Assembly (NCBI RefSeq): GCF_002532075.1
Contig: NZ_LYXE01000127.1
Coordinates: 62,001-126,000 of the forward strand
Direction: 5' to 3'
Length of the DNA stretch: 64,000 nucleotides
From: Candidatus Chloroploca asiatica
GTDB lineage: Bacteria > Chloroflexota > Chloroflexia > Chloroflexales > Chloroflexaceae
Within the stretch, counting starts at the first letter, position 1. The number at the start of each line of letters is the position of its first letter. Positions 1 through 64,000 of this stretch are shown piece by piece. The notes under the pieces were generated by a model. It did not search any database. It saw nothing but the letters and a program-made list of their open reading frames with translations, and was not told where the DNA came from. A program made the translations under genes and the position numbers.

Positions 1-307
1 CGTGCTGGTGACCATGCTCGATCTGCAGATTTTGCCCCGTTTGGCGAACGTACTGCGTGATCTGCAGCGTGCCGGTGCGCCGATTCCGTCGGCCTTTGAT
101 CCAACCCAGTATCAGCGCCTCTTCTTTGGTCTGCTGCTGATCTTGATGATGATCTTTCGCCCCACCGGAATTCTTCCTGATGAACGACGTAAGGAAGAGT
201 TGGTAGATGATCAAGAGGTGGATTTGCCCCTCGATGCTGGCGAAGTTGATGGTGGCGAGCCACCCTCGCCGACCCAGGCCCCGCCCGGTAGTGGCCCAAT
301 TGCTTAG
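1..307 (+). CDS. livM: Branched-chain amino acid ABC transporter permease, C-terminal end (partial)
   Basis: Only the last ~100 codons are inside the window; the gene begins upstream. The visible part has a final hydrophobic helix (LFFGLLLILMMIF) followed by the short FRPTGILP-type motif that typically ends LivH/LivM permeases, then an acidic, proline-rich cytoplasmic tail. LivM forms one half of the membrane channel of the high-affinity leucine/isoleucine/valine importer. The livG start lies 25 nt downstream and livF follows, so this is the usual liv order. LivM rather than LivH is inferred from being directly upstream of livG. Confidence 0.85.
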   Translation, partial: VLVTMLDLQILPRLANVLRDLQRAGAPIPSAFDPTQYQRLFFGLLLILMMIFRPTGILPDERRKEELVDDQEVDLPLDAGEVDGGEPPSPTQAPPGSGPIA

Positions 308-331
308 CTTGTATGATGCGAGAGGAACCGT

Positions 332-1111
332 ATGGCGCTGTTGGAAGCAACCAACGTTACCAAAACCTTTGGCGGCTTGACTGCGGTCAACGATGTGACG
401 CTGATCATCGAAAAGGGCGTGATCGCCAGTGTGATCGGGCCCAATGGCGCAGGCAAGACGACGTTTTTTAATATGTTGACCGGGATCTATAAGCCCGATA
501 AAGGGGCGATCCTCTTTGATGGCAAGTCGATCGGTGGGACGCGCCCCGATCAGATTGCGGCCCTTGGGATGCGGCGGACGTTTCAAAATATTCGCCTTTT
601 TGATAACATGACGGTGCTCGAAAATGTGCTGGTGGGGATGCATACCCGCCTGCGCGTTCCGTTCTGGCAGATTATCGCGAGCGCTCCTGGTGTTCGTCGT
701 GAAGAGACGAAGGCCCGCGATGAGGCTCGTGAACGCCTTGCTTACGTTGGCCTTGATGCTAAACGCGAAGAGCTTGCCAAGAATTTACCCTACGGTGATC
801 AGCGTCGCCTTGAGATTGCCCGCGCCCTCGCTGGTGATCCCAAGTTGATTTTGCTCGATGAGCCGACCGCAGGGATGAATCCCCAGGAGACCGATGCCGC
901 TACGGGTTTGATTCGACGTCTCCGCGATGACCTTGGTCTCACTGTGGTGCTGATTGAACACGATATGCGCCTCGTGATGGCGATTTCTGAGCGCATTTCA
1001 GTGCTTGATTATGGGACGAAGATCGCTGAGGGAGATGCGCATACGATTCGTTCCAATCCGCGGGTGATCGAGGCTTACCTCGGTAAGGGGGCCGCCGGGG
1101 CCGCTGCCTAG
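332..1111 (+). CDS. livG: Branched-chain amino acid ABC transporter ATP-binding protein LivG
   Basis: This 259-aa protein is an ABC ATPase that powers uptake of branched-chain amino acids together with LivF and the LivH/LivM permeases. Walker A is GPNGAGKT at residues 36-43 and Walker B is ILLDEPTAGMNP. The signature has the degenerate LivG form (YGDQRRLEIARAL) instead of LSGGQ, and the H-loop is IEHDM. An AGAGGA ribosome site precedes the ATG. The family is sometimes used for urea or other amides, but the order livM-livG-livF fits amino acid transport. Confidence 0.93.
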   Translation: MALLEATNVTKTFGGLTAVNDVTLIIEKGVIASVIGPNGAGKTTFFNMLTGIYKPDKGAILFDGKSIGGTRPDQIAALGMRRTFQNIRLFDNMTVLENVLVGMHTRLRVPFWQIIASAPGVRREETKARDEARERLAYVGLDAKREELAKNLPYGDQRRLEIARALAGDPKLILLDEPTAGMNPQETDAATGLIRRLRDDLGLTVVLIEHDMRLVMAISERISVLDYGTKIAEGDAHTIRSNPRVIEAYLGKGAAGAAA

Positions 1112-1215
1112 CTGCCCCGGTAACGTGGCTCGCTCGCCCTGGTGGGGCATCCTGCCCAGGGTACCGGTCGTACGGTGTGCATTGTAGATAAACGATCGGC
1201 TGCATAGAGGAATAT

Positions 1216-1932
1216 ATGGCTCTACTCAAGCTCGAAGATGTCCATACATACTACGGTAAAATTCACGCTTTAAAGGGTATTTCCCTTACTGTCAATAAAG
1301 GTGAGATTGTTACCCTGATTGGCTCGAATGGTGCCGGGAAGAGTACTACCCTGCGGACGATCTCAGGGTTGCTTGTGCCTCGCCAGGGGCAAGTGGTGCT
1401 GAATGATGAGCGGATCGACCGCATTCCATCACACGAGATTGTGAAGCGTGGGATTGCGCAGTCGCCCGAAGGTCGTCGGATCTTCCCGCGTCTGACGGTG
1501 CTCGAAAATCTTGAGATGGGGGCGTATCTCCATAGTACGCGCAGTGTGACCTATCAAGAGGATCTTGAGCGCGTTTTTACGCTCTTCCCGCGCCTCCGCG
1601 AGCGCGTTTCCCAGAAGGGTGGTACCCTCTCGGGTGGTGAACAGCAGATGCTGGCGATTGGACGCGCCTTGATGACCCGCCCTCAGGTGCTCTTGCTCGA
1701 TGAACCTTCCATGGGCCTCGCCCCCGTGCTGGTTGAACAGATTTTTGAGATTATCGAGACGATTAATGCCCAGGGGATGACCGTGCTCCTCGTTGAACAG
1801 AATGCGCTTCAGGCGCTCGGCATTGCCCACCGTGGCTATGTGCTGCAGAGCGGCCGGATTATTCTTGAGGATGAAGCCAAAGCGCTGCGTGAAAATGAGA
1901 CGGTGCAGAAGTCGTATCTCGGCCTCGAATAA
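1216..1932 (+). CDS. livF: Branched-chain amino acid ABC transporter ATP-binding protein LivF
   Basis: This 238-aa protein is the second ATPase of the liv importer. It shows Walker A GSNGAGKST (residues 37-45), a perfect LSGGEQQ signature, Walker B LLLDEPSMGLAP and a VEQN H-loop, all typical of LivF. GAGGA precedes the ATG. It lies 104 nt after livG and is followed immediately by a hairpin terminator, so it is the last gene of the liv operon. Confidence 0.93.
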   Translation: MALLKLEDVHTYYGKIHALKGISLTVNKGEIVTLIGSNGAGKSTTLRTISGLLVPRQGQVVLNDERIDRIPSHEIVKRGIAQSPEGRRIFPRLTVLENLEMGAYLHSTRSVTYQEDLERVFTLFPRLRERVSQKGGTLSGGEQQMLAIGRALMTRPQVLLLDEPSMGLAPVLVEQIFEIIETINAQGMTVLLVEQNALQALGIAHRGYVLQSGRIILEDEAKALRENETVQKSYLGLE

Positions 1933-1946
1933 GACTTGATCTATGC

Positions 1947-1985
1947 CCCAACAATGTGAGCAAAGCTCGCATTGTTGGGTTTTTC
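1947..1985. terminator. Hairpin terminator between convergent livF and murF-alr
   Basis: A 15-bp stem (one G-U pair) formed by 1947-1961 and 1965-1979 closes on an AAA loop and is followed by a run of T. It lies between convergent genes and probably ends livF transcription. Confidence 0.85.
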
Positions 1986-4564
1986 TATTCTCCAACTTCC
2001 CGCGGCACGCGGGGCAAAATGCCGGTGACGACGTCGTAGCTGATGGTGTTGAGCCAGGTTGCTACTTCGTCGGCGGTAATGGTCTCGCTGCCCTGTTGCC
2101 CGATGAGCACCACTGAATCACCGCGCCGTACCTCGGCAAGGTCGGTGACGTCAAGCATCGCATAGTCCATGCAGATGCGCCCTACCAGCGGGGCGCGTTG
2201 CCCCCGCACGAGCACTTCACGCCACGCCGGGCTACGGCGCAGACCATCGGCATAGCCAACCGGAATGGTCGCGATGCGACTGTTGCCCCTGGTGATGTAG
2301 CTGCCCCCATACGAGATTGGCGTGCCCTCTGGGTGGTCGCGGATCTGAGCGATTTCGCTGTGAAAGCTTAAGGCCGGGCGGAGCGTAGCGGGCAGCGGTA
2401 CCGTTGGAGCTGGAGCCAGGCCGTAACACGCAATGCCAGGGCGGATCATGTCAAAGCAGGCCGTCGGGAGGCGCAACGTTGCGGCGCTATTGGCGGCGTG
2501 GGCGAGCGGCGGTCGCAGCCCGGCAGTCGCGAGCTCGTCGAGCAAACGGCGGAAGCGCTCGATCTGCGTGGTTGTCTGCGTAAGATCTTCGGCATCGGCA
2601 CTGGCAAAATGGGTGTAGATCCCGACTACTTCGATCCCGGGAAGATGGCGTAAGCGGCTGAGAAACGGCCCAACTTCATTGGGGGCCAGCCCAAGACGCG
2701 CCATACCGGTGTCTACTTTGATGTGTACCCGGACGCGACGGTCTGCTGAGGCAGCCGCACTCAGGGCCTGGGCTGTATCGTCGTCAAAGAGCGTGCAGTC
2801 TAGGCCGAGTCCGACGATCGCTTCGGCTTGCCATGGTGGGGTATAGCCAAGCACTAGAATCGGTGCAAGAATGCCCTGTTCGCGCAGGGTGCGCCCCTCT
2901 CCGAGGGTTGCTACGGCCACGGCACTCGCGCCGGCCCCAAGCGCTGCCCGGGCAACGCGAACGGCCCCGTGTCCATAGCCATCGCCTTTGAGCACGACCA
3001 TCAATGGCACGCCGCGCAACTGTTGTAGCCAGCGAATATTCGTGGCAATCGCATCAAGATCAACCCGGAGCCAGGTGGGGCGGTCAGGTGCCCCGATCCG
3101 CACACTACGCCAGGCCGTTTCTTGCCGTACTAAAAGGTGGTCGAGCTGGGGTGTGGTCAGGTACCCCGCGATCGGCGTACCTCCCGGCGTATCGGCAGGA
3201 TGCGCCATCAACACACGGGCCACGAACCGTTCCATGCGTGCCTCGGCTGATCCGCTCACCAGCACAAGATCGCCGGTACGGGTCACGGGCATCGCTCGCA
3301 AGGCTGCGTCGGTGGTATCAACGATCGTGATCGGCAGATCATTGCGTACCGTGCGGGCGGCGCGCGCCGCGATGACACCCCAGTCACCTTTGAGGATCAA
3401 GGCATCACTGCAGTGCGCGGCGAGTTGGCCGAGCTCACGGGCAGCAACGGTTGCCTCGTCGGTTTTCAGTTCGGTGAAAGGCCCAAGCACCGCAATGCGG
3501 CGCCGTGCGGGCAGGGCCGCCAGCGTTGTCAGCGCTGCCTCCACCGAGGGCGGCGACGCATTGAAGGTGTCATCGAGCAGCACGGCCCCGCTCGGCAACC
3601 GCAATGGTCGCAGGCGCCCGGCTACTGGCTCGATCGTTGACAGCGCTGCAACACAAGAGGTCAATCGCAAGCCACAGACGAGACCAGTTGCCACGGCGGC
3701 AAGCGCGGCGTAGACCGCAGGGAGGCCAATAAGGGGGATAGAGACTGTCTCCACCACTCCTTGCCAGTGTAACTGGAAACGGGTGCCTTCAAGGCTATAG
3801 GTGATCGTATCTGCCCGTATGTCACAGTCGCGACCGAGCCCATAGCGGATGACACCGCGATCCGCGTGACCATTGGTCAGATGTGCCAGTAATCCCTTCT
3901 GATCATCGCCATTCATGATCACAATGCCGTTGGTTGGTAACGCGGCGAGAAGGGTTGCAAATTCGGTGGCTACCTGAGCGAGGGTGCCAAAGCGGTGCAG
4001 ATGGACGGCCCCAACCGAGGTAACAACCGCAATCTGTGGCGGGAAGAGCGCGGCCAGTGCTTCGATTTCGCCAGGGTGATCGCTGCCATATTCGAGGACC
4101 GCAAAACGATGCTCATCGCGAAGGCGGGCAAGCGCAACCGGCAAGCCTAGCAATGAATTGAAACTGCGCCGACTCTGAAACGTTGGCTGGGCAGTCGCGA
4201 GCACGGCGGCAATGGCACGACGGGTGGTCGTTTTTCCCACGCTACCAGTGACCCCGATGACTTGTGGTGCGGCGGCAGTGAGGCGTGCTGCCGCCCAGCG
4301 TTGCAAAACGGCCTGCGGCTCATCGGCAAGCAGCACCGTCACCCCGGCGCTTGCCGGTGCCCACCGACAGAGCACACCAGTAGCCCCGGCGGCAATCGCC
4401 GCAGCGATGAAATCGTGCCCATCGGCCCGCGGGGTGCGCAAAGCCACAAAACAGGCCCCCGGGGTCATTAAACGAGAGTCGTAGCACCAGTCGGTAAAAG
4501 TTGTCGCCCCAGGTGGCCCAGCAAGCCGTGCGCCAGCCGCTAGCAGATCGCGAAGCAAGATCAT
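1985..4564 (-). CDS. Bifunctional UDP-MurNAc-tripeptide:D-Ala-D-Ala ligase / alanine racemase (MurF-Alr fusion)
   Basis: This 859-aa protein joins two steps of peptidoglycan precursor synthesis. Residues 1 to about 460 form a MurF-type Mur ligase with the ATP loop GSVGKTTT at 107-114; MurF adds D-Ala-D-Ala to UDP-MurNAc-tripeptide. From about residue 495 to the end is a PLP-dependent alanine racemase: the lysine motif is VVLKGDGYGHG (commonly VVKANAYGHG), the tyrosine motif is IPVGYADG, and GRICMDYAMLDVT follows. One enzyme can thus make D-Ala and feed the ligase branch, although D-Ala-D-Ala ligase must be elsewhere. Such fusions are known, for example in Bacteroidota. Both halves keep their key motifs, so neither looks decayed. 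Confidence 0.92.
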   Translation of the reverse strand: MILLRDLLAAGARLAGPPGATTFTDWCYDSRLMTPGACFVALRTPRADGHDFIAAAIAAGATGVLCRWAPASAGVTVLLADEPQAVLQRWAAARLTAAAPQVIGVTGSVGKTTTRRAIAAVLATAQPTFQSRRSFNSLLGLPVALARLRDEHRFAVLEYGSDHPGEIEALAALFPPQIAVVTSVGAVHLHRFGTLAQVATEFATLLAALPTNGIVIMNGDDQKGLLAHLTNGHADRGVIRYGLGRDCDIRADTITYSLEGTRFQLHWQGVVETVSIPLIGLPAVYAALAAVATGLVCGLRLTSCVAALSTIEPVAGRLRPLRLPSGAVLLDDTFNASPPSVEAALTTLAALPARRRIAVLGPFTELKTDEATVAARELGQLAAHCSDALILKGDWGVIAARAARTVRNDLPITIVDTTDAALRAMPVTRTGDLVLVSGSAEARMERFVARVLMAHPADTPGGTPIAGYLTTPQLDHLLVRQETAWRSVRIGAPDRPTWLRVDLDAIATNIRWLQQLRGVPLMVVLKGDGYGHGAVRVARAALGAGASAVAVATLGEGRTLREQGILAPILVLGYTPPWQAEAIVGLGLDCTLFDDDTAQALSAAASADRRVRVHIKVDTGMARLGLAPNEVGPFLSRLRHLPGIEVVGIYTHFASADAEDLTQTTTQIERFRRLLDELATAGLRPPLAHAANSAATLRLPTACFDMIRPGIACYGLAPAPTVPLPATLRPALSFHSEIAQIRDHPEGTPISYGGSYITRGNSRIATIPVGYADGLRRSPAWREVLVRGQRAPLVGRICMDYAMLDVTDLAEVRRGDSVVLIGQQGSETITADEVATWLNTISYDVVTGILPRVPREVGE

Positions 4565-4656
4565 CGTATGTTCGTTGTTATCCTCTCAGCGCATACCAGA
4601 GCATGCGTCATGCTTATCTTCTGCATAGTACCATATCGTTTCACCCTGGCGCAGTG

Positions 4657-4662
4657 TATAAT
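4657..4662 (+). promoter_or_regulatory. Possible -10 box (TATAAT) upstream of ldhA
   Basis: A perfect TATAAT, preceded by TG, lies about 104 nt before the preferred ldhA start. No good -35 box is visible at 16-18 bp, so the call is tentative. The 201-nt divergent gap between murF-alr and ldhA shows nothing else clear. Confidence 0.35.
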
Positions 4663-4765
4663 GTGGGAACACCAAGCACCACCATCCCCATGTCATGCCT
4701 GTGTACGTGAGCATCCAGCGGATGGTCTGTCGGTGGACTTGGATCCCATGAAAGGTATATCGCGT

Positions 4766-5752
4766 ATGCGAGTGTTAGTCTATGATACCCATTCCTATGA
4801 TCGAACCTTTCTCGATACTGCGAATGCCGGGCGGCATGAGATTGACTATACCTCAGCCCAGCTTGATCCCCAGACGGCAGCTTTGGCCGAGGGCTATGAT
4901 GCCGTCTGTCTCTTTGTGAGTGACCGTGCCCCGGCTCCCGTGATGGAACGTCTGGCTGCCGCTGGGGTGCGGATGATTGCGCAACGCTCGACCGGGTTCA
5001 ACAATCTTGACCTGGAAGCAGCTTCCCGTCTTGGGTTGACCTGTATGCGCGTTGGCTACTATTCACCCTATGCGGTCGCTGAGTTTGCCGTTGGTCTATT
5101 GCAGACGCTCAACCGGCGCATTCACCGTGCCTACAACCGTACCCGTGAATTCAATTTCCGCCTGGCTGGCCTGCTTGGGCACGACATTTACGGGCGTACG
5201 GTCGGTGTGGTCGGAACTGGCAAAATCGGAGCCATTTTTGCCCGTATTATGCATGGCTTCGGATGTCCTATTCTGGCCTATGATGTCCAGGAAAATCCTG
5301 ATTGCCTTGCGCTTGGGGCAACGTATGTGTCCCTGGAAGAGTTGCTCAGTCGTGCTGATATTATTAGCCTCCATGTTCCGTTGATGCCTCAGACCTACCA
5401 CATGATCAATGCCCAGAGTCTAGCTTCGATGAAGCGTGGGGTGATGATTATCAATACGAGTCGGGGTGGCTTAATTGATACTGAGGCCCTGATTGCGTCG
5501 ATCGAACGTGGTCATATAGCGGCCGTCGGCCTCGATGTCTACGAAGAGGAAGAGGGCAAGTTCTTTCGTGATCTCTCGGATGTGGTCATTGACGACGATG
5601 TCCTTGCGCGCCTGATGACCTTCCCCAACGTGTTGTTGACAAGCCATCAGGCCTTCTTTACCCACGAAGCAATGACGACCATTGCCGAGACGACCATCGG
5701 CAATCTGACTGATTTTGAAGAGGGGCGCACAAACGAGAATCTGTTGCGTTAA
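4766..5752 (+). CDS. ldhA: D-lactate dehydrogenase (LdhA-type 2-hydroxyacid dehydrogenase)
   Basis: This NAD-dependent enzyme probably reduces pyruvate to D-lactate during fermentation. The 328-aa product matches E. coli LdhA length. It shows the LdhA-like segments SAQxD then LFVSDRAP, AQRSTGFNNLDLEAA and TLNRRIHRAYNRTREFNF, the Rossmann motif GVVGTGKIG, and the late catalytic histidine region SHQAFFT. I chose the ATG at 4766, with AAAGG about 10 nt upstream, because the LdhA family begins exactly there; an in-frame ATG at 4748 is possible. The open frame continues upstream to 4568 but resembles nothing in the family. Confidence 0.9.
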   Translation: MRVLVYDTHSYDRTFLDTANAGRHEIDYTSAQLDPQTAALAEGYDAVCLFVSDRAPAPVMERLAAAGVRMIAQRSTGFNNLDLEAASRLGLTCMRVGYYSPYAVAEFAVGLLQTLNRRIHRAYNRTREFNFRLAGLLGHDIYGRTVGVVGTGKIGAIFARIMHGFGCPILAYDVQENPDCLALGATYVSLEELLSRADIISLHVPLMPQTYHMINAQSLASMKRGVMIINTSRGGLIDTEALIASIERGHIAAVGLDVYEEEEGKFFRDLSDVVIDDDVLARLMTFPNVLLTSHQAFFTHEAMTTIAETTIGNLTDFEEGRTNENLLR

Positions 5753-5815
5753 GGAGCGTATCTTTTCACCCTTCCCGTGCGGTATATCAAGTAATTCTAG
5801 TCACGGGGTAAGGGT

Positions 5816-7336
5816 ATGATTGCCAAAGTCTATAGCTGTGCGGTCATCGGGCTCGAAGGGGTGCTGGTTGAAGTTGAGGTGGATATTGCCAACGGGATGC
5901 CGATGTTTGCGGTCGTTGGCCTGGGCGACGCTTCAGTGCAAGAGAGTCGCGAACGAGTGCGCGCGGCGATTCGCAATTCAGGCCTCAACTTTCCTATGAA
6001 ACGCCTGACCGTCAACCTTGCACCTGCTGATCTGCGCAAGGCTGGTCCTTCCTATGATCTGCCCATTGCGGTGGGCCTGTTGCTCGCCTCGGGGCAGGTC
6101 ACCGAGCGTTTTGACAAGACGGTCTTTATTGGTGAGTTGAGTCTTGATGGCGGCCTACGCCATACCGATGGCATTCTGCCTATGGCGGCCATTGCCCGCG
6201 CCTGTGGGATGACGACTGTCTATGTGCCCGCTGAGGATGCCGCCGAAGCTGCGCTCGTCAATGGCCTGACGATTATGCCGGTGCCCTCGCTTGGCAAATT
6301 GGCCGCTCACATCAGTGGTGAGCGGCGCTTGTCACCCTATGCGCCACGACCACCTGTCTCTTCGCTGGCAACGCATTTCCCCGTTGATTTTCAACATATC
6401 AAGGGCCAGGAACACGTCAAACGTGCCCTGGAAGTTGCAGCTGCTGGTGGACATAATGCCTTGCTCTGGGGAACTCCCGGTTCGGGCAAAACGATGCTGG
6501 CGCGGGCGATGCTCTCGATCTTGCCCCCGATGAGTCTTGAGGAGGCGCTCGAGGTGACCAAGATCTATAGTGTGTGCGGCCAGTTACCCAAAGATACCCC
6601 ATTGGTGCAGCGCCGCCCCTTCTGTGCGCCGCACCATACGACCTCGCTGGCGGGTCTGGTAGGCGGCGGTGCCGGTCGTGCGCGCCCGGGGATGGTCAGC
6701 ATGGCTCACCGAGGCCTGCTCTTCCTGGATGAACTACCCGAATTTGGCCCCAAGCTTGAGGTTTTGCGTCAGCCGCTGGAAGATCGGGTCGTCACCCTGA
6801 GCCGTTCAGCGGTGAGTGTCACCTATCCGGCGGCTTTTATGTTGATTGCGGCCATGAATCCCTGTCCATGCGGCTGGCACGGTGATCCCGAGCGTGAGTG
6901 TACCTGTAGCCCGGCGCTGGTGACGCGCTATCAAAAACGCATCTCGGGGCCACTGCTTGATCGAATTGACATTCATGTGGAAGTTCCGCGCATTAACTAC
7001 GAAAAACTCAGTTCGAATCGTCTTGGTGAACCATCAGAAGCGATTCGTGCCCGTGTCGCCGCTGCGCGGGTACGCCAGCGTTCTCGCTTGGGTCCTGATG
7101 GTCCCGGTTTTACCAATGCCGATCTTGGCCCTGGTCAGATGCGTGACGATTGTCGTCTTGATACGGCAGGACATGCCCTGATGAAAGCCGCTGTGCGTCA
7201 ACTCAACCTTTCGGCACGTGGCTATCACCGGGTACTCAAAGTGGCCCGTACGATCGCTGACCTTGCCGGGGCCGACATGATTGGCCCGGCCCATCTTGCG
7301 GAAGCCATCCAGTATCGCCCGCGACGAAGCGAGTAG
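5816..7336 (+). CDS. comM: ComM/YifB family Mg-chelatase-like AAA+ ATPase
   Basis: This 506-aa protein belongs to the ComM (YifB) family, hexameric helicases that promote branch migration when incoming DNA recombines during natural transformation. The N-terminal ~190 residues have the Lon-protease-like fold typical of the family. The AAA+ module has Walker A GTPGSGKT at 219-226 and Walker B LLFLDELPEF at 301-310. A cysteine cluster (CPCGWHGDPERECTC) matches the zinc-binding insert, and the C-terminal Mg-chelatase domain is complete. It is full length and suggests competence, although no other competence gene is in the window. Confidence 0.93.
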   Translation: MIAKVYSCAVIGLEGVLVEVEVDIANGMPMFAVVGLGDASVQESRERVRAAIRNSGLNFPMKRLTVNLAPADLRKAGPSYDLPIAVGLLLASGQVTERFDKTVFIGELSLDGGLRHTDGILPMAAIARACGMTTVYVPAEDAAEAALVNGLTIMPVPSLGKLAAHISGERRLSPYAPRPPVSSLATHFPVDFQHIKGQEHVKRALEVAAAGGHNALLWGTPGSGKTMLARAMLSILPPMSLEEALEVTKIYSVCGQLPKDTPLVQRRPFCAPHHTTSLAGLVGGGAGRARPGMVSMAHRGLLFLDELPEFGPKLEVLRQPLEDRVVTLSRSAVSVTYPAAFMLIAAMNPCPCGWHGDPERECTCSPALVTRYQKRISGPLLDRIDIHVEVPRINYEKLSSNRLGEPSEAIRARVAAARVRQRSRLGPDGPGFTNADLGPGQMRDDCRLDTAGHALMKAAVRQLNLSARGYHRVLKVARTIADLAGADMIGPAHLAEAIQYRPRRSE

Positions 7337-7925
7337 ACCTGCGGCCACCAGGAAACTCGCGTGTGCTGGCGTAAACGGCCAGCATACAAGGGCTAAATGG
7401 ACTTTCAATTTTGATGCGCTCTTTGCTGATCGTCCGGATGTTTTTGTGGCCGGGGATTTGCTCTGGTATCCGGTCGAAGGTCGGCCTGATATTCGACGTG
7501 CCCCTGATGCGCTCGTTGTCTTTGGACGGCCCAAGGGCTATCGGGGTTCATATATGCAGTGGCGCGAGGATCAGATTGCCCCGCAGGTTGTCTTTGAAGT
7601 GCTTTCGTCCAAGAATACTCTGTCTGAAATGGCGCGTAAGTTGGAATTTTATGATCTGTATGGGGTCGAAGAGTATTATCTCTATGATCCTGAACGCAAT
7701 GATCTGAGTGGTTGGTTGCGCCAGGGCGAGCGTTTGCGCCCGCTGGAAACGGTTGATGGCTGGCTTAGCCCGCGTTTGGGGGTTCGTTTTGCCCTTGATC
7801 CTCAAGAGCTTCAGATTATCCGTCCAGATGGTCGTCCGTTTCTGAGTTTTGTTGAGGTGTACCAGCGGGCAATGCTCCTGACTGAACGCTTGCGTGCGCT
7901 TGGGCTTGATCCTGATGCAGGCTAG
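7281..7925 (+). CDS. Uma2 family (DUF820) putative endonuclease with uncertain N-terminus
   Basis: From about position 7404 the translation is a clear Uma2/DUF820 restriction-endonuclease-like domain: ADRPDVFVAGDLLWYPVEG, then APDALVVFG, QVVFEVLS and KLEFYDLYGVEEYYLYDP. These include the PD...ExK-like residues of the nuclease fold. The expected first ~40 residues are not recognisable, and there is no ATG or GTG start in the gap. Only TTG codons at 7281 and 7296, inside comM, are available. A lost start or a frameshift is therefore likely. Related genes occur in many copies in Chloroflexota and cyanobacteria, and their biological role is unclear. Confidence 0.6.
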   Translation: MARPILRKPSSIARDEASRPAATRKLACAGVNGQHTRAKWTFNFDALFADRPDVFVAGDLLWYPVEGRPDIRRAPDALVVFGRPKGYRGSYMQWREDQIAPQVVFEVLSSKNTLSEMARKLEFYDLYGVEEYYLYDPERNDLSGWLRQGERLRPLETVDGWLSPRLGVRFALDPQELQIIRPDGRPFLSFVEVYQRAMLLTERLRALGLDPDAG

Positions 7926-8021
7926 CCTGTGTGCCCGAGGCTCTTTTCCGCGACACGCTTTACTGTGATCGGACGATAGCGGTACAATCAGTTGCCTGTT
8001 GTCATCGGTAGCGCATAAACG

Positions 8022-8030
8022 TGGTATGCT
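8022..8030 (+). promoter_or_regulatory. Extended -10 promoter; transcript would start at the ATG
   Basis: TGGTATGCT has the TGn plus -10 layout and ends 6 nt before the ATG at 8037, with no Shine-Dalgarno in between. The predicted transcription start falls on the start codon, so the mRNA would be leaderless. Confidence 0.4.
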
Positions 8031-8036
8031 AGACAC

Positions 8037-8633
8037 ATGTTTGATCAATCTCCGCGCGGCATGCCCATCTGGATCTGGGGGGCTTTACTCGGCCTGATGC
8101 TGATTGTGATCAGCACCGGCGGTCGTTTGATGCCCGGTGACAATGCTGCTCTTCGCCAAATCTTTGCGGCACAACCTCCTGGAACGGGGGTTGGTGCCGG
8201 TGCTGATGGGGGCGACTGGCTCCCTTCTTTTGATCTTGGCTCGCTGCCGACCGAGTTGCAGCAGGGCGCACGGGATCTATTGACGCGCCTCGGGGCAGGG
8301 TCAAGTGGGCGTCCGGTTGAGCCAATTGCGATTACGCCCCGCCTGCGCGTCGAGGTCAAGGAACTGCGGCCGGTTGCCGATGGCATTGAAGTGCTTGGCT
8401 CGATCACCAATCTGAGTTCCGACGATCTGCTTGTGCCGATCAGTGCGTTTGAATTGCACGATAGCACAGGTACAACCTATCTCGCCGGAGGCGGGGCAAG
8501 CGCCACGCTGCGCTCTGGTGAGAGTACGTCACTTGAGTTGACGGTGCCGTTGCCTGAAGGCCGTGGTTTGCTCTTGATTACCAATTTGCCCCCTGATCCG
8601 TCAGTACAACAACGATTGATCGTAGTAGAGTAA
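8037..8633 (+). CDS. Membrane-anchored protein of unknown function with a C-terminal beta-rich domain
   Basis: This 198-aa protein is not recognised. It has a short N-terminus, one transmembrane helix (about residues 11-27, IWIWGALLGLMLIVIS), a low-complexity Gly/Ala linker and a C-terminal domain from about residue 98 (LRVEVKELRPVADGIEVLGSI). The pattern of alternating strands with SITNLSSDDLLVP and SLELTVPLP resembles FxLYD or DUF4352-like extracellular domains. It probably sits outside the membrane. Its stop lies 5 nt before yggS, which suggests co-transcription. Confidence 0.7.
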   Translation: MFDQSPRGMPIWIWGALLGLMLIVISTGGRLMPGDNAALRQIFAAQPPGTGVGAGADGGDWLPSFDLGSLPTELQQGARDLLTRLGAGSSGRPVEPIAITPRLRVEVKELRPVADGIEVLGSITNLSSDDLLVPISAFELHDSTGTTYLAGGGASATLRSGESTSLELTVPLPEGRGLLLITNLPPDPSVQQRLIVVE

Positions 8634-8638
8634 CGTGT

Positions 8639-9397
8639 ATGCCAGGGTATCCTGAAACGATTGCTGACCGTGTTGCGCTTGTGCGTGACCGCATAGAGCG
8701 TGCCGCCCGCCACGCCGGACGTGATTCGGCGTCGGTGACGCTTGTGGCGGTGACCAAGACGCATCCACCTGTGTTGATTGAGGAAGTGGTTGCGGCGGGC
8801 GTGGTTGACCTTGGTGAAAATCGTGTGCAGGAGGCGGCCACGAAAGTCGAAACCTTCCGTCAAACTGGGCACGCTGTGCGCTGGCACCTGATTGGCCATT
8901 TGCAGCGGAACAAAGCTCGGGTCGCGGTTGGTCTCTTTGATATTGTCCATTCGGTTGATAGCCTGCGCCTCGCCGAGGCCCTGGATCGACAGGTGCGGGA
9001 AGCCGTTCTGTCTGCAGAGCGTGCTCCAGACTCACGTTTGCCGATCTTGTTGCAGATCAATGTGAGTGGTGAGGCCAGCAAAGAGGGTTTTGCCTTACTG
9101 GGTGGATGTGCCAACAAGTCAGGGATGGAGGCCTTGCTGGGTGCGATCGAGCGCATGGTTGCCTTGCCAGGGCTCGAAGTACGTGGCCTGATGACGATTG
9201 CCCCGCTGGTTGACGATCCAGAACTGGCGCGCCCCACCTTTCGTATGCTCCGCGAACTGCGCGACGAACTTGCTCGTCAGGTGCCCACCGTTCACTGGAA
9301 CGAACTCTCGATGGGGATGACGGATGACTTTGAGGTTGCCATCAGTGAAGGAGCCACGCTGGTGCGGGTCGGGCGGGCCCTGTTTGGCGAGCGTTAA
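8639..9397 (+). CDS. yggS: YggS/PLPBP family pyridoxal-phosphate homeostasis protein
   Basis: This 252-aa PLP-binding protein adopts the alanine racemase barrel without the second domain and buffers free PLP and amino/keto acid pools. The PLP lysine lies in VTLVAVTKTHP, and the motifs LGENRVQEA, WHLIGHLQRNK, INVSGEASKEGF, GLMTI and LSMGMTDDFEVAI are all present. It is a complete typical member. In many bacteria yggS precedes yggT; here yggT lies about 46 kb away. Confidence 0.95.
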   Translation: MPGYPETIADRVALVRDRIERAARHAGRDSASVTLVAVTKTHPPVLIEEVVAAGVVDLGENRVQEAATKVETFRQTGHAVRWHLIGHLQRNKARVAVGLFDIVHSVDSLRLAEALDRQVREAVLSAERAPDSRLPILLQINVSGEASKEGFALLGGCANKSGMEALLGAIERMVALPGLEVRGLMTIAPLVDDPELARPTFRMLRELRDELARQVPTVHWNELSMGMTDDFEVAISEGATLVRVGRALFGER

Positions 9398-9501
9398 CGA
9401 AAGGTGCTAACGCACGTGTTCACGCTTGTGTTGACACTGACCAGGTATGCTGGGTTTCAGGAACCGCATACAATCAAGTGAAAAGACAAAGGAAACCAAA
9501 C

Positions 9502-10053
9502 ATGACCTGGACAATTGATGCTGGCCATTCGCACATTCAGTTTAGCGCTCGCCATATGATGATCGCGAAGGTGCGTGGGCGTTTCCAGACCTTTACGGGC
9601 AAGGTTGAGTTTGATGAGCAGAACCCGGCCAATTCGTCGGTGAGCGTCGAGATCGAGGTCGCCAGTATTGATACGCGTGACGAGAAGCGCGATGGGCATT
9701 TGACCTCGCCTGACTTTCTTGATGCGGCCAATTATCCCTCCATGACCTTTGTGAGCAAGCGAATTGAGATGGTGGACGGGATGCACGGCAAGATCATTGG
9801 TGACTTGACCATGCGTGGTGTTACCCGCGAGGTGACGCTCGAAACCGAATACAATGGTCAGGCGAAGTCGCCCTGGGGGACGACGAGCGCTGGTTTCACG
9901 GCAAGCACGAAGATCAACCGCAAAGACTGGGGCCTCAACTGGAACGTCGCGCTTGAGACCGGTGGTGTGCTGGTGGGTGAAGAGATCACGATTGAGATTG
10001 AGCTCGAAATGGTCAAGATGGTCCCCGAAGAAGCCGCAGGCGTGGCTGCGTAA
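9502..10053 (+). CDS. YceI family polyisoprenoid-binding-like protein
   Basis: This 183-aa protein is a YceI/lipocalin-like beta barrel, a family that binds polyisoprenoid chains. It opens with MTWTIDAGHSHIQFSARHMM and shows the family motifs VDEQN-like VEFDEQNPANSSVSVEIE, DKRDGHLTSPDFLDAANYP and GDLTMRGVTREVTL. No signal peptide is visible, so it is probably cytoplasmic. The ATG at 9502 has AAAGGA 8 nt upstream; an upstream GTG at 9478 is less likely. A possible role in isoprenoid or quinone handling is inferred only from the family. Confidence 0.9.
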   Translation: MTWTIDAGHSHIQFSARHMMIAKVRGRFQTFTGKVEFDEQNPANSSVSVEIEVASIDTRDEKRDGHLTSPDFLDAANYPSMTFVSKRIEMVDGMHGKIIGDLTMRGVTREVTLETEYNGQAKSPWGTTSAGFTASTKINRKDWGLNWNVALETGGVLVGEEITIEIELEMVKMVPEEAAGVAA

Positions 10054-10100
10054 GCCTCAATGATGCTATAGCAACCCAACGGGTTTATAAAGCATGTGAG

Positions 10101-10142
10101 TGGCTGCTCGTGGCATATCCGCGAGCAGCCATTTGGCTCTTT
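10101..10142 (+). terminator. Hairpin terminator after yceI
   Basis: A 10-bp perfect stem (10101-10110 with 10122-10131) has an 11-nt loop and a T-rich tail. It lies 48 nt after the yceI stop. Confidence 0.7.
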
Positions 10143-10344
10143 ATAAATGATTCAGAACTACGATGTGAAGGCTTGTGAGTTTTACCCGTACTCGCAGTGC
10201 CTTACAGCCGGGCGGCGTTAAATGACAATTCTTCCACACGCAAGGTTTGTCGTTGTCACCCAAGCTTCAGCTTTTTCGTTTACAATAGAAAGGATTTCTT
10301 GAACAATACTGGGGATTTCCCACAGATTAGGACCAGTCCAGTAT
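10143..10344. other. Intergenic region before the polysaccharide locus
   Basis: These 202 nt hold no gene. A TACAAT at 10281-10286 could be a -10 box for the long downstream operon, but its -35 box is not convincing. No clear ribosome site precedes the ATG at 10345. Confidence 0.4.
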
Positions 10345-12414
10345 ATGAAAGTTACGTCATTTGATGTTTTTGATACGCTGCTGACCAGAGTTACCGGCCA
10401 ACCAAGCGCAATCTTTCTCTTCCTGGGACGTCAGTTAGCCCATGAGGGGGCTTTGCCGTGTTCGCCCGAGGTTTTTGCCCGTCTGCGCTCAGAGGCTGAA
10501 CAGCGTGCTTTCGAAAATGCCGGTGGACTTGACTCACATGTAAATCTTGCGCGAATTTATGAAGAACTCGGCGTTATTCTCGGCCTCGATGCATCACAGC
10601 GTCAGATGATGATGAAGGCTGAATTGGAGATGGAAAGGCGCTTTCTTCGCCCGCTTCCAGCGATGGCTGAACGACTGGCTCGTCTGCGTGCAACCGGGCA
10701 ACGGGTCGTCTTTACCTCTGATATGTACCTTTCAGCTCAGACCATTCTTGAATGGCTTGTCGCACACGACCTTGCCACGCCAGATGATACATGCTATGTC
10801 TCGAGCGAGTACGGCGCATCAAAGGTTTCTGGAGCTTTGTTTGATCTGCTCGTGCAACGTGAAGGCGTTGCGCCAAAAGAGGTGCTCCATATTGGCAACA
10901 ATGCGCGTGCTGATTTTCGCGGGGCAAAAATGGCAGGCCTGCGGGCTGAGCTTGTGACCGACGGCAATCTGAATCGCTATGAAGATGCGCTGAGTGCTTT
11001 TACGTATGCGACTGACGGTCTGGCGTCACTTTTGGCAGGTGCTTCACGGCTGACACGTTTAGCGGTTCCCGTAGCTAATGCGCATCAACGAGCCTTGCGT
11101 GATGTCAGTGCTGGGGTAGCGGCGCCTCTGCTTGTGGGTTTTACCCTCTGGGTCTTGTCTGAAGCACAGCGTCTGGGTTTGCGCCGACTCTATTTTGCGG
11201 CACGTGATGGGCAGTTGGTGCTCGAACTAGCGAAGCGCCTTGCCCCTAAACTCGGTCTGGACATTGATCTCTGTTATTTGTATAGTAGTCGCCAGGCGTG
11301 GTGTCTTCCCGCGATCACTGCTGACGAACAGCGGTTACTGCAACGGATGTTTAGTACGTATGAATTGAAGTCACTTGAGGTTTTATCAGTCGAAGGTATT
11401 CTGCATCGCGTGAATCTTCGACCAGAGGAAATAGCTGCCCGCCTGGGCGCTTTGCAATTGCACCCAGATGATTGGCAACGCAATCTAACTGTGGCCGAGC
11501 GCCTCGCTGTCCAGAAAGCCTTGTTCAACGATCCTTTGATCAATGCTTTGATTGTCGAACGGGCTGCTGAAGCACGGGCTTTGATGCTCACATATTTGCA
11601 GCAGGAGGGGATGCTGGATGGGACGCCGTTTGCGCTGGTTGATCTTGGCACCGGTGGCACTCTTCATAGTGCCCTTGAGATTGTCCTCGCAACGGTTGGT
11701 GTTGCTCCCTTGACAAGTTTCTATCTTGGGTTTACAAATGAGCCAACGAGCCATACTGGTACGCTCTTACCCTATTTCTTTGCTCACCATACGGGGATGG
11801 GCTTCCCTCATGTCATGGGATTAGTGCAAATCGTTGAGATGATCTGCACGGCTGATCATGGCACGGTATTGGGTTTTCAGCACGATGGTGAGCGGGTGGT
11901 GCCAAACTTGCAGGCGCAATTTAATACGGCAGCCTATGCCTGGGGCTATGCGTTTGTGCGCGAAACGATCTGTCATTTTGCTGAGGTGCTTGAACTCAGC
12001 CCTGATCTGGTCAATGTACGGGTTGATTTGCGCCCCCCGTCAATTGAGGTCATCAGGCACTTTTGGCGTTCGCCTACCCATGAAGAGGCGTTCGCCTGGG
12101 GCGCGTTTCCTTTTGATGATGGCTGGGGCAAGGAAGTCTTTTTCTCTTCTCTGGCACGGCCCTATCAATGGTCAGATCTGCCACGGATTATCCGTACTGG
12201 GCATATGGCGCATCCTCGCCACAATTGGCAGCGTGGTTCACTGTTGCTTACTCGTTCTAGGGGGCTGCGAAACCTTCTCCGAGCTTTATTGACCTTCCAC
12301 GATACGATCAAGTCGTCGCGAACCAAGCGTGGCCTCCGCTTGCTACGGCGTTGGGTTCAGCGCTTGATCCGTATACCTCAGGGGATTATGCCCGTTGAGC
12401 ATCCCAGGAGTTAG
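10345..12414 (+). CDS. HAD-superfamily hydrolase-like protein (COG5610 type), polysaccharide-locus associated
   Basis: This 689-aa protein begins with a HAD phosphatase-like domain. The nucleophile motif is FDVFDTLLTR at residues 6-15, FTSDMYLS follows near residue 130, and HIGNNARADFRGAK is the acidic motif, with Asn where Asp is more usual. The remaining ~450 residues form a large C-terminal region with no motif I know. Proteins of this build (COG5610) are regularly found in surface-polysaccharide clusters next to glycosyltransferases; their reaction is not established. It heads the 18-kb locus and is followed 11 nt later by a GT4 gene. Confidence 0.75.
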   Translation: MKVTSFDVFDTLLTRVTGQPSAIFLFLGRQLAHEGALPCSPEVFARLRSEAEQRAFENAGGLDSHVNLARIYEELGVILGLDASQRQMMMKAELEMERRFLRPLPAMAERLARLRATGQRVVFTSDMYLSAQTILEWLVAHDLATPDDTCYVSSEYGASKVSGALFDLLVQREGVAPKEVLHIGNNARADFRGAKMAGLRAELVTDGNLNRYEDALSAFTYATDGLASLLAGASRLTRLAVPVANAHQRALRDVSAGVAAPLLVGFTLWVLSEAQRLGLRRLYFAARDGQLVLELAKRLAPKLGLDIDLCYLYSSRQAWCLPAITADEQRLLQRMFSTYELKSLEVLSVEGILHRVNLRPEEIAARLGALQLHPDDWQRNLTVAERLAVQKALFNDPLINALIVERAAEARALMLTYLQQEGMLDGTPFALVDLGTGGTLHSALEIVLATVGVAPLTSFYLGFTNEPTSHTGTLLPYFFAHHTGMGFPHVMGLVQIVEMICTADHGTVLGFQHDGERVVPNLQAQFNTAAYAWGYAFVRETICHFAEVLELSPDLVNVRVDLRPPSIEVIRHFWRSPTHEEAFAWGAFPFDDGWGKEVFFSSLARPYQWSDLPRIIRTGHMAHPRHNWQRGSLLLTRSRGLRNLLRALLTFHDTIKSSRTKRGLRLLRRWVQRLIRIPQGIMPVEHPRS

Positions 12415-12425
12415 GGAAAGCCTGT

Positions 12426-13655
12426 ATGAAGACCCTCTTAGTCGCTCCCTTTACCCCCTTCCCGCTCGTCTTTGGTGGTGCCATTCGGGTGCATTATCTG
12501 ATGAAAATGCTGGCCTCCTTTTCTGAGGTCACCTTGCTCGCCTATCGTTCCTGGGCGGATGTCGATGCGGAAGCGGTGCAAGACTACCTTGAGACGATTT
12601 GTCACCGCGTGATGCTCGTTGATGGCAAGCCGACGGTGACCAATGTTGACCGGGTGCGTTCGGTGTTTCGCATGCGGTCTTTTCAATACGATGTACACTA
12701 CAGCCAGCATTTTCAATTGATCATTGATGATCTGCTCGCTGCCGAGCAATTCGATGTCATTGTGGTCGAAATGACCCAGATGGGCTATTTTCGTTACCAC
12801 CAGCCAGGGGCTTTGCGTGTCCTTGATATGCAGAATATCGAGTATGAGTTGTTGTTCCGTCGGGCCGAGATGGTTGCGCATCCTCTGAAACGGGCGGCCT
12901 TCTGGCTCGAAGCCCAGAAGTGTTACCGCGATGAAATCGCGATCTGTCGTTCGTATGATCTGATCTTTACCCCTTCTGATCGTGAACGTCTCATTCTGCA
13001 ACGCTTCAAGCAGATGCCCCCCGTGGAGACGTTGCCGAATACGATTGATGTTGATTACTTTGCCTTCCATCCCCAACGCCCAATGACCAATCAAATTACC
13101 TTTATTGGGGCCACGCAAGTTGATGCCAATCGCGATGGCTTGCGCTATTTTATGACGCAGATCTTGCCCCTGATTGAACAGCACGTCCCTGATGTCCGGG
13201 TGTCAATTGTTGGCGGTGACCCGCCTCCTGAGCTTCTTGCTTTTGGGCAACGACCAAATGTCGAAGTCACTGGCTTTGTGCCAGATGTACGCACCTATAT
13301 GGCGCAAGCAACGGTCCTGGTTGTGCCGCTGCGGAGTGGTGGGGGGACGCGGTTGAAAATTCTCGAAGGCCTTGCGTTTGGCGTGCCGACGATTTCGACG
13401 TCGGTTGGCGCGGAAGGCCTGAACCTTGTTCCAGGTGAGCATCTGCTGATTGCTGATACGCCTGAGGCGTTTGCGACGCACGTGGTGCAAGCGTTGACCG
13501 ATCCCGCGTTGCAAAAGCACTTGAGTGTGGCCGGACGGAGTTTTGTCGAGGAACATTATTCGTGGCGGAACGTTGCTTTCCAGTTGCGCACCCATCTTGA
13601 ACGTGCCTTAGGATCAAGAGCGACTGTTCCTGACGTTCACTCCACTCGCGCCTAA
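12426..13655 (+). CDS. Glycosyltransferase family 4 (GT-B fold)
   Basis: This 409-aa protein has a GT-B fold. The N-terminal domain starts MKTLLVAPFTPFPLVFGGA, and the C-terminal donor-binding domain carries GGGTRLKILEGLAFGVPTIS and TSVGAEGL, a pattern typical of GT4 enzymes with a central E-x7-E-like segment. It should transfer a sugar from an NDP-sugar to a growing glycan on the cytoplasmic side of the membrane. The sugar cannot be deduced. It lies between the HAD-like gene and another GT4 in the same direction. Confidence 0.85.
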   Translation: MKTLLVAPFTPFPLVFGGAIRVHYLMKMLASFSEVTLLAYRSWADVDAEAVQDYLETICHRVMLVDGKPTVTNVDRVRSVFRMRSFQYDVHYSQHFQLIIDDLLAAEQFDVIVVEMTQMGYFRYHQPGALRVLDMQNIEYELLFRRAEMVAHPLKRAAFWLEAQKCYRDEIAICRSYDLIFTPSDRERLILQRFKQMPPVETLPNTIDVDYFAFHPQRPMTNQITFIGATQVDANRDGLRYFMTQILPLIEQHVPDVRVSIVGGDPPPELLAFGQRPNVEVTGFVPDVRTYMAQATVLVVPLRSGGGTRLKILEGLAFGVPTISTSVGAEGLNLVPGEHLLIADTPEAFATHVVQALTDPALQKHLSVAGRSFVEEHYSWRNVAFQLRTHLERALGSRATVPDVHSTRA

Positions 13656-13677
13656 CCGTTCAGGAGGAACGAACACT

Positions 13678-14784
13678 GTGTATACCATCGGGTTTGTCAT
13701 CGAACAAGTACTGGGCCATATTACCCATACACAGAATTTGCGGGCCAATGTGTGTGATGATCCTGACGTGCGCACCGAGTGGGTTCTGGTACCGTATGAG
13801 GTCACTGGCCTGGCTCGTCATCTGCCTGTGTATGCAACGAACTGGACCGTGCGCGCTGGCCTGGGGGCTCGACGTGGGCTTGCGCAGATGGTTCGTGAGG
13901 TGCGCCCTGATGTGCTCTTCTTTCATACTCAGGTTCCGGCGATGCTGGCGGTGGATTGGCTGCGCCGCTTTCCAAGCATTATCTCGCTTGATGCAACGTC
14001 CTTGCAGTATGATCGGCTCGGTGAGTTCTATGACCATCAGACGGGTTCGTTGACGAGCGAACTGTTGAAGTGGCGTCTGAGTCGGGTCTGTTTTGATCTG
14101 GCTCGCCATATTGTTGTCTGGAGTGACTGGGCCAAGCAGGGCTTGATCGATGAGTATGTTGTCCCTGCCGAGAAAATTACGGTTATTCCACCAGGGGTCA
14201 ATGTGCGCGAATGGCTCCGCCCTACCCCTCTCAAGCCCGATGGACATCAGTTGAAAATCCTGTTTGTGGGTGGCAATCTCGAACGGAAGGGCGGCCTCTT
14301 GTTACTTGAGGCGTTCCGTTCATTGCGCCATCACGGGATCGAGTTGCACCTCGTCACCCGTGATCCCGTTGCGCCTGAACCGGGTGTTTTTGTGTACCAT
14401 GATATGCAACCCAACAGTGATCGCCTCAAGGCGTTGTACCATTGCTGCGATATCTTTGCTTTGCCAACCTATGGCGATTGTCTGCCGATGGTGCTTTCCG
14501 AAGCGGGTGCGGCTGGGATGGCAACGGTTTCGACGCGGGTGGGAGCTATTCCTGAGGTGGTACGCCATGATGAGACGGGCTTGCTGGTTGAGCCTGGTGA
14601 TGGGGCCGGGTTGACGCTGGCCCTGCAACAGTTGGTGCTCAATCCCGCGTTGCGGCTGAGGCTGGCCCATGCCGCCGTCGCGCATATTCGGCAGGCCTAT
14701 GATCTGCAGGTGAATTCCCGCCGTCTCCTTGAACTGTTGAAGCATGAAGCGGCTGCGGCCCGTAGGCAAGTGAGGGTGGCATGA
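13678..14784 (+). CDS. Glycosyltransferase family 4
   Basis: This 368-aa GT-B protein has the GT4 acceptor-domain start GFVIEQVLGHITHT and the donor-site segment ALPTYGDCLPMVLSEAGAAG followed by STRVGAIPEVVRHDETGLLV. A strong AGGAGG at 13662-13667 supports the GTG start at 13678. Its stop overlaps the next start (ATGA), so translation of the next glycosyltransferase is coupled. Donor and acceptor are unknown. Confidence 0.85.
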   Translation: MYTIGFVIEQVLGHITHTQNLRANVCDDPDVRTEWVLVPYEVTGLARHLPVYATNWTVRAGLGARRGLAQMVREVRPDVLFFHTQVPAMLAVDWLRRFPSIISLDATSLQYDRLGEFYDHQTGSLTSELLKWRLSRVCFDLARHIVVWSDWAKQGLIDEYVVPAEKITVIPPGVNVREWLRPTPLKPDGHQLKILFVGGNLERKGGLLLLEAFRSLRHHGIELHLVTRDPVAPEPGVFVYHDMQPNSDRLKALYHCCDIFALPTYGDCLPMVLSEAGAAGMATVSTRVGAIPEVVRHDETGLLVEPGDGAGLTLALQQLVLNPALRLRLAHAAVAHIRQAYDLQVNSRRLLELLKHEAAAARRQVRVA

Positions 14785-15881
14785 CCAATCAAGTCCTCTT
14801 GACCGTGGCCGGAACCATTCCTGCTGATCTTGTTGACCAGATTGAACGCGGCCAGCGTCCGCGTGCTGACTATCTTGAATTGGCGCACCATTGTGGCGCT
14901 GATCTGCTTGATTATCCCCAGGCGCATCAAGAAACAGGCCTGTTTGGACGCTTCCTCGCCCGGTTGGGTGGTGCTGATCTGACGCTCGCCTGGGCCTGTT
15001 TTCGGCGTCGTCACAGCTATCAGGCGATCATCACTGATGGCGAACAGGTTGGCTTGCCCCTGGCGGCGCTGTTCAAGTTCTTGGCTTTCGGCAAACGACC
15101 GCAACATTTGATGATTACCCATGTCATTTCGGTACAAAAAAAGATGTTTTTTCTTGACGTGTTGCGGGTGCAAAGTCACATTGATCGGTTTCTGGTCTAT
15201 GCAACCCGTCAAAAACACTTCATTGAACAACGCTGGAAGCTTGCGCCCGAACGGGTTTTGTTCACTCCATTTATGGTGGATAGCCGTTTTTTTGCGCTGG
15301 AACATGTGGAACCGGCGCACCTGGCGCGCCCACAGATCTGTGCCGTGGGCCTCGAACGCCGTGATTACCCGACGTTGTTGCAGGCCGTTGATGGGTTGCC
15401 GGTCGATGTAGTGATTGCGGCAGCGAGCCCCTGGTCAAAGCGACAGGATAGCACCGCCGGTCAGCGTATTCCCGCCAATGTGACAGTGCGTCGGTTTACC
15501 CAGTACGAGTTGCGCCAACTTTATGCTGATAGCGCGTTTCTTGTGATGCCCCTTGAACCGGTTGAATTCCAGGCCGGGATCACGGCCATCCTTGAGGCGA
15601 TGGCGATGCAACGTGCCGTGATCTGCTCGCGTGTGGCTGGTCAGACCGATGCGATCCGTGATCAGGAACATGGCCTGTATGTTCCCCCTGGTGATCCGGT
15701 TGCGCTACGCCGCGCCATTGAAACATTGCTTGCGAACCCTGATCAAGCTGCTACAATGGGACGTAACGGTTATCTGCTGGTGAGGCAAGCGATGAATCTG
15801 GATCAGTATGCCGAGCGCTTGCATGGCTTTGTGCAGGCAACGCTTGTTCGTTCGGCGCATACGCCTTCTTCCTCTGCGTAG
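14781..15881 (+). CDS. Glycosyltransferase family 4-like protein
   Basis: This 366-aa protein starts inside the stop codon of the previous gene (ATGA overlap). The C-terminal half has the GT4 signature region PLEPVEFQAGITAILEAMA followed by CSRVAGQTDAIRDQEHGLYV and PPGDP. The N-terminal half is less typical, and the acceptor domain may be unusual. It works with the neighbouring GT4 proteins in glycan assembly. Confidence 0.8.
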   Translation: MTNQVLLTVAGTIPADLVDQIERGQRPRADYLELAHHCGADLLDYPQAHQETGLFGRFLARLGGADLTLAWACFRRRHSYQAIITDGEQVGLPLAALFKFLAFGKRPQHLMITHVISVQKKMFFLDVLRVQSHIDRFLVYATRQKHFIEQRWKLAPERVLFTPFMVDSRFFALEHVEPAHLARPQICAVGLERRDYPTLLQAVDGLPVDVVIAAASPWSKRQDSTAGQRIPANVTVRRFTQYELRQLYADSAFLVMPLEPVEFQAGITAILEAMAMQRAVICSRVAGQTDAIRDQEHGLYVPPGDPVALRRAIETLLANPDQAATMGRNGYLLVRQAMNLDQYAERLHGFVQATLVRSAHTPSSSA

Positions 15882-15951
15882 GAAGCAACTTCTTCCTTCA
15901 AGCCTGCGAGGAAGACCCCGGGCAGTACCTGCTCGCTAGGAGAGTCACCCA

Positions 15952-17064
15952 ATGAAGATTGCCCTGGTTGGTTGCGGTTTTGTCGCTGACTATTATCTCA
16001 AGACCTTGCCAGAACATCCTGAACTCACGTTGCTCGGGGTCTATGACCGTAATCAGGCGCGGGCCAGGACGTTTTCGGCGTACCATAAGGTGCCTACCTA
16101 TCCTTCGTTGCAGGCGCTGTTGGCTGATCGTGAGGTTGAGATGGTGTTGAACCTGACGAATCCGCGCAGTCACTATGAAGTGTCGCGGGCGTGCCTTGAG
16201 GCAGGCAAGCATGTCTATTCTGAGAAGCCACTGGCGATGACCTTGTCCGAGGCGCGCGAGTTGGTCGAGATCGCTGAACGGCGTGGGTTGCTCATTATCT
16301 CGGCACCGTGTAGCTTGCTGGGCGAGACCGCCCAGACGATCTGGAAAGCCATTCGTAAGCAGGTCATCGGTTCGGTGCGCCTGGTGTACGCAGAAATGGA
16401 TGAGGGCATGGTCTTCAAGATGCCCTACAAAAAGTGGATCAGTGCTTCTGGGGCACCCTGGCCGTATAAAGATGAGTTTGAGATTGGTACCACGCTTGAA
16501 CACGCGGGCTATGTGGCTACCTGGCTGCCGGCGTTTTTTGGCCCCGTGCAGTCCATTGCGGGGTTTTCGGCGTGCTTGGTACCCGATAAGGGCACGCCGC
16601 TGGATGTGCTTGCCCCCGATTATGCCTCAGCTTCGCTGCATTTTGCGTCAGGGGTGGTGGCCCGTTTGACCTGTAGTTTGCTGGCGCCCCACGATCACTC
16701 ACTACGGATTATTGGCGATAAAGGGGTTATGTATACCGATGATACGTGGTACTACACGTCGCCGGTCTATGTGCGCCGCTGGTTCAATCTGCGCCGCCGC
16801 CATCTCGAATGGCCGCGCCGCACTTATCCGCTGGTTGGCAAAGGTACCCGCTACAAGTATCGCGGTACCCAGCAGATGGATTTTGCGCGTGGTCCCGCTG
16901 AGCTGGCCGCAGCTGTGCGCGAGGGTCGGCCTGCACGCCTCTCGCCGCGCTATTCGTTGCATGTCAATGAACTTGTGCTGGCCGTCCAAAATGAATTACA
17001 GGGCGGTGCGACGTATAAGATGACAACGACGTTTGATCCGCTTGAACCGATGCCCTGGGCATAA
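15952..17064 (+). CDS. Gfo/Idh/MocA family oxidoreductase
   Basis: This 370-aa NAD(P)-dependent oxidoreductase has the N-terminal Rossmann motif ALVGCGFVADYY and the family lysine motif HVYSEKPLAM. The C-terminal half is the usual alpha/beta substrate domain. In polysaccharide loci such enzymes often oxidise or reduce an NDP-sugar, for example at C3, or act on inositol-like substrates. AGGAGA precedes the ATG. A second member of the family follows 39 nt downstream, so the two may act one after the other. Confidence 0.85.
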   Translation: MKIALVGCGFVADYYLKTLPEHPELTLLGVYDRNQARARTFSAYHKVPTYPSLQALLADREVEMVLNLTNPRSHYEVSRACLEAGKHVYSEKPLAMTLSEARELVEIAERRGLLIISAPCSLLGETAQTIWKAIRKQVIGSVRLVYAEMDEGMVFKMPYKKWISASGAPWPYKDEFEIGTTLEHAGYVATWLPAFFGPVQSIAGFSACLVPDKGTPLDVLAPDYASASLHFASGVVARLTCSLLAPHDHSLRIIGDKGVMYTDDTWYYTSPVYVRRWFNLRRRHLEWPRRTYPLVGKGTRYKYRGTQQMDFARGPAELAAAVREGRPARLSPRYSLHVNELVLAVQNELQGGATYKMTTTFDPLEPMPWA

Positions 17065-17103
17065 GGGGCGAGCGCTGCCGTCGTTGTAGTTGGGAGTGAG
17101 TGT

Positions 17104-18201
17104 ATGGCTAAGCAGATTCGCTGGGGAATTCTGGGAGCAGGCCGCATTGCACGTGGTTTTGCGCAAGGATTACGGATATTGCCCGAGGCTAGGCTGGTGG
17201 GGATCGCGTCGCGTACGGCCGAAACCGCTCGCCAGTTTACCCGAATGCATCCGGTTGAGCGGGTCTATGCCTCATATGAAGAGATGGTGCGCGATCCGTC
17301 GCTTGATGTGATCTATGTTGCGACACCGCACAACCGCCACGTCCACGATGTGACGCTTTGCCTTGAGCATGGCAAAGCGGTGTTGTGTGAAAAACCGTTT
17401 ACCGTCAATGCCCGCCAGGCTCGGCAGGTGATTGAACTCGCCCGTGCTCGCCGACTCTTTTGTATGGAAGCGATGTGGATGCGGTTCATTCCGCTGATCC
17501 GCCGGGTTGCCGAGCTTGCGGCCAGTGATCAACTTGGTGATCTGCGGATGCTCATGGCTGATTTCGGGGTCGCCAATGCGTATCAGCCCCAGAGCCGTTT
17601 CTACAATCCGGCCCTGGCAGGCGGCGCACTGCTCGACCGCGGTGTCTATCCGATCTCGCTGGCGCATATGCTCTTTGGCAAACCAGACGAGGTGGTGGGC
17701 TTGGCTGGCATGACGCGGGAGGGGGTTGATGAGCACTCGGCGCTGGTGCTGCGCTTTCCCAAGGGGCGTCTTGCGGTGCTTGCTTCGTCACTGAGTAGCT
17801 TTGGCTCGAATGGTGCCATGCTGTCGGGAACCCACGGCAAAATTCAGATCCATGCACCTTTCTTCTGCCCTCAGCGGATGACAATCGAGCGCTATCAGCC
17901 GGCACTCGATCCGGTTGGGAGTGATCTCACGCTCAAACATCGTCTCGTGGAGGCTGTTAAACAGAATCCGGTGCTCAAACGGGTCTACCCTGCGGTGCGC
18001 TCGCTGGTGCGCCCGCGTTCACGCGATGTAACGATGCGCATCAAGGGCAATGGCTATAACTACGAGGCCGCTGAAGTCATGCGTTGCCTCCGCCTCGGTT
18101 TGACCGAGAGTCCGTTGATGACCCTTGACGAGACCTTGCAGATTATGGAGACAATGGATACGGTCAGGGCAGCCTGGGGCCTCAAGTATCCTGGCGAGTG
18201 A
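17104..18201 (+). CDS. Gfo/Idh/MocA family oxidoreductase (dihydrodiol dehydrogenase-like)
   Basis: This 365-aa protein has the Rossmann motif WGILGAGRIARGFAQGL, then VATPHNRHVHDVTLCLE, CEKPFTVN, and AMWMRFIPLIRR. The last motif is typical of the subgroup named after trans-1,2-dihydrobenzene-1,2-diol dehydrogenase and glucose-fructose oxidoreductase. It is only distantly similar to the preceding oxidoreductase, so this is not a fresh tandem copy. It probably modifies an activated sugar used by this locus; the substrate is unknown. Confidence 0.85.
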   Translation: MAKQIRWGILGAGRIARGFAQGLRILPEARLVGIASRTAETARQFTRMHPVERVYASYEEMVRDPSLDVIYVATPHNRHVHDVTLCLEHGKAVLCEKPFTVNARQARQVIELARARRLFCMEAMWMRFIPLIRRVAELAASDQLGDLRMLMADFGVANAYQPQSRFYNPALAGGALLDRGVYPISLAHMLFGKPDEVVGLAGMTREGVDEHSALVLRFPKGRLAVLASSLSSFGSNGAMLSGTHGKIQIHAPFFCPQRMTIERYQPALDPVGSDLTLKHRLVEAVKQNPVLKRVYPAVRSLVRPRSRDVTMRIKGNGYNYEAAEVMRCLRLGLTESPLMTLDETLQIMETMDTVRAAWGLKYPGE

Positions 18202-18307
18202 TGATGGACGTAGACGTTATGCTTCGGAATTGTAGTGCATATGTGCTTTCTCTTTCAGTCAAGTGATGGCTATCTACCCGGTCACTCTTGTGGGGATGTT
18301 TCCTAAT

Positions 18308-19294
18308 ATGAATCAATCTAGCCTGTCATCCTCGCCCTCCATCGATATTATCATCCCTACCCGCGGTCGTGGTGAGTTGATTACCACCACCATTGCCAGC
18401 ATCCGCACCCTGCGTGACGTCCACTTTACGCTCTGGGTGATTGATCAAAGTGAAGATGATCGTACCGAACAGTGTGTGCGTCGCCATGCGAAGGAAGATC
18501 CGCGGATCTGCTATCGACGCACCCCCACCGTTGGGGCGAGCACAGCACGTAATCTTGGCGTGTCGCTTGGGCAGGCTCCTTTCATTCTGTTCACCGATGA
18601 TGATTGTTACGTGCATCCCGACTGGGCGAGTTCGATGCTTGCCGAGTTGCGCAACCCGTCGATCTGGGCGGTCTTTGGGCGTGTGTTGCCGGCGACGCAT
18701 GGTGGCGAGGATGCGACCGTGCTTCGCGGTGGCACGGTCGCCATCAAACCAGTTCAAGCGCCACAGGTGTATTGGGGCAATCGCCTTGATCTCAGCTTTG
18801 GCCACGGTGCGAGCATGGGCGTACGGCGTGAACGGATGGAGCAGTTGGGCGGCTTTGATGAGTTGCTGGGGGCGGGTGGCCCCCTGCATTCATGGGAAGA
18901 CCGTGATGTCGGCTATCGGATTCTCGCGGCCGGGGGGCGCATTACGTATACCCCTGCTGCCCTCATTTACCATCGCCAGTGGCGTGATTGGGCCGCGATC
19001 CGGCGGGTCTTTCGTGGGTATGCCATTGGGGCGGGGGCGTCGGCAAGCAAGTATGTGCGTTGTGGCGATCCCGTGGGGGTCGCGATCTTTGCTGAGTGGA
19101 TGTTCAGTCAAGGCCTGCGCCAGGCGGCCTCGGCGATCCTGAAATGGCGCAGTTGGCCCAAGCTACAGGTTGCCCTCGAACAGTTTGTCTATCCCTGGTA
19201 TGGGTTTGTCCAGGGGTTGCGCTACCCGATCGATCGTACGCACTGCCTGTATCAGACGGGAACACAACCAGCAGAAGTGGTGCAAGCGCACTAA
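18308..19294 (+). CDS. Glycosyltransferase family 2 (paralog of the gene at 27785)
   Basis: This GT-A enzyme of about 328 aa shows IDIIIPTRGRG at its start, the metal-binding region LFTDDDCYV, and GGFDELLGAGGPLHSWEDRD. I chose the ATG at 18308 because the close paralog at 27785 begins at the equivalent point. In-frame GTG 18263 and ATG 18266 and 18296 would add up to 15 residues. The last 90 residues are nearly the same as in the paralog (for example FVYPWYG and YPIDRTHC). It should add a sugar to the exported glycan. Confidence 0.85.
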   Translation: MNQSSLSSSPSIDIIIPTRGRGELITTTIASIRTLRDVHFTLWVIDQSEDDRTEQCVRRHAKEDPRICYRRTPTVGASTARNLGVSLGQAPFILFTDDDCYVHPDWASSMLAELRNPSIWAVFGRVLPATHGGEDATVLRGGTVAIKPVQAPQVYWGNRLDLSFGHGASMGVRRERMEQLGGFDELLGAGGPLHSWEDRDVGYRILAAGGRITYTPAALIYHRQWRDWAAIRRVFRGYAIGAGASASKYVRCGDPVGVAIFAEWMFSQGLRQAASAILKWRSWPKLQVALEQFVYPWYGFVQGLRYPIDRTHCLYQTGTQPAEVVQAH

Positions 19295-19373
19295 CCCAGA
19301 CCGCTCCTGGGTGCAGCGATCTTCAGCTTCAGCCATGTATGGCGGCAGTGCAGTTGGAAACCGGAGCTAACGG

Positions 19374-22040
19374 GTGTTTCATGCCATCAAAGTCCTGGAA
19401 CTTGAACTTACCCTCCCGCTTGTTGATCTGATCAATCTGGGGGCATATCGCCGAGCGCGGATCCTCGTTCGTTTGCAGGGAAGGCCGCTTGGGACGATCA
19501 GCCTGGAGGTGCAACACGGTCGGATTGCGGCGACAGCGCTGCGTGAGGCACTGTTGCGCGAATGTGCCTGGATGCTTGTTGGTCAGCATCTGCAAGGTTT
19601 GTTGAACACTCCGCCTACACAGCCGTGGACGCTCGATGATCTTGCGGTAGCGCCCCTGCCTCCGGTGTATGATGGCCCCTGGCCTTCGGTGACGGTGGCC
19701 GTCTGTACGCGGGATCGGCCCGAGGCAGTGCTGCGCTGTGTGCAGGCGCTCCTTGCCCTTGATTACCCTGGCGCGCTGGAATTAATCGTCGTTGATAATG
19801 CTCCGTCCGACGATCGTGTGCAGCGTGCGCTTGAACCATACGCGCCTCACGTGCGTTATGTGCGCGAACCACGCCCCGGTCTTGATTGGGCGCGCAATCG
19901 CGCTCTTCGCGAGGCTCGTGGCGATATTCTGGCGTACACCGATGATGATGTGGTGGTTGATCGGCTCTGGGTTCGTGGTCTGGCGCAGGTCTTTGCCCAG
20001 CATCCGGCGGTGATGGCGGTGACAGGTCTGGTCGAGCCATATGAATTGGAGACCGAGGCGCAGTTGGCGTTTGAGCACTACGGTGGTTTTGGTCAGGGCT
20101 ACGAGCAGCGCTGGTACGCGATCAATCGACCGGCTGGTCAGCCAGCAACGATCTATGCTGCGACCGGCAAGTTTGGCACTGGTGCGAATATGGCCTATCG
20201 CCGTGAAATTTTTGCTTCGCTTGGAGGCTTTGATCCCGCGCTTGATGTGGGCACGCTTGCGAATGGGGGCGGTGATCTTGATATGTTCTTTCGCGTGATC
20301 AAGGCAGGCCATAGCTTGGTCTATGAGCCGCGTGCGCTGGTCTGGCATTGTCATCGGCGCGAAGCGGGCCAATTTCATCAGCAGATTGCCAATAATGGTG
20401 TCGGGTTCTATGCGTATCTGGTGCGGCTTTTTCTGCACTATGCCGACGAACGTCGCCACCTGCTACGTTTCGCGGTCTGGTGGTTTTGCTCGTGGTACCT
20501 CTATCGTTGGGGGCGCTCGTATGTGGCACCGGTCAATACGACCCGCGACCTGATCGTTGCTGAGATGCGTGGAGCTTTGCTTGGGCTTGGTCGCTATCAG
20601 CGTGCGGTTCGCTCGGCGTGCCAGATGGTTCGACCGGATGATCTGCCCGCCCGGATCGCCGCTTTTGCGCCGTTGCCCCATCCTATCTATCCCGATGGTC
20701 TTGCCGTACGGGTGATCGATCTGGCGGAACCGTTGCAATCCCTCATCGATGTGACGGCCTATCCTGCTGTCCGGGTCGAACTTCGACAGGGTGCGCTGGC
20801 TCTCGGAAGGGTTGAGCTTGTGAATGCGTATCAACCCGTTGGACGTGAGCGTCTGGTTGAAGCTATTGTGGCTGAACTGGGCCTGAAAGTGCTGGTTGAA
20901 GGACGCGACCCGGCGTACCCCGAGGTGCGTGAGGCCGCGCAGCGCCTCGTGGCAGCGCGTTATGGTCTGGTCGAGCCGTTGCCTTGTGCTAAGTACGTTG
21001 CATCAGAGCAACCCACAGCCACCTTGCCAGACGATCGTGCCGTGGCAGTCGTCGTCATTGATCATGGTACGCCTGAGGATCTGCGTGCGTGTTTGACGGC
21101 GCTGTATGCCCAGCAAACCGGGCGTGACTATACCGTCAGCGTCGTGACCAGTGCTGTTGGTTCAGGCGTGGTGGCTGAAATGGTGGCCGCGTTCCCGGGG
21201 ATCCGTTTGGTTGAGGTGCCGCAGGTCGGGCATGCATATACGTCGTACGCAGAGTTGGTGACGAGCCAGGGCGAGTTTGTGGCCGTGCTTGATGCCAGCA
21301 TCGTTCCAACAACAGACTGGCTTGAACAATTGCTGCGGCCCTTTCTGCGTGATGAGGTTATGATAACAACCGGCAAGGTTGTGCCGTCGCGCCTTGATAC
21401 GCGGGTTGAGCAGATCTTTGCTGCTTATGATGAGGTGGGGCAGGGGTATGCACAACGGAGCTTTGACCAGCACTGGTTGGCGAGTTTTCGCCGCCAGATG
21501 CCACCGATGGACGAACTCGGCTTGCCGGTCAATCGTGCATGGCGCACAGCGCTGCTCGCCGAGCCTCTGGGCGGGCGCGGCCAGCAGGTCTTTGCTGCCG
21601 AGGTGATCCAGGCTTCTCCTCGTGACTATGAGCGTGTGTACCGAGCTTTACGTGCCGGGCATTCCCTGGTCTATGTTCCACAAGCGTATGGGTGGCGACG
21701 CTATGATCAGCGCTTGCCCGTCTTACGTCAGGATGTTGCGCAACGCACGTCGACCACCCTGCTCTGGTACCTGACATGCCTGATCGAGCGACGCGATCTG
21801 CGCGTCGTGTATCAAATGGGCTTCGATACTCCCAGGCAAAAACTAAGGCAATTAGCAGGTTTTATGCGTTCATATGTACGCGGGCGAAGCTATGCACCAC
21901 TTTACCTTTGGGTTGATGAAGTCCGTGGTATACTAGCCTCATGCAAAGCCATCGCACGCGCCTCGTGCAAGAGCAAAGCCTTTGGGCAGCGCTTGATAAG
22001 ACCAAAGGAAGGAACAGGTGGCTTCAATAACGTCACGTAA
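19374..22040 (+). CDS. Large tandem GT2 protein with two accessory modules; second GT domain degenerate
   Basis: This 888-aa protein repeats one plan twice. Residues about 5-80 are a small accessory module (KVLELELTLPL, RILVRLQGRPLG). A GT2 domain follows, with VAVCTRDRPEAVLRC, VVDNAPSD, AYTDDDVVVD and GGGDLDMFFRV. A second accessory module (VIDLAEPLQSLIDV) sits near residue 445. The second GT2-like domain has AVLDASIVPTTDW where the first has its Asp triplet, and lacks the GGxDxD motif, so it is probably not catalytic. The GTG start at 19374 has GGAG about 8 nt upstream. The 3' end overlaps the transporter gene. Confidence 0.8.
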   Translation: MFHAIKVLELELTLPLVDLINLGAYRRARILVRLQGRPLGTISLEVQHGRIAATALREALLRECAWMLVGQHLQGLLNTPPTQPWTLDDLAVAPLPPVYDGPWPSVTVAVCTRDRPEAVLRCVQALLALDYPGALELIVVDNAPSDDRVQRALEPYAPHVRYVREPRPGLDWARNRALREARGDILAYTDDDVVVDRLWVRGLAQVFAQHPAVMAVTGLVEPYELETEAQLAFEHYGGFGQGYEQRWYAINRPAGQPATIYAATGKFGTGANMAYRREIFASLGGFDPALDVGTLANGGGDLDMFFRVIKAGHSLVYEPRALVWHCHRREAGQFHQQIANNGVGFYAYLVRLFLHYADERRHLLRFAVWWFCSWYLYRWGRSYVAPVNTTRDLIVAEMRGALLGLGRYQRAVRSACQMVRPDDLPARIAAFAPLPHPIYPDGLAVRVIDLAEPLQSLIDVTAYPAVRVELRQGALALGRVELVNAYQPVGRERLVEAIVAELGLKVLVEGRDPAYPEVREAAQRLVAARYGLVEPLPCAKYVASEQPTATLPDDRAVAVVVIDHGTPEDLRACLTALYAQQTGRDYTVSVVTSAVGSGVVAEMVAAFPGIRLVEVPQVGHAYTSYAELVTSQGEFVAVLDASIVPTTDWLEQLLRPFLRDEVMITTGKVVPSRLDTRVEQIFAAYDEVGQGYAQRSFDQHWLASFRRQMPPMDELGLPVNRAWRTALLAEPLGGRGQQVFAAEVIQASPRDYERVYRALRAGHSLVYVPQAYGWRRYDQRLPVLRQDVAQRTSTTLLWYLTCLIERRDLRVVYQMGFDTPRQKLRQLAGFMRSYVRGRSYAPLYLWVDEVRGILASCKAIARASCKSKAFGQRLIRPKEGTGGFNNVT

Positions 22041-22818
22041 ACATGCTATGCCCACCATCCGTCTCGTCTATGTGCGTGACCTTTTGCGTGAACTGGTGCT
22101 GCGTGACCTGAAATTACGCTATAAACGCTCAGTTATTGGCATCCTCTGGTCACTGGTGAATCCACTTGTCCAGATTTTGATCTTCACCTTTCTTTTTAGT
22201 CGCGTCTTGCCGCTCAATATTCCCAACTACACCGTTTTTGTCTTCAGTGGCGTGCTGGCATGGACCTGGTTTCAGACCTCGCTGAGCATGGCTTCGGGGG
22301 CAATCGTTGATAACCGTGAACTGGTACGACGGCCCGGTTTTCCGGTGGCGGTCTTGCCTGTGGTCACGGTGACGACCAGCATGATCCACTTTACCCTAGC
22401 GCTGCCCGTTTTAGCCTTCTTCCTGATCTTTGGCGGGGGGCACATTGGTCTTGTCACGTTGTTTTTGCCGCTGATTATGCTTGTGCAGTTCCTTTTGACG
22501 CTTGGCCTGGCTTACCTCATTGCTGCGGCCCATGTCATTTTTCGTGATACGCAACACCTGATTACGCTCGGGCTCATGTTGATGTTTTATCTGACGCCCG
22601 TCTTTTATCGTGCCGACAACGTCCCCGAGCAATATCGTTTGATTTATGCGCTCAATCCGATGGCTCATCTGCTGACTGCCTATCGCGCGATTCTGGTACA
22701 AGGGGTATGGCCGGCAACAGGCACGATGGCCCTGCTCTTTGTGATGGCCCTGATCCTACTAGGAATTGGCTATGCGGTGTTCCAACATGTGAGTCTGAGC
22801 TTTGTTGAGGAACTCTGA
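22018..22818 (+). CDS. ABC-2 type polysaccharide export permease (Wzm-like)
   Basis: This 266-aa protein is the membrane half of a polysaccharide ABC exporter. The start LRELVLRDLKLRYKRSVIG and LWSLVNPLVQILIFTFLFSRVL are hallmarks of the Wzm/TagG family, and about six hydrophobic helices follow. A strong AAGGAAGGA just before the GTG at 22018 favours that start, which overlaps the previous gene by 23 nt; an ATG at 22048 is the alternative. It is coupled to the ATPase gene by a TGATG overlap. The pair would export undecaprenyl-linked glycan. Confidence 0.92.
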   Translation: MASITSRKHAMPTIRLVYVRDLLRELVLRDLKLRYKRSVIGILWSLVNPLVQILIFTFLFSRVLPLNIPNYTVFVFSGVLAWTWFQTSLSMASGAIVDNRELVRRPGFPVAVLPVVTVTTSMIHFTLALPVLAFFLIFGGGHIGLVTLFLPLIMLVQFLLTLGLAYLIAAAHVIFRDTQHLITLGLMLMFYLTPVFYRADNVPEQYRLIYALNPMAHLLTAYRAILVQGVWPATGTMALLFVMALILLGIGYAVFQHVSLSFVEEL

Positions 22819-24071
22819 TGGATCCTGCCATTATCGTTACGCAGCTTGGAAAACGGTTTCGTCGGCGCGGGGGTAATCGGCCCTCGACGTTGAAAGAAGC
22901 GATCCTCAGAGGCATGCGTGGCATGCGTGATGAGACGTTCTGGGGCCTGCGTGACGTCAGTTTTAGCATCGAGCCAGGGCGAACGGTGGGCATTGTGGGT
23001 CCCAATGGGGCAGGAAAATCAACCTTGCTGCGTCTGGTCGGCGGCGTTGGTCGCCCTGATACCGGTCGGGTGCAGACCCGGGGGCGGATTGGCGCCCTGC
23101 TGGATCTGGGGGCTGGACAGCATCCTGAATTGACCGGGCGCGAAAGCATTTTTATCTCGGGGGTCATCAGTGGCATGCTGCGCAGCGAAGTTGAGCAGCG
23201 CTTTGACGAGATTGTGGACTTTGCCGAGTTGGATGATTTCATTGATAGCCCGTTGCGTACGTATAGCACGGGGATGCAGATGCGCCTTGCGTTTGCTGTG
23301 GCCGTGCATATTGACCCGCAGATCCTGCTCGTTGACGAAGTTCTGGCCGTGGGCGATATCGCTTTTCAGCGCAAATGTCTTGATCGCATTGCCCAGTTCA
23401 AGACGCAGGGGTGTACCATTTTGCTTGTGTCGCACGATCCCGGCCAGATGCGGGGGTTGTGTGATGAGGTGATCTGGTTGCGGCATGGCGAAGTGGTTGC
23501 ACATGGCCCCACCGATCTGGTCATGGATGACTATGTCTCGGCCATGGATACGGTGACGCGGCAACGTACCCCTGAGCATGTGCCGATTGTCGTGCTGGCG
23601 AATGGTCAGGAACTGCGCATTCGTGACAATCGTTTTGGCTCGCAAGAGGTGGAAATCAGCCAGGTGCGCCTGCTCAATCAGTATAACAAGCCGGTCACAA
23701 CGCTGAGAAGTGGGGTGCCCTTGACGGTGGAGTTGAGCTATCGGACACCCCAGACTATCGTTGACCCGCTGGTGAGTGTTTCGATCACGAAGCCTGATGG
23801 CTCGCTTTGCCTTGATATCAATAATGTGAGCACGGGGGTTGCGTTTCCTCCGCTGACCGGTGAAGGGGTCATTCAATTGACGTTTGAACGCCTCGATCTC
23901 GCCAGTGGGGACTACTTCGTTGATGTGGGCGTCTATGCGCAGGAATGGGCCTATACCTATGATTACCACTGGCATGTCTATCCTCTCGTCATAGAGGGCG
24001 TTGCGCAGAGCAAAGGTGTGCTTGTTCCTCCGCTCAGTTGGCATGTTGAGCGTAGTTCTGAGCCTGAATAG
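22818..24071 (+). CDS. ABC polysaccharide export ATPase with carbohydrate-binding C-terminal domain (Wzt-like)
   Basis: This 417-aa ATPase drives the permease encoded just before it. The nucleotide-binding domain has GPNGAGKSTLLRLVGG, the Wzt-type YSTGMQMRLAFAVA signature and DEVLAVGD. Residues from about 260 to the end form an extra beta-rich domain (VEISQVRLLNQYNKPVTTL). This matches the Wzt C-terminal domain that binds the modified end of O-antigen chains before export. Its presence implies that chain length or capping is sensed. The ATG overlaps the permease stop by one base. Confidence 0.92.
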   Translation: MDPAIIVTQLGKRFRRRGGNRPSTLKEAILRGMRGMRDETFWGLRDVSFSIEPGRTVGIVGPNGAGKSTLLRLVGGVGRPDTGRVQTRGRIGALLDLGAGQHPELTGRESIFISGVISGMLRSEVEQRFDEIVDFAELDDFIDSPLRTYSTGMQMRLAFAVAVHIDPQILLVDEVLAVGDIAFQRKCLDRIAQFKTQGCTILLVSHDPGQMRGLCDEVIWLRHGEVVAHGPTDLVMDDYVSAMDTVTRQRTPEHVPIVVLANGQELRIRDNRFGSQEVEISQVRLLNQYNKPVTTLRSGVPLTVELSYRTPQTIVDPLVSVSITKPDGSLCLDINNVSTGVAFPPLTGEGVIQLTFERLDLASGDYFVDVGVYAQEWAYTYDYHWHVYPLVIEGVAQSKGVLVPPLSWHVERSSEPE

Positions 24072-24083
24072 GGGAAAGAAACA

Positions 24084-25310
24084 ATGTCCAGCCAGCATCA
24101 GGGGGGGCCAGTAGCCGTCTGTGATGTTCGTCTTGAGCACCTGACGACCGATCTTGTTGGCCTTGAGGCCTATGCACGCGCTCTGCTGGTGCTGCGGATG
24201 GGTTCAACTGTGGTGGGACAGGCCTGGGTTGAGGTGAACCAGGGACGGGTTCCCGTGGCACGGATCAGGGAACTGGTACAGCGATCCGGTTGGTCTATCT
24301 GGCAACACATGCTTGACGAGGCGTTACCGCCGACCGTTTTGCCATCTGCCACAGTTGTCGTCTGCACCCGTGATCGTCCTGACGACATGCGTCGTTGTCT
24401 CCCCGGATTGGCGCGGCTTGCCGAGGCTGGCTACGAGGTACTGGTCGTTGATAATAACCCGAGTAGTGAGGCCACCGCGCAACTGGTGGCCCAGTATCCG
24501 CTGATTCGGTATCTCTGCGAACCACTGCCGGGGCTGGATCGAGCGCGGAACCGGGGGTTGCTTAGTGCTCGCGGTGAGATTGTGGCTTTTACCGATGATG
24601 ATGCTGTCGTTGATGATGGGTGGCTTGAGGCGTTGTTACGCAATTTTGCTGACCCTATGGTAGCGCTGGTGACCGGGATTACAATGCCGTTGGAACTCGA
24701 GACCCCGGCCCAGATCTGGTTTGAACAGGCCCACGGTTTTCAGCGTGGGTTTGAGCGCCGAACCTTTGAACTTGCCACGATCAATCCCTTGAGTTCTGGG
24801 CAGATGGGGGCCGGGGTCAATATGGCGATCCGCCGGCAGGCTCTTCGCACAATCGGCCTCTTTGATGAAGCGCTGGATGGAGGCTCAGCTTCACTGAGTG
24901 GCGGCGATCAGGAGTTTTTCTTTCGGGTGCTGCGCCGTGGCTATCGCGTGGTCTATGAGCCAGGGGCACTCGTCTGGCATCGGCACCGCCGTGATTGGCC
25001 CTCGTTGCGCCGTACCCTCTATGGCTACGGGGTTGGGCTCTATGCCTGGTGGACACGTGCCCTCCTGGTGGAACGCGAGTGGCAGACGTTGATCGTGGGA
25101 GTGCGCTGGTTTCGCCAATGGCATCTGCGTAATCTCGTGCGAGCCTTGCTTCGTCGTCCTGGGGTGATGCCACTTGATCTGGCGTGGGCGGAATTTCAGG
25201 GGGTCTTTCACGGCCCCGGGGCCTATCTGCGTGCTCGACAACTTGACCAGCGGACAGCGCAGATACTTCAGGGTTCAGGGTCGAACGAATGCTTGGACAC
25301 GCTTGTCTGA
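24084..25310 (+). CDS. Glycosyltransferase family 2 with N-terminal accessory module
   Basis: This 408-aa protein starts with the ~75-residue accessory module seen elsewhere in this locus (CDVRLEHLTTDLVGLEAYAR, LLVLRMGSTVVGQAWVEV). The GT2 domain follows: VVVCTRDRPDDMRRCLPG, LVVDNNPSSE, AFTDDDAVVDDGW and GGDQEFFFRVLRRG. All catalytic motifs look intact. It follows wzt by 12 nt. GGGGAAAG precedes the ATG. Donor and acceptor sugars are unknown. Confidence 0.85.
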   Translation: MSSQHQGGPVAVCDVRLEHLTTDLVGLEAYARALLVLRMGSTVVGQAWVEVNQGRVPVARIRELVQRSGWSIWQHMLDEALPPTVLPSATVVVCTRDRPDDMRRCLPGLARLAEAGYEVLVVDNNPSSEATAQLVAQYPLIRYLCEPLPGLDRARNRGLLSARGEIVAFTDDDAVVDDGWLEALLRNFADPMVALVTGITMPLELETPAQIWFEQAHGFQRGFERRTFELATINPLSSGQMGAGVNMAIRRQALRTIGLFDEALDGGSASLSGGDQEFFFRVLRRGYRVVYEPGALVWHRHRRDWPSLRRTLYGYGVGLYAWWTRALLVEREWQTLIVGVRWFRQWHLRNLVRALLRRPGVMPLDLAWAEFQGVFHGPGAYLRARQLDQRTAQILQGSGSNECLDTLV

Positions 25311-25329
25311 TGCTGGATGAGGATCTGTG

Positions 25330-26592
25330 ATGAGCCACATGCTCCTGGTGAGTGTCATTATTCCAACGCACAACCGCCGTGCTTCATTGCTTCGTTGCCT
25401 GGATGCGCTCGCTGCCCAGGATATGCCGATGGATCAGGTTGAAGTGATTGTTGTGGCTGATAGTTGCCATGATGCGAGTGAGCAGGCGGCTCGGGCCTAT
25501 GCAGCCGAGGCACCGTTCCAACTGCGTGTTGCCAGCCATGCGGCGCGGAGTGCGGCGGCAACGCGCAATCTTGGCGCACAGATGGCGCGAGGAGCGGTAC
25601 TGGTCTTTCTTGATGATGATATGGTGATCTTGCCTGGTTGCTTGCGTGCGCATCTGCACGCCTTGCAGTCCTATGATGTCTCGATTGGCTATTCACAGCC
25701 AATCATTCCCGACCGACCGACGCATTGGCAGATGGGTGCCCGTCAATGGTGGGAAGATCGTTTCCGGGCGATGGAGGTTGCTGGATATCGGTTTAGTTAT
25801 CATGATCTCTTTAGTGGCAATCTTGCCATCCACTCGGAACTTTTTTCTCGGGTAGGCGAGTTTGATCTGGCCTTTGCCGGACGCCTGGAAGACTATGAAC
25901 TGGGTGTTCGTTTGTTGCAGACCGGGGCGCAGTTTGCTTTTACACGAGCGGCGCATACCAGGCATTATGAGGCGAGTGACCTTGACACCTGGGTTCGGCG
26001 AGTCGGGTATGACGGTGAGGCCGAGGTGCAAATGGTGCGCAAGCATCCGGCGTTACGCTCGTTGATCTTTGGTGATGTGCTGGCCGTGGCTGATACGGTC
26101 ACGAAGGTGATGATCCGTGTGGCGGCGGCGACGATTGATCAGGGCCCGCAGATTGAACAAGTGTTGGTTGCTCTCATTCGTTTCGCCGAGGCGCTGACGC
26201 TGCGTCACCGACGCGCCCAGTTGTTGCGGGTGGCGCGTGACTACAGTTACTGGCGTGGTGTGGCACGGGCTGTTGATGGGGGGGGCCGCGTCTCCACTTG
26301 GCTCCGTGAGAGCAAGCCGTTAGTACTTGCTGCTGATGCACCGGTGCTTGATCTTGCCGATCCTCCGTTGGGGGGCACCCTTGATGCATTGCTTGCCGCC
26401 GGTACGCGGCAAGGGTTGCGGGTTACGCTGGCTGGTGTGAAGGTCTATGAAGTTCTGCCGCATCCTGCGGCTGAGCCTCTGCGTCTTGAGCATATCAGGT
26501 ACCTTCTGCGTGAAGCTTCCCGTCATAAGATCTTGCCCGGCGTGGTTTTGTATATGATGCAGAAAGAGCAACGGCTATGCTGGCCTGTATGA
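25330..26592 (+). CDS. Glycosyltransferase family 2 with a C-terminal accessory-like module
   Basis: This protein of about 420 aa opens directly with a GT2 domain (VSVIIPTHNRRASLLRCLDAL, VFLDDDMVI, GEFDLAFAGRLEDYELGVRL). Its last ~80 residues (LDLADPPLGGTLDALLAAG, RVTLAGVKVYEVL, LEHIRYLLREAS) appear to be a diverged copy of the accessory module that sits at the N-terminus of its neighbours. The ATG at 25330 with GAGG upstream is preferred over the GTG at 25327. It overlaps the next gene by 16 nt. Confidence 0.82.
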   Translation: MSHMLLVSVIIPTHNRRASLLRCLDALAAQDMPMDQVEVIVVADSCHDASEQAARAYAAEAPFQLRVASHAARSAAATRNLGAQMARGAVLVFLDDDMVILPGCLRAHLHALQSYDVSIGYSQPIIPDRPTHWQMGARQWWEDRFRAMEVAGYRFSYHDLFSGNLAIHSELFSRVGEFDLAFAGRLEDYELGVRLLQTGAQFAFTRAAHTRHYEASDLDTWVRRVGYDGEAEVQMVRKHPALRSLIFGDVLAVADTVTKVMIRVAAATIDQGPQIEQVLVALIRFAEALTLRHRRAQLLRVARDYSYWRGVARAVDGGGRVSTWLRESKPLVLAADAPVLDLADPPLGGTLDALLAAGTRQGLRVTLAGVKVYEVLPHPAAEPLRLEHIRYLLREASRHKILPGVVLYMMQKEQRLCWPV

Positions 26593-27788
26593 GAAGCATC
26601 GATCTCGCGCACCCGCTGCAGCCAGTGACGGTAGAGCCGTCCTGCCGCCGTTTGATGATCCTTGTGTGGCTTGAACGTCAGCCACTTGCATTTGTGCCGG
26701 TGTCGCTTGCCCTACACCAGCGTGAAGTATCAGTGGATCAATTGCAAGCCGCGATCCTATCGGCTCTTGGGGGCGATCTCTGGCAAGTTGTGCTTGGTCA
26801 GCAAATCGAACAGCAAGCCTTGCCGACGCCGCACTTGCCCCCTTTCAGTGTCGTGGTGTGTACCCGTGATCGTCCCGAGAGCCTGGCCCGCTGTCTCGCC
26901 TCGTTGCAGCACCTGGATTATCCGGGGTATGAAGTCGTCGTTGTTGATAATGCCTCGCGTGACCAGGCGACGGCTGCGGTAGTCGAACGCGCAGGGGTAC
27001 GGTATGTCTATGAACCACGCCCCGGTCTGGATTGGGCGCGGAACCGTGGCTGGAACGAGGCAATGTACGACCTGATTGCCTATACCGATGATGATGTTGT
27101 GGTTGACCATGGCTGGTTGCGCGGTTTGGCGCACTCGTTTGCCGATCCAGAGGTTGCTGCGACGACGGGCCTGATCTTGCCCCTCGAACTTGAAACCGAA
27201 GCACAGCTTCTTTTTGAGACCTATGGTGGGATGCACAAAGGCTTCAAACGGATCTGCTTCCGGCGTCCCGATCTGCCGGAGGCACAGATGATCGCTGCGC
27301 ATATGACTGGGGTTGGGGCCAATATGGCTTTTCGTCGCACGGCCCTTGCCCATGTGGGTGGTTTTGATACGGCACTAGATGTGGGAACGCCCTCTGGTGG
27401 GGGGGGCGATCTTGATATGTTTCACCGGATCATGGTTGCGGGATTGCCTCTCTGTTACGAACCACGTGCGCTGGTCTGGCATCAACATCGTCGCGATCAG
27501 CCTGGGTTGCGGCGACAGATCGAAAATAATGGCCGATCCTTTGGGGCGTATCTGTTGAAGATCTGGCAGACGCAGACAGTGCCACGTGGGGTGACCTTAC
27601 GTTTTGCGTATGCCTGGGTATTTCGTTATCTCTTGCCGCAAGTCGGGCGTTCGTTGCTGCGCAAGAGCAACCTCCCGTTCTGGTTGACGTTGGCCGAGTT
27701 ACGGGGTGCGCTGGATGCACCACGAGCCTATCGGATGACGTATGCGCATGATCGGCAACTCCGTTCTGGTATGAAGGTAGCCTTATGA
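26577..27788 (+). CDS. Glycosyltransferase family 2 with N-terminal accessory module
   Basis: This 403-aa protein has the accessory module at residues about 3-75 (SIDLAHPLQPVTVEPSCRRL, ILVWLERQPLAFVPVSLAL) and an intact GT2 domain (VVVCTRDRPESLARCLASLQ, VVDNASRD, AYTDDDVVVDHGWLRGL, GGGDLDMFHRIM). It most resembles the first half of the 888-aa protein at 19374 and may share its ancestry. It overlaps both neighbours (16 nt upstream, ATGA downstream), so it is translationally coupled. Confidence 0.85.
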   Translation: MLACMRSIDLAHPLQPVTVEPSCRRLMILVWLERQPLAFVPVSLALHQREVSVDQLQAAILSALGGDLWQVVLGQQIEQQALPTPHLPPFSVVVCTRDRPESLARCLASLQHLDYPGYEVVVVDNASRDQATAAVVERAGVRYVYEPRPGLDWARNRGWNEAMYDLIAYTDDDVVVDHGWLRGLAHSFADPEVAATTGLILPLELETEAQLLFETYGGMHKGFKRICFRRPDLPEAQMIAAHMTGVGANMAFRRTALAHVGGFDTALDVGTPSGGGGDLDMFHRIMVAGLPLCYEPRALVWHQHRRDQPGLRRQIENNGRSFGAYLLKIWQTQTVPRGVTLRFAYAWVFRYLLPQVGRSLLRKSNLPFWLTLAELRGALDAPRAYRMTYAHDRQLRSGMKVAL

Positions 27789-28771
27789 CCACTTCATCAC
27801 CCTGCCTGGTTGACATCATCATTCCTACCCGTAATCGTGGGGCCTTAGTCGACACAACGATTACCAGTATCCGGGCCTGTTATGGGGTCAACTGGCAATT
27901 ATGGGTGCTTGACCAGAGCGATGATGATCGCACTGAGCAATGTGTGCTGCGCCATTGCGCCGAAGATGACCGGGTTCACTATGTGCGCACCGCGTCACGG
28001 GGGATCAGTGCGGCCCGTAATGCAGGCTGTGCCCGTTGTACGGCCCCGCTGATACTGTTTACTGATGATGATTGTCGTGTTGAGCCTGCGTGGGCGATGA
28101 TGATGGCGGCCGAACTCGTCAAGCCTGCGATCTGGGCCGTCTTTGGGCGCGTGCTGCCCGAGACACTCACCGAGTTAAATCAAGCGGTGGTCGTTGCGAG
28201 TGGGGGAATCCTGGCGACCAAAGTGAGTACCGAACGGCGGCTCTATGTGCGCAGTCGGCTCGATTTGAGTTTTGGTCACGGGGCAAGCATGGGTGTTCGC
28301 CGTGAGGCGTTGCAACGTATTGGGGGCTTCGATGAACTGCTCGGCGTCGGTGCCCCATTGCGTTCGTGGGAAGACCGTGATTTCGGCTATCGTATCATTA
28401 GCGCAGGCGGCCAGATTGTCTATACCCCTGCCGCAGTGATCTATCATCGGCAGTGGCGTGATTGGGACGCGGTGCGCAATGCGTTTCGTCAGTATGGCCT
28501 TGGCGCGGGTGCCGCGACGGGGAAATACATGCGCTGTGGCGATCTGGTTGGTGCAGCCCTCTTGGCCGAATGGATCATTGGTCAGGGTGGGCGCCAGGCC
28601 CTCTCGTCCATCTTGAAATGGCGGAGTCTTGCCAAGCTACGGGTCGCCCTCGGTCAGTTTGTGTACCCGTGGTACGGGCTACTCTTGAGTTTCCGCTACC
28701 CGATCGATCGTACGCACTGCTGCTATCGAGCCAGCGACGTGATTGACCATGTGGATCTGCTCCAACCGTAA
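27785..28771 (+). CDS. Glycosyltransferase family 2 (paralog of the gene at 18308)
   Basis: This 328-aa GT-A enzyme starts in the stop codon of the previous gene. It shows DIIIPTRNRGALVDTTI, LFTDDDCRVEPAW, GGFDELLGVGAPLRSWEDRD and the conserved end FVYPWYG plus YPIDRTHC shared with the gene at 18308. The two genes are clearly a duplication within the locus. It is the last gene of the plus-strand cluster and stops 12 nt from the convergent GT-STAS gene. Confidence 0.87.
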   Translation: MTTSSPCLVDIIIPTRNRGALVDTTITSIRACYGVNWQLWVLDQSDDDRTEQCVLRHCAEDDRVHYVRTASRGISAARNAGCARCTAPLILFTDDDCRVEPAWAMMMAAELVKPAIWAVFGRVLPETLTELNQAVVVASGGILATKVSTERRLYVRSRLDLSFGHGASMGVRREALQRIGGFDELLGVGAPLRSWEDRDFGYRIISAGGQIVYTPAAVIYHRQWRDWDAVRNAFRQYGLGAGAATGKYMRCGDLVGAALLAEWIIGQGGRQALSSILKWRSLAKLRVALGQFVYPWYGLLLSFRYPIDRTHCCYRASDVIDHVDLLQP

Positions 28772-28783
28772 GCTGGCCGCTTG

Positions 28784-30337
28784 TTACAGCTTAGCGGAGG
28801 TGGCAGTCGCAATATCTGGATAGAGGTTGAGGATCGTCTCAAGTTTGACCAGTTTCAAGGTGCGGAGCACATCACTCGAGCAGTTGGTAATGCGGAGTTC
28901 GCCCTCACGCCCGCGGGCGGCTCGGTCAACCTTGATCAGCGTTGACATCCCAATGCTGGCGAGAAAGACGACCTCGCTCATATCAACAATCAATTTCGGA
29001 TGGTGCTCGAGTTGTTCCATACAGAGTTCGAGCATCGTTGAAGCTGTGGACGCATCAAAGAGGCGCGGGCTGCGAATGATGTGCCATCCGCCTGCAACTG
29101 GTTGTGCCTCGCTCATCTCACCCGTTTTTAACCGACGGTCTTCGGCGGCAGCCGGGCTAGCCATGATCTCAAAGAAGTGGTGCAGATTCACCAGGGTCAG
29201 AATTTCGCGAATCGGCTGAGGTACTTCAACGAGCCAGACATCGCCACCGTCAGCACGGGCCTGATTTGCCAGGGCGACCAGCGCCCCCAGTGCACTGCTG
29301 TCGAGGAAGTCGGCTTCGGCCAGGCTAATGATCAGATAGGGGTTGCTTTGCAACAACTGGTTGGCTTGTTGCATAAAGGTTGCCTGATTACTCACATCAA
29401 GCCGTCCACGAATCCGTAGAATGGGTGTCGTCTGCGTTGCGACTGCGGCAACTGGTATCGGTGCTGTCACCACATCTTCGCCGCCGTCTGCTGTCACCAG
29501 TACCGGTTCGGTGGGTGGAGGAGGGGGAGGAGGCGTCTCGATCGTGGTGGTGACGGGAACCATGCTGATCCCACCGCCGGAACGCATCGCCCACCACTGA
29601 CGGGCAAAAAAGTAGCCGAAGTAGCCAAAATCGTGCAGGTACCGCTTGAGGAGGCGCTGTGGTTCTTGCGCCAGACGATAGACCCACTCGAGACCGGCGC
29701 GTTGCATCCAGACGGGGGCGCGACGCGTGACCCCGACGATCATATCGAGGGTGCCCCCGATCCCGATGCAGATCGGCACTTGAAGGGTTGGTGCGTGCAT
29801 CCGGATCCACTTTTCCTGTTTTGGATTGCCAAACGCAACGAGCAGAATATCGGGGCGGGCTGCTTTGATCGCATCAACAATGCTTTGATCCATGTCGAGC
29901 ACCGAGGCTGGTGGCGGTGAGAGTACGCCAGCGACCTTGAAGCCGGGGTTGCGTTGTTGCAAGATGTCAGCTGCACGGTCTGCGATGCCGGGGCCTGCAC
30001 CGAGCAGAAAGACCGAGTAGCCTTTCTCGGCGGCGCGACGGGCCAGGGCTGGTACCATGTCGGCCCCTGTTACTCGGCCTCGCAGGGAACCACCCAGCAG
30101 GCGCGAGGCCCAGACGAGCGGCATTCCATCGGCGGTTGCCATATCGGCTTCTTGCAGAATACGGCGTAATTCAGGGTCATGCAGTGAGTTGACCACAAAA
30201 TCAGCGTTGACGGTTGCGATTTGATGAGTTCTGCCACTGGTTCGTCCATGAGCAATGAATTCGTCACAGCGCACAAGAGCTTCTTCCATGGTCAGATTGT
30301 CAATGGGGACGCCCAGAACGATCAGCAATTTGCGCAT
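28784..30337 (-). CDS. WecG/TagA/CpsF glycosyltransferase fused to two STAS domains
   Basis: This 517-aa protein joins two unrelated functions. Residues 1 to about 250 are a GT26 (WecG/TagA/CpsF) glycosyltransferase: TVNADFVVNSL with the candidate catalytic Asp46, ATADGMPLVW, RVTGADMVP, VAFGNPKQEKWI and GIGGTLDMI. Such enzymes add ManNAc or similar to lipid-linked intermediates. A Pro-rich linker (269-275) leads to STAS domain 1 (about 305-395) with FLDSSALG, a SpoIIAA-like phosphorylatable Ser347/348. STAS domain 2 (about 419-515) has FLASIGMS. STAS domains bind partners in switch pathways. The fusion suggests phosphorylation- or partner-controlled glycan initiation; this is inference. Confidence 0.88.
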   Translation of the reverse strand: MRKLLIVLGVPIDNLTMEEALVRCDEFIAHGRTSGRTHQIATVNADFVVNSLHDPELRRILQEADMATADGMPLVWASRLLGGSLRGRVTGADMVPALARRAAEKGYSVFLLGAGPGIADRAADILQQRNPGFKVAGVLSPPPASVLDMDQSIVDAIKAARPDILLVAFGNPKQEKWIRMHAPTLQVPICIGIGGTLDMIVGVTRRAPVWMQRAGLEWVYRLAQEPQRLLKRYLHDFGYFGYFFARQWWAMRSGGGISMVPVTTTIETPPPPPPPTEPVLVTADGGEDVVTAPIPVAAVATQTTPILRIRGRLDVSNQATFMQQANQLLQSNPYLIISLAEADFLDSSALGALVALANQARADGGDVWLVEVPQPIREILTLVNLHHFFEIMASPAAAEDRRLKTGEMSEAQPVAGGWHIIRSPRLFDASTASTMLELCMEQLEHHPKLIVDMSEVVFLASIGMSTLIKVDRAARGREGELRITNCSSDVLRTLKLVKLETILNLYPDIATATSAKL

Positions 30338-30608
30338 GGTGCCACCAGCCTCTGCTGTGCAGTCAATCGAATCGGTTTCTTTAGAGCAATACCATATCGT
30401 GCAGGTATGCTGCCAGCTGCTTCTGGCAATGTACCAGGGTTAGTGAAAGATTTGCTGACAGTTGCTACTGCTCTCGATGAACATTCGTTCATACATCAGA
30501 ATGGCAGAGAGCACATATGAGGTACCGTATCCTGGCGATATAGCCCTGCTCTGGATACAAGCTCCATTATAGCCTGAGTCGTAGTGATTTGGTGGAGGCG
30601 GACGACCA
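30338..30608. other. Intergenic region upstream of the GT-STAS gene
   Basis: These 271 nt contain no supported gene. They should hold the promoter of the minus-strand GT-STAS gene, but I see no -35/-10 pair worth naming. GAGGCTGGTGG precedes its ATG. Confidence 0.4.
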
Positions 30609-30661
30609 AGGGCTACGCTGAAAATGGGGGAATCACGTTCCCCCATTTTCAGCGTAGCCCT
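30609..30661 (-). terminator. 22-bp perfect hairpin ending the NACHT-gasdermin gene series
   Basis: Arms 30609-30630 and 30640-30661 are perfectly complementary around a 9-nt loop. It lies 43 nt past the stop of the gasdermin-like gene. No strong T run follows on the minus strand, so it may work as a processing or stabilising hairpin instead of a classic intrinsic terminator. Confidence 0.7.
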
Positions 30662-30703
30662 ACTGATAGCGGAATACTTTGGTGACGAGCTGGTTCAGGC
30701 CAA

Positions 30704-31522
30704 TTACGGAAGCGTGTGATCCCAGATTAACAAGCCCGGGCCATGACTCAGCACAACGTGGGGCTGTGGTTCACCTAAACTCAGCGTGCGCTGCTGCGGA
30801 TCGGGGGGCAGGGCAATGATGTCGCCTTCGGGACTGAAGATGACCCGGACGCACGTGAAGGCAAAGGTTAGTTCGGCCTGGCTTTGCAGGGTCAACTCGA
30901 GATCACTGTCACTATTTGCCCCGACACTGCCACCAAGCTCGGTCATCGTTTCACGCAGGACGCTTATATCAACATTGAGTCGTCGCCCGCGCGCCGAACT
31001 GAGCACGATGCTGATCTGACGACTAATCAGGATTGAGTCGATTAACAACAATTCATATCCTGACTCATTGAACAGAATCGATGCGGCGGGGTTTTGGCGA
31101 TCGATGCGGCGTTCGGTCAGTGCCCACCCAAGGGCATTGGGATCGACGGCGCGCCGACGTGCTTCGGGAAAGGCGAAGGTGAGGTGGGCCGCTCCTGCAA
31201 ACCCCGCTTCAAGGTCGGCATACGGTAAACCAAAACCCCGTAGAAAGCCGCGCAAGATGTGCAACCCCAGGTCGAGATTGACTTTGCGTGATCGCCGCCC
31301 CGAAATATCGGTCAGCAACGACTCTTCAATTGGTAACCCGAGCGGGCGTGCATCTTCAAGCATTGGCAACAAGGAACCACGAAAATACGTCCGTTTGTGG
31401 TGGTGGAGTAGTACCGTCAACGGAATTACGCGGGCATCGGGGATGCGCACGATATTCGCGTTGAAGAGATCATGCACCAGCCCGGTGAGCGGATCTTCAC
31501 GACAGAGGGGAATAATAGTCAT
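30704..31522 (-). CDS. Bacterial gasdermin-like protein (putative pore former)
   Basis: This 272-aa protein has no enzyme motif. Its pattern matches what I know of bacterial gasdermins (bGSDM): similar length, a cysteine near the N-terminus (Cys7; bGSDMs are palmitoylated there), IPDARVIPLTVLL, ISGRRSRKVNLDLGLHILRG at 73-92, long amphipathic strands (ELLLIDSILISRQISIVLS) and AELTFAFTCVRVIF near 216-229, which fits the bGSDM PLVFGFQA-x-x-x-Y type segment. A ~36-residue tail (237-272) could be the inhibitory peptide removed by a protease. The caspase-like protease in the same gene series supports this. It starts 9 nt after ftsZ. The call rests on remembered family features; a structure model would settle it. 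Confidence 0.6.
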   Translation of the reverse strand: MTIIPLCREDPLTGLVHDLFNANIVRIPDARVIPLTVLLHHHKRTYFRGSLLPMLEDARPLGLPIEESLLTDISGRRSRKVNLDLGLHILRGFLRGFGLPYADLEAGFAGAAHLTFAFPEARRRAVDPNALGWALTERRIDRQNPAASILFNESGYELLLIDSILISRQISIVLSSARGRRLNVDISVLRETMTELGGSVGANSDSDLELTLQSQAELTFAFTCVRVIFSPEGDIIALPPDPQQRTLSLGEPQPHVVLSHGPGLLIWDHTLP

Positions 31523-31531
31523 TACGGCTCC

Positions 31532-32695
31532 TTACGCCTGGCGAAAGCGCTTTAAGAAGGGTGGAATATCCAGGGCATCCTGTTCGCGTATGCTGACCGG
31601 CTCGGCGGGGGCCGGGCGTGGTTTGACCTGGTTGATGCGTGAGAGCATCGCATACGGTTGCGCCAATGGTACCGACTCTTGCAGGCTGAACCCGGTGGCG
31701 ACTAGCGTAACTTTGACCGAGCCGTTACTCAGCGTGGGGTCGATGGTTGCCCCCAGGATGATGTTGGCGTCGGGATCAATGGTGCGTGCGACCATTTCGG
31801 CGACCCGTTGCACTTCGAAGAGCCCCAGGTCTTCGTTGCCTGAGACATGCAAGAGGAGGCGGCTGGCTCCTTCAAGACGGCCTTCGAGCAAGGGGCAGGC
31901 CATGGCTCGGCGGGCCGCTTCGACGGCTCGGTCGGCACCCTGCGCCGAGCCGATGCCCAGTAAGGCCGGACCGGCTTCACTCATAATGGCCCGTACGTCG
32001 GCGAAATCAACATTGATCAGGCCATGGTTGGTGACTAGGTCGGCAATGCCCTGAACGCCATGGCGCAGCACTGCGTCAGCCATGCTGAATGATTCGCGTA
32101 CCGTGGTGCTGCGTCCAGCCACTTGCAACAGGCGGTCGTTGGGTACGACGATGACTGTATCGGCAACGGCGCGCAGTGCCTCAAGGCCCTCTTCGGCGGT
32201 GCGCGCTCGCCGCCGCCCTTCAAATGAGAAGGGACGGGTCACGAGCGCCACGGTGAGTGCCCCGAGTTCGCGGGCGACTTCCGCCACAATTGGGGCCGCC
32301 CCGGTGCCGGTGCCTCCGCCCATGCCAGCCGCAATAAAGACCATATCAGCCCCCCGCAGTGCGGCGGTCAGGGCTTTGAGCGACTCTTCAGCCGCATGAC
32401 GCCCAACCTCTGGGTTGCCGCCCGCTCCCAGTCCTCGGGTGAGGTTTTCCCCGAGGCAAATGAGGCCGCCTGCTCGTCCGCCAGATAACGCCTGCCGATC
32501 CGTATTTGCCGCAAGCGTATCAATTGCCGCCATCCGATGTTTGACCAGACAGTTGATAACATTGCCACCGGCCCCCCCCACTCCGATGACCCTGATCCGT
32601 AATTCGGGCGGACTTACCGTGAGGACGTCAGTGTCGGTTTGGAAGGGCGTCTGATCGGAGGTTGGTGCTGGAAAGAAGATCAATCGCTCAGCCAT
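31532..32695 (-). CDS. ftsZ: Cell division protein FtsZ
   Basis: This 387-aa tubulin-like GTPase is complete: VIGVGGAGGNVINCL, NTDRQAL, the GTP signature GMGGGTGTGAAP, PNDRLL, the catalytic T7 loop NVDFADVRAIM and the conserved C-terminal peptide DIPPFLKRF that binds FtsA/SepF-type partners. The ATG at 32695 has AAAGGA 8 nt upstream; it overlaps the amidase end by 8 nt. No division-cluster gene (ftsA, ftsQ, sepF, mur) is nearby, so it is either a second FtsZ copy or a relocated one. It sits between the amidase and the gasdermin-like gene. Confidence 0.93.
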   Translation of the reverse strand: MAERLIFFPAPTSDQTPFQTDTDVLTVSPPELRIRVIGVGGAGGNVINCLVKHRMAAIDTLAANTDRQALSGGRAGGLICLGENLTRGLGAGGNPEVGRHAAEESLKALTAALRGADMVFIAAGMGGGTGTGAAPIVAEVARELGALTVALVTRPFSFEGRRRARTAEEGLEALRAVADTVIVVPNDRLLQVAGRSTTVRESFSMADAVLRHGVQGIADLVTNHGLINVDFADVRAIMSEAGPALLGIGSAQGADRAVEAARRAMACPLLEGRLEGASRLLLHVSGNEDLGLFEVQRVAEMVARTIDPDANIILGATIDPTLSNGSVKVTLVATGFSLQESVPLAQPYAMLSRINQVKPRPAPAEPVSIREQDALDIPPFLKRFRQA

Positions 32696-34619
32696 GGACG
32701 TATTCCTTTGCATAGCCTGCGTTGCGCAGGACACGAATCCGTTCGGAGGGGATCTGCAGGGTGGCTGAGAGGGAGCGTACTAGCCACGAAAGGGCACGGC
32801 GTTGGATCGTGTCAGCGTCGGACGGTCCTCCCTCAACGGCAATGACGATTGAGCGTTCACCAAGCGCGGTATCGGGTGCTGCAGTCGCAACGCAGGCTTC
32901 GTCGCAGAGGCGATAGATGGCTCCGGTTGCATCAATGTAGTAGTGCCAGCGCCCTGCCGCTGCTTCATGGTAGAGGTCGTTGCCAACAGGGCCTGTCGTT
33001 GCCGTGATCAAGATGGTGTCGGTTTGTGGGCGGGTGCGTTGCTGATGCTGGTGGAGCGAGGTGCCCATATCAAAGATAATCGGTTGCGCCGATGGGCTGC
33101 CGAGGAGGGCCGTCGGTTCTTCTGGTTCGTGCTGGTTCCAGCTGAGGCCCAGGTGGACACGTTGACGGAGACGGGTCAGCGGGTGTTCTGGATGCCCGCC
33201 CAGAAGGATGCCGGTTAGTCCGCCGACACGTGCCGCATTGTTGTTGAGCCCGATGACCTTTGTTTCGTTGGGTAGCGCTTTGTCGAGCGGCCAGTCGACC
33301 GAGGGCAACTGGCAGGCCAGGATATCAAGGGCAAAGGGCATCAGCAGATAGGCTTCGGTTTGTACCATGACGACTTCGGGGCGCCCGAGGGGTGCCCCGA
33401 GGCGTCGCCGTTCGGCCTGGCGGATCAAGAGGGCTTCGGCATCGTAGCGTCGCCCCGTCCGCGAACGGTAGAGGTCGTCGAGCAGGGTGCGGCGCAGGGT
33501 GCTGGTCGTGTCGGCATCGAGGCCGGCGAGGGTGCGGTTCATCTCGCTCAGACGATAGACGGTTTGCCAGTCGTCAACTGGTGAACAGAGGCTGTCGAGG
33601 CTGAAGTGCTGGCAGGTGAAGGCCTGGCGCCCGTTGATCGTCAGGCGGTGGTTGGCCCCGATGGGAACCCCCAGTCGGGCTGATTGTTTGAGATAGGTCT
33701 GGTGAAAGGCCCACGCGGGCTTGAAGCCATGTAACGGGTCGGCAGAGCGAAAGAGTAGGTCGAGCAAGGCGTCACGCAGCGGGCCCGCAGGGGTTTGTTG
33801 CAGCCGTTTGGTCTGCTGCTGGGCTGGTGGTTCATCATCTGGACCGTTGGCCTCGGCATAGATCAGGTCACGCGCATAGGCCTCGATGAGCAGGGGGGCC
33901 TGACCGGGCAGCCGCACGGCGCGATCACGGTCATCCTGGGCTGTGCCGCCGCTCTGTCCGGTTGGGCGGGTGGTAATGACGGCCACTGGCAGCCCGAGAC
34001 TCTGGTGGCGTGCGGCAGCAAAGAGCGGCCAGTCGGCCGCGATACCGGTACCGGCGGCACGGTAGGCGAGATCGAGCATCAGGTTGCGTACCTGATCCTG
34101 GGGTGGAGCGCTGCTGGCGTCACTGTTGGTATACACGCGCGCCACAAAGGTTTGCCAGGGGAAACCGGCAGGATCGGTTTTGCGCCCCGGACTGATATCG
34201 AGGTGGCGCACAAGCTGGCTGCGAGGTACGTTGTAACGTTCGACCAGCATCCGGGTGAGCGCGACGGTTGCCGCTATCTGGGCCTCGGGGTAGGGGTCAC
34301 GCCCGGTATTGAGGTTCTCCAACTCGATGCCGACCGAGACCGTGTTGAGGTTCTCGCGCATCTGCCCATCGATCATCCAGCGACTCACCCCGGCATGCCA
34401 GGCGATGTCTTCATCCTTCACCAACTGGCTGATCCGTCCGGCTTTATCAATGTAATAGTGGCACGAGATTGGTCTGCGTTCGTCACCACCTTTGCGGAGC
34501 CACCCGAGATCACCGGGTCCCCGGCCCGCTGTGGCGTGGATCACAATGGCCCGAATCCGTTCGGCGCTGCCACGTTGAAAATGTTGACGGGTCATCCCGA
34601 CCCACGTAATGTTGACCAT
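32688..34619 (-). CDS. N-acetylmuramoyl-L-alanine amidase with internal repeats and a degenerate second amidase domain
   Basis: This 643-aa protein begins with an Amidase_2/PGRP domain (about 15-160): AIVIHATAG with zinc ligand His28, SCHYYIDKAG, SVGIELEN, and RHLDISPGRKTDP with His139 and Asp149. It cleaves the MurNAc-L-Ala bond of peptidoglycan. Residues ~177-440 hold three repeats of about 85 residues (LMLDLAYR, ALLDLLFR and TLLDDLYR, each followed by LGxP). From ~530 a second PGRP-like domain (WHYYIDATGAIYRL, IVIAVEGG) lacks the zinc histidines (ILITATTG, VLRNAG) and is probably inactive. No signal peptide is seen, which is odd for a wall enzyme. Confidence 0.82.
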   Translation of the reverse strand: MVNITWVGMTRQHFQRGSAERIRAIVIHATAGRGPGDLGWLRKGGDERRPISCHYYIDKAGRISQLVKDEDIAWHAGVSRWMIDGQMRENLNTVSVGIELENLNTGRDPYPEAQIAATVALTRMLVERYNVPRSQLVRHLDISPGRKTDPAGFPWQTFVARVYTNSDASSAPPQDQVRNLMLDLAYRAAGTGIAADWPLFAAARHQSLGLPVAVITTRPTGQSGGTAQDDRDRAVRLPGQAPLLIEAYARDLIYAEANGPDDEPPAQQQTKRLQQTPAGPLRDALLDLLFRSADPLHGFKPAWAFHQTYLKQSARLGVPIGANHRLTINGRQAFTCQHFSLDSLCSPVDDWQTVYRLSEMNRTLAGLDADTTSTLRRTLLDDLYRSRTGRRYDAEALLIRQAERRRLGAPLGRPEVVMVQTEAYLLMPFALDILACQLPSVDWPLDKALPNETKVIGLNNNAARVGGLTGILLGGHPEHPLTRLRQRVHLGLSWNQHEPEEPTALLGSPSAQPIIFDMGTSLHQHQQRTRPQTDTILITATTGPVGNDLYHEAAAGRWHYYIDATGAIYRLCDEACVATAAPDTALGERSIVIAVEGGPSDADTIQRRALSWLVRSLSATLQIPSERIRVLRNAGYAKEYVHG

Positions 34620-34712
34620 CCCTGGTTCTCGCTTTATTTCATGACAACGGTTCGCGCCGCATCTGACCTCTCAGCGCCTCTGCGTTAACCCAAGACTGCT
34701 GCGCCAACGCTT

Positions 34713-36089
34713 CTACCCAACCACCCGCATCGTGACGTCTTGAATCGAAGCTCCACTATCAGCAATGACGCGCTGGTTGCTGTGGGGGCGCCCTTGAATG
34801 CTGAGTGAGCGAATGACCGCCCCCCGGCGTGCCAGCACACTCTGGCGCACATCATCAGGCTTGACCGCCCCTGCCGACAAGGTGCGCGCCGGTTCGCGCA
34901 GGTAAAAAGGGCCACCGGTGCGATTCCGTAGGTAGAGCGCCGGGACATACCACGATGCCCCGTCCGCTTCTTCGACAAAGAGGACCCGCCGCGCCTGGGC
35001 AACGCCCTCCTGTAGGCTCCTGCCGTCGGCAAGGGTGCGATAGATCGCCGCAGCCGCCCGGCTCGCTGCGGTTGAACGCACGGCCAGTTGCATGCCCAGC
35101 ACTGCCGGTATGCCTGCCGCCACGAGCGCCTGGGCGACGCCGCCGAGCAGTGGATCACCCATCCCCCCACCGACACTGGCTCCTTCGCAGGCATAGAGGG
35201 CGACCAACCCGACCTTGCCGAGTAGGGCGACAAAGGCTTCGGCAGGTACCCAGCTTGCGCCGTTGGCATTATCAAGCAAGAGTTCGCCCAGTCCGCCGCG
35301 CAACCGCCCGTGCCCGTAAAAGTGCAGAATGTCAGGTGGCTCGCCTTTCAACGCGCGTACTAGTCCTGTGCGATCGGCTGGCTCTAACTCTTCGATGATC
35401 GCCTGCCCTTTTTCTACCAGTGGCGCAAGCGCTTCGTTGCGTGCGGCTCGCTCGACATAACGTAACTCGGTACTGATCCCAGCTTCAGGCGAGACGGCGA
35501 GGATGCGCAGCGGGCCGCGTCCACGGCGCAGAGGCGGCAAGGCCTGCGGCAGATCGAGTCGGCGCGTAAGACTGCCCGCTTCGCCGCGCCCGAGGAGCAA
35601 CGGGGCTGAGCCGTCATCCCAGAGCAATTCCCAGGGGAGGGCGGCAAGGCGTACGGCGTCGGGTGGAAAGCAGAGTTCGATTGCAAGCGGCACCCCCGTC
35701 GCTGTGGCGTGATTGCGTGTACTCTCGAGCGCTTCGCGACCGGCAGGATCAGCTGTTAAGGCGGTGTAGAGCCGCCGCCCGATCCTTCGTGGGGCATCCA
35801 GCGGCACCCGCTCGTTGCTGTCCCAGAGTCCCAGGGTATCAAGGCGTGTCCGTTCTTCGGGGGTAAAGCTGAAGTGTCGTTCTTGCATCGCTGTACGCGC
35901 ATAGGGATAGGCGGGATCTTGCAATACATCAAGCGCACGCAAGACGAGGGCCAGTTCACTCGCTGGAATCGGGGGCACCATACGACTCTGGCGCACCCCA
36001 ATAATGTCGGCTTCCCAGCGTACGGTTGCCCCAGCCCCACGGAGTAGGAAGATCAAGCGCAGGTCGACTGATTCCAGTGCGTTGCTCAC
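34713..36089 (-). CDS. CHAT-domain caspase-like protease
   Basis: This 458-aa protein has a C-terminal-half CHAT (caspase HetF associated with TPR) peptidase domain. The catalytic pair is His260 in ILHFYGHGRL and Cys301 in LVALYACEGAS, and IPAVLGMQLAV and RRVLF complete the fold. The first ~140 residues are a CHAT-associated beta/helix region with no TPRs. The last ~30 residues (RSLSIQG, DSGASIQDVTMRVVG) form a short beta tail that may be an interaction tag. Its ATG overlaps the NACHT gene stop by 4 nt, so the two proteins are made together. The likely target is another protein of this gene series, such as the gasdermin-like one. Confidence 0.88.
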   Translation of the reverse strand: MSNALESVDLRLIFLLRGAGATVRWEADIIGVRQSRMVPPIPASELALVLRALDVLQDPAYPYARTAMQERHFSFTPEERTRLDTLGLWDSNERVPLDAPRRIGRRLYTALTADPAGREALESTRNHATATGVPLAIELCFPPDAVRLAALPWELLWDDGSAPLLLGRGEAGSLTRRLDLPQALPPLRRGRGPLRILAVSPEAGISTELRYVERAARNEALAPLVEKGQAIIEELEPADRTGLVRALKGEPPDILHFYGHGRLRGGLGELLLDNANGASWVPAEAFVALLGKVGLVALYACEGASVGGGMGDPLLGGVAQALVAAGIPAVLGMQLAVRSTAASRAAAAIYRTLADGRSLQEGVAQARRVLFVEEADGASWYVPALYLRNRTGGPFYLREPARTLSAGAVKPDDVRQSVLARRGAVIRSLSIQGRPHSNQRVIADSGASIQDVTMRVVG

Positions 36090-39000
36090 GACGTCACCTC
36101 TTCGGTTGTCCAGACCATACGGAAGCCCAGGAGGTTATAGCGCTGGGCGGGGTGAAACCAGTAATGCGTGCCACAACGTAGGGCGTCGCCGTCCCAGTTG
36201 AAAGCGCCCCCTTTGATCGCAGGCATTTGCTCGGGCGAGACATCGTGACAGGGCGTGCGTTCGTTGAGCCGCTCGGCCAGGCTGGCAGTCCATTCCCAGA
36301 TGTTGCCCGCCAGATCGAGGGCACCACAGCAGGCTGCTCCGGTGGGAAAGACGCCGACTGGCGATGGGGCGCGCACGCCGGTGTCGGTATAATTGGCTCG
36401 TTCTGGGGTGACCGCTTCGTCGCCCCACGGAAACGTCCGTTGGTCGGTATGGCGTGCTGCTCGTTCCCATTCCAGCGTCGTTGGCAGGCGCAAGACCTCG
36501 CCAGGGTAGAGCCAGCCAGCCGTGCGCCCGAGTGCCGTGAGCCAGGCACAGTAGGCACTGGCCTCGTACCACGAGACGCCAACCACGGGTTGGTTGGGGT
36601 TGTTGTATTGCCCATTCGTCCAGAGGGCTGGCTGGGTAATCGGGACGATCACGTCTTCGGACGAAGGCATGCGCCCGCCGTAGTCGAGAAAGGTGCGCCC
36701 CTCTGGGGTCCACCAGCGCTCGTCACGGTAGCCGCCGGCTTCGATAAACCGCTGATACTCGCTGTTGGACACCGGATAGCGGGCCAGACGAAAGCTATAG
36801 CCTAGGTAGGTCTGGTGAAGCCCACTGCTGCGCCCGTGTTTGAGCCGTTCGTCGCCCGACCAGAAGTGCCCCGCGGCGACATCACACCAGTAATCGGCAA
36901 TGCGGGCTTCGATGCCACCGGTGGCCCGGCCATCGCTCAGGTTGAGCAGGCGTGGATCGCCGAGTTGACCCAGCACGAGTCCTCCGCTGACGCGGGTCGT
37001 GAGCGGCGTCGCCGGATCCGTTGCTAGTTGCACCAGTGCGCCAGTCACGGCTTGCCAGGCCCGTCCGCCGGCACCATTCCGTCCGACATCAAGCAGACAC
37101 TCACCCGCAAGAACGACGGGATGGATGCCAGCGCGTTCGCCTGGAGGGGCTTCGAGCAGGGCGAGCAAGAGGCGTCCGGCTTCGCGCTGGGGCGCTGCGG
37201 CGACTGCGAGACGGATGACCTCACGCCAGCGTGGATCATGGGCATAGTTTTGCAGCAAGAGGGCCGGATCTTCGATTGCAACCGACTCGAGCAACCCGCG
37301 TGCGGCCAGGTACTCCTGAAAGGTCAAGTGCAAAAACGCGAACTTCCCGAAACCACGCTCTTGTAACAGCCCCGTATCGCGGCGCATCAACTCCACAAAG
37401 GCCAGGGCCATCCGTCGGGCGCGTCGCCGTGGCATCCCATCCGTCTGTTCGAGCGTCTCGGCCAGACGTTTTTCGAGATCAACCTGTTCGATCAAGCCTT
37501 CGGCATGTTCACGGTGCATCCAGAGCGCCAGTGGGCCCAACAGATTCACGACAAAGCGTTCGTCGAGCAATTCATCGCCGAGATAGACTTCGACGGGGCG
37601 TCCGCTCAGCGAGCGAGCGCGGTTCCAGGTTTCGGCCAGCGCGGCGACGCAGAGCCGGTAGAGTTCGACGCGTCGATCAGGCAGGCGCGCCCCCTGGTTG
37701 TGGATCAAGGCGAGAATCGTGAGCAGCAGCGGGTTCCGGGCGAGTTCAGTCACGTGGGGAACCGCAAAGACCGCTTCGGTGAGCGATGCGCTATAGGCCG
37801 CGACGCGCCGTTCGTGTTCAACTGCAACCGACTCACGCACGAGATCATGCAAGAGTTCGTCGACCGGAGGAACCGGGGGCATGCTGCTCGCGGCATAGGC
37901 CTGGCTCCAGCGCTGAATAAAACAACGAATCTGGGCGTCACTGAGCGGTTGGATCGTCACCACCGCAAAGAGCGCTGGATCAAGCGGCGCATCATCGTAG
38001 CCCACAATCCGTGAGGTTGCGAGGAACCGGTTCCCCGGTGCGTCCCATTCACGCACAAAGGCTTCAAGCACCCGGATCGTCGCTTGTCGGTCGGTGCGCA
38101 CCTCATCGAGGCCATCGAGCAGCACCATCGCCCGCCCGGTTGTCAGCGCGCGCTGAAAGAGCGCTCCATAATCGGGCTGCGAGAGGCCGCGGTAATAATC
38201 AGCAAGGTATGCGAGGGGCGCGAGATCTTCTTTGCCGGGGCGACGGCGCGCCGCCGCAAAGGCAGCCACCGGAAAGAAGATTGGCAACCAGATCGGATCG
38301 AGCCCCAGGCGCTCGCGGGCATCGTTGCGGGTCAGAGCCAGCATCAGATAGCGCACCAGCGTACTCTTGCCACTGCCCGGATTGCCGAGCACCACCAGGA
38401 GCGGCTGTTCACAGACAAAGGTATGTAACGATACGCCTTGGCCCTGTGGCCCAAGCGCTTCAACCGGAATATAGATCTGTTCTAGATTGAGCCGACTGAT
38501 GGTCTGGATTTGAAGCAGCCCGCGAAAATCGAGTTGATTGAAATTCTCGTTGATAAAGGCCCGATAGCGCGCATAGAGCAGCGCCAGATCGGGGCTAGCC
38601 GCTCCTGGTACCGTATAGAGGTTGCCCCGGACAATCGTCTGCTGCACGTGGTGGATCGCGGCCCCATTGGTCGCCACAATGCCCTGGGCAAACTGCTCGG
38701 CGAGGGGGGCAATTGGCGCGACGCGGGCACTGCGAAGCAGATCAATCGCTGTGCGCTCATCGGGGCTCGGCAAAAGTCGCCGCAGGCGGGCGTGATCGGC
38801 CAGGGCCTGGGGCACGAGTTGGCCCAGGAGACGGATCAGCGCGGGCCCGGCCACCCGCCACGGGGGCAACGTCACCTCGGCGTTTGCCATGCAGGGTCGT
38901 ACCTCACGCCGGTACAACTCAACGAGCCGATTCAGATCGGGCTCACCAGCGAGCAACAGTTCTTCCACCGCAGCCGCCCGAAACCGGGCGGCTACGGGCG

Positions 39001-39244
39001 CTTCGTCGGTGAGCAGCGTAAGCAGCAACGGAACCGCCGGATCGGACTCTTCCTGCCCCAGGCGTTCGGCTGCACGGGTCATAGCACGGGCAAATGGTGC
39101 GATCAGTGGCGGTTCAGCGAGGCTCGCGAGGGCCGTCAAGCGCTCGTGGAGCGTTGCGGGTGTGGCCTCGGTTGCAGCCTGGTCTTCGAGTTCCAGCGCA
39201 ACGGCCCCCAGCGTCGCGGCCAGGGCACGGGCCAGGTCACTCAT
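36086..39244 (-). CDS. NACHT NTPase with C-terminal formylglycine-enzyme-like (C-type lectin fold) domain
   Basis: This 1052-aa protein has a helical N-terminal region (1-190), a short beta segment (AAIHHVQQTIVRGNLYTVPG, 195-214), a NACHT STAND ATPase with Walker A GNPGSGKST (287-295) and Walker B LLDGLDEV (375-382), a helical middle, and a C-terminal SUMF1/FGE-sulfatase domain (about 795-1050: RYPVSNSEYQRFI, PVVGVSWYEASAYCAW, RLPTTLEWERAAR, GNIWEWT, LGFRMVW). The paired cysteines of true FGE enzymes are absent near the end, so this is probably a lectin-like binding domain. NACHT proteins act as ligand-triggered oligomerising switches. It starts on the last base of the 71-aa gene stop. Confidence 0.9.
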   Translation of the reverse strand: MSDLARALAATLGAVALELEDQAATEATPATLHERLTALASLAEPPLIAPFARAMTRAAERLGQEESDPAVPLLLTLLTDEAPVAARFRAAAVEELLLAGEPDLNRLVELYRREVRPCMANAEVTLPPWRVAGPALIRLLGQLVPQALADHARLRRLLPSPDERTAIDLLRSARVAPIAPLAEQFAQGIVATNGAAIHHVQQTIVRGNLYTVPGAASPDLALLYARYRAFINENFNQLDFRGLLQIQTISRLNLEQIYIPVEALGPQGQGVSLHTFVCEQPLLVVLGNPGSGKSTLVRYLMLALTRNDARERLGLDPIWLPIFFPVAAFAAARRRPGKEDLAPLAYLADYYRGLSQPDYGALFQRALTTGRAMVLLDGLDEVRTDRQATIRVLEAFVREWDAPGNRFLATSRIVGYDDAPLDPALFAVVTIQPLSDAQIRCFIQRWSQAYAASSMPPVPPVDELLHDLVRESVAVEHERRVAAYSASLTEAVFAVPHVTELARNPLLLTILALIHNQGARLPDRRVELYRLCVAALAETWNRARSLSGRPVEVYLGDELLDERFVVNLLGPLALWMHREHAEGLIEQVDLEKRLAETLEQTDGMPRRRARRMALAFVELMRRDTGLLQERGFGKFAFLHLTFQEYLAARGLLESVAIEDPALLLQNYAHDPRWREVIRLAVAAAPQREAGRLLLALLEAPPGERAGIHPVVLAGECLLDVGRNGAGGRAWQAVTGALVQLATDPATPLTTRVSGGLVLGQLGDPRLLNLSDGRATGGIEARIADYWCDVAAGHFWSGDERLKHGRSSGLHQTYLGYSFRLARYPVSNSEYQRFIEAGGYRDERWWTPEGRTFLDYGGRMPSSEDVIVPITQPALWTNGQYNNPNQPVVGVSWYEASAYCAWLTALGRTAGWLYPGEVLRLPTTLEWERAARHTDQRTFPWGDEAVTPERANYTDTGVRAPSPVGVFPTGAACCGALDLAGNIWEWTASLAERLNERTPCHDVSPEQMPAIKGGAFNWDGDALRCGTHYWFHPAQRYNLLGFRMVWTTEEVTS

Positions 39245-39459
39245 TACGGTTCCCTCCCGCCCGGGATCTGCTCGTCAAGCAGGTGGCGCAACATCTCATC
39301 CGACGACATCACTCGGGCGGGCGGCCTGGCTGCCGGGCTGGACGACGTTCCGGCACAGAGGCCACGTTCAGCCTGGAGAATACCGCGCAGTCGTGTACGG
39401 GCCGTGGTAGCACTACCGACCTCTGGTTCAACATACACAGGGCGAGATAGGCGCAACAT
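39244..39459 (-). CDS. Small protein of unknown function heading the NACHT-CHAT gene series
   Basis: This 71-aa protein is not recognised. It is rich in Arg, Ala and Pro (for example SSPAARPPARV) with an acidic, possibly helical end (SSDEMLRHLLDEQIPGG). GGGAGG lies 7 nt before the ATG at 39459, and the stop overlaps the NACHT start by one base, which supports real translation. An earlier in-frame codon at 39501 has no ribosome site. A regulator, toxin-like partner or protease substrate are all possible. Confidence 0.6.
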   Translation of the reverse strand: MLRLSRPVYVEPEVGSATTARTRLRGILQAERGLCAGTSSSPAARPPARVMSSDEMLRHLLDEQIPGGREP

Positions 39460-39551
39460 CGCAGTACCTCCCAGCTCTTCAGAACGCTCAGTGCAGCCCA
39501 CTTGATCCTTGTTAGTATCTTATGAGTTGCTTATCAGGTTGCTAATCAACT

Positions 39552-39582
39552 ATACTATAGCACATAGTATGATTTTTGTTAA
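39552..39582 (-). promoter_or_regulatory. Promoter of the NACHT-CHAT-gasdermin gene series with a dyad over the -10 box
   Basis: On the minus strand TTAACA (39582-39577) and TATAGT (39559-39554) are 17 bp apart. The -10 box lies in an inverted repeat, ATACTAT-5-ATAGTAT (39552-39570), which could be a repressor site. The predicted start near 39547 leaves an ~88-nt leader before the 71-aa gene. Confidence 0.6.
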
Positions 39583-39600
39583 GTCCCTCTCGCGGGTGCT

Positions 39601-39859
39601 TTTCGGGCTCTTTTCGGGGGAGATTGCCCGGTTTTGACTCTTGCAAAGTAGTACGATGTGTTGTAGTATAACGTATGTCAGGGTCATATGCAAGCTATTC
39701 GCTCCTTTTTGACCCTTCGAAGTCGTCTCTAAGACCGCTCGTTGAACTGAGCGTAGGCGCTAAAAGCTCTGAGGAGGTGGAACGAGCCCCAAAGTTCTTG
39801 CCCAGTACCCAGACCTCAGGATAGTCCTGAAGGTACGCTAATAAGAACCCGATAAGGTA
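39601..39859. other. Divergent intergenic region, AT-rich
   Basis: No gene is seen. A TTGCAA-17-TAGTAT pair (39641-39669, plus strand) may be a second promoter. A small dyad TCAGGA-3-TCCTGA lies at 39816-39830. The segment is richer in A and T than its surroundings. Confidence 0.4.
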
Positions 39860-39888
39860 TAGACAAGTCGCCTGAAATATGCTAGAAT
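39860..39888 (+). promoter_or_regulatory. Promoter of the gene at 39922
   Basis: TAGACA and TAGAAT are separated by exactly 17 bp. The predicted start near 39895 gives a 27-nt leader containing AAAGGA before the ATG. Confidence 0.6.
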
Positions 39889-39921
39889 AAGACCCGACGA
39901 GACCCTGAAAGGAACCCGGTA

Positions 39922-40365
39922 ATGACTACGTCTCGTGAAGAAACCCAGAATGAGGCTTCGGAAGAGCAGTTGGCCGTGACGGTGCCGCTCAAAGTTTTGG
40001 GCATTGCTACTGCCTATGCAGCCATCCTGAGCTACCTTGAACGACGTTTTCCCATTAAGCCTGACCATATCTGGGCTGAAGTAGCTGGAGGAGTCCTTAT
40101 TTCGTTGGTGCCGGTTGCGTTGACCGCCCGCAAGTCCAGACATTTGGATTGGCGGGTCTATGAAGGTACTATCTGGCGTAGCTTTATTGCTTCCGGGACG
40201 CCGATCATTCTCTGGCAGATCGGTGAGGCAGTGCTCCGTCAGATGGAACTCCTGAATTACACGACGGCACGTGAGTTACAAAGGCCAGATGCCTATGCCT
40301 ACGATACCACGCCGCTGGCCCATCGAAGTGGAGAGCGAGCGCGAGGAGGCAATTCGCTCAGCTAA
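39922..40365 (+). CDS. Small membrane protein of unknown function
   Basis: This 147-aa protein is not recognised. After a charged N-terminus it has about three hydrophobic segments (VPLKVLGIATAYAAILSYL, VAGGVLISLVPVALTA and FIASGTPIILWQIGEAVL) separated by basic loops, and ends in a polar tail. AAAGGA and a promoter precede the ATG. Its 3' end overlaps the next gene by 77 nt, so the last ~25 residues may be constrained by both frames. It is transcribed away from the NACHT-CHAT series. Confidence 0.65.
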   Translation: MTTSREETQNEASEEQLAVTVPLKVLGIATAYAAILSYLERRFPIKPDHIWAEVAGGVLISLVPVALTARKSRHLDWRVYEGTIWRSFIASGTPIILWQIGEAVLRQMELLNYTTARELQRPDAYAYDTTPLAHRSGERARGGNSLS

Positions 40366-40789
40366 CGAGGCGGCTCAGATCCTTCAGAAAGCTCAGGCGA
40401 CCCTTGATAGCGCTCGGGCAAAGGTTAATGCCCATCAGAGCTTTGCTCTGGTGCTAGTGACCGATACCGAGCGCTATCTCGCCGATGCACTTACTCGTAC
40501 CGAACGCGTGCGCCGCTATCTCTCCGTCGCTCGCAGTAAGTCCATCAATGGCCGCTGGCCCCAGGGGGTTTCTCGCCAGCGCGAAGAAGCTGAAGAAGCC
40601 CTTGATCGTGCGATTACCCTCCTCTATGATGGTGAACGAGGCCTTGCCCCTCTTCGTGAAAAAGTAACCAAAAATCCGGCGCTTTGTGATGCGATGATTG
40701 CCGATCTCTCGCTTGCCCTGGCCCGTTCCCTCAATCGGATCGAACGCGTTGTTCGTCTTTTGACTGAAGCTGGCCTCGGGCGTGATTGA
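40289..40789 (+). CDS. Coiled-coil protein of unknown function
   Basis: This protein of about 166 aa is not recognised. It is almost wholly helical with heptad-like patterns rich in Ala, Arg and Glu (EEAIRSANEAAQILQKAQAT, REEAEEALDRAITLL), so a coiled coil is likely. The ATG at 40289 has AAAGG upstream; a GTG at 40271 is also in frame. It overlaps the preceding membrane protein by 77 nt and is probably made with it. A hairpin terminator follows 22 nt after the stop. Confidence 0.65.
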   Translation: MPMPTIPRRWPIEVESEREEAIRSANEAAQILQKAQATLDSARAKVNAHQSFALVLVTDTERYLADALTRTERVRRYLSVARSKSINGRWPQGVSRQREEAEEALDRAITLLYDGERGLAPLREKVTKNPALCDAMIADLSLALARSLNRIERVVRLLTEAGLGRD

Positions 40790-40798
40790 TCCTTCCGC

Positions 40799-40827
40799 TT
40801 GACACCGCTTCAACCCACGGCTACAAT
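40799..40827 (+). promoter_or_regulatory. pheT promoter
   Basis: TTGACA and TACAAT are 17 bp apart, close to the sigma-70 consensus. The -10 box lies in the loop of the hairpin at 40812-40839. The predicted start near 40834 leaves about 28 nt before the pheT ATG. Confidence 0.65.
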
Positions 40828-40845
40828 CCGCCGTGGGTTTGTTTT
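40812..40845 (+). terminator. Hairpin terminator overlapping the pheT promoter
   Basis: A 9-bp stem (40812-40820 with 40831-40839) and a T-rich tail lie after the gene at 40289. The pheT -10 box is in the loop, so terminator and promoter share the same bases. Confidence 0.65.
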
Positions 40846-40861
40846 GCCTTGCGGGGTCGTC

Positions 40862-43420
40862 ATGAAAGTACCGTTGAGTTGGCTGAAAGAGTTTGTTGCG
40901 GTTGAGTGCTCGCCTGATGAGTTGGCCCATCGCCTTACCTTCGGTGGTCTTGAGGTTGCCCAGGTGCGCTATCTTGGGCTTGAAGGCGCTGAGTTGCCCT
41001 GGGATCCTGATCTGATTGTGACCTGCAATATTCTTGAGGTGTTGCCCCATCCCAATGCGGATCGTTTGGTGCTCGCTACCGTTGATTATGGGGCCGCTCA
41101 GCCCCATACGGTTGTCACCGGTGCGCCTAATCTCTTTCCGTATCGCGGCCTTGGTCCCCTCGCCCATCCCCTCAAGGCGGTCTTTGCCCGTGAGGGTGCG
41201 CGTCTCTATGACGGTCACGCCGAAGGATGGGTCATTACGACGCTCAAGGCGCGCCCCGTCCGCGGGGTGCTCAGTGATGCGATGCTCTGCTCCGAAAAGG
41301 AACTCGGTATCTCTGAAGAGCACGATGGCATTCTGTTGCTCGAAGATGAGATGCCCGTTGGGCACCCCCTCCGCGATCTGCTCGGTGAGGTGATCTTTGA
41401 AATTGAGATTACCCCCAATTATGCCCGCGCGCTCTCGATTGTTGGCGTCGCTCGTGAGGTCGCTGCGTTGACCGGTGCGCCGCTGACCATCCCTGAGCCC
41501 CAGGTGCTCGCTGAAGGTGCGCCTATCGCAGGCCGCGCTGCGGTGACGATTGAGGCCCCCGAGTTGTGCCCCCGCTTTGCGGTCGGGCTCGCTGAAGGGG
41601 TGCAGATTGGCCCTTCCCCGCAGTGGATGCAGCGCCGCCTTGTCAATGCCGGGATGCGCCCGATTAGCAATGTGGTCGATATCTCGAACTATGTGATGCT
41701 CGAGTGGGGCCAGCCAACCCACGCCTTCGATGCCGCTAAAGTCGTCGATCACCATCTGATCGTGCGCCCTGCTCTGCCTGGTGAACGCCTCGTTACCCTC
41801 GATGATAAGGATCGCGATCTGACCCCTGGCTCGGCCAGTGGTCTCGAACGTACCCCCCTGATGGTCTGTGATGCCTCGGGTTCTCTTGCGGTCGCCGGGG
41901 TGATGGGCGGCGCTTCTAGTGAGGTCAGTTCGGCCACAACGTCTGTCCTTCTTGAGGCGGCAATCTGGGAACCAACGCAGATCCGGAAGACGGCCCGCGG
42001 TATGAAGTTGCCCAGTGAGGCCTCCCGCCGCTTTGAACGCGGGGTGGATTATGCGCTGCCTCCCATCGCGCTGCGGCGTGCCCTCGAGTTGATGCGCCGC
42101 TATGCCGGGGCGACGATTGCCCAGGGCTTTGTTGATGTTTATCCCCGCCCTTGGCAGCCACTGATACTTGAGCTTACAACCGCCGAGGTTGCTCGCATGC
42201 TTGGCATTCATCTAACGCCTCCCGAACTCGCCAGCCTGCTGCAACGCCTCGGTTTTGCCTGTATACCTCACGAGACGCCTGCCCCCTATGTGACTGTCGA
42301 GGTGCCTTCGTTTCGCCAGGATGTGACCATCCGCGCCGATCTCTGCGAGGAGGTCGCACGTGTCTATGGCTATGACCAGATTCCGCCTACTCGCCTTGCC
42401 GATGAGTTGCCCCCGGCGATGCAGTCGCCCGAACTCGCCCTCGAACAGCGCGTCCGCGAGGTGCTCGTTGGCGCGGGTTTGACTGAGTTGATTACCCATT
42501 CGCTCATTGATATGAACCTCGTTGCGTCCGTCGCTCCCTCAGAGGCGCTTGAGGCCCACTATCTTAAGCTCACGAATCCAAATACCCCCGAAAAGACCTT
42601 TTTACGCCGTTCGCTCCTGCCTTCACTTGGGGCCGCACTGACGATGAATCTCCGTGAACGCGAGCGTGTGTCCGTCTTTGAAATCGGGCGTGTCTACCTT
42701 AAGGTGAAAGACGCCTGGCTGCCCGCCGAGCCGCGTCGCCTTGCGCTTGCGCTCGCTGGTCCGCGTGAGCCCGAAGCTTGGGGGCCGGCTCACCGCGAGC
42801 TCTACGATTTTTATGATCTCAAAGGCATGGTCGAGCTGCTTGTTGCTCGCCTCGGCTTGACCGACCGGATCAGCTTTGTCCCGCTCACTGACGACGAGCG
42901 CTTCCACCCCGGTCGTTCCGCTACGCTGATGCTCATGCCGGAGAGTTCTGGGGGCAAGGCGAGCCCCCAGCGCGACAATGGTCAGGCGCCAGGGGTGGCG
43001 GTCGGGGCTCTTGGTGAAATGCATCCCGCCGTTCGTGTCCGCCTCGAACTTGGGGTGGCGCGGGCGGTCTTCGCCGAGCTTGATCTCGCTGCACTCATTG
43101 CGGCGGCGCAACCGCCAACCTTCCGCCCAATCTCCCGCTTCCCCGCGACCGTGCAAGATCTCTCGATCGTGGCCCCCCTCGAGGTTTCGGCAACCCGCGT
43201 GGCTGCGCTCATCCGGCGGGGTGCCGGCGATCTCCTCGAAGACTTGACGCTCTTCGATGTCTATACTGGCCCCCAGGTTGGCGAAGGTAAACGCAGCCTT
43301 ACCTATCACCTGACCTTCCGTGCCCCCGATCGCACCCTCAGCGATGAGGCGTTGACCCGCGTGCGCCGTAAGATCATCACTGGCCTCGAACGCGAGCTTG
43401 GTGCAACCATGCGAACGTAG
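40862..43420 (+). CDS. pheT: Phenylalanyl-tRNA synthetase beta subunit
   Basis: This 852-aa protein is the beta chain of the (alpha-beta)2 enzyme that charges tRNA-Phe. It opens with MKVPLSWLKEFVAVECSPDE, then the tRNA-binding domain (about 40-150), the B3/B4 editing region (SNVVDISNYVMLEWGQPTHA), the B5 region, the catalytic-core-like domain and a C-terminal FDX-ACB domain (FPATVQDLSIVAPLEV to the end). The ATG at 40862 matches the family start. pheS is not adjacent, which is less common than a pheST operon. Length is slightly above the usual ~800. Confidence 0.94.
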   Translation: MKVPLSWLKEFVAVECSPDELAHRLTFGGLEVAQVRYLGLEGAELPWDPDLIVTCNILEVLPHPNADRLVLATVDYGAAQPHTVVTGAPNLFPYRGLGPLAHPLKAVFAREGARLYDGHAEGWVITTLKARPVRGVLSDAMLCSEKELGISEEHDGILLLEDEMPVGHPLRDLLGEVIFEIEITPNYARALSIVGVAREVAALTGAPLTIPEPQVLAEGAPIAGRAAVTIEAPELCPRFAVGLAEGVQIGPSPQWMQRRLVNAGMRPISNVVDISNYVMLEWGQPTHAFDAAKVVDHHLIVRPALPGERLVTLDDKDRDLTPGSASGLERTPLMVCDASGSLAVAGVMGGASSEVSSATTSVLLEAAIWEPTQIRKTARGMKLPSEASRRFERGVDYALPPIALRRALELMRRYAGATIAQGFVDVYPRPWQPLILELTTAEVARMLGIHLTPPELASLLQRLGFACIPHETPAPYVTVEVPSFRQDVTIRADLCEEVARVYGYDQIPPTRLADELPPAMQSPELALEQRVREVLVGAGLTELITHSLIDMNLVASVAPSEALEAHYLKLTNPNTPEKTFLRRSLLPSLGAALTMNLRERERVSVFEIGRVYLKVKDAWLPAEPRRLALALAGPREPEAWGPAHRELYDFYDLKGMVELLVARLGLTDRISFVPLTDDERFHPGRSATLMLMPESSGGKASPQRDNGQAPGVAVGALGEMHPAVRVRLELGVARAVFAELDLAALIAAAQPPTFRPISRFPATVQDLSIVAPLEVSATRVAALIRRGAGDLLEDLTLFDVYTGPQVGEGKRSLTYHLTFRAPDRTLSDEALTRVRRKIITGLERELGATMRT

Positions 43421-43422
43421 AA

Positions 43423-43455
43423 GAGCTTCCCGGAAGTTTAGCTTCCGGGAAGCTC
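43423..43455. terminator. Hairpin terminator between pheT and the convergent hydrolase remnant
   Basis: A perfect 14-bp stem (43423-43436 with 43442-43455) closes on a 5-nt loop just after the pheT stop. The last codons of the minus-strand hydrolase remnant lie inside its right arm. Confidence 0.75.
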
Positions 43456-43928
43456 AATATCCCGGCAGTCTGACCAGTAATCTGGGCCTGGATAGAAGGC
43501 ATCAGGATGATCTGGGGTGAAGATCACGCCTTCTTTCTGCCAGTTTGCTGGTTCGGCTGGATTGGTGCTTGTGGCCAGCATGATCGTCTGGGCGATCTGG
43601 TTGTTCACCCCGGTATAGTACATGTAGAAGATTCCGTCACGTTCAATCACATGAGGAGCCCAGATCTCCCACTCATCGGGTTCACCTGGTTTCCCATGCT
43701 CAAGCGGCGTCGCGAGCTCTTCCCAAGTACAAAAATCGCGGGTTCGTGCATACGCAACGCGTCTTTGAGCCGTACTCCGGCAATGCTCAGGGGTGTGTGG
43801 CAAGCCGTACTGCTGGTTCCAGGCTGATGCTGGCTGAAGCTATGTGCTGTCGTGCTGAGCAGGCTGATCAGAGGCACAACGACGAGCCCGCGCATGCTTG
43901 TCTTAGCTCGGTTCTGGTTTGCGCTCAT
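43438..43928 (-). pseudogene. Broken secreted glycoside hydrolase (GH32/43/130-like beta-propeller fragment)
   Basis: From about 43827 down to 43438 the frame reads WNQQYGLPHTPEHC, then RVAYARTRDFCTWEEL, EWEIWAPHVIERDG, IFYMYYTGVN and YWSDCRDIELPGS, the blade pattern of GH43-like beta-propeller glycosidases. This frame has a stop just upstream and no start. A signal-peptide-like start (MSANQNRAKTSMRGLVVVPL from 43928) lies in another frame, so a frameshift near 43835 is likely. The C-terminus is also cut short at the hairpin; whole enzymes are about 300 aa or more. The remnant overlaps the end of the DUF4129 gene. Confidence 0.65.
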
Positions 43929-45270
43929 GTTCAATGATCCGGAGGATTGCTTCGGCTCGCTCGGCTTCGTCATACCCAACCCCGTCGGGGTGGTAGCGTG
44001 CCTGTTCGTAGATCTGGGTCAGCGTGGTGAGGGCTGGTTCGGACGGGCTGTGGGGCGCGGTGGTGTGCGCAAATTCGGTGGGCGTCTGGGCGTCATGGCG
44101 CACAAGCCCCTTCGCTTCGAGGCGCAAAAGCATCCGTACATAGGCTCGCCGCGTGCGTGTGGTGGCATCATTGCCCTTCAGATCTGCCAGCGCTGCCCGT
44201 AAGCCGGTGCGATGAGCGCTAAACGGATGACGTAGGCGGCTCAACAGGCTTCGCACGTCTTCGCCAAGGCTCTGCAGCACGCCCAGCGACTCGCGTTCTT
44301 CGTTCATCTGGGTGCTGGTGCTGGTGCGTCGACGCCAGAGCATAATCGCGATGAGCAGCAGGATCAGCGGGATGACCGCCAGCAGCAGACTTGCCCCCTC
44401 CACCAGAGCTCCGATCGAGGGCACTGGCGCGAGCACCTCAACCCCCGGTTGACCGCCCTCGGGTGGCGGTATCGGGCGCAAGTCGAACCCGTCGAGGGCT
44501 TCAAGCACCCGTTCGAGCAACCAGCGTAGGGGCTCACCAAAGATCGTTAGCACGAGCCAGACAAGGATCCCGCCGATGAGCGCAAACGGCAGCACTACGA
44601 TGCGTAGCCCAAACTCGACTGTGCCAAGCAGTTCATCGCCACCGATGAGTCCTACGCCAAGGATCGCCAGGCCGAGCACCATCGCCACCGATCCGAGCAT
44701 CGTTGCCAGCCAGCGCCAGTTCAAGCTCCGCTCTCCATCGTTGGTGGCCTGCGCATGCGTGAGTGCCAGTGCCAGCAACCCGGTTGCCCCAAACCCTACA
44801 ATATGAAGCAGCATCTCCGGAGCATTCAACGGCCTGCCTGTGCCCATCAAGGTTCCCAGCAGCAAACTTGCTACAGCCAGCGCCGCACCGCGCCCAAAGA
44901 GCACCCCGGCGGCATTGCCGTCGCGATGATCGATCTGCATCCCACGCCAGAAGAGCACAAGGCCCACCAGCAAGAGCGTATATGCCCCGGCAAAACCGGG
45001 TTGACCTGGCTGGAGGCGTTGGAAGAGCGCAGCGACGTTCCCCGCCGCAAAGAGTGGCACCAGCAGCGCACTCGCCATGGCACTCACGGCGAGCAACCCA
45101 CGCTGTCGCCCCAGGCTTAGCCGTCGCGTCGCATGTTGGCTCAGCCAACCCAGGCCTACCACAACGAAGAGCAGTGGCCACGGGGCTGTCAGCGTCGTCA
45201 ACGCCAGCAATGGCAGGCTTATCACCGTCGTCGCAAGGGCTAGCAGTACCAGCACAAAAAAGAGGCGCAT
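43903..45270 (-). CDS. Multi-pass membrane protein with C-terminal DUF4129 domain
   Basis: This 455-aa protein has about eight to nine hydrophobic segments in its first 320 residues, starting MRLFFVLVLLALATTVISL. A basic cytoplasmic region follows, ending in a DUF4129 domain (AYVRMLLRLEAKGLVRHDAQ, TPTEFAH, TLTQIYEQARYHPDG, ERAEAILRIIE). DUF4129 proteins often accompany membrane transglutaminases, but none is adjacent here. The function is unknown. It follows rpmG after a terminator. Confidence 0.82.
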   Translation of the reverse strand: MRLFFVLVLLALATTVISLPLLALTTLTAPWPLLFVVVGLGWLSQHATRRLSLGRQRGLLAVSAMASALLVPLFAAGNVAALFQRLQPGQPGFAGAYTLLLVGLVLFWRGMQIDHRDGNAAGVLFGRGAALAVASLLLGTLMGTGRPLNAPEMLLHIVGFGATGLLALALTHAQATNDGERSLNWRWLATMLGSVAMVLGLAILGVGLIGGDELLGTVEFGLRIVVLPFALIGGILVWLVLTIFGEPLRWLLERVLEALDGFDLRPIPPPEGGQPGVEVLAPVPSIGALVEGASLLLAVIPLILLLIAIMLWRRRTSTSTQMNEERESLGVLQSLGEDVRSLLSRLRHPFSAHRTGLRAALADLKGNDATTRTRRAYVRMLLRLEAKGLVRHDAQTPTEFAHTTAPHSPSEPALTTLTQIYEQARYHPDGVGYDEAERAEAILRIIEHERKPEPS

Positions 45271-45274
45271 ACAG

Positions 45275-45316
45275 GGGAAAAAGCAGCGAGGGCAGGCTCA
45301 TCGGCCTGCCCTCGCT
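45275..45316 (-). terminator. rpmG terminator
   Basis: A perfect 13-bp stem (45285-45297 with 45304-45316) has a 6-nt loop and is followed on the minus strand by a T run. It lies 11 nt after the rpmG stop. Confidence 0.8.
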
Positions 45317-45326
45317 TGGTGGTAGA

Positions 45327-45491
45327 CTACTTTGTTTCGCGGTAGGTTACGTGGCGGCGCACCAGAGGATCATACTTGCGGAGTTCGATCCGGCTGGGAT
45401 CATTCCGCCGATTCTTCATCGTTGTATACGAATGACCACTCTCGGTGCTCTTCAACTTAATCACGATCCGATTGCCCTTTTTCGAAGCCAT
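45327..45491 (-). CDS. rpmG: 50S ribosomal protein L33
   Basis: This short gene encodes 54 residues. The product begins [18 protein letters not shown], continues through [20 protein letters not shown] and ends [11 protein letters not shown], a standard L33 of the large ribosomal subunit. The zinc-binding cysteines of the alternative form are absent, so this is the zinc-free type. AGAGGA precedes the ATG at 45491. The usual neighbours (tRNA-Trp, secE, nusG) are missing. It lies 62 nt after the ArsA-type gene and ends at its own terminator. Confidence 0.93.
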
Positions 45492-45553
45492 GGCTCAATT
45501 CCTCTCTGGCGCAGCAAAACGCGCTCTCTGGCGCACTGCCGACCATTGTAGCA

Positions 45554-46750
45554 TTATTTCTCAGCACCGGCAAGCGGAGCCGTTACTTCTGCCTTGCGGA
45601 AAATGATCCGCAGTGCCTCGTTTTCAAAATACGCATCCTGGGCCCGTAGCCGGGCGAGACTCTGGGGCAGCACAATGCGGTGGCGATGCCAGCCTACCGA
45701 GATCAGCAACTCGTCGGCGCTCTGCGCCAGGTGTACCTGATCCTCTGAGGCAAACGGAAGCGGAATGATCAGATCAAACCCACCGACCATCTTTTCAACC
45801 CGTTGTACAGGCCCATGGTAGAGGAACTCGGCCGGATCTTGCTGATCAAACAGGTGATCGGCCAGACGACTGAGGTTCTCGATGCCAACAATCTCACGTT
45901 CAAAGTGAGGCGCACGCAGGATCGGCAGTGGCTCGAACATCTCATTCACGAGCGGGGCATACTCTTGCTGCATATTGCGCCACGAGGTAAAGTGGCGATC
46001 GACGTCTGTCGGCAAAATGCGATTGACGACCACCGCATCAACCGCATACCCAAAGAGGCTCAGATAGGTCAGGCTGCGCTGGGCTTCACGGATCACCATC
46101 TTTTCGAGGTTCATCACAATGCGTGCCGTCGTCACCTGCTGATCAGTCAAAATATGGCGAACATCGACAAGGGCATCAATCGCCTGTTGGGCCGACGCGA
46201 GCACATCATCGGCGGCGATCGGCATATCAGTCACCCGTTTGGCAACCGGGCGGACGACTTTGAGCAACGCGCGGGCAATCGGAAAGAGCCGCCCGATCCA
46301 CCAGCGCATAATATCGGGTAGTGACAGCAAGCGCAAGGTCTCACCAGTCGGCGCGGCGTCAACGACCAGCACATCATACTTTTGCTCATCATAGTGGCGC
46401 TTGATCTGCAGGAGACTGAAGAGTTCTTCGGTTCCAGGAATGACTGATAGCTCACCCTGGGCAATCGTCTCGACGCCCTGCCATGCCAGCAGATCCGCGA
46501 GGTACTGTGACACCTGCCCCCAGCTTGACTCGAGCTCGTGCAGCGCGTTGATCTCTTGCGCCCAAAGATTCGGATGGACCAGGATCGGCTCGGCGCGCAA
46601 CTCGACCCCGAGTGAGTCGCCAAGTGAGTGGGCTGCATCAGTACTCAAGACAATCGTACGATAGCCACGCTGGGCGCAGCGCAGCGCGGTTGCGGAGGCA
46701 ACACTTGTCTTGCCGACCCCGCCTTTGCCAGTATAAAAAAGGATGCGCAT
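45554..46750 (-). CDS. ArsA/Get3 family ATPase
   Basis: This 398-aa P-loop ATPase has the deviant Walker A FYTGKGGVGKTSVA at its N-terminus, the Switch I segment STDAAHSLGDSL and the A-loop-like VDAAPTGETLRLLSLP, all typical of the ArsA/Get3 (GET3) family. Only one ATPase half is present. Known members pump arsenite with ArsB or target membrane proteins. No arsB or arsR is nearby, so arsenic transport is unlikely. Single-domain copies are common in green phototrophs, where the role is unclear. Confidence 0.88.
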   Translation of the reverse strand: MRILFYTGKGGVGKTSVASATALRCAQRGYRTIVLSTDAAHSLGDSLGVELRAEPILVHPNLWAQEINALHELESSWGQVSQYLADLLAWQGVETIAQGELSVIPGTEELFSLLQIKRHYDEQKYDVLVVDAAPTGETLRLLSLPDIMRWWIGRLFPIARALLKVVRPVAKRVTDMPIAADDVLASAQQAIDALVDVRHILTDQQVTTARIVMNLEKMVIREAQRSLTYLSLFGYAVDAVVVNRILPTDVDRHFTSWRNMQQEYAPLVNEMFEPLPILRAPHFEREIVGIENLSRLADHLFDQQDPAEFLYHGPVQRVEKMVGGFDLIIPLPFASEDQVHLAQSADELLISVGWHRHRIVLPQSLARLRAQDAYFENEALRIIFRKAEVTAPLAGAEK

Positions 46751-46787
46751 GGAGACCCTATCTAGAGGAGACGAACATCAGACACGT

Positions 46788-47543
46788 TCAAGTACGCTGA
46801 CCTTGGGTTGGTTCTTGCAAGGCCAGTTCGACCTGTTCCCACCAGGCTCGCACAATCGCGGCATTCGTACCATACCATGGAAGGTCAGGGCGTGGATCGT
46901 GACGCAGCCCGGGAATGATAACTTTGCGTGAGCCCTCAAGCAACCCGGCTGTAAGCGGCACCACCCCATCACCCCACTGCTCACCCGACCCATCGATCAT
47001 TGCATAGCTCTGCCATGCCCCGCGTTCTGGTGGCTGGCCCTGTTGCACCCCGTAGATGCCTCGCCCCATCACGCTAATATAATGCATGAAACGCCAGTAA
47101 GCCCCAGGATAGCGTGCCTGCACAAACGCGATCTGATTCAGCCCACCCTGACGCCCGAGCCGCGTCGTCGTATGGGGCGTCCCCAAGGTTACCAGGGCGC
47201 TGACGTGGTTGAAACCATTGTACACGAGGCGACGTGGGCCATACGGCTGATCGCCCAGATAGATCCGACAAAGAACCCCACCGGCACTGTGGGCCACCAG
47301 AATGACTTTGCGGGTCTGTTGTTCGGCCAGGATATCGCGAACGGCTAGATCAAGAACCCGTAAGAGTGCTCCATAACTATCACTGGCAACAACGCCCGTC
47401 CATTCAAAGAGGGTAATCGGCGCAACTTTGACGACGCGCCCGCTGACTTGACCCACCAATTGCTGCAGCTGATTGTATAACGAGTAGTTGCTTCCAAAGC
47501 CCCCTACAATCAGGATTGGCTCTCTGCCGATAATGTCACTCAT
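46788..47543 (-). CDS. Alpha/beta hydrolase (lipase/esterase-like)
   Basis: This 251-aa protein has a class-1 lipase-like fold. GGFGSNYSLY near the start is an oxyanion-hole-type segment, VILVAHSAGGVLCRIYLGD carries the nucleophile serine (A-H-S-A-G), and GDGVVPL and PGLRHDPR offer the Asp and His of the triad. No signal peptide is seen. It would hydrolyse an ester or thioester; the substrate is unknown. GAGGA precedes the ATG. It shares a 126-nt divergent region with trmB. Confidence 0.85.
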   Translation of the reverse strand: MSDIIGREPILIVGGFGSNYSLYNQLQQLVGQVSGRVVKVAPITLFEWTGVVASDSYGALLRVLDLAVRDILAEQQTRKVILVAHSAGGVLCRIYLGDQPYGPRRLVYNGFNHVSALVTLGTPHTTTRLGRQGGLNQIAFVQARYPGAYWRFMHYISVMGRGIYGVQQGQPPERGAWQSYAMIDGSGEQWGDGVVPLTAGLLEGSRKVIIPGLRHDPRPDLPWYGTNAAIVRAWWEQVELALQEPTQGQRT

Positions 47544-47586
47544 CGGCTTATCCTCGTTTCACGGCAACATAGCTTCCATGCACGCT

Positions 47587-47619
47587 ATTATAACAAAATT
47601 GCAAGCCATGGGGTATAAT
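47587..47619. promoter_or_regulatory. Divergent -10 boxes between the lipase gene and trmB
   Basis: A TATAAT on the plus strand (47614-47619; TAACAA 17 bp upstream) and a TATAAT on the minus strand (47592-47587) lie back to back. They could serve trmB and the lipase gene. The -35 boxes are weak. Confidence 0.4.
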
Positions 47620-47669
47620 CGCGTGGTTTCATTGGCAAATGTCAACTTCTACGGTAGCAGGAAAGCAAC

Positions 47670-48368
47670 ATGGGACGTGGACGTTATCCGGCGCGGTTAA
47701 AAGTAGTGCCGCCGCCCGAAGAACTTGCCGCACGCTATCTGCACATCTGGCCTGGACATACGCTCTATGCCCATGCCGAACAGTTTCCGCCCCTCTCATC
47801 ACCAGGTCTTTTTGGCAATGAGCAGCCGCTCGCTCTCGATATCGGGTGTGCCACTGGTGAGCTTGTGCTGGCCCTTGCCGCAGCCTCCCCAGAGTGCAAC
47901 TATGTCGGCCTCGACATTGTGGCCAAGCCGCTCTGGCGCGCTGTCGAACGGGCGGCGGCGGCGGATCTGCGCAATGTCTGTTTTATCCAGGCTGATGCCC
48001 GCTTGGCTTATCGCCAGATCCCTGCTGCCAGTCTCGCCATGGCCTATGTCCATTTTCCTGCCCCCCTCTTGCGTAACCGCCAACGCAATCAGCGCCTCAT
48101 TTCGCCAACCCTGTTGACCCAAATGGAGCGCTGCCTTGCCCCTGAGGGCCGCTTGAGTATCATGACTGATCAGCCGGCCCTCTTTGCCGAATGCGAAACG
48201 TTGCTGCTTCACCATCCGGGTTTGCTCCCTCTGCCCCCCGAGGCCTGGTCAGTAGCCCTGACTGGCATGATCAAATCACATTATTACCAGCGCTGGGAGG
48301 ACCGTGGCCGCCCAATCCTTCGCCTTGAGTTGATGCACAATCTTCGCACAGCGTTAACTGGGTCATAA
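47670..48368 (+). CDS. trmB: tRNA (guanine-N7-)-methyltransferase
   Basis: This 232-aa SAM-dependent enzyme probably makes m7G46 in tRNA. The SAM motif is ALDIGCATGELVLALA, followed by NYVGLDIVAKPLWRAVE and FIQADA. The motif usually written NFPDPWxKxRHxKRR reads VHFPAPLLRNRQRNQRLI here, a diverged but recognisable form. AGGAAAG precedes the ATG. Because of the altered motif a related methylation target cannot be excluded. Confidence 0.83.
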   Translation: MGRGRYPARLKVVPPPEELAARYLHIWPGHTLYAHAEQFPPLSSPGLFGNEQPLALDIGCATGELVLALAAASPECNYVGLDIVAKPLWRAVERAAAADLRNVCFIQADARLAYRQIPAASLAMAYVHFPAPLLRNRQRNQRLISPTLLTQMERCLAPEGRLSIMTDQPALFAECETLLLHHPGLLPLPPEAWSVALTGMIKSHYYQRWEDRGRPILRLELMHNLRTALTGS

Positions 48369-48376
48369 ATGCACAA
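48369..48376 (-). promoter_or_regulatory. Outlying inverted copy of the carH operator motif
   Basis: ATGCACAA, the reverse complement of TTGTGCAT, lies at the end of trmB about 80 nt upstream of the paired copies. It may be an auxiliary CarH-type site or chance. Confidence 0.3.
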
Positions 48377-48449
48377 CTTTTGTTGCGATCTTGCAATATA
48401 ATCTCACCTCGTTTTAAGCGCCTGGCGCGTTCTGAAGCCTTATAATCTG

Positions 48450-48479
48450 TTGTGCATTTCATTGACACCGTTTGTGCAT
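48450..48479 (+). promoter_or_regulatory. Direct repeats (putative CarH operator) over the carH promoter
   Basis: TTGTGCAT occurs at 48450-48457 and again at 48472-48479, exactly 22 bp (two 11-bp units) apart, flanking and overlapping the -35 box. CarH binds tandem 11-bp repeats as a tetramer, so autorepression is plausible. The middle 11-bp unit matches only weakly. Confidence 0.5.
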
Positions 48480-48490
48480 CATGTTACAAT
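48462..48490 (+). promoter_or_regulatory. carH promoter
   Basis: A consensus TTGACA and a TACAAT are 17 bp apart, with a predicted start near 48497 and a ~55-nt leader containing AGGAAGG. Confidence 0.75.
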
Positions 48491-48551
48491 GTGAGAAACA
48501 AAAGGAACACCTTTTGTCCAGGGTCTCAACCTTTCAGGAAGGCAGCCAGTC

Positions 48552-49499
48552 ATGGCCCAGCAGCATTTTTTGACACAATTCTCTGACAAGCCACGTTACA
48601 ACACCAAAGCCGTTGCTCAGGAGACAGGTGTCCCAGCGGATACTTTTCGTGCCTGGGAACGGCGCTACGGTGTTCCGCGGCCGCAACGTACTGAAGGTGG
48701 GCACCGACTCTACTCTGAGCGTGATATTGCCACGATTCGTTGGCTCCGTGATCGTACCGCTGAAGGTCTGACAATCAGCCAGGCGATTGCACTGATGACC
48801 GACGGTAACGAGGCTAATCTCTCGTGGTTGAGTACGGCGGTTGATACAGAACCACATACCTGGGAGCGGTTGAACAGTCGGCTCTTTTCAGCGCTGACTG
48901 ATTTTGACTCAACCCGCGCTGAACAGATCCTCGGTGAAGGGTTTGCCCTCTATCCGATGGAAGAGGTCTTTCTCAAACTGGTTCAGCCAGTGATGGTTGA
49001 GATCGGTGAGCAGTGGCACGCCGGGCGGATCACCGTCACCGCCGAGCATTTTGCGACCCAGTTTGTGCGCCGCAAGCTTTCGAGTCTCTTCAATACGTAC
49101 AATATTACCGACGGGCGCGGCCTCGTTCTGCTTGCCTGTGCGCCAAGCGAGCAGCACGATCTTGGCGTTCTTATGCTCGCGGTCTTCCTCGTGCGTCACG
49201 GCTGGCAGGTGATCTATCTTGGCCCTGAAGTGCCCGTTCGTGATCTGATTGATACGGTGCGTCATCTGCAACCTGACATTGTTGCGGTTGCCGCCTCTAC
49301 CACCGAGTCGGCTACCCAACTCCTCGAAGCGGGGCGCGCCATTACCGCGCTTCCACCACCGACGCCTCACTTTGGCTATGGTGGACGCGCTTTTAATCTC
49401 AATCCGATGCTGATCCAGCGTATGCCAGGCGCTTTCCTTGGGCGCGATGCCCAGGAGGCTGTTGATACAATTGCCGATCTGTTGAGCGCCAGTCGCTAA
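48552..49499 (+). CDS. carH: MerR-type B12-dependent light-sensing regulator (CarH/LitR family)
   Basis: This 315-aa protein has an N-terminal MerR helix-turn-helix (YNTKAVAQETGVPADTFRAW, ERRYGVPRP, GGHRLYSERDI), a helical bundle with the W-x9-EH motif (WHAGRITVTAEH) that caps the cobalamin, and a B12-binding Rossmann domain with the cobalt-ligand motif EQHDLGVLML. CarH tetramers bind adenosylcobalamin and repress carotenoid genes in the dark; light breaks the tetramer. Phytoene synthase lies directly downstream, as expected. The operator-like repeats at its own promoter suggest autoregulation. Confidence 0.92.
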   Translation: MAQQHFLTQFSDKPRYNTKAVAQETGVPADTFRAWERRYGVPRPQRTEGGHRLYSERDIATIRWLRDRTAEGLTISQAIALMTDGNEANLSWLSTAVDTEPHTWERLNSRLFSALTDFDSTRAEQILGEGFALYPMEEVFLKLVQPVMVEIGEQWHAGRITVTAEHFATQFVRRKLSSLFNTYNITDGRGLVLLACAPSEQHDLGVLMLAVFLVRHGWQVIYLGPEVPVRDLIDTVRHLQPDIVAVAASTTESATQLLEAGRAITALPPPTPHFGYGGRAFNLNPMLIQRMPGAFLGRDAQEAVDTIADLLSASR

Positions 49500-49536
49500 G
49501 CTTTCTGCCCACCAATGTGTTCTGTTTGAACGAAAA

Positions 49537-49558
49537 AGCCAGCGTCGCTGGCTTTTTT
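49537..49558 (+). terminator. carH terminator
   Basis: A short GC-rich stem around 49537-49552 is followed by six T. It lies 38 nt after the carH stop. Confidence 0.8.
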
Positions 49559-49607
49559 GTGTCTGTAAAGAGCTATGCGCAGCGCCTGCGGCCCCCAAAA
49601 GAATTTC

Positions 49608-49660
49608 GCTTATACTGGCAAAAACGGCCAACTTCGCTGGCCGTTTTTGCCAGTATAAGC
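49608..49660. terminator. 23-bp perfect hairpin downstream of carH
   Basis: Arms 49608-49630 and 49638-49660 match perfectly around a 7-nt loop, with T5 inside the right arm. It is a second, much longer hairpin after the short terminator. Confidence 0.7.
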
Positions 49661-49691
49661 ACGGGTTTTGAGGGCGTTAGCCCTCATGTTG

Positions 49692-49785
49692 ATGCACATG
49701 AGCCGCACGCTCCCTCCCTTCTCCCCCACTTCTGGCTCTTATGGGCCAGAAGTGGGTTGCCTTCTGGCACTGATTCACGTATTAT
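49692..49785 (+). promoter_or_regulatory. crtB promoter region with dyad and possible CarH half-site
   Basis: TTGCCT (49757-49762) and TATTAT (49780-49785) are 17 bp apart. A perfect 12-bp inverted repeat (49725-49736 with 49745-49756) ends right at the -35 box. ATGCACA at 49692-49698 is an inverted match to the carH repeat. These suggest regulated transcription of crtB. Confidence 0.5.
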
Positions 49786-49840
49786 GAAAAGAGAACACTT
49801 TGTGATCTTCGTGTGTGTCTCAAGTTTGAAGGAGAGCCGC

Positions 49841-50836
49841 GTGTCGCTGAACTCCGTGCCCTCACTGGCGCTTCACGCAACCGGTACGCGTCGAGCCCAA
49901 CCTTTGCCTGCGGAGGAGCAGCTCGCGCTGTTGTTTCATCTGACTGATCTTGCTCCCCAGGTTGGCTCTGATGAATGGCCGCCCCATCCACCTGATGCGA
50001 CGGCTGCAGCGTATCTCGAGTGTGAACGCATTATCCGCCAGCATTCCAAGAGTTTCTATTTTAGTTCGCAGTTTCTTGCCCCTGATGTGCGTAAGGCGGT
50101 ACGTGCCCTCTATGCGTTCTGCCGTATGACCGATGATACGGTTGACATGGCAACAAGTGATCCGGCTCGTGCGCTCGCTGCCTGGGTACAACAGGTGCGC
50201 GCACCACGCCCGGTTCCCGATAATCCGGTGCTTGTTGCCTGGTACGATACCCGTGTGCGTTATCAGTTGGCTCCCCAGCTTGTTGATGAGCTGCTTGCCG
50301 GGGTGGCGATGGATTTGACTATCAATCGCTACGAGACGTTTGCTGACCTCTGGCTCTATTGCTATCGGGTGGCGTCGGTTGTTGGTCTGTTGGTGATGGG
50401 TATTACCGGCCACGCTCCTGGGGCAGAACCCTATGCGATCAAGCTGGGGGTCGCCCTCCAGATGACCAATATTCTGCGCGATGTCGGCGAAGATGCGCGC
50501 CGTGGCCGAGTCTATCTGCCCCAGGAAGATCTAGAACGGTTTGGTTTGACCGCCGATGATATCCTGGCTGGGGTCTATGATCGCCGTTTCCGCGATCTCA
50601 TGCGCTTTGAAATTGACCGCGCCCATCGCCTCTATGAGGAGAGTTGGCCCGGTATTGCACTCTTGCCCCCTGAGAGCCGGTTTGCTGTTGCTGCGGCGAG
50701 CCGGGTCTATCAGGGTATTCTTGATAAAATTGTCTTGAACCATTATGACGCCCATACCCGCCGAGCCTATTTGAAGCTCCACGAGAAGTTGGTGCGTATG
50801 CCCCGGATCTGGTGGGGTGTGAGGAGATTTAAGTAA
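49841..50836 (+). CDS. crtB: Phytoene synthase (squalene/phytoene synthase family)
   Basis: This 331-aa enzyme condenses two geranylgeranyl diphosphates into phytoene, the first committed step of carotenoid synthesis. The two Asp-rich motifs are DDTVD (residues 98-102) and DVGED, followed by RGRVYLPQEDLERFGLT, which is typical of CrtB. The GTG at 49841 has AAGGAG (49829-49834) six nt upstream and begins where the family begins. The open frame extends to 49517, but that part crosses two hairpins and is not coding. Light control through the adjacent carH is likely. Confidence 0.9.
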   Translation: MSLNSVPSLALHATGTRRAQPLPAEEQLALLFHLTDLAPQVGSDEWPPHPPDATAAAYLECERIIRQHSKSFYFSSQFLAPDVRKAVRALYAFCRMTDDTVDMATSDPARALAAWVQQVRAPRPVPDNPVLVAWYDTRVRYQLAPQLVDELLAGVAMDLTINRYETFADLWLYCYRVASVVGLLVMGITGHAPGAEPYAIKLGVALQMTNILRDVGEDARRGRVYLPQEDLERFGLTADDILAGVYDRRFRDLMRFEIDRAHRLYEESWPGIALLPPESRFAVAAASRVYQGILDKIVLNHYDAHTRRAYLKLHEKLVRMPRIWWGVRRFK

Positions 50837-50840
50837 TTCT

Positions 50841-51392
50841 ATGACGACAATGGTTGCCGTGAATCGCAGCAAGGCGCCCCAAGTCTGGCCGCGGTGGCTC
50901 TTTGATACCTTTTTGTGGGTGCTCTTGCTTGGCCCAATTATCTCGCCGCTCTTCCGGGCGACCGGGTTGCCGCTGGTGAGCGATGCCGGCGTGCTCGCTC
51001 GCGATCTGCTCTCCATCTATGTCTGTCCAACCCCTGAGCGCTCGTATCTGCTCTTTGGGTTGCCGATGGCCGTCTGTGCGCGCTGCTGGGGCGCAACGCT
51101 TGGTCTTTGGGGTGCACGCTTGCTCGTTGGCCGCTGGACGACTGATGCTGCCCGCCCACCCGCCGTGGTCGGCTGGTTCCTGGGCCTGCCCTGGCCGATA
51201 CGCCTGTTGCTCTGTGCCCTCCCGTTTTTGCTCTGGCCCCTTGAAATTGTCGGCCATTATCAGGGCCTCTGGTTTGCCCCGATGTGGCTCTTACTGCTCA
51301 ATGGCATCCAGGCTGGGTTTGCGGCTGGTCTCTTCTTCTGCTCGATCTGGCCCGGGATGTGGACCCCCGCCCACCATGGGTATGCTGCATAG
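50841..51392 (+). CDS. DUF2085 membrane protein
   Basis: This 183-aa protein has about four transmembrane segments. The conserved DUF2085 signature is seen as IYVCPTPERSYLLFGLPMAV followed by CARCWGATLG, with its two cysteine motifs (C-P near a Glu-Arg-Ser, and CARC). The function of the family is unknown. It starts 4 nt after crtB and is probably in the same transcript. Its 3' end is close to the start of the HtrA-like gene. Confidence 0.85.
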   Translation: MTTMVAVNRSKAPQVWPRWLFDTFLWVLLLGPIISPLFRATGLPLVSDAGVLARDLLSIYVCPTPERSYLLFGLPMAVCARCWGATLGLWGARLLVGRWTTDAARPPAVVGWFLGLPWPIRLLLCALPFLLWPLEIVGHYQGLWFAPMWLLLLNGIQAGFAAGLFFCSIWPGMWTPAHHGYAA

Positions 51393-51408
51393 TCTGGAAG
51401 GCTTTATC

Positions 51409-52680
51409 GTGCGTTTTTTGCTTCTATGCGGGTTGTGTCTGCTGCTCGTCGGGTGTTCCCTCCCGCCGATGCCGCTTGGCCAACGCCCTGATCCGACGGT
51501 TGAAGCGATTCAGACCCAGGTTGCGCTGATGGCCGAGGAACAGTTGCTCATGCTGGAGGCAACCCCGACCCCTCGCCCTCCATTACCAGTGCTGCCAACG
51601 CTTCCTCCCGTCTCGCCTCAGCCGACCCTTGGCGCTGAACTGACTGAACCATTGCTCAGTCAGGAGCGCTTGTTGGTTGAGTTGTTTCGTCGCGCTAATC
51701 CGGCTGTGGTGAGTATTGATGTGCTGGGCAGTAGTTTGCCCAGCAATCATCCGGCTATTCCTGGCTTGCCTGATGCCCGTTCCGGTCAGGGCTCGGGGTT
51801 TCTTTATGATGATCAGGGCCATATTGTGACCAATAATCACGTGGTTGCCCGGTCGTCACAGTTGCAGGTGCGCTTTTTTGATGGGACGACGGCGCTCGCT
51901 GATCTGGTGGGTACCGATCCTGATAGCGATCTCGCGGTGATCAGAGTTCGTCGCCTGCCTGAAGGCGTCGGCCCCCTCACCCTTGGCGAGTCACGTGCGG
52001 TTGAGGTTGGTCAGACGGCGGTCGCGATTGGTAGCCCCTTTGGTGAGCAAAACACCTTGACGGTTGGGGTGGTCAGTGGTGTTGGTCGTACCCTTCGTGG
52101 TCCAACTCGTTCGATTGGCACCTATAGCATTCCGAATATTATTCAGACCGATGCGTCGATCAATCCTGGCAATTCGGGTGGCCCATTGCTGAATATTCGG
52201 GGTGAAGTCATTGGCGTGAATACGGCGATTGCGGTCAGTCAGGGCAATAGCTCGTTTGAAGGGGTTGGGTACGCCGTGCCCGCGAGCACTGTGGCCAAGG
52301 TTGTTCCTGGCCTGATCAGTGAAGGTCGTTTTGACCATCCCTGGATGGGTATCGCCATGCTTTCACTTGATGCGCTGATGGCCGAACGGCTTGGTCTTGA
52401 GGTCGATCGTGGGGTGTTGATTACCGATGTGCGTTCGCCTAGCCCTGCTCAGCGCGCTGGTTTGCGGGCGGGTACCGGTGAACCGATTGAAGGCATGATG
52501 TCGCTCCAGGCCGGTGGCGATATTATTATCGCTATTGGTGGTCAGTTTGTTGCTGATAGCGATCAATTGCTTGGCTTGCTCGATCTCAATTACCGTGCCG
52601 GTGATACGGCAGTGCTGACGGTTGTTCGTGCCAATGGTACCACCGAAGAGGTTGACCTGCTGCTCGACGCTCGTCCCTAA
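51409..52680 (+). CDS. HtrA/DegP-like serine protease lipoprotein with one PDZ domain
   Basis: This 423-aa protease starts with a lipoprotein signal (MRFLLLCGLCLLLVGC; lipobox LVGC), so it is anchored on the outer face of the membrane. The trypsin-like triad is His in IVTNNHVV, Asp in DSDLAVI and Ser in GNSGGPLLN. A single PDZ domain follows (LGLEVDRGVLITDV, AGLRAG). It should degrade or refold misfolded envelope proteins. The GTG at 51409 with GGAAGG seven nt upstream gives the cleanest signal peptide; ATGs at 51376 and 51382 are possible. The Pro-rich segment after the signal is a linker. Confidence 0.9.
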   Translation: MRFLLLCGLCLLLVGCSLPPMPLGQRPDPTVEAIQTQVALMAEEQLLMLEATPTPRPPLPVLPTLPPVSPQPTLGAELTEPLLSQERLLVELFRRANPAVVSIDVLGSSLPSNHPAIPGLPDARSGQGSGFLYDDQGHIVTNNHVVARSSQLQVRFFDGTTALADLVGTDPDSDLAVIRVRRLPEGVGPLTLGESRAVEVGQTAVAIGSPFGEQNTLTVGVVSGVGRTLRGPTRSIGTYSIPNIIQTDASINPGNSGGPLLNIRGEVIGVNTAIAVSQGNSSFEGVGYAVPASTVAKVVPGLISEGRFDHPWMGIAMLSLDALMAERLGLEVDRGVLITDVRSPSPAQRAGLRAGTGEPIEGMMSLQAGGDIIIAIGGQFVADSDQLLGLLDLNYRAGDTAVLTVVRANGTTEEVDLLLDARP

Positions 52681-52688
52681 AGCCCCTC

Positions 52689-52733
52689 GTTGCACACAAA
52701 AACGCCAGCAACGCTGGCGTTTTTGTGTGCAAC
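52689..52733. terminator. 21-bp perfect hairpin after the HtrA-like gene
   Basis: Arms 52689-52709 and 52713-52733 are perfectly complementary with a 3-nt loop, and a T5 run is in the right arm. It begins 9 nt after the stop codon. Confidence 0.75.
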
Positions 52734-52734
52734 T

Positions 52735-52808
52735 GTGTCACCCTGCGCGGAGCGAAGCATCTCTGTCATTGGGACGCCTGAGACCCTTCACTCCGCTCAG
52801 GGTGACAC
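52735..52808. repeat. REP-like imperfect inverted repeat
   Basis: GTGTCACCCTG (52735-52745) is matched by CAGGGTGACAC (52798-52808), with GGAGCGAAG and CTCCGCT inside. I recall similar text as a dispersed intergenic element in Chloroflexales genomes; only one copy is in this window. Confidence 0.5.
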
Positions 52809-52817
52809 AACGACTAT

Positions 52818-53777
52818 TTAGCGTTGCAACACAAAGGTTGCCACGCGCACCTGATTGCTGCGCAACCCCTGCCCCACGATGCTCCAGTTTCCCACCGGAT
52901 CGCGGGTCTCGGTGAGGAAGCCGATCAGGATTGAGCCATCACTGTTGGCTCGCGCCAGATAGGGCAGTGCGCGGGTGGTGCCATTGGGCAAGTTCAACCA
53001 GAGCGCAATGTCTTCGCCGGGTTGATATCCATGCGCTTCAAAGCCTTGCACCGTGCCGGGTGATGTCGGATCGGGGAAGACCCGCGAATTCAGATTGACT
53101 GGCGGTGGGCAGGTGCTTGGGTCGCCTTCAGGGATCGGGCCAGTCGGCGGTGCGTGCGGTGGCAAGGGCTGGCGGAGTTGGCACGGTACCAGGAAGGTGC
53201 CGAGCGTGCTCAGGCGCACATTGCTCCCCACCAGTTCAAAGCGCCCGCGCTCGAAATACTGGACAACATAGTTGCCTCTGCCGTCAAGCTCCTGAACGAG
53301 TTCTTCGCTGATGGGGAAGCCGAAAATTGGCAACCCACCACGGCGCTCCCAGAAGCTGCGGAACGCCCCGCGCAGGGTATGACCTGTCTCGGGGAAATAG
53401 CGCACACCGGGCTGATTGACCGGGGCCAGGCGGGGGAAACCCTGCCCGGTTGCCGTAAGGTATTCACGTCCTACTAAGCCCAGGCTGACCACCGCCGTAT
53501 TGTTGACCACATCGAGCTCGAACCGTGCCCGCTCAAAAAACTGCGCAACCCGTCCGTCCTTATTCTGGATAAACTCCTCGGAAAGAGGATAACCAAAAAT
53601 CTCGACCCCACCGTTCCGTTCCCAGAAGGAGCGAAACGCCCCCCCAAGATAATGTCCCGTTTGCGGAAAATAGATCCTGCTCTGGGCCTCAGCGGGCGCG
53701 GCTGGCATGGTGCCAAAGAGCATCAATACTGCCAGGAAGACCAGGAGCCCTGCCCACCATCTGTGTCGCTGCCTCAT
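52818..53777 (-). CDS. Secreted protein with two FPETGH-type repeats
   Basis: This 319-aa protein has a signal peptide (MRQRHRWWAGLLVFLAVLML, cleavage after AEA). Two repeats follow, each with YFPxTGHxLxGAFRSFWERxGG then FGxPxSEE and a QxFERxRFEL segment (about residues 35-105 and 126-195). This repeat is frequent in secreted Chloroflexota proteins and resembles LGFP-type wall-associated repeats. After a Pro-rich hinge, a C-terminal beta domain (GFEAHGYQPGEDIALWLNLP) looks like an immunoglobulin-like fold. It is probably on the cell surface; its role is unknown. Confidence 0.85.
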   Translation of the reverse strand: MRQRHRWWAGLLVFLAVLMLFGTMPAAPAEAQSRIYFPQTGHYLGGAFRSFWERNGGVEIFGYPLSEEFIQNKDGRVAQFFERARFELDVVNNTAVVSLGLVGREYLTATGQGFPRLAPVNQPGVRYFPETGHTLRGAFRSFWERRGGLPIFGFPISEELVQELDGRGNYVVQYFERGRFELVGSNVRLSTLGTFLVPCQLRQPLPPHAPPTGPIPEGDPSTCPPPVNLNSRVFPDPTSPGTVQGFEAHGYQPGEDIALWLNLPNGTTRALPYLARANSDGSILIGFLTETRDPVGNWSIVGQGLRSNQVRVATFVLQR

Positions 53778-54122
53778 GTCTTTTTCCTTACCATAGCGTA
53801 AAGCGAATTCTTGCCACTCTGGAGTAGTTCGGCCTTGTCTTTACCTGCTTTGTGCATGGTAAAATAACCGTTTTATCGTTTACACGCCTTCAGGCTCATC
53901 ATACGCGATGGGATCTGTGCTGTCAAGGGTATGGGCGGCGCATATGCGCCGCCCATACCCTTGACAGCAAGGTGAACAGCGTGTTGGCGTCAAAAGAACC
54001 GCCTTCTTTGCAAGATACTGGGCTTAGGTGCTGGTCAGCGGCTTTCCGAGTAAAAGCTGTATAATAGAAGCAACAAACAAGCCCCTTTGTGTCTGGCTGG
54101 AGTGGCCTGGAAAGGTAGAACG
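53778..54122. other. Divergent intergenic region between the secreted protein gene and hisD
   Basis: These 345 nt hold no gene. They contain the 52-bp palindrome at 53918-53969 and a TATAAT at 54060-54065, about 58 nt before hisD, which may be its -10 box; no convincing -35 is seen. AAGGAAAAAGAC precedes the minus-strand ATG at 53777. Confidence 0.5.
53918..53969. repeat. 52-bp perfect palindrome
   Basis: The 26-nt half 53918-53943 is the exact reverse complement of 53944-53969, with no spacer. It lies between divergent genes, so it is not placed as a terminator. It could form a cruciform or bind a dimeric protein. Confidence 0.8.
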
Positions 54123-55436
54123 ATGACGACCATTCCGATCATTGTTGATCCTGCTGTTGCTCGCAAGAGTGTGCTCTATCGCGCACCGCTTGATGAGGAT
54201 CAGACAACAGCACAAGCGGTGGCCGCCATTGTGTCTGAAGTTCGTGCGGGTGGCGATGCGGCGCTGCGGATCCTGAGTGAGCGTTTTGATGGTGTTGCGC
54301 CCGCGTCGATCGAGGTGCCCCGTGCGGAGTGGGTTGCTGCGGCTGAAACCTTGCCCCCCGATTTACGGGCGGCCCTCGAACTATCAGTCACGGAAATTCG
54401 TCGTTTTCATGAGCGTCAGGCCCGCAACTCCTGGATCGATTTCAGCGTCGAAGGGGTGCGTGGTCAACTGGTGGTTCCTCTTCAGCGGGTCGGCGTCTAT
54501 GCCCCGGGTGGGGCGGCTCCTTTGCCGTCGTCATTGATCCATGCGGCCGTGCCTGCTCAGGTGGCTGGCGTGGAACAGATTGTCGTCTGTTCGCCTCCCC
54601 AGGCGGCGACGGGCAAGCCCTCGGTGCTTGTGCTCGCTGCGGCCCATCTCGTGGGGGTTGATCAGGTCTTTGCGGTCGGTGGAGCGCAGGCGATCGCCGC
54701 GATGGCCTATGGTACCGAGAGTGTCCCGCGGGTCGATAAAATTGCTGGCCCTGGGAATCGTTTTGTCATCCAGGCCAAGCGTCTGGTCTATGGGGCGGTA
54801 GGGATCGAGAGTCTGCCAGGCCCGACTGAGACCCTCGTGATTGCTGATCTGTCGGCGAATCCACGGTATGTGGCCGCCGATCTGCTTGCCCAGGCTGAAC
54901 ATGTCGAGGCAAGCGCGATCTTGCTTACGCCGTCACCCGAACTCGCCGTGGCGGTGCAGACCGAACTTGAACGGCAGTTGCAATTGCTGCCCGAGCCAAA
55001 TGCAACGGCGGCGGCTGAAGCTGTGAGCCAGCGTGGTGCGATTGTGCTGGTACGCGATCTTGAAATGGCATTTGCTCTGTCCAATGAGTATGGTCCGGAA
55101 CATCTCTGTTTGCTGCTCGAAGAGACCTGGCCGTATGTCGGGATGGTACGCAATGCCGGGGGCATCTTTCTTGGGGAACAATCCTTTGAAGTGCTTGGTG
55201 ATTATTGTGCCGGGCCTTCACATATTATGCCCACCGAGGGAACAGCGCGTTATGCGTCGCCCGTCAATGTTGATGATTTTCGCAAGGTGATCTCGTTGGT
55301 TGGACTCAATGCAACTGGGCTCGCCCGGATTGGCCCCGCAGCGCAGCGCCTGGCCGAGGCCGAAGGTTTGTATGCCCACGCTGCGGCGGTACGCGTTCGC
55401 CTCGAACCCGCTGAGGACGCGGATGACAAGGGCTGA
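54123..55436 (+). CDS. hisD: Histidinol dehydrogenase
   Basis: This 437-aa zinc enzyme carries out the last two steps of histidine synthesis, oxidising L-histidinol to L-histidine with two NAD. Family segments are VYAPGGAAPLPSSLIHAAVP, the VDKIAGPGNRFVIQAKRLV region, SLPGPTETLVIAD, LLAQAEHVEASAIL with zinc-ligand His, NEYGPEHLCLL and DYCAGPSHIMPTEGTAR. The ATG at 54123 fits the family start and follows GGAAAGG. No other his gene is adjacent. Confidence 0.95.
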   Translation: MTTIPIIVDPAVARKSVLYRAPLDEDQTTAQAVAAIVSEVRAGGDAALRILSERFDGVAPASIEVPRAEWVAAAETLPPDLRAALELSVTEIRRFHERQARNSWIDFSVEGVRGQLVVPLQRVGVYAPGGAAPLPSSLIHAAVPAQVAGVEQIVVCSPPQAATGKPSVLVLAAAHLVGVDQVFAVGGAQAIAAMAYGTESVPRVDKIAGPGNRFVIQAKRLVYGAVGIESLPGPTETLVIADLSANPRYVAADLLAQAEHVEASAILLTPSPELAVAVQTELERQLQLLPEPNATAAAEAVSQRGAIVLVRDLEMAFALSNEYGPEHLCLLLEETWPYVGMVRNAGGIFLGEQSFEVLGDYCAGPSHIMPTEGTARYASPVNVDDFRKVISLVGLNATGLARIGPAAQRLAEAEGLYAHAAAVRVRLEPAEDADDKG

Positions 55437-55499
55437 GACTGGTGGGCTATGCTAGTTCGGTGTTTGGAAGTAAAAAATCTTTGCTGAAAGGTAGTCTGT

Positions 55500-55754
55500 A
55501 TGGCCGGCTTTTTTGTAACCTTTATCAACTTGCTCTTTCAAGTTCTGTTGTTTGCCATTCTTGGACGGGTCATCGTCTCGTGGATTGATCCGATGGGCAA
55601 TATGCGTGTGACGCAGATCCTACGTGAGTTGACCGAGCCAATTCTGGCACCGATCCGCAGTGTGTTGCCGACAATGGGTATGATTGATCTCTCACCTCTG
55701 GTGGCGCTGCTTTTGCTTCAGTTGCTCCAGAGTCTCATTATGCGAGCAATCTAA
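55500..55754 (+). CDS. YggT family membrane protein
   Basis: This 84-aa protein has two hydrophobic segments around the YggT core GRVIVSWIDPMGNMRVTQIL and LTEPILAPIRSVLPTMGMID. YggT proteins occur in most bacteria and cyanobacteria and affect membrane or cell-shape functions and osmotic tolerance; the mechanism is not known. It follows hisD by 63 nt and its stop touches the next start codon. Confidence 0.9.
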   Translation: MAGFFVTFINLLFQVLLFAILGRVIVSWIDPMGNMRVTQILRELTEPILAPIRSVLPTMGMIDLSPLVALLLLQLLQSLIMRAI

Positions 55755-57419
55755 ATGGCGCGTCGTGATCGCTTTTTACTCGTGGTTGTCTTTCTGGCCG
55801 GCGTTGGTACGCTGGGGATCGAGATGGTGATGCCACGGTTGCTTGCGCCCTTTTTTGGGACGTCGCAACCGATCTGGGCGGTGGTGATCGGGATGACCCT
55901 CGCCTATCTTGCGGTAGGCTATTGGCTTGGTGGGCGGCTTGCTGACCGTTACCCCGATGAACGGTTGCTCTACTGGTTCATTGCATGGGCTGGCTTGCTC
56001 TGTGCGGTTATTCCGCTCATCGCCCGGCCTGTGCTGCTCTTTGCCCAGGGAGCGCTGCGTACGGTGGCCGCAGGCGGGTTTCTTGGGGCCTTGCTTGTTG
56101 TCCTGTTGCTCTTTGCTGCCCCGGTGATTCTGATGGCGACCGTGGGGCCGTTTGCGGTACGTTTGCGCCTGCGTGAGGCTGCCCATGGGGTGGAAGAAGC
56201 AGGCCGCACGGCAGGAACCATTTCGGCCCTCTCGACGGTTGGTTCGATTGTCGGTACGTTTCTGACGGTGCTCCTTCTGCTGCCTCTGATTGGCTCTAGT
56301 GCGACCCTCTTTCTCTTTGCGGCCTTTCTGATCATACTGGCCTTCGTTGGGCTGCGTGATTGGCGCGTTGGGATGATGCTCGCGGTTGTTGCGGCCCTCT
56401 TTGGGGCGCATATGTTCAATACGGACACCATCAAGCGTGCTGATTGTGGGGGTTGTCGCTTGCTTGCAGAGCGTGAGTCGAACTATAACTATATTCAGGT
56501 GGCCGAACAAGAGGTGATCTACCAAGGTGGCCGGGTTGATCCCCGCCGTGTTCTGATGCTCAATGAGGGTCAGGCCTTGCACTCGATCTATCGGCTCCGC
56601 TACCGCGAGACGGGGAATCCGCTTGATCTGTTGACCGATGGTGGCCCGTGGGATTATTTTACGGTGGCGCCGTTTGTCTATGCCGCTAAGGATCCGCAGC
56701 AAGTACAAAGCTTTGCTATGCTTGGCTCGGCGGCTGGGAGCATTCCCAAACAGTTCCTTGCGATCTATGGGCCGCAGACGCGCATTGATGCGGTTGAAAT
56801 TGATGGGCGGATTGTCGAGTTGGGCCGTCGCTATTTTGATCTGGAAGATCGCGATCCGGCCTTCCCGTTCTATACGACGTATGTCGCTGATGCACGGTAC
56901 TGGCTGGCCACGACTGATCAACAGTATGATGTGATTGGTATGGATGCCTATCATCAACCCTATATCCCCTTTCACCTCACCACGGTTGAGTTTTTTACCG
57001 AAGTGAAGGCGCGCCTCAACCCCCAAGGCGTTGCCGTCGTCAATGCCGGTCGGCCAGCTAGTGGTGACGATCGTCTCGTCAATGCCCTTGGCTCGACGAT
57101 GCTCGCCGTTTTCCCCGAGGTCTATGTCATTGATACGCGTTTTGCCAATGCGATCCTGATTGGTGTCAATACGCCAGCCGGTGATGGCGTGACGAACTTT
57201 ATCCGCAATGCCGAAACGATTGCGACGCTTGCCGAAACGAAGACGCAGTATCAGGCTTTGCAACTCGTGATGTACTGGTCACTCAATGAAGGTCGTTTTG
57301 GCCCTGTGCGCCCGTTTACCCCGACCCAGGCGCGTTTTACGCCCTTTACCGATGATCTTGCCCCGGTTGAACGCCTGATCGATGGCTTGATTCTGCGCGA
57401 GGCCATTGGGGGATCATGA
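55755..57419 (+). CDS. Membrane-anchored spermidine synthase-like protein
   Basis: This 554-aa protein has seven to eight membrane helices in its first ~220 residues (LVVVFLAGVGTLGIEMVMPR, LAYLAVGYWLGGRLADR). A spermidine synthase-like Rossmann domain follows (MLGSAAGSIPKQFL, DAVEIDGRIVELGRRYF, YVADARYWLATT, DAYHQPYIPFHLTT). The glycine-rich nucleotide motif GxGxG is altered (GSAAGS), and no polyamine-specific residues stand out, so the substrate is uncertain. Such fusions are widespread and mostly uncharacterised. It starts directly after the yggT stop. Confidence 0.85.
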   Translation: MARRDRFLLVVVFLAGVGTLGIEMVMPRLLAPFFGTSQPIWAVVIGMTLAYLAVGYWLGGRLADRYPDERLLYWFIAWAGLLCAVIPLIARPVLLFAQGALRTVAAGGFLGALLVVLLLFAAPVILMATVGPFAVRLRLREAAHGVEEAGRTAGTISALSTVGSIVGTFLTVLLLLPLIGSSATLFLFAAFLIILAFVGLRDWRVGMMLAVVAALFGAHMFNTDTIKRADCGGCRLLAERESNYNYIQVAEQEVIYQGGRVDPRRVLMLNEGQALHSIYRLRYRETGNPLDLLTDGGPWDYFTVAPFVYAAKDPQQVQSFAMLGSAAGSIPKQFLAIYGPQTRIDAVEIDGRIVELGRRYFDLEDRDPAFPFYTTYVADARYWLATTDQQYDVIGMDAYHQPYIPFHLTTVEFFTEVKARLNPQGVAVVNAGRPASGDDRLVNALGSTMLAVFPEVYVIDTRFANAILIGVNTPAGDGVTNFIRNAETIATLAETKTQYQALQLVMYWSLNEGRFGPVRPFTPTQARFTPFTDDLAPVERLIDGLILREAIGGS

Positions 57420-57475
57420 GATCTGTTCAGGTGGTTTTGGGCGGCTTTGCCGCCCAAAACCACCTGAACAGATCT
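57419..57475 (+). terminator. 27-bp perfect hairpin starting in a stop codon
   Basis: Arms 57419-57445 and 57449-57475 are perfectly complementary with a TTT loop. The first base is the last base of the spermidine synthase-like gene stop codon. It is the longest hairpin arm in the window. Confidence 0.8.
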
Positions 57476-57842
57476 TTGGAGAGGGGGGCCGCACGGTTTG
57501 ACAAGCAGCCGGGAGGTATGCTACTGTTAAGATGTGGGAAAATATGGCATCGTCCTGCTGTCGCAGGTCAAGGGTAGCAAAGGTCTGTCAGGTGATGAAC
57601 AACGGATTGCGAGCATATGTCCGGCGTCGGTGCGGCGCTAACCGAGGGGCGGTGATGATACAGCCAGACCGGGCTGATCGTGCCGCGTACCGTCGTGGCC
57701 CCGGCATCGGTGTGGCACTGCAAGCGATCCAGTCTGTCTCGACGCGCTGTCAGACCTGGGATCAAACGCTCTAGCCGGGGCACCATGCATAACCCCCGTG
57801 CGAAGAGCTTTTGTTTCAGCGACAAAGGGTTCTTTGAAGGGG
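57476..57842 (+). other. Gene-free region with a consensus-like promoter; possible untranslated RNA
   Basis: TTGACA (57498-57503) is followed 18 bp later by TACTGT (57522-57527), giving a predicted start near 57534. The ~300 nt to the HNH gene contain only overlapping short frames without family resemblance or ribosome sites. A small stem (CCTGCTGTCGCAGG near 57550) is visible. It is either a long leader or a noncoding RNA; I did not recognise a known RNA family. Confidence 0.35.
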
Positions 57843-58358
57843 GTGGGCGCCTTGGGCCAGCGTGTTCTCGTCCTTAATGCGAGCTACGAGCCACTGCAAC
57901 TCATCTCGGTTCGTCGTGCCGTTGTCTTGCTCCTCCAGGAGAAAGCCGAGCTCATTGAGGCTGCAGAGGCTCAGCTTCGCGCCAGAGCGATAAGTTTTGA
58001 TGTGCCTTTGGTGATTCGTCTCGTACGGTATATTCGCATCCCGCGCAAGCTCAAGTTGCCCTGCTCGCGTCGGGGTGTCTTTGCGCGTGACCGTGAGACG
58101 TGTCAGTATTGTGGAACCCAACCCGGACGAGCACATTTGACGATGGATCATGTGCTGCCACGTTCGCAGGGTGGCATGACGACCTGGGACAATGTGGTGA
58201 CGGCTTGCCGTGATTGCAACCATCGCAAAGGTGGTCGCACACCTGAACAGGCGCATATGGTGTTGTTGAGTACGCCTCGTCAGCCCCAATATATGGCCTT
58301 TGCGTTGCTCGGTGAACTCGAACGCCACGATGTTTGGCGTAAGTATGCCTTTGGCTAA
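57843..58358 (+). CDS. HNH endonuclease
   Basis: This protein of about 171 aa has an N-terminal region typical of a common HNH family (GQRVLVLNASYEPLQLISVR, RAVVLLLQEKAELIE). The HNH nuclease domain has CQYCG and CRDC zinc pairs around LTMDHVLPRSQGG and DNVVTAC. The start is uncertain: GTG 57843 and TTG 57852 both fit the family start, while a longer frame from 57798 is less likely. The cellular role is unknown; stand-alone copies are common in non-mobile settings. It overlaps yraN by 14 nt. Confidence 0.85.
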   Translation: MGALGQRVLVLNASYEPLQLISVRRAVVLLLQEKAELIEAAEAQLRARAISFDVPLVIRLVRYIRIPRKLKLPCSRRGVFARDRETCQYCGTQPGRAHLTMDHVLPRSQGGMTTWDNVVTACRDCNHRKGGRTPEQAHMVLLSTPRQPQYMAFALLGELERHDVWRKYAFG

Positions 58359-58719
58359 TCATGATCTCGGGCGGTTTGGTGAGGCCGCTGCAGCTGCACA
58401 CCTGCGACGTGCGGGCTATGTCATTGTAGGCCGTAACTGGCGTTGCCCACTTGGTGAACTTGATCTGGTCGCTCGTAAGGGCGACCAGCTGCTGTTTGTC
58501 GAAGTCAAGACCCGCCACGTGGGGGCCTGGTTGCCCGAAGATGCCCTTGGCCCCGCCAAGGCCCGGCGTCTCGTGCAATTGGCCTATACCTATCTCACCG
58601 AGTTGCAGTTGCCACTTGATAGCCCCTGGCGGATCGATTTGATTGCTATTGAGCTTGATGCCTCTGGGCGTATCTGCCGCCTTGACCATATTGAAGGCGC
58701 AGTCGAGGGCGAAGGTTAA
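58345..58719 (+). CDS. YraN family (UPF0102) nuclease-like protein
   Basis: This 124-aa protein has the YraN core: LGRFGEAAAAAHLRRAGY, NWRCPLGELDLVARKGD, LLFVEVKTR and WRIDLIAIE. The E-x-D...ExK arrangement is that of the restriction-endonuclease-like fold, with a likely link to recombination or DNA repair. The ATG at 58345 gives the family start; 58330 is an alternative. It overlaps the HNH gene, so the two are probably co-expressed. Confidence 0.9.
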   Translation: MPLANHDLGRFGEAAAAAHLRRAGYVIVGRNWRCPLGELDLVARKGDQLLFVEVKTRHVGAWLPEDALGPAKARRLVQLAYTYLTELQLPLDSPWRIDLIAIELDASGRICRLDHIEGAVEGEG

Positions 58720-58772
58720 TTGATTGTCACTGATTGTAGTCACATTGCACCTTGTAGTTTATGCCATGAAGA

Positions 58773-58802
58773 TTGACTTTTATGTCATGGCTCTGTTATA
58801 CT
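58773..58802 (+). promoter_or_regulatory. Promoter of the DHH-like gene
   Basis: TTGACT and TATACT are separated by 18 bp, with a predicted start near 58809 and a 35-nt leader. Confidence 0.55.
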
Positions 58803-58843
58803 TGAAGCCTCAAAGGTTAGAATGGGCCTAGAATGAGAGAACC

Positions 58844-59659
58844 TTGCGTTTGCTCCACACACCTGTTATCGTCGGCCATCTGGCCCCTGATCTCGATTGT
58901 CTGGTGGCGATCTGGCTTTTGATGCGTTTTGGTGATGCTGCTGACGCTGAATTGGAGTTTGTTCCAGCCGGACGTACCCTCGATGATCGGCCAGTTGATG
59001 CTGAACCATATATCATCCACGTTGATACCGGTAGCGGTCGTTTTGATCACCACGATGCCGCTGATCCTACCCTGAGTGCCGCTGAACTGGTGCGCCGTGA
59101 GGTTGCGCCTGATGACGAGGCGTTACGCCGTCTTGTTGATCAGGTGACGCGTATTGATAATGCTGAAGCGTATGGTGGGCGTCAGCCGATCTTCTTCAAT
59201 ATTACCGATCTCATTGCTGGCTACAACGCGCTCTTTCCGAATCGCCCCTATCACGTTGCCCAGGCGATGTTGCCTAATCTTGATGCATGGTATGAGCATG
59301 AGCAGCGCAGTTTGCGCCTTGAGCGTGCGTTTAACCGCAGGCTTGAGTTCCAGACACGGTGGGGCCTTGGGATTGCGATGGCAAGCGAGGATGGCGGTTC
59401 AAGTCGGCTTGCCTATAGCTGTGGCGCGGTGCTCTATGCTTATCGCGATGGCCATGGCTATATGGGGGTGGCTGCCCAGAATCGTTCCTGTGTCGATCTT
59501 GGGGTGGTCTACCGTGATTTGAAGCGCGTTGATGCTGACGCCGATTGGTATTTGCATCCCGGGAAACGGATGTTGCTCTGTGGTACCCCCAAGTCGCCGC
59601 CACGTGTGCCTTCGGCGCTCTCGCTCGAAGAACTGGTGGATGTCTTGAAGCGACGGTGA
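58844..59659 (+). CDS. DHH-like phosphoesterase-related protein of unknown function
   Basis: This 271-aa protein shows GHLAPDLDCLVAIWLLMRFG and YIIHVDTGSGRFDHHD, a pattern like the metal-binding D/H motifs of DHH-type phosphoesterases, plus a central helical region and a conserved C-terminal SALSLEELVDVLKRR. I do not know a described function. The only start codons at the right place are TTG 58844 and TTG 58850; GAGAG upstream is a weak ribosome site. A good promoter lies 42 nt upstream of the start. Confidence 0.65.
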   Translation: MRLLHTPVIVGHLAPDLDCLVAIWLLMRFGDAADAELEFVPAGRTLDDRPVDAEPYIIHVDTGSGRFDHHDAADPTLSAAELVRREVAPDDEALRRLVDQVTRIDNAEAYGGRQPIFFNITDLIAGYNALFPNRPYHVAQAMLPNLDAWYEHEQRSLRLERAFNRRLEFQTRWGLGIAMASEDGGSSRLAYSCGAVLYAYRDGHGYMGVAAQNRSCVDLGVVYRDLKRVDADADWYLHPGKRMLLCGTPKSPPRVPSALSLEELVDVLKRR

Positions 59660-59671
59660 TTGCGGGGCCTG

Positions 59672-59680
59672 TGCTATAAT
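59672..59680 (+). promoter_or_regulatory. Extended -10 promoter (TGCTATAAT) next to the DUF3048 gene start
   Basis: A perfect extended -10 box predicts a transcript start near 59687. The in-frame ATG at 59689 would then be leaderless or nearly so. Confidence 0.55.
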
Positions 59681-59688
59681 GCCGTCGC

Positions 59689-60759
59689 ATGGAATACCCG
59701 CCAGGTTCGCGGAGAAAAAATGACAGCATGACTCGATACCTCGTTCGTACCTTACTCCTTTTGGCTGTGTGTGCCCTGTTTGTGACCGCCTCCCCCACGC
59801 TGGCGGCTTTTCCCAATGATGTCACCCTTCATCAGATCAAGCCCAAACCTCCTGTGTCGCCGCTGACGCTTGTCCGGGGGAGTGTGACCGCACGCCCCTA
59901 TGCGGTGATGCTCGATAACCATCCGATGGCCTATCCGCAGGTGGGCCTCAACCAGGCCCCGCTGGTCTTTGAGGCGCTCGCCGAGTTTGGCATTACCCGC
60001 TATATGGCGCTGTTTGTGCCCGGGATTACGCCCGAGTTGCCCACCATTGGCCCGGTGCGCAGTGCCCGCTCGTATTTTGTGGAGTATGCCAAGGGAATGC
60101 AGGCCGTCTATGTGCACGCAGGCGGTGCCCCCGATGCGTTGACGATGGCGCGCACGTCGGTCGAATTGCTTGATATGGACGCGCTCCGCGTTGATGCTGA
60201 ACGCTATTTCCGTCGCGTGGGCGATCGCCAGGCTCCGCATAATCTTTTTACTTCAACACGCGAACTCGCCGCCTTTGCTGAGGCGCAGGCGCTCGCCGAG
60301 GTTGATCTGAGCGAAATGGGTTTTTTGATCAAGCCCGATTTGCCCCTGGTTCGTCGGCCTGTAGCCCAACAACTCAGCTACTATTTCCTGTACCGTGAGT
60401 CGTTTGTGGCCTGGAAGTATGACCGCACCAGCAATAGCTATCTCTATTTTCGGCAGAATCGCCCGCATGTTGACGGAGCGACGGGGCAGCAACTTCGTTT
60501 TAAGAATGTGGTTGTGTTGGAAGTGCCCGAGCGCCCTATTCCTGGCGATCCCAAGCAGCGCATTGAACAACAGGTGATCGGCGAAGGTCCGGCTCGGGTC
60601 TTTCTGGATGGTCGCATGATCGAGGCGACATGGCGTAAGGGCGCTGGCTTTGCGCCGTTGCGTATCTATGGCCCCGGTGGAACCGAACTGACCCTGAATG
60701 GCGGGCCGGTCTGGATTGCCGTGTTGCCGTCGCTCGATCATTTGACGGTGGAGTTATGA
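59689..60759 (+). CDS. DUF3048 domain secreted protein (YerB-like)
   Basis: This 356-aa protein has an N-terminal signal peptide (TRYLVRTLLLLAVCALFVTA, cleavage after TLA) and a DUF3048 domain: RPYAVMLDNHPMAYPQVGLN, LVFEALAEFGITRYMALF, IGPVRSARSYFVEYAKG, APHNLFTST, and a C-terminal QQVIGEGPARVFLDGR. The Bacillus member YerB is a lipoprotein of unknown role. ATG 59689 fits a leaderless start behind the extended -10 box; ATG 59728 would give a shorter signal peptide but has a poorly placed ribosome site. Its stop overlaps the next start (ATGA). Confidence 0.87.
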   Translation: MEYPPGSRRKNDSMTRYLVRTLLLLAVCALFVTASPTLAAFPNDVTLHQIKPKPPVSPLTLVRGSVTARPYAVMLDNHPMAYPQVGLNQAPLVFEALAEFGITRYMALFVPGITPELPTIGPVRSARSYFVEYAKGMQAVYVHAGGAPDALTMARTSVELLDMDALRVDAERYFRRVGDRQAPHNLFTSTRELAAFAEAQALAEVDLSEMGFLIKPDLPLVRRPVAQQLSYYFLYRESFVAWKYDRTSNSYLYFRQNRPHVDGATGQQLRFKNVVVLEVPERPIPGDPKQRIEQQVIGEGPARVFLDGRMIEATWRKGAGFAPLRIYGPGGTELTLNGGPVWIAVLPSLDHLTVEL

Positions 60760-62123
60760 ACCTTGTCAGACTCTGCAATCGGTTGAGCATTGTGCTGCTA
60801 GGCTTGCTTGTCCTGGTTGCTGCGCATGTAGAGGCCGCCCCGCAGCAGCAACAGGCGCAACCCGCCCTCGCCCCAACCTATCGTATTTTTGCCACCCGCG
60901 AAGGCCTGGTGGGTCATATGACGGGCAATGGGCATATTATTCAGCCGCGTGACCGCTTTGTGGCCCTGCCTTCGTGGGCGGTGCTCTCCCCAAAAGGCAC
61001 CGACCGCTATCGGGTACGGGTTACCTATAAGGGTCGGAGTGTGGTGGTGCCTGTCTGGGATGTTGGTCCGTGGAATACGCGTGACGATTATTGGAATCCG
61101 GATCGCCGCTATCGCGATCTGCCGGTTGGACGCCCCATGGCCGAGGCGGCCTTTTTTGATGGCTATAATGGCGGTCTCGATGAACGTGGCCGTCGGATTA
61201 ATAATCCCAATGGGATCGATATTGCCGATGGAACCTTTTGGGACGATCTCTTGATGACGCGTAATGATTGGGTTGAGGTGAGCTTTCTCTGGTTGGGGGC
61301 TGATCCTGGCCCTGGTGCGGCGATTACGATCAATCCTCCCCCACCTTCTGCGCCTGCCCCGCCGCCTTCGCCAACCAGCCTGCCTCCCGCGCCCGTTGAG
61401 GCCGAAGCAGGGTCAATCGTTGTCGACGACGGGGCCGCAGGCTATCGTGTGCAGGGCGATGGCTGGAATAATGCCAGTTGTGGTATGAATGGCAGTCATG
61501 CCTGGATCGCTTCGACGTCTGATGCCACTCGCTCGACGGCAGCAGCGGTATGGACGCCTTCCTTGCCTTCGGCTGGGAGCTATGAGGTACTGGCGTATCT
61601 GCCGAACTGTGGCAGCCCGGCGACCACCTCGGCACGTTATCAGGTGACCCACGATGATGCGGTGACCAGTGTCACGCTCAACCAGCAGGCGCTGGCGGGA
61701 ACCTGGGTCTCGTTGGGTACCTACAGTTTTGGCCGAGTCACCGGGGTGCAACCGCAGGTGGAGTTGAGCAATGTGACCGGCGAGAACGGACGGGCCGTCC
61801 GTTTTGATGCCATCGCGTGGGCCCCGCGCCTCGACACCGAGCCCCCTGTGAGCAGCATCGAACTGATCGAGCGCAAAGGCAACGGCTATCAAATCACTTG
61901 GGGCGGAACCGATGCTGCGAGTGGCATCGCGAGCTACGATGTGCAGGTACGGATCTTGCCACGCGGCGGTTGGACCGACTGGCGCATGCAGACGACCTTG
62001 ACGACGGCCTGGTTTGGGCCAGATGAAGGTAAACATTTCGCGTTTCGGGTACGTGCCCGTGATCGGGCGGGCAACCTGGAACCCTGGCCTAACGAGGCGC
62101 AGATGGATACAACGTCATCGTAG
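60756..62123 (+). CDS. Secreted multidomain protein with golvesin-like domain
   Basis: This 455-aa protein has a signal peptide (LSIVLLGLLVLVAAHVEAA). Residues ~45-185 form a beta-barrel-like domain with WDVGPWNTRDDYWNP and NNPNGIDIADGTFWDDL, similar to RlpA/3D-type wall enzymes. A Pro-rich linker leads to a golvesin C-terminal-like domain (~218-360: IVVDDGAAGYRVQGDGW, YEVLAYLPNCG). The last ~90 residues are fibronectin-like (YDVQVRILPRGGWTDW, FRVRARDRAGNLEPW). It probably acts at the cell surface, possibly on wall or matrix glycans. It is translationally coupled to the DUF3048 gene. Confidence 0.82.
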   Translation: MNLVRLCNRLSIVLLGLLVLVAAHVEAAPQQQQAQPALAPTYRIFATREGLVGHMTGNGHIIQPRDRFVALPSWAVLSPKGTDRYRVRVTYKGRSVVVPVWDVGPWNTRDDYWNPDRRYRDLPVGRPMAEAAFFDGYNGGLDERGRRINNPNGIDIADGTFWDDLLMTRNDWVEVSFLWLGADPGPGAAITINPPPPSAPAPPPSPTSLPPAPVEAEAGSIVVDDGAAGYRVQGDGWNNASCGMNGSHAWIASTSDATRSTAAAVWTPSLPSAGSYEVLAYLPNCGSPATTSARYQVTHDDAVTSVTLNQQALAGTWVSLGTYSFGRVTGVQPQVELSNVTGENGRAVRFDAIAWAPRLDTEPPVSSIELIERKGNGYQITWGGTDAASGIASYDVQVRILPRGGWTDWRMQTTLTTAWFGPDEGKHFAFRVRARDRAGNLEPWPNEAQMDTTSS

Positions 62124-62158
62124 GGGCACGGCGCTACCGTGCCATGCGCCGTGCCCCT
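62122..62158. terminator. Hairpin between convergent genes
   Basis: A perfect 13-bp GC-rich stem (62122-62134 with 62146-62158) with an 11-nt loop spans the junction of the two convergent genes and reaches both stop codons. Confidence 0.7.
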
Positions 62159-64000
62159 ATGGGTTATATACTGTAGCTTCTCTGGGTTTGGCGAGGTAGG
62201 CGCGGTTACGTCCTTCGCTCTTCGCACGGTAGAGGGCATGATCCGCCGCAGTAATCAGTTCGTCGTGGGTATGGCCGTGCTCGGGGAAGATTGCCACGCC
62301 AATCGAGGTGGTAATGTTAGGCAGACGTTGCCCTTCGTGGCCTAGATCAAGGTTACTGATCGCTTCACGCAGGTTATTGGCACGGCTGAGGGCATTTTCT
62401 TCAGTCATGCCAGGCATGATCAGCAGCATCTCTTCGCCGCCAAAGCGACAGGCGATGTCTTCACCACGTAAGCTCGTGCTGAGAAAGCGCCCCAGAATGC
62501 GCAATGTTGTATCGCCGGCATCATGCCCGAAGGTGTCGTTGATATGCTTGAAGTAATCAATGTCAAGCAGCATAATGCCCAGGGTGCGCTGATGGCGTTG
62601 CGCTTCAATCAATTTAGGGCCAAGGATTTCATTGACAAAACGCCGGTTGAAGAGCCCGGTTAACGGGTCGCGGATCGCCTGCTCACGCAGGTCTTCGCGC
62701 AGTTGCAGACTTGCCAGGGCGAGGGCGAGCAGATCCGCTGTACGAATTGCGAGCGAAAGTTCACGTGGCTCTTCCGCGTTGCCAGAACCCGGTTCTCCAT
62801 ACAGACACAGCAGGCCCGAGGGCTCACGGTTGGCGTGGAGTTGCACACAGAGCAACGGATCCCTGATCGGCAGACAATCAGCACAGGCCTGGGCCTTACC
62901 TTCATTGTTGGGATAGGCAAAACGGGTGTTGGTTTGCATCGCCGGGCAGGTTGAGGTAATCTGGTCAGGATACGTGTCATCCTGCTTGCCCCACGTGCCA
63001 ACCCGGTGGTAGACCGCAGCCTTGTCCCTATGATGATAGAAGACACCGGCGTAGCCTTCGAAGATCTCTTGCAACAAAGGAATACTAACCGCATAGGCCT
63101 CTTCAAGGCTCTGGCTTTGCTGCAAACGGCTGCTGAGGCGATTGAGCAACTCCTGTTCCTTGACATCGCGGGCGAGTTGCTGATTCACCCGGCGCACTTC
63201 GGCCTCGGCCTGTTCGAGTTCAGCTACATGGCTTTCGAGATTGCCGATCAACTCGCGCAGGCGGGCCGTCATCCGGTTAAAGGCCACGGTGAGCGCACCT
63301 ATCTCATCGTTGTGGCGGGGATGAGCAATCAGTTGCAAATCACCGGCGGCAATGCGGGTGGCCGTATCAGCCAGGCTCGCCAGCGGTTTGGCAATGCCTC
63401 GGGCGGCAAAGAGGGCCGAGATAAGCGCGAACAGCATAGCTGTCAGGGCAATCACGATAGTGAGTTGCAGAGTCGCGTAGATCGTCTGAAAAGCCTCGCG
63501 CTCTTCTTGTTCGGCCACGAGCACAAATTGCAGTGAGGGGAGCCAATGGTACACTCCGATGACACGTTGCTGGCGATAGTTGTCGTAGATCCCAGCCGCA
63601 TTGGTCTGATCGCGGATCACCTGTTCCATAATCGGTGTATGCAGGCGCAAGATCTGGGTGCGGCGGTCGGCAAAGCGTGAGTCGGTGAGCAACAGGTAAT
63701 TCGGTCCGACGAGATAGGTTTCACCGGTCTCCCCCAGGCCTGCTCGTTGCAGCATGATCTCGTTGAGCGTGCGGGCGCTTGCGCGTCCAACCAGCACGGC
63801 ACGGGCGCGCCCTGCGACATCGTAGACGGGCTGCGAAACGACGACGGGGCTACTCAAGCCCTGGGCGGTCGCCGAGGAGAGGGATTGCACATAGGTGCCC
63901 TCGATGCCCCGCCAGAAATATTCTTGGAGCGAGTGAACCTGGCCCTCTTTCGCAGGATCCGTTGCCACCAGCGCACGACCTTGAGGATTCAGGAGCAAAA
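62157..64000 (-). CDS. Diguanylate cyclase with Cache-type sensor, HAMP and GAF-like domains (partial)
   Basis: The N-terminus lies beyond the window; 614 residues are visible. In order: a periplasmic Cache-like sensor part (GETGETYLVGPNYLLLTDSR), a membrane helix (LQLTIVIALTAMLFALISAL), a HAMP domain (IAKPLASLADTATRIAAGDL), a coiled coil, a GAF-like domain with several cysteines (STCPAMQTN, ACADCLPI), and a GGDEF domain (RDPLTGLFNRRF, DIDYFKHINDTFGHDAGD). The active site is GGEE and the inhibitory I-site RGED lies five residues before it, so it should make c-di-GMP with feedback control. No EAL domain is present. Confidence 0.93.
   Translation of the reverse strand, partial: LLLNPQGRALVATDPAKEGQVHSLQEYFWRGIEGTYVQSLSSATAQGLSSPVVVSQPVYDVAGRARAVLVGRASARTLNEIMLQRAGLGETGETYLVGPNYLLLTDSRFADRRTQILRLHTPIMEQVIRDQTNAAGIYDNYRQQRVIGVYHWLPSLQFVLVAEQEEREAFQTIYATLQLTIVIALTAMLFALISALFAARGIAKPLASLADTATRIAAGDLQLIAHPRHNDEIGALTVAFNRMTARLRELIGNLESHVAELEQAEAEVRRVNQQLARDVKEQELLNRLSSRLQQSQSLEEAYAVSIPLLQEIFEGYAGVFYHHRDKAAVYHRVGTWGKQDDTYPDQITSTCPAMQTNTRFAYPNNEGKAQACADCLPIRDPLLCVQLHANREPSGLLCLYGEPGSGNAEEPRELSLAIRTADLLALALASLQLREDLREQAIRDPLTGLFNRRFVNEILGPKLIEAQRHQRTLGIMLLDIDYFKHINDTFGHDAGDTTLRILGRFLSTSLRGEDIACRFGGEEMLLIMPGMTEENALSRANNLREAISNLDLGHEGQRLPNITTSIGVAIFPEHGHTHDELITAADHALYRAKSEGRNRAYLAKPREATVYNP

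Follow-up and report, generated by a model that had tools for sequence, protein, structure and literature searches.

Within the window (the whole stretch of 64,000 nucleotides of Candidatus Chloroploca asiatica DNA analysed here), the initial annotation took a 272-aa open reading frame for a gasdermin-like pore former. This raises two questions: whether the product is a genuine bacterial gasdermin (bGSDM), and what such a protein would do in the company of its neighbouring genes.

The reading frame spans exactly 30704-31522 on the minus strand and starts with ATG, and its product has all the features first read from it (Cys7, ISGRRS, AELTFAFTCVRVIF and a short tail). Because Pfam has no match for the protein, it was searched with the PADLOC and NCBIfam models and compared with the PDB by sequence and by fold; there was also no gasdermin match in PHROGs. 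The PADLOC bGSDM model matches at E=3.7e-73, the NCBIfam model prok_gasdermin (NF051890.1) at 184.6 bits (E=1.9e-54), and PDB chain 7n51 matches by sequence at 2.9e-14, which is far beyond chance. With the NCBIfam score well above the curated cut-off of 100 bits, the initial description of this gasdermin as "diverged" is not borne out. An AlphaFold2 model, built from an alignment with 20 relatives (mean pLDDT 75), was compared with crystal structures, as the initial annotation had proposed. It matches 7n51 (Vitiosangium) with a Z of 19.2 over 236 residues, and the next best matches are also gasdermins: 7n50 (Bradyrhizobium, Z 13.7), 7n52 (Runella, Z 13.6) and others down to human GSDMD. The match to these three crystal structures extends over the whole length of the fold, although sequence identity is 10–20% and the tail sequence is different. 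Judged by its sequence profiles and modelled fold, the product is a true bacterial gasdermin, as originally suggested. Cys7 is invariant in all 20 aligned relatives and aligns with Cys4 of 7n51, so that the N-terminal cysteine is conserved there as well. The gasdermin N-domain fold is present, while the tail is poorly modelled, with pLDDT below 55 beyond residue 240. The final ~30 residues comprise a conserved PPD..RRTLG, a variable stretch and a conserved PGLL.WD end, and the variable stretch is a plausible protease cut site.

The features of the locus are as follows.

39554..39582, minus strand: putative sigma-70-like promoter, ~310 bp upstream of the first gene; a consensus match alone, not above chance
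36086..39244, minus strand: NACHT ATPase with C-terminal FGE/C-type-lectin-like domain (NACHT-FGE), predicted NLR-like sensor, 1052 aa; Walker A GNPGSGKS
34713..36089, minus strand: CHAT (caspase-like) protease, 458 aa; conserved dyad motif of His (HFYGHG) and Cys301
32688..34619, minus strand: N-acetylmuramoyl-L-alanine amidase (Amidase_2/AmpD fold, residues 1-165) with long C-terminal region; no signal peptide
31532..32734, minus strand: FtsZ2, second FtsZ homologue, 400 aa; tubulin signature GGGTGTG intact, as are T7 loop NVDFAD and C-terminal peptide DIPPFLKRF
30704..31522, minus strand: bGSDM gene, 272 aa, identified by curated HMMs, PDB sequence and fold match
within 30704..31522, minus strand: Cys7 of bGSDM, predicted acylation site
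within 30704..31522, minus strand: bGSDM tail past about residue 238, predicted autoinhibitory or cleavable segment
30610..30660, no strand assigned: perfect inverted repeat immediately 3' of the gasdermin gene, forming a hairpin with a 24-bp stem

The five genes are transcribed from the minus strand in the order NACHT-FGE, CHAT, amidase, FtsZ2, bGSDM. Neighbouring genes overlap or lie within 93 bp of each other, which suggests a single operon; the listed FtsZ2 start overlaps the end of the amidase gene, and the FtsZ2 gene lies 9 bp upstream of the gasdermin gene. The initial annotation was right about a NACHT and a CHAT gene lying upstream on this strand, both of which are recognized by curated HMMs, but left out the amidase and FtsZ genes that lie between CHAT and gasdermin. 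Promoter and terminator scans gave nothing above chance. The inverted repeat beyond the gasdermin gene may act as a terminator (RNA MFE -49.5 kcal/mol, z -9.7); its half-sequence occurs 22 times in the genome (allowing up to 2 mismatches), and the hairpin is therefore a dispersed palindromic repeat of the REP/MITE-like kind. On the same flank, an unusual fusion of a WecG/TagA glycosyltransferase with STAS domains (28784-30337) closes a polysaccharide gene cluster. It is assigned to the flank, as it adjoins the cassette in Chloroploca only.

The CHAT protein matches the PADLOC 'chat' model at 1.3e-94, and a PDB sequence search with it returned chance-level matches only. Its His/Cys motif is kept in all 19 full-length copies, and the gene is found in the gasdermin operon wherever the contig reaches far enough. 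In NACHT-FGE, the NACHT domain (Pfam, 8.6e-12) is joined to an FGE domain (2.1e-41), and from this architecture the protein is the candidate sensor of the operon. A diversity-generating retroelement (DGR) is present elsewhere in the same genome (locus L112, positions 4409-9319 of G000:C181:84000-101000). It consists of a gene for a NACHT/FGE-type protein of 1051 aa, which shares 28% identity with the NACHT-FGE of the window, followed by a reverse transcriptase; the 3' end of the protein gene (7461-7534) is repeated at 9246-9319 with 80% identity, and nearly all mismatches fall at template adenines. Hypervariability of the FGE domain by a DGR was considered for the window copy and rejected: the 47 positions that vary among the three Chloroploca proteins are spread along the whole length, dN/dS is about 0.07, and the genome's own DGR template has no match in the window. 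A different sensor arrangement is seen in a genome from another family of Chloroflexota (L039, 6739-9561), where the gene after that of the gasdermin encodes a CHAT protein of 940 aa with a fused periplasmic-binding-protein-like domain.

The N-terminal domain of the amidase has the AmpD fold (Z about 17), with the Zn ligands H28, H139 and D149, as well as K147 and E99, invariant among orthologues. The middle region, about residues 175-450, gave no separate fold match. The gene is kept wherever the contig covers its place. A hydrophobic N-terminal segment is absent from 21 of 21 orthologues, and without a signal peptide the enzyme would be held in the cytosol. A holin–endolysin-like device would need just such a cytosolic murein amidase next to a gasdermin, and intact catalytic residues without an export signal would fit such a device; mimicry of holin–endolysin pairs by gasdermin operons has been suggested before (PMC9612521).

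The explanation we favour, and consider probable, is that the locus is a bacterial inflammasome-like operon for self-lysis, whose products act in the order NACHT-FGE, CHAT, gasdermin, amidase, with FtsZ2 coupling it to cell division. We infer its functional steps as follows. NACHT-FGE, where present, would sense a trigger and activate the CHAT protease, which would remove the short C-terminal tail of the acylated gasdermin. The inner membrane would then be breached by a very wide gasdermin pore, through which the cytosolic amidase could leave to cut peptidoglycan, and the cell would lyse. The passage of the amidase is deduced from the published width of gasdermin pores, 130-330 Å (PMC9612521). 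The gasdermin would thus be holin-like and the amidase endolysin-like, while the FtsZ paralogue might link lysis to cell division, serving either as a bait that senses when FtsZ is attacked, for instance by inhibitors from phages, or as an anchor that places lysis at the septa of the filament. Against this explanation, CHAT might have other means of activation or other substrates.

The distribution of the cassette bears on whether it is a mobile defence system. With 98% identity, Candidatus Chloroploca mongolica and Chloroploca sp. Khr17 come nearest among named relatives. A strong bGSDM match is present in 24 of the 41 genomes of the same GTDB family (a 25th is marginal), including Chloroflexus (8/8), Chloroploca (3/3), the genus g4 (5/5) and Viridilinea (2/2). 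Outside the family, a single genome in a 400-genome draw of the phylum carries one. Across the family the cassette occupies one chromosomal site, adjoining a 172-aa gene and pheT, with identical order across genera. In the gasdermin and amidase trees each genus forms a clade, and Viridilinea groups with Chloroploca, in agreement with the FtsZ1 tree; this concordance is at the genus level, deeper branch order being poorly resolved. All five genes are under purifying selection (dN/dS 0.04-0.10 among the three Chloroploca). Conserved synteny, genus-level trees and purifying selection together argue for inheritance of the cassette from the ancestor of the family, and its fixed position is more like that of an inherited self-lysis locus than of a mobile defence gene. 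The same position and vertical descent do count against an inflammasome-like role, as they are less typical of mobile defence systems.

Individual components are dispensable by lineage, which also weighs against the favoured explanation. NACHT-FGE is absent from Chloroflexus, where CHAT, amidase, FtsZ2 and gasdermin are kept. FtsZ2 is absent from Viridilinea (L033, L094), and from one further locus (L093). The genome G347 keeps NACHT-FGE, CHAT, amidase and FtsZ2, but there is no gasdermin anywhere in its 99% complete assembly, so the remaining genes can be retained where the pore former is missing. In that genome an mraZ gene lies downstream of FtsZ2 (L070, 8578-9009), in the expected place of the gasdermin.

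What FtsZ2 contributes is the second half of the question. The second FtsZ copies of the family sit in the gasdermin cassette in 20 of 20 cases, a tally that takes in one genome (G429, 82% complete) in which FtsZ1 was not found. By sequence comparison, FtsZ2 diverges at the pace of its cassette partners and not of the housekeeping FtsZ: between Chloroflexus and Chloroploca, identity is 39% for FtsZ2, 47% for amidase and CHAT and 56% for gasdermin, against 84% for FtsZ1. Since the genome has a slower-evolving FtsZ1 as well, FtsZ2 is probably not the division protein. A phage origin was considered and rejected, the match to phage tubulin PhuZ in PHROGs being weak (4.7e-4). In the FtsZ tree, the FtsZ2 of G347 sits on a long branch among the FtsZ1 sequences, which makes a single origin of FtsZ2 no more than possible. 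Elsewhere in the Chloroflexales, two loci of another family (L081 and L082; genus g11, family f3) carry two tandem ftsZ genes that are unrelated to gasdermin.

Its confinement to the cassette, its shared rate of divergence and the GTP-binding signature GGGTGTG, invariant in all copies, are consistent with FtsZ2 being an integrated decoy, a reading that we offer tentatively. Phage inhibitors of FtsZ would bind to the decoy, and either the FtsZ2 altered in this way or the resulting complex would trip CHAT or NACHT-FGE, giving abortive infection that guards the divisome. The decoy idea has a direct precedent in CapRel-Ebc, described in a 2026 paper, where the complex of T7 Gp0.4 with FtsZ triggers CapRel immunity (PMC13423816). 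FtsZ takes part in the trigger there too, although it is the host's own FtsZ acting with a toxin-antitoxin fusion, without a dedicated FtsZ copy or a gasdermin. No phage inhibitor is known for the FtsZs of this family, however, and Viridilinea has lost FtsZ2 yet retains gasdermin, CHAT and NACHT. A pure decoy would also have no need of the C-terminal peptide (D)[IL]PPFL, which resembles that of FtsZ1 and is kept in 16 of 20 copies; in FtsZ, this PPFL peptide is the dock to membrane anchors of the divisome.

The docking peptide would be explained if stable FtsZ2 polymers placed the amidase and gasdermin at septa, so that selected cells lyse and the filament breaks, a developmental and not an antiviral death. 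The T7 loop bears on this. GTP hydrolysis by the FtsZ of E. coli depends on D212 of this loop, a residue replaced by the H of QLDFSH, the form that stands in place of NxDFAD in all 8 Chloroflexus copies (the window copy has NVDFAD). Poor GTP hydrolysis and stable polymers are therefore predicted for Chloroflexus FtsZ2. Inheritance at one locus throughout a family of filamentous bacteria points the same way, as does, by analogy, the co-option of an immune-type NLR system for lysis in Caulobacter (LypABC, PMC13236601). LypABC is a CARD-NLR-like system with peptidases that serves lysis of the host, much as proposed here, but it releases gene transfer agents, and no gasdermin, amidase or FtsZ gene is named among LypABC. 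Set against such a scaffold are the absence of the peptide from three g4 copies and from G347, the absence of FtsZ2 from Viridilinea, and the NACHT-FGE sensor modules, which are typical of conflict systems; we regard this role as possible but doubtful.

The Viridilinea genomes, in which FtsZ2 is dispensable, also raise the question of whether FtsZ2, or the amidase, is a passenger in a plain anti-phage gasdermin operon whose working parts are CHAT and gasdermin. The gasdermins fetched from outside the family adjoin proteases (CHAT in L039, trypsin-EAD1 in L108, caspase in L109) without amidase or FtsZ. Such a passenger role seems unlikely, given the retention of the amidase and its invariant catalytic residues, the purifying selection on FtsZ2 in Chloroploca (dN/dS 0.045-0.077) and its close spacing to the gasdermin gene. 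The boldest form of the self-lysis proposal, a vertically inherited, family-wide bacterial inflammasome that uses its own FtsZ copy as pathogen sensor and releases caspase–gasdermin–amidase lysis upon attack on a division protein, we consider rather improbable.

Among known systems, the bGSDM operons of Lysobacter enzymogenes and Sphingobium use trypsin-like proteases; like the present cassette, they combine bGSDM with protease and NLR-like genes. One of them is drawn without the lysozyme and phospholipase genes present in the other, and the figure legend mentions FtsZ for neither, unlike the Chloroploca cassette (PMC9612521). The Lysobacter operon protects E. coli from phage (PMC9612521). The closest counterpart is in Oscillochloris trichoides, of the same bacterial family as Chloroploca, whose bGSDM operon is among those drawn in Figure 2 of Johnson and Kranzusch (2022; PMC9612521). 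The legend of that figure lists NACHT, NLR, C-type lectins annotated as FGE, caspase/CHAT, amidase and tubulin (FtsZ). Going by this legend, the Oscillochloris operon would resemble the Chloroploca cassette in its NLR with NACHT and C-type lectin (FGE-like), caspase/CHAT, amidase, FtsZ and bGSDM. As far as the legend goes, then, an operon of this composition has been known since 2022, and the "new genomic setting" of the initial annotation is not new. What the figure gives is a drawing from one species; added here are the Chloroploca copy and the analysis of family synteny, inheritance, losses, selection, signal peptides and FtsZ2. New are thus the deep inheritance, the variants in which single components have been lost naturally, and a more precise hypothesis for the FtsZ gene that can be put to the test. 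Our literature search found no paper with experiments on this system or on any Chloroflexota gasdermin.

The activation of bacterial gasdermins has been posed as an open question (PMC9612521), and it becomes testable with an operon in which NACHT-FGE is a candidate sensor and FtsZ2 a candidate bait. The lineages lacking the sensor (Chloroflexus), FtsZ2 (Viridilinea) or the gasdermin (G347) are ready-made comparisons. For the family itself, the retention of a gasdermin at one locus for as long as the family has existed suggests that these filamentous phototrophs undergo programmed lysis as part of their own biology, rather than as a mobile defence alone.
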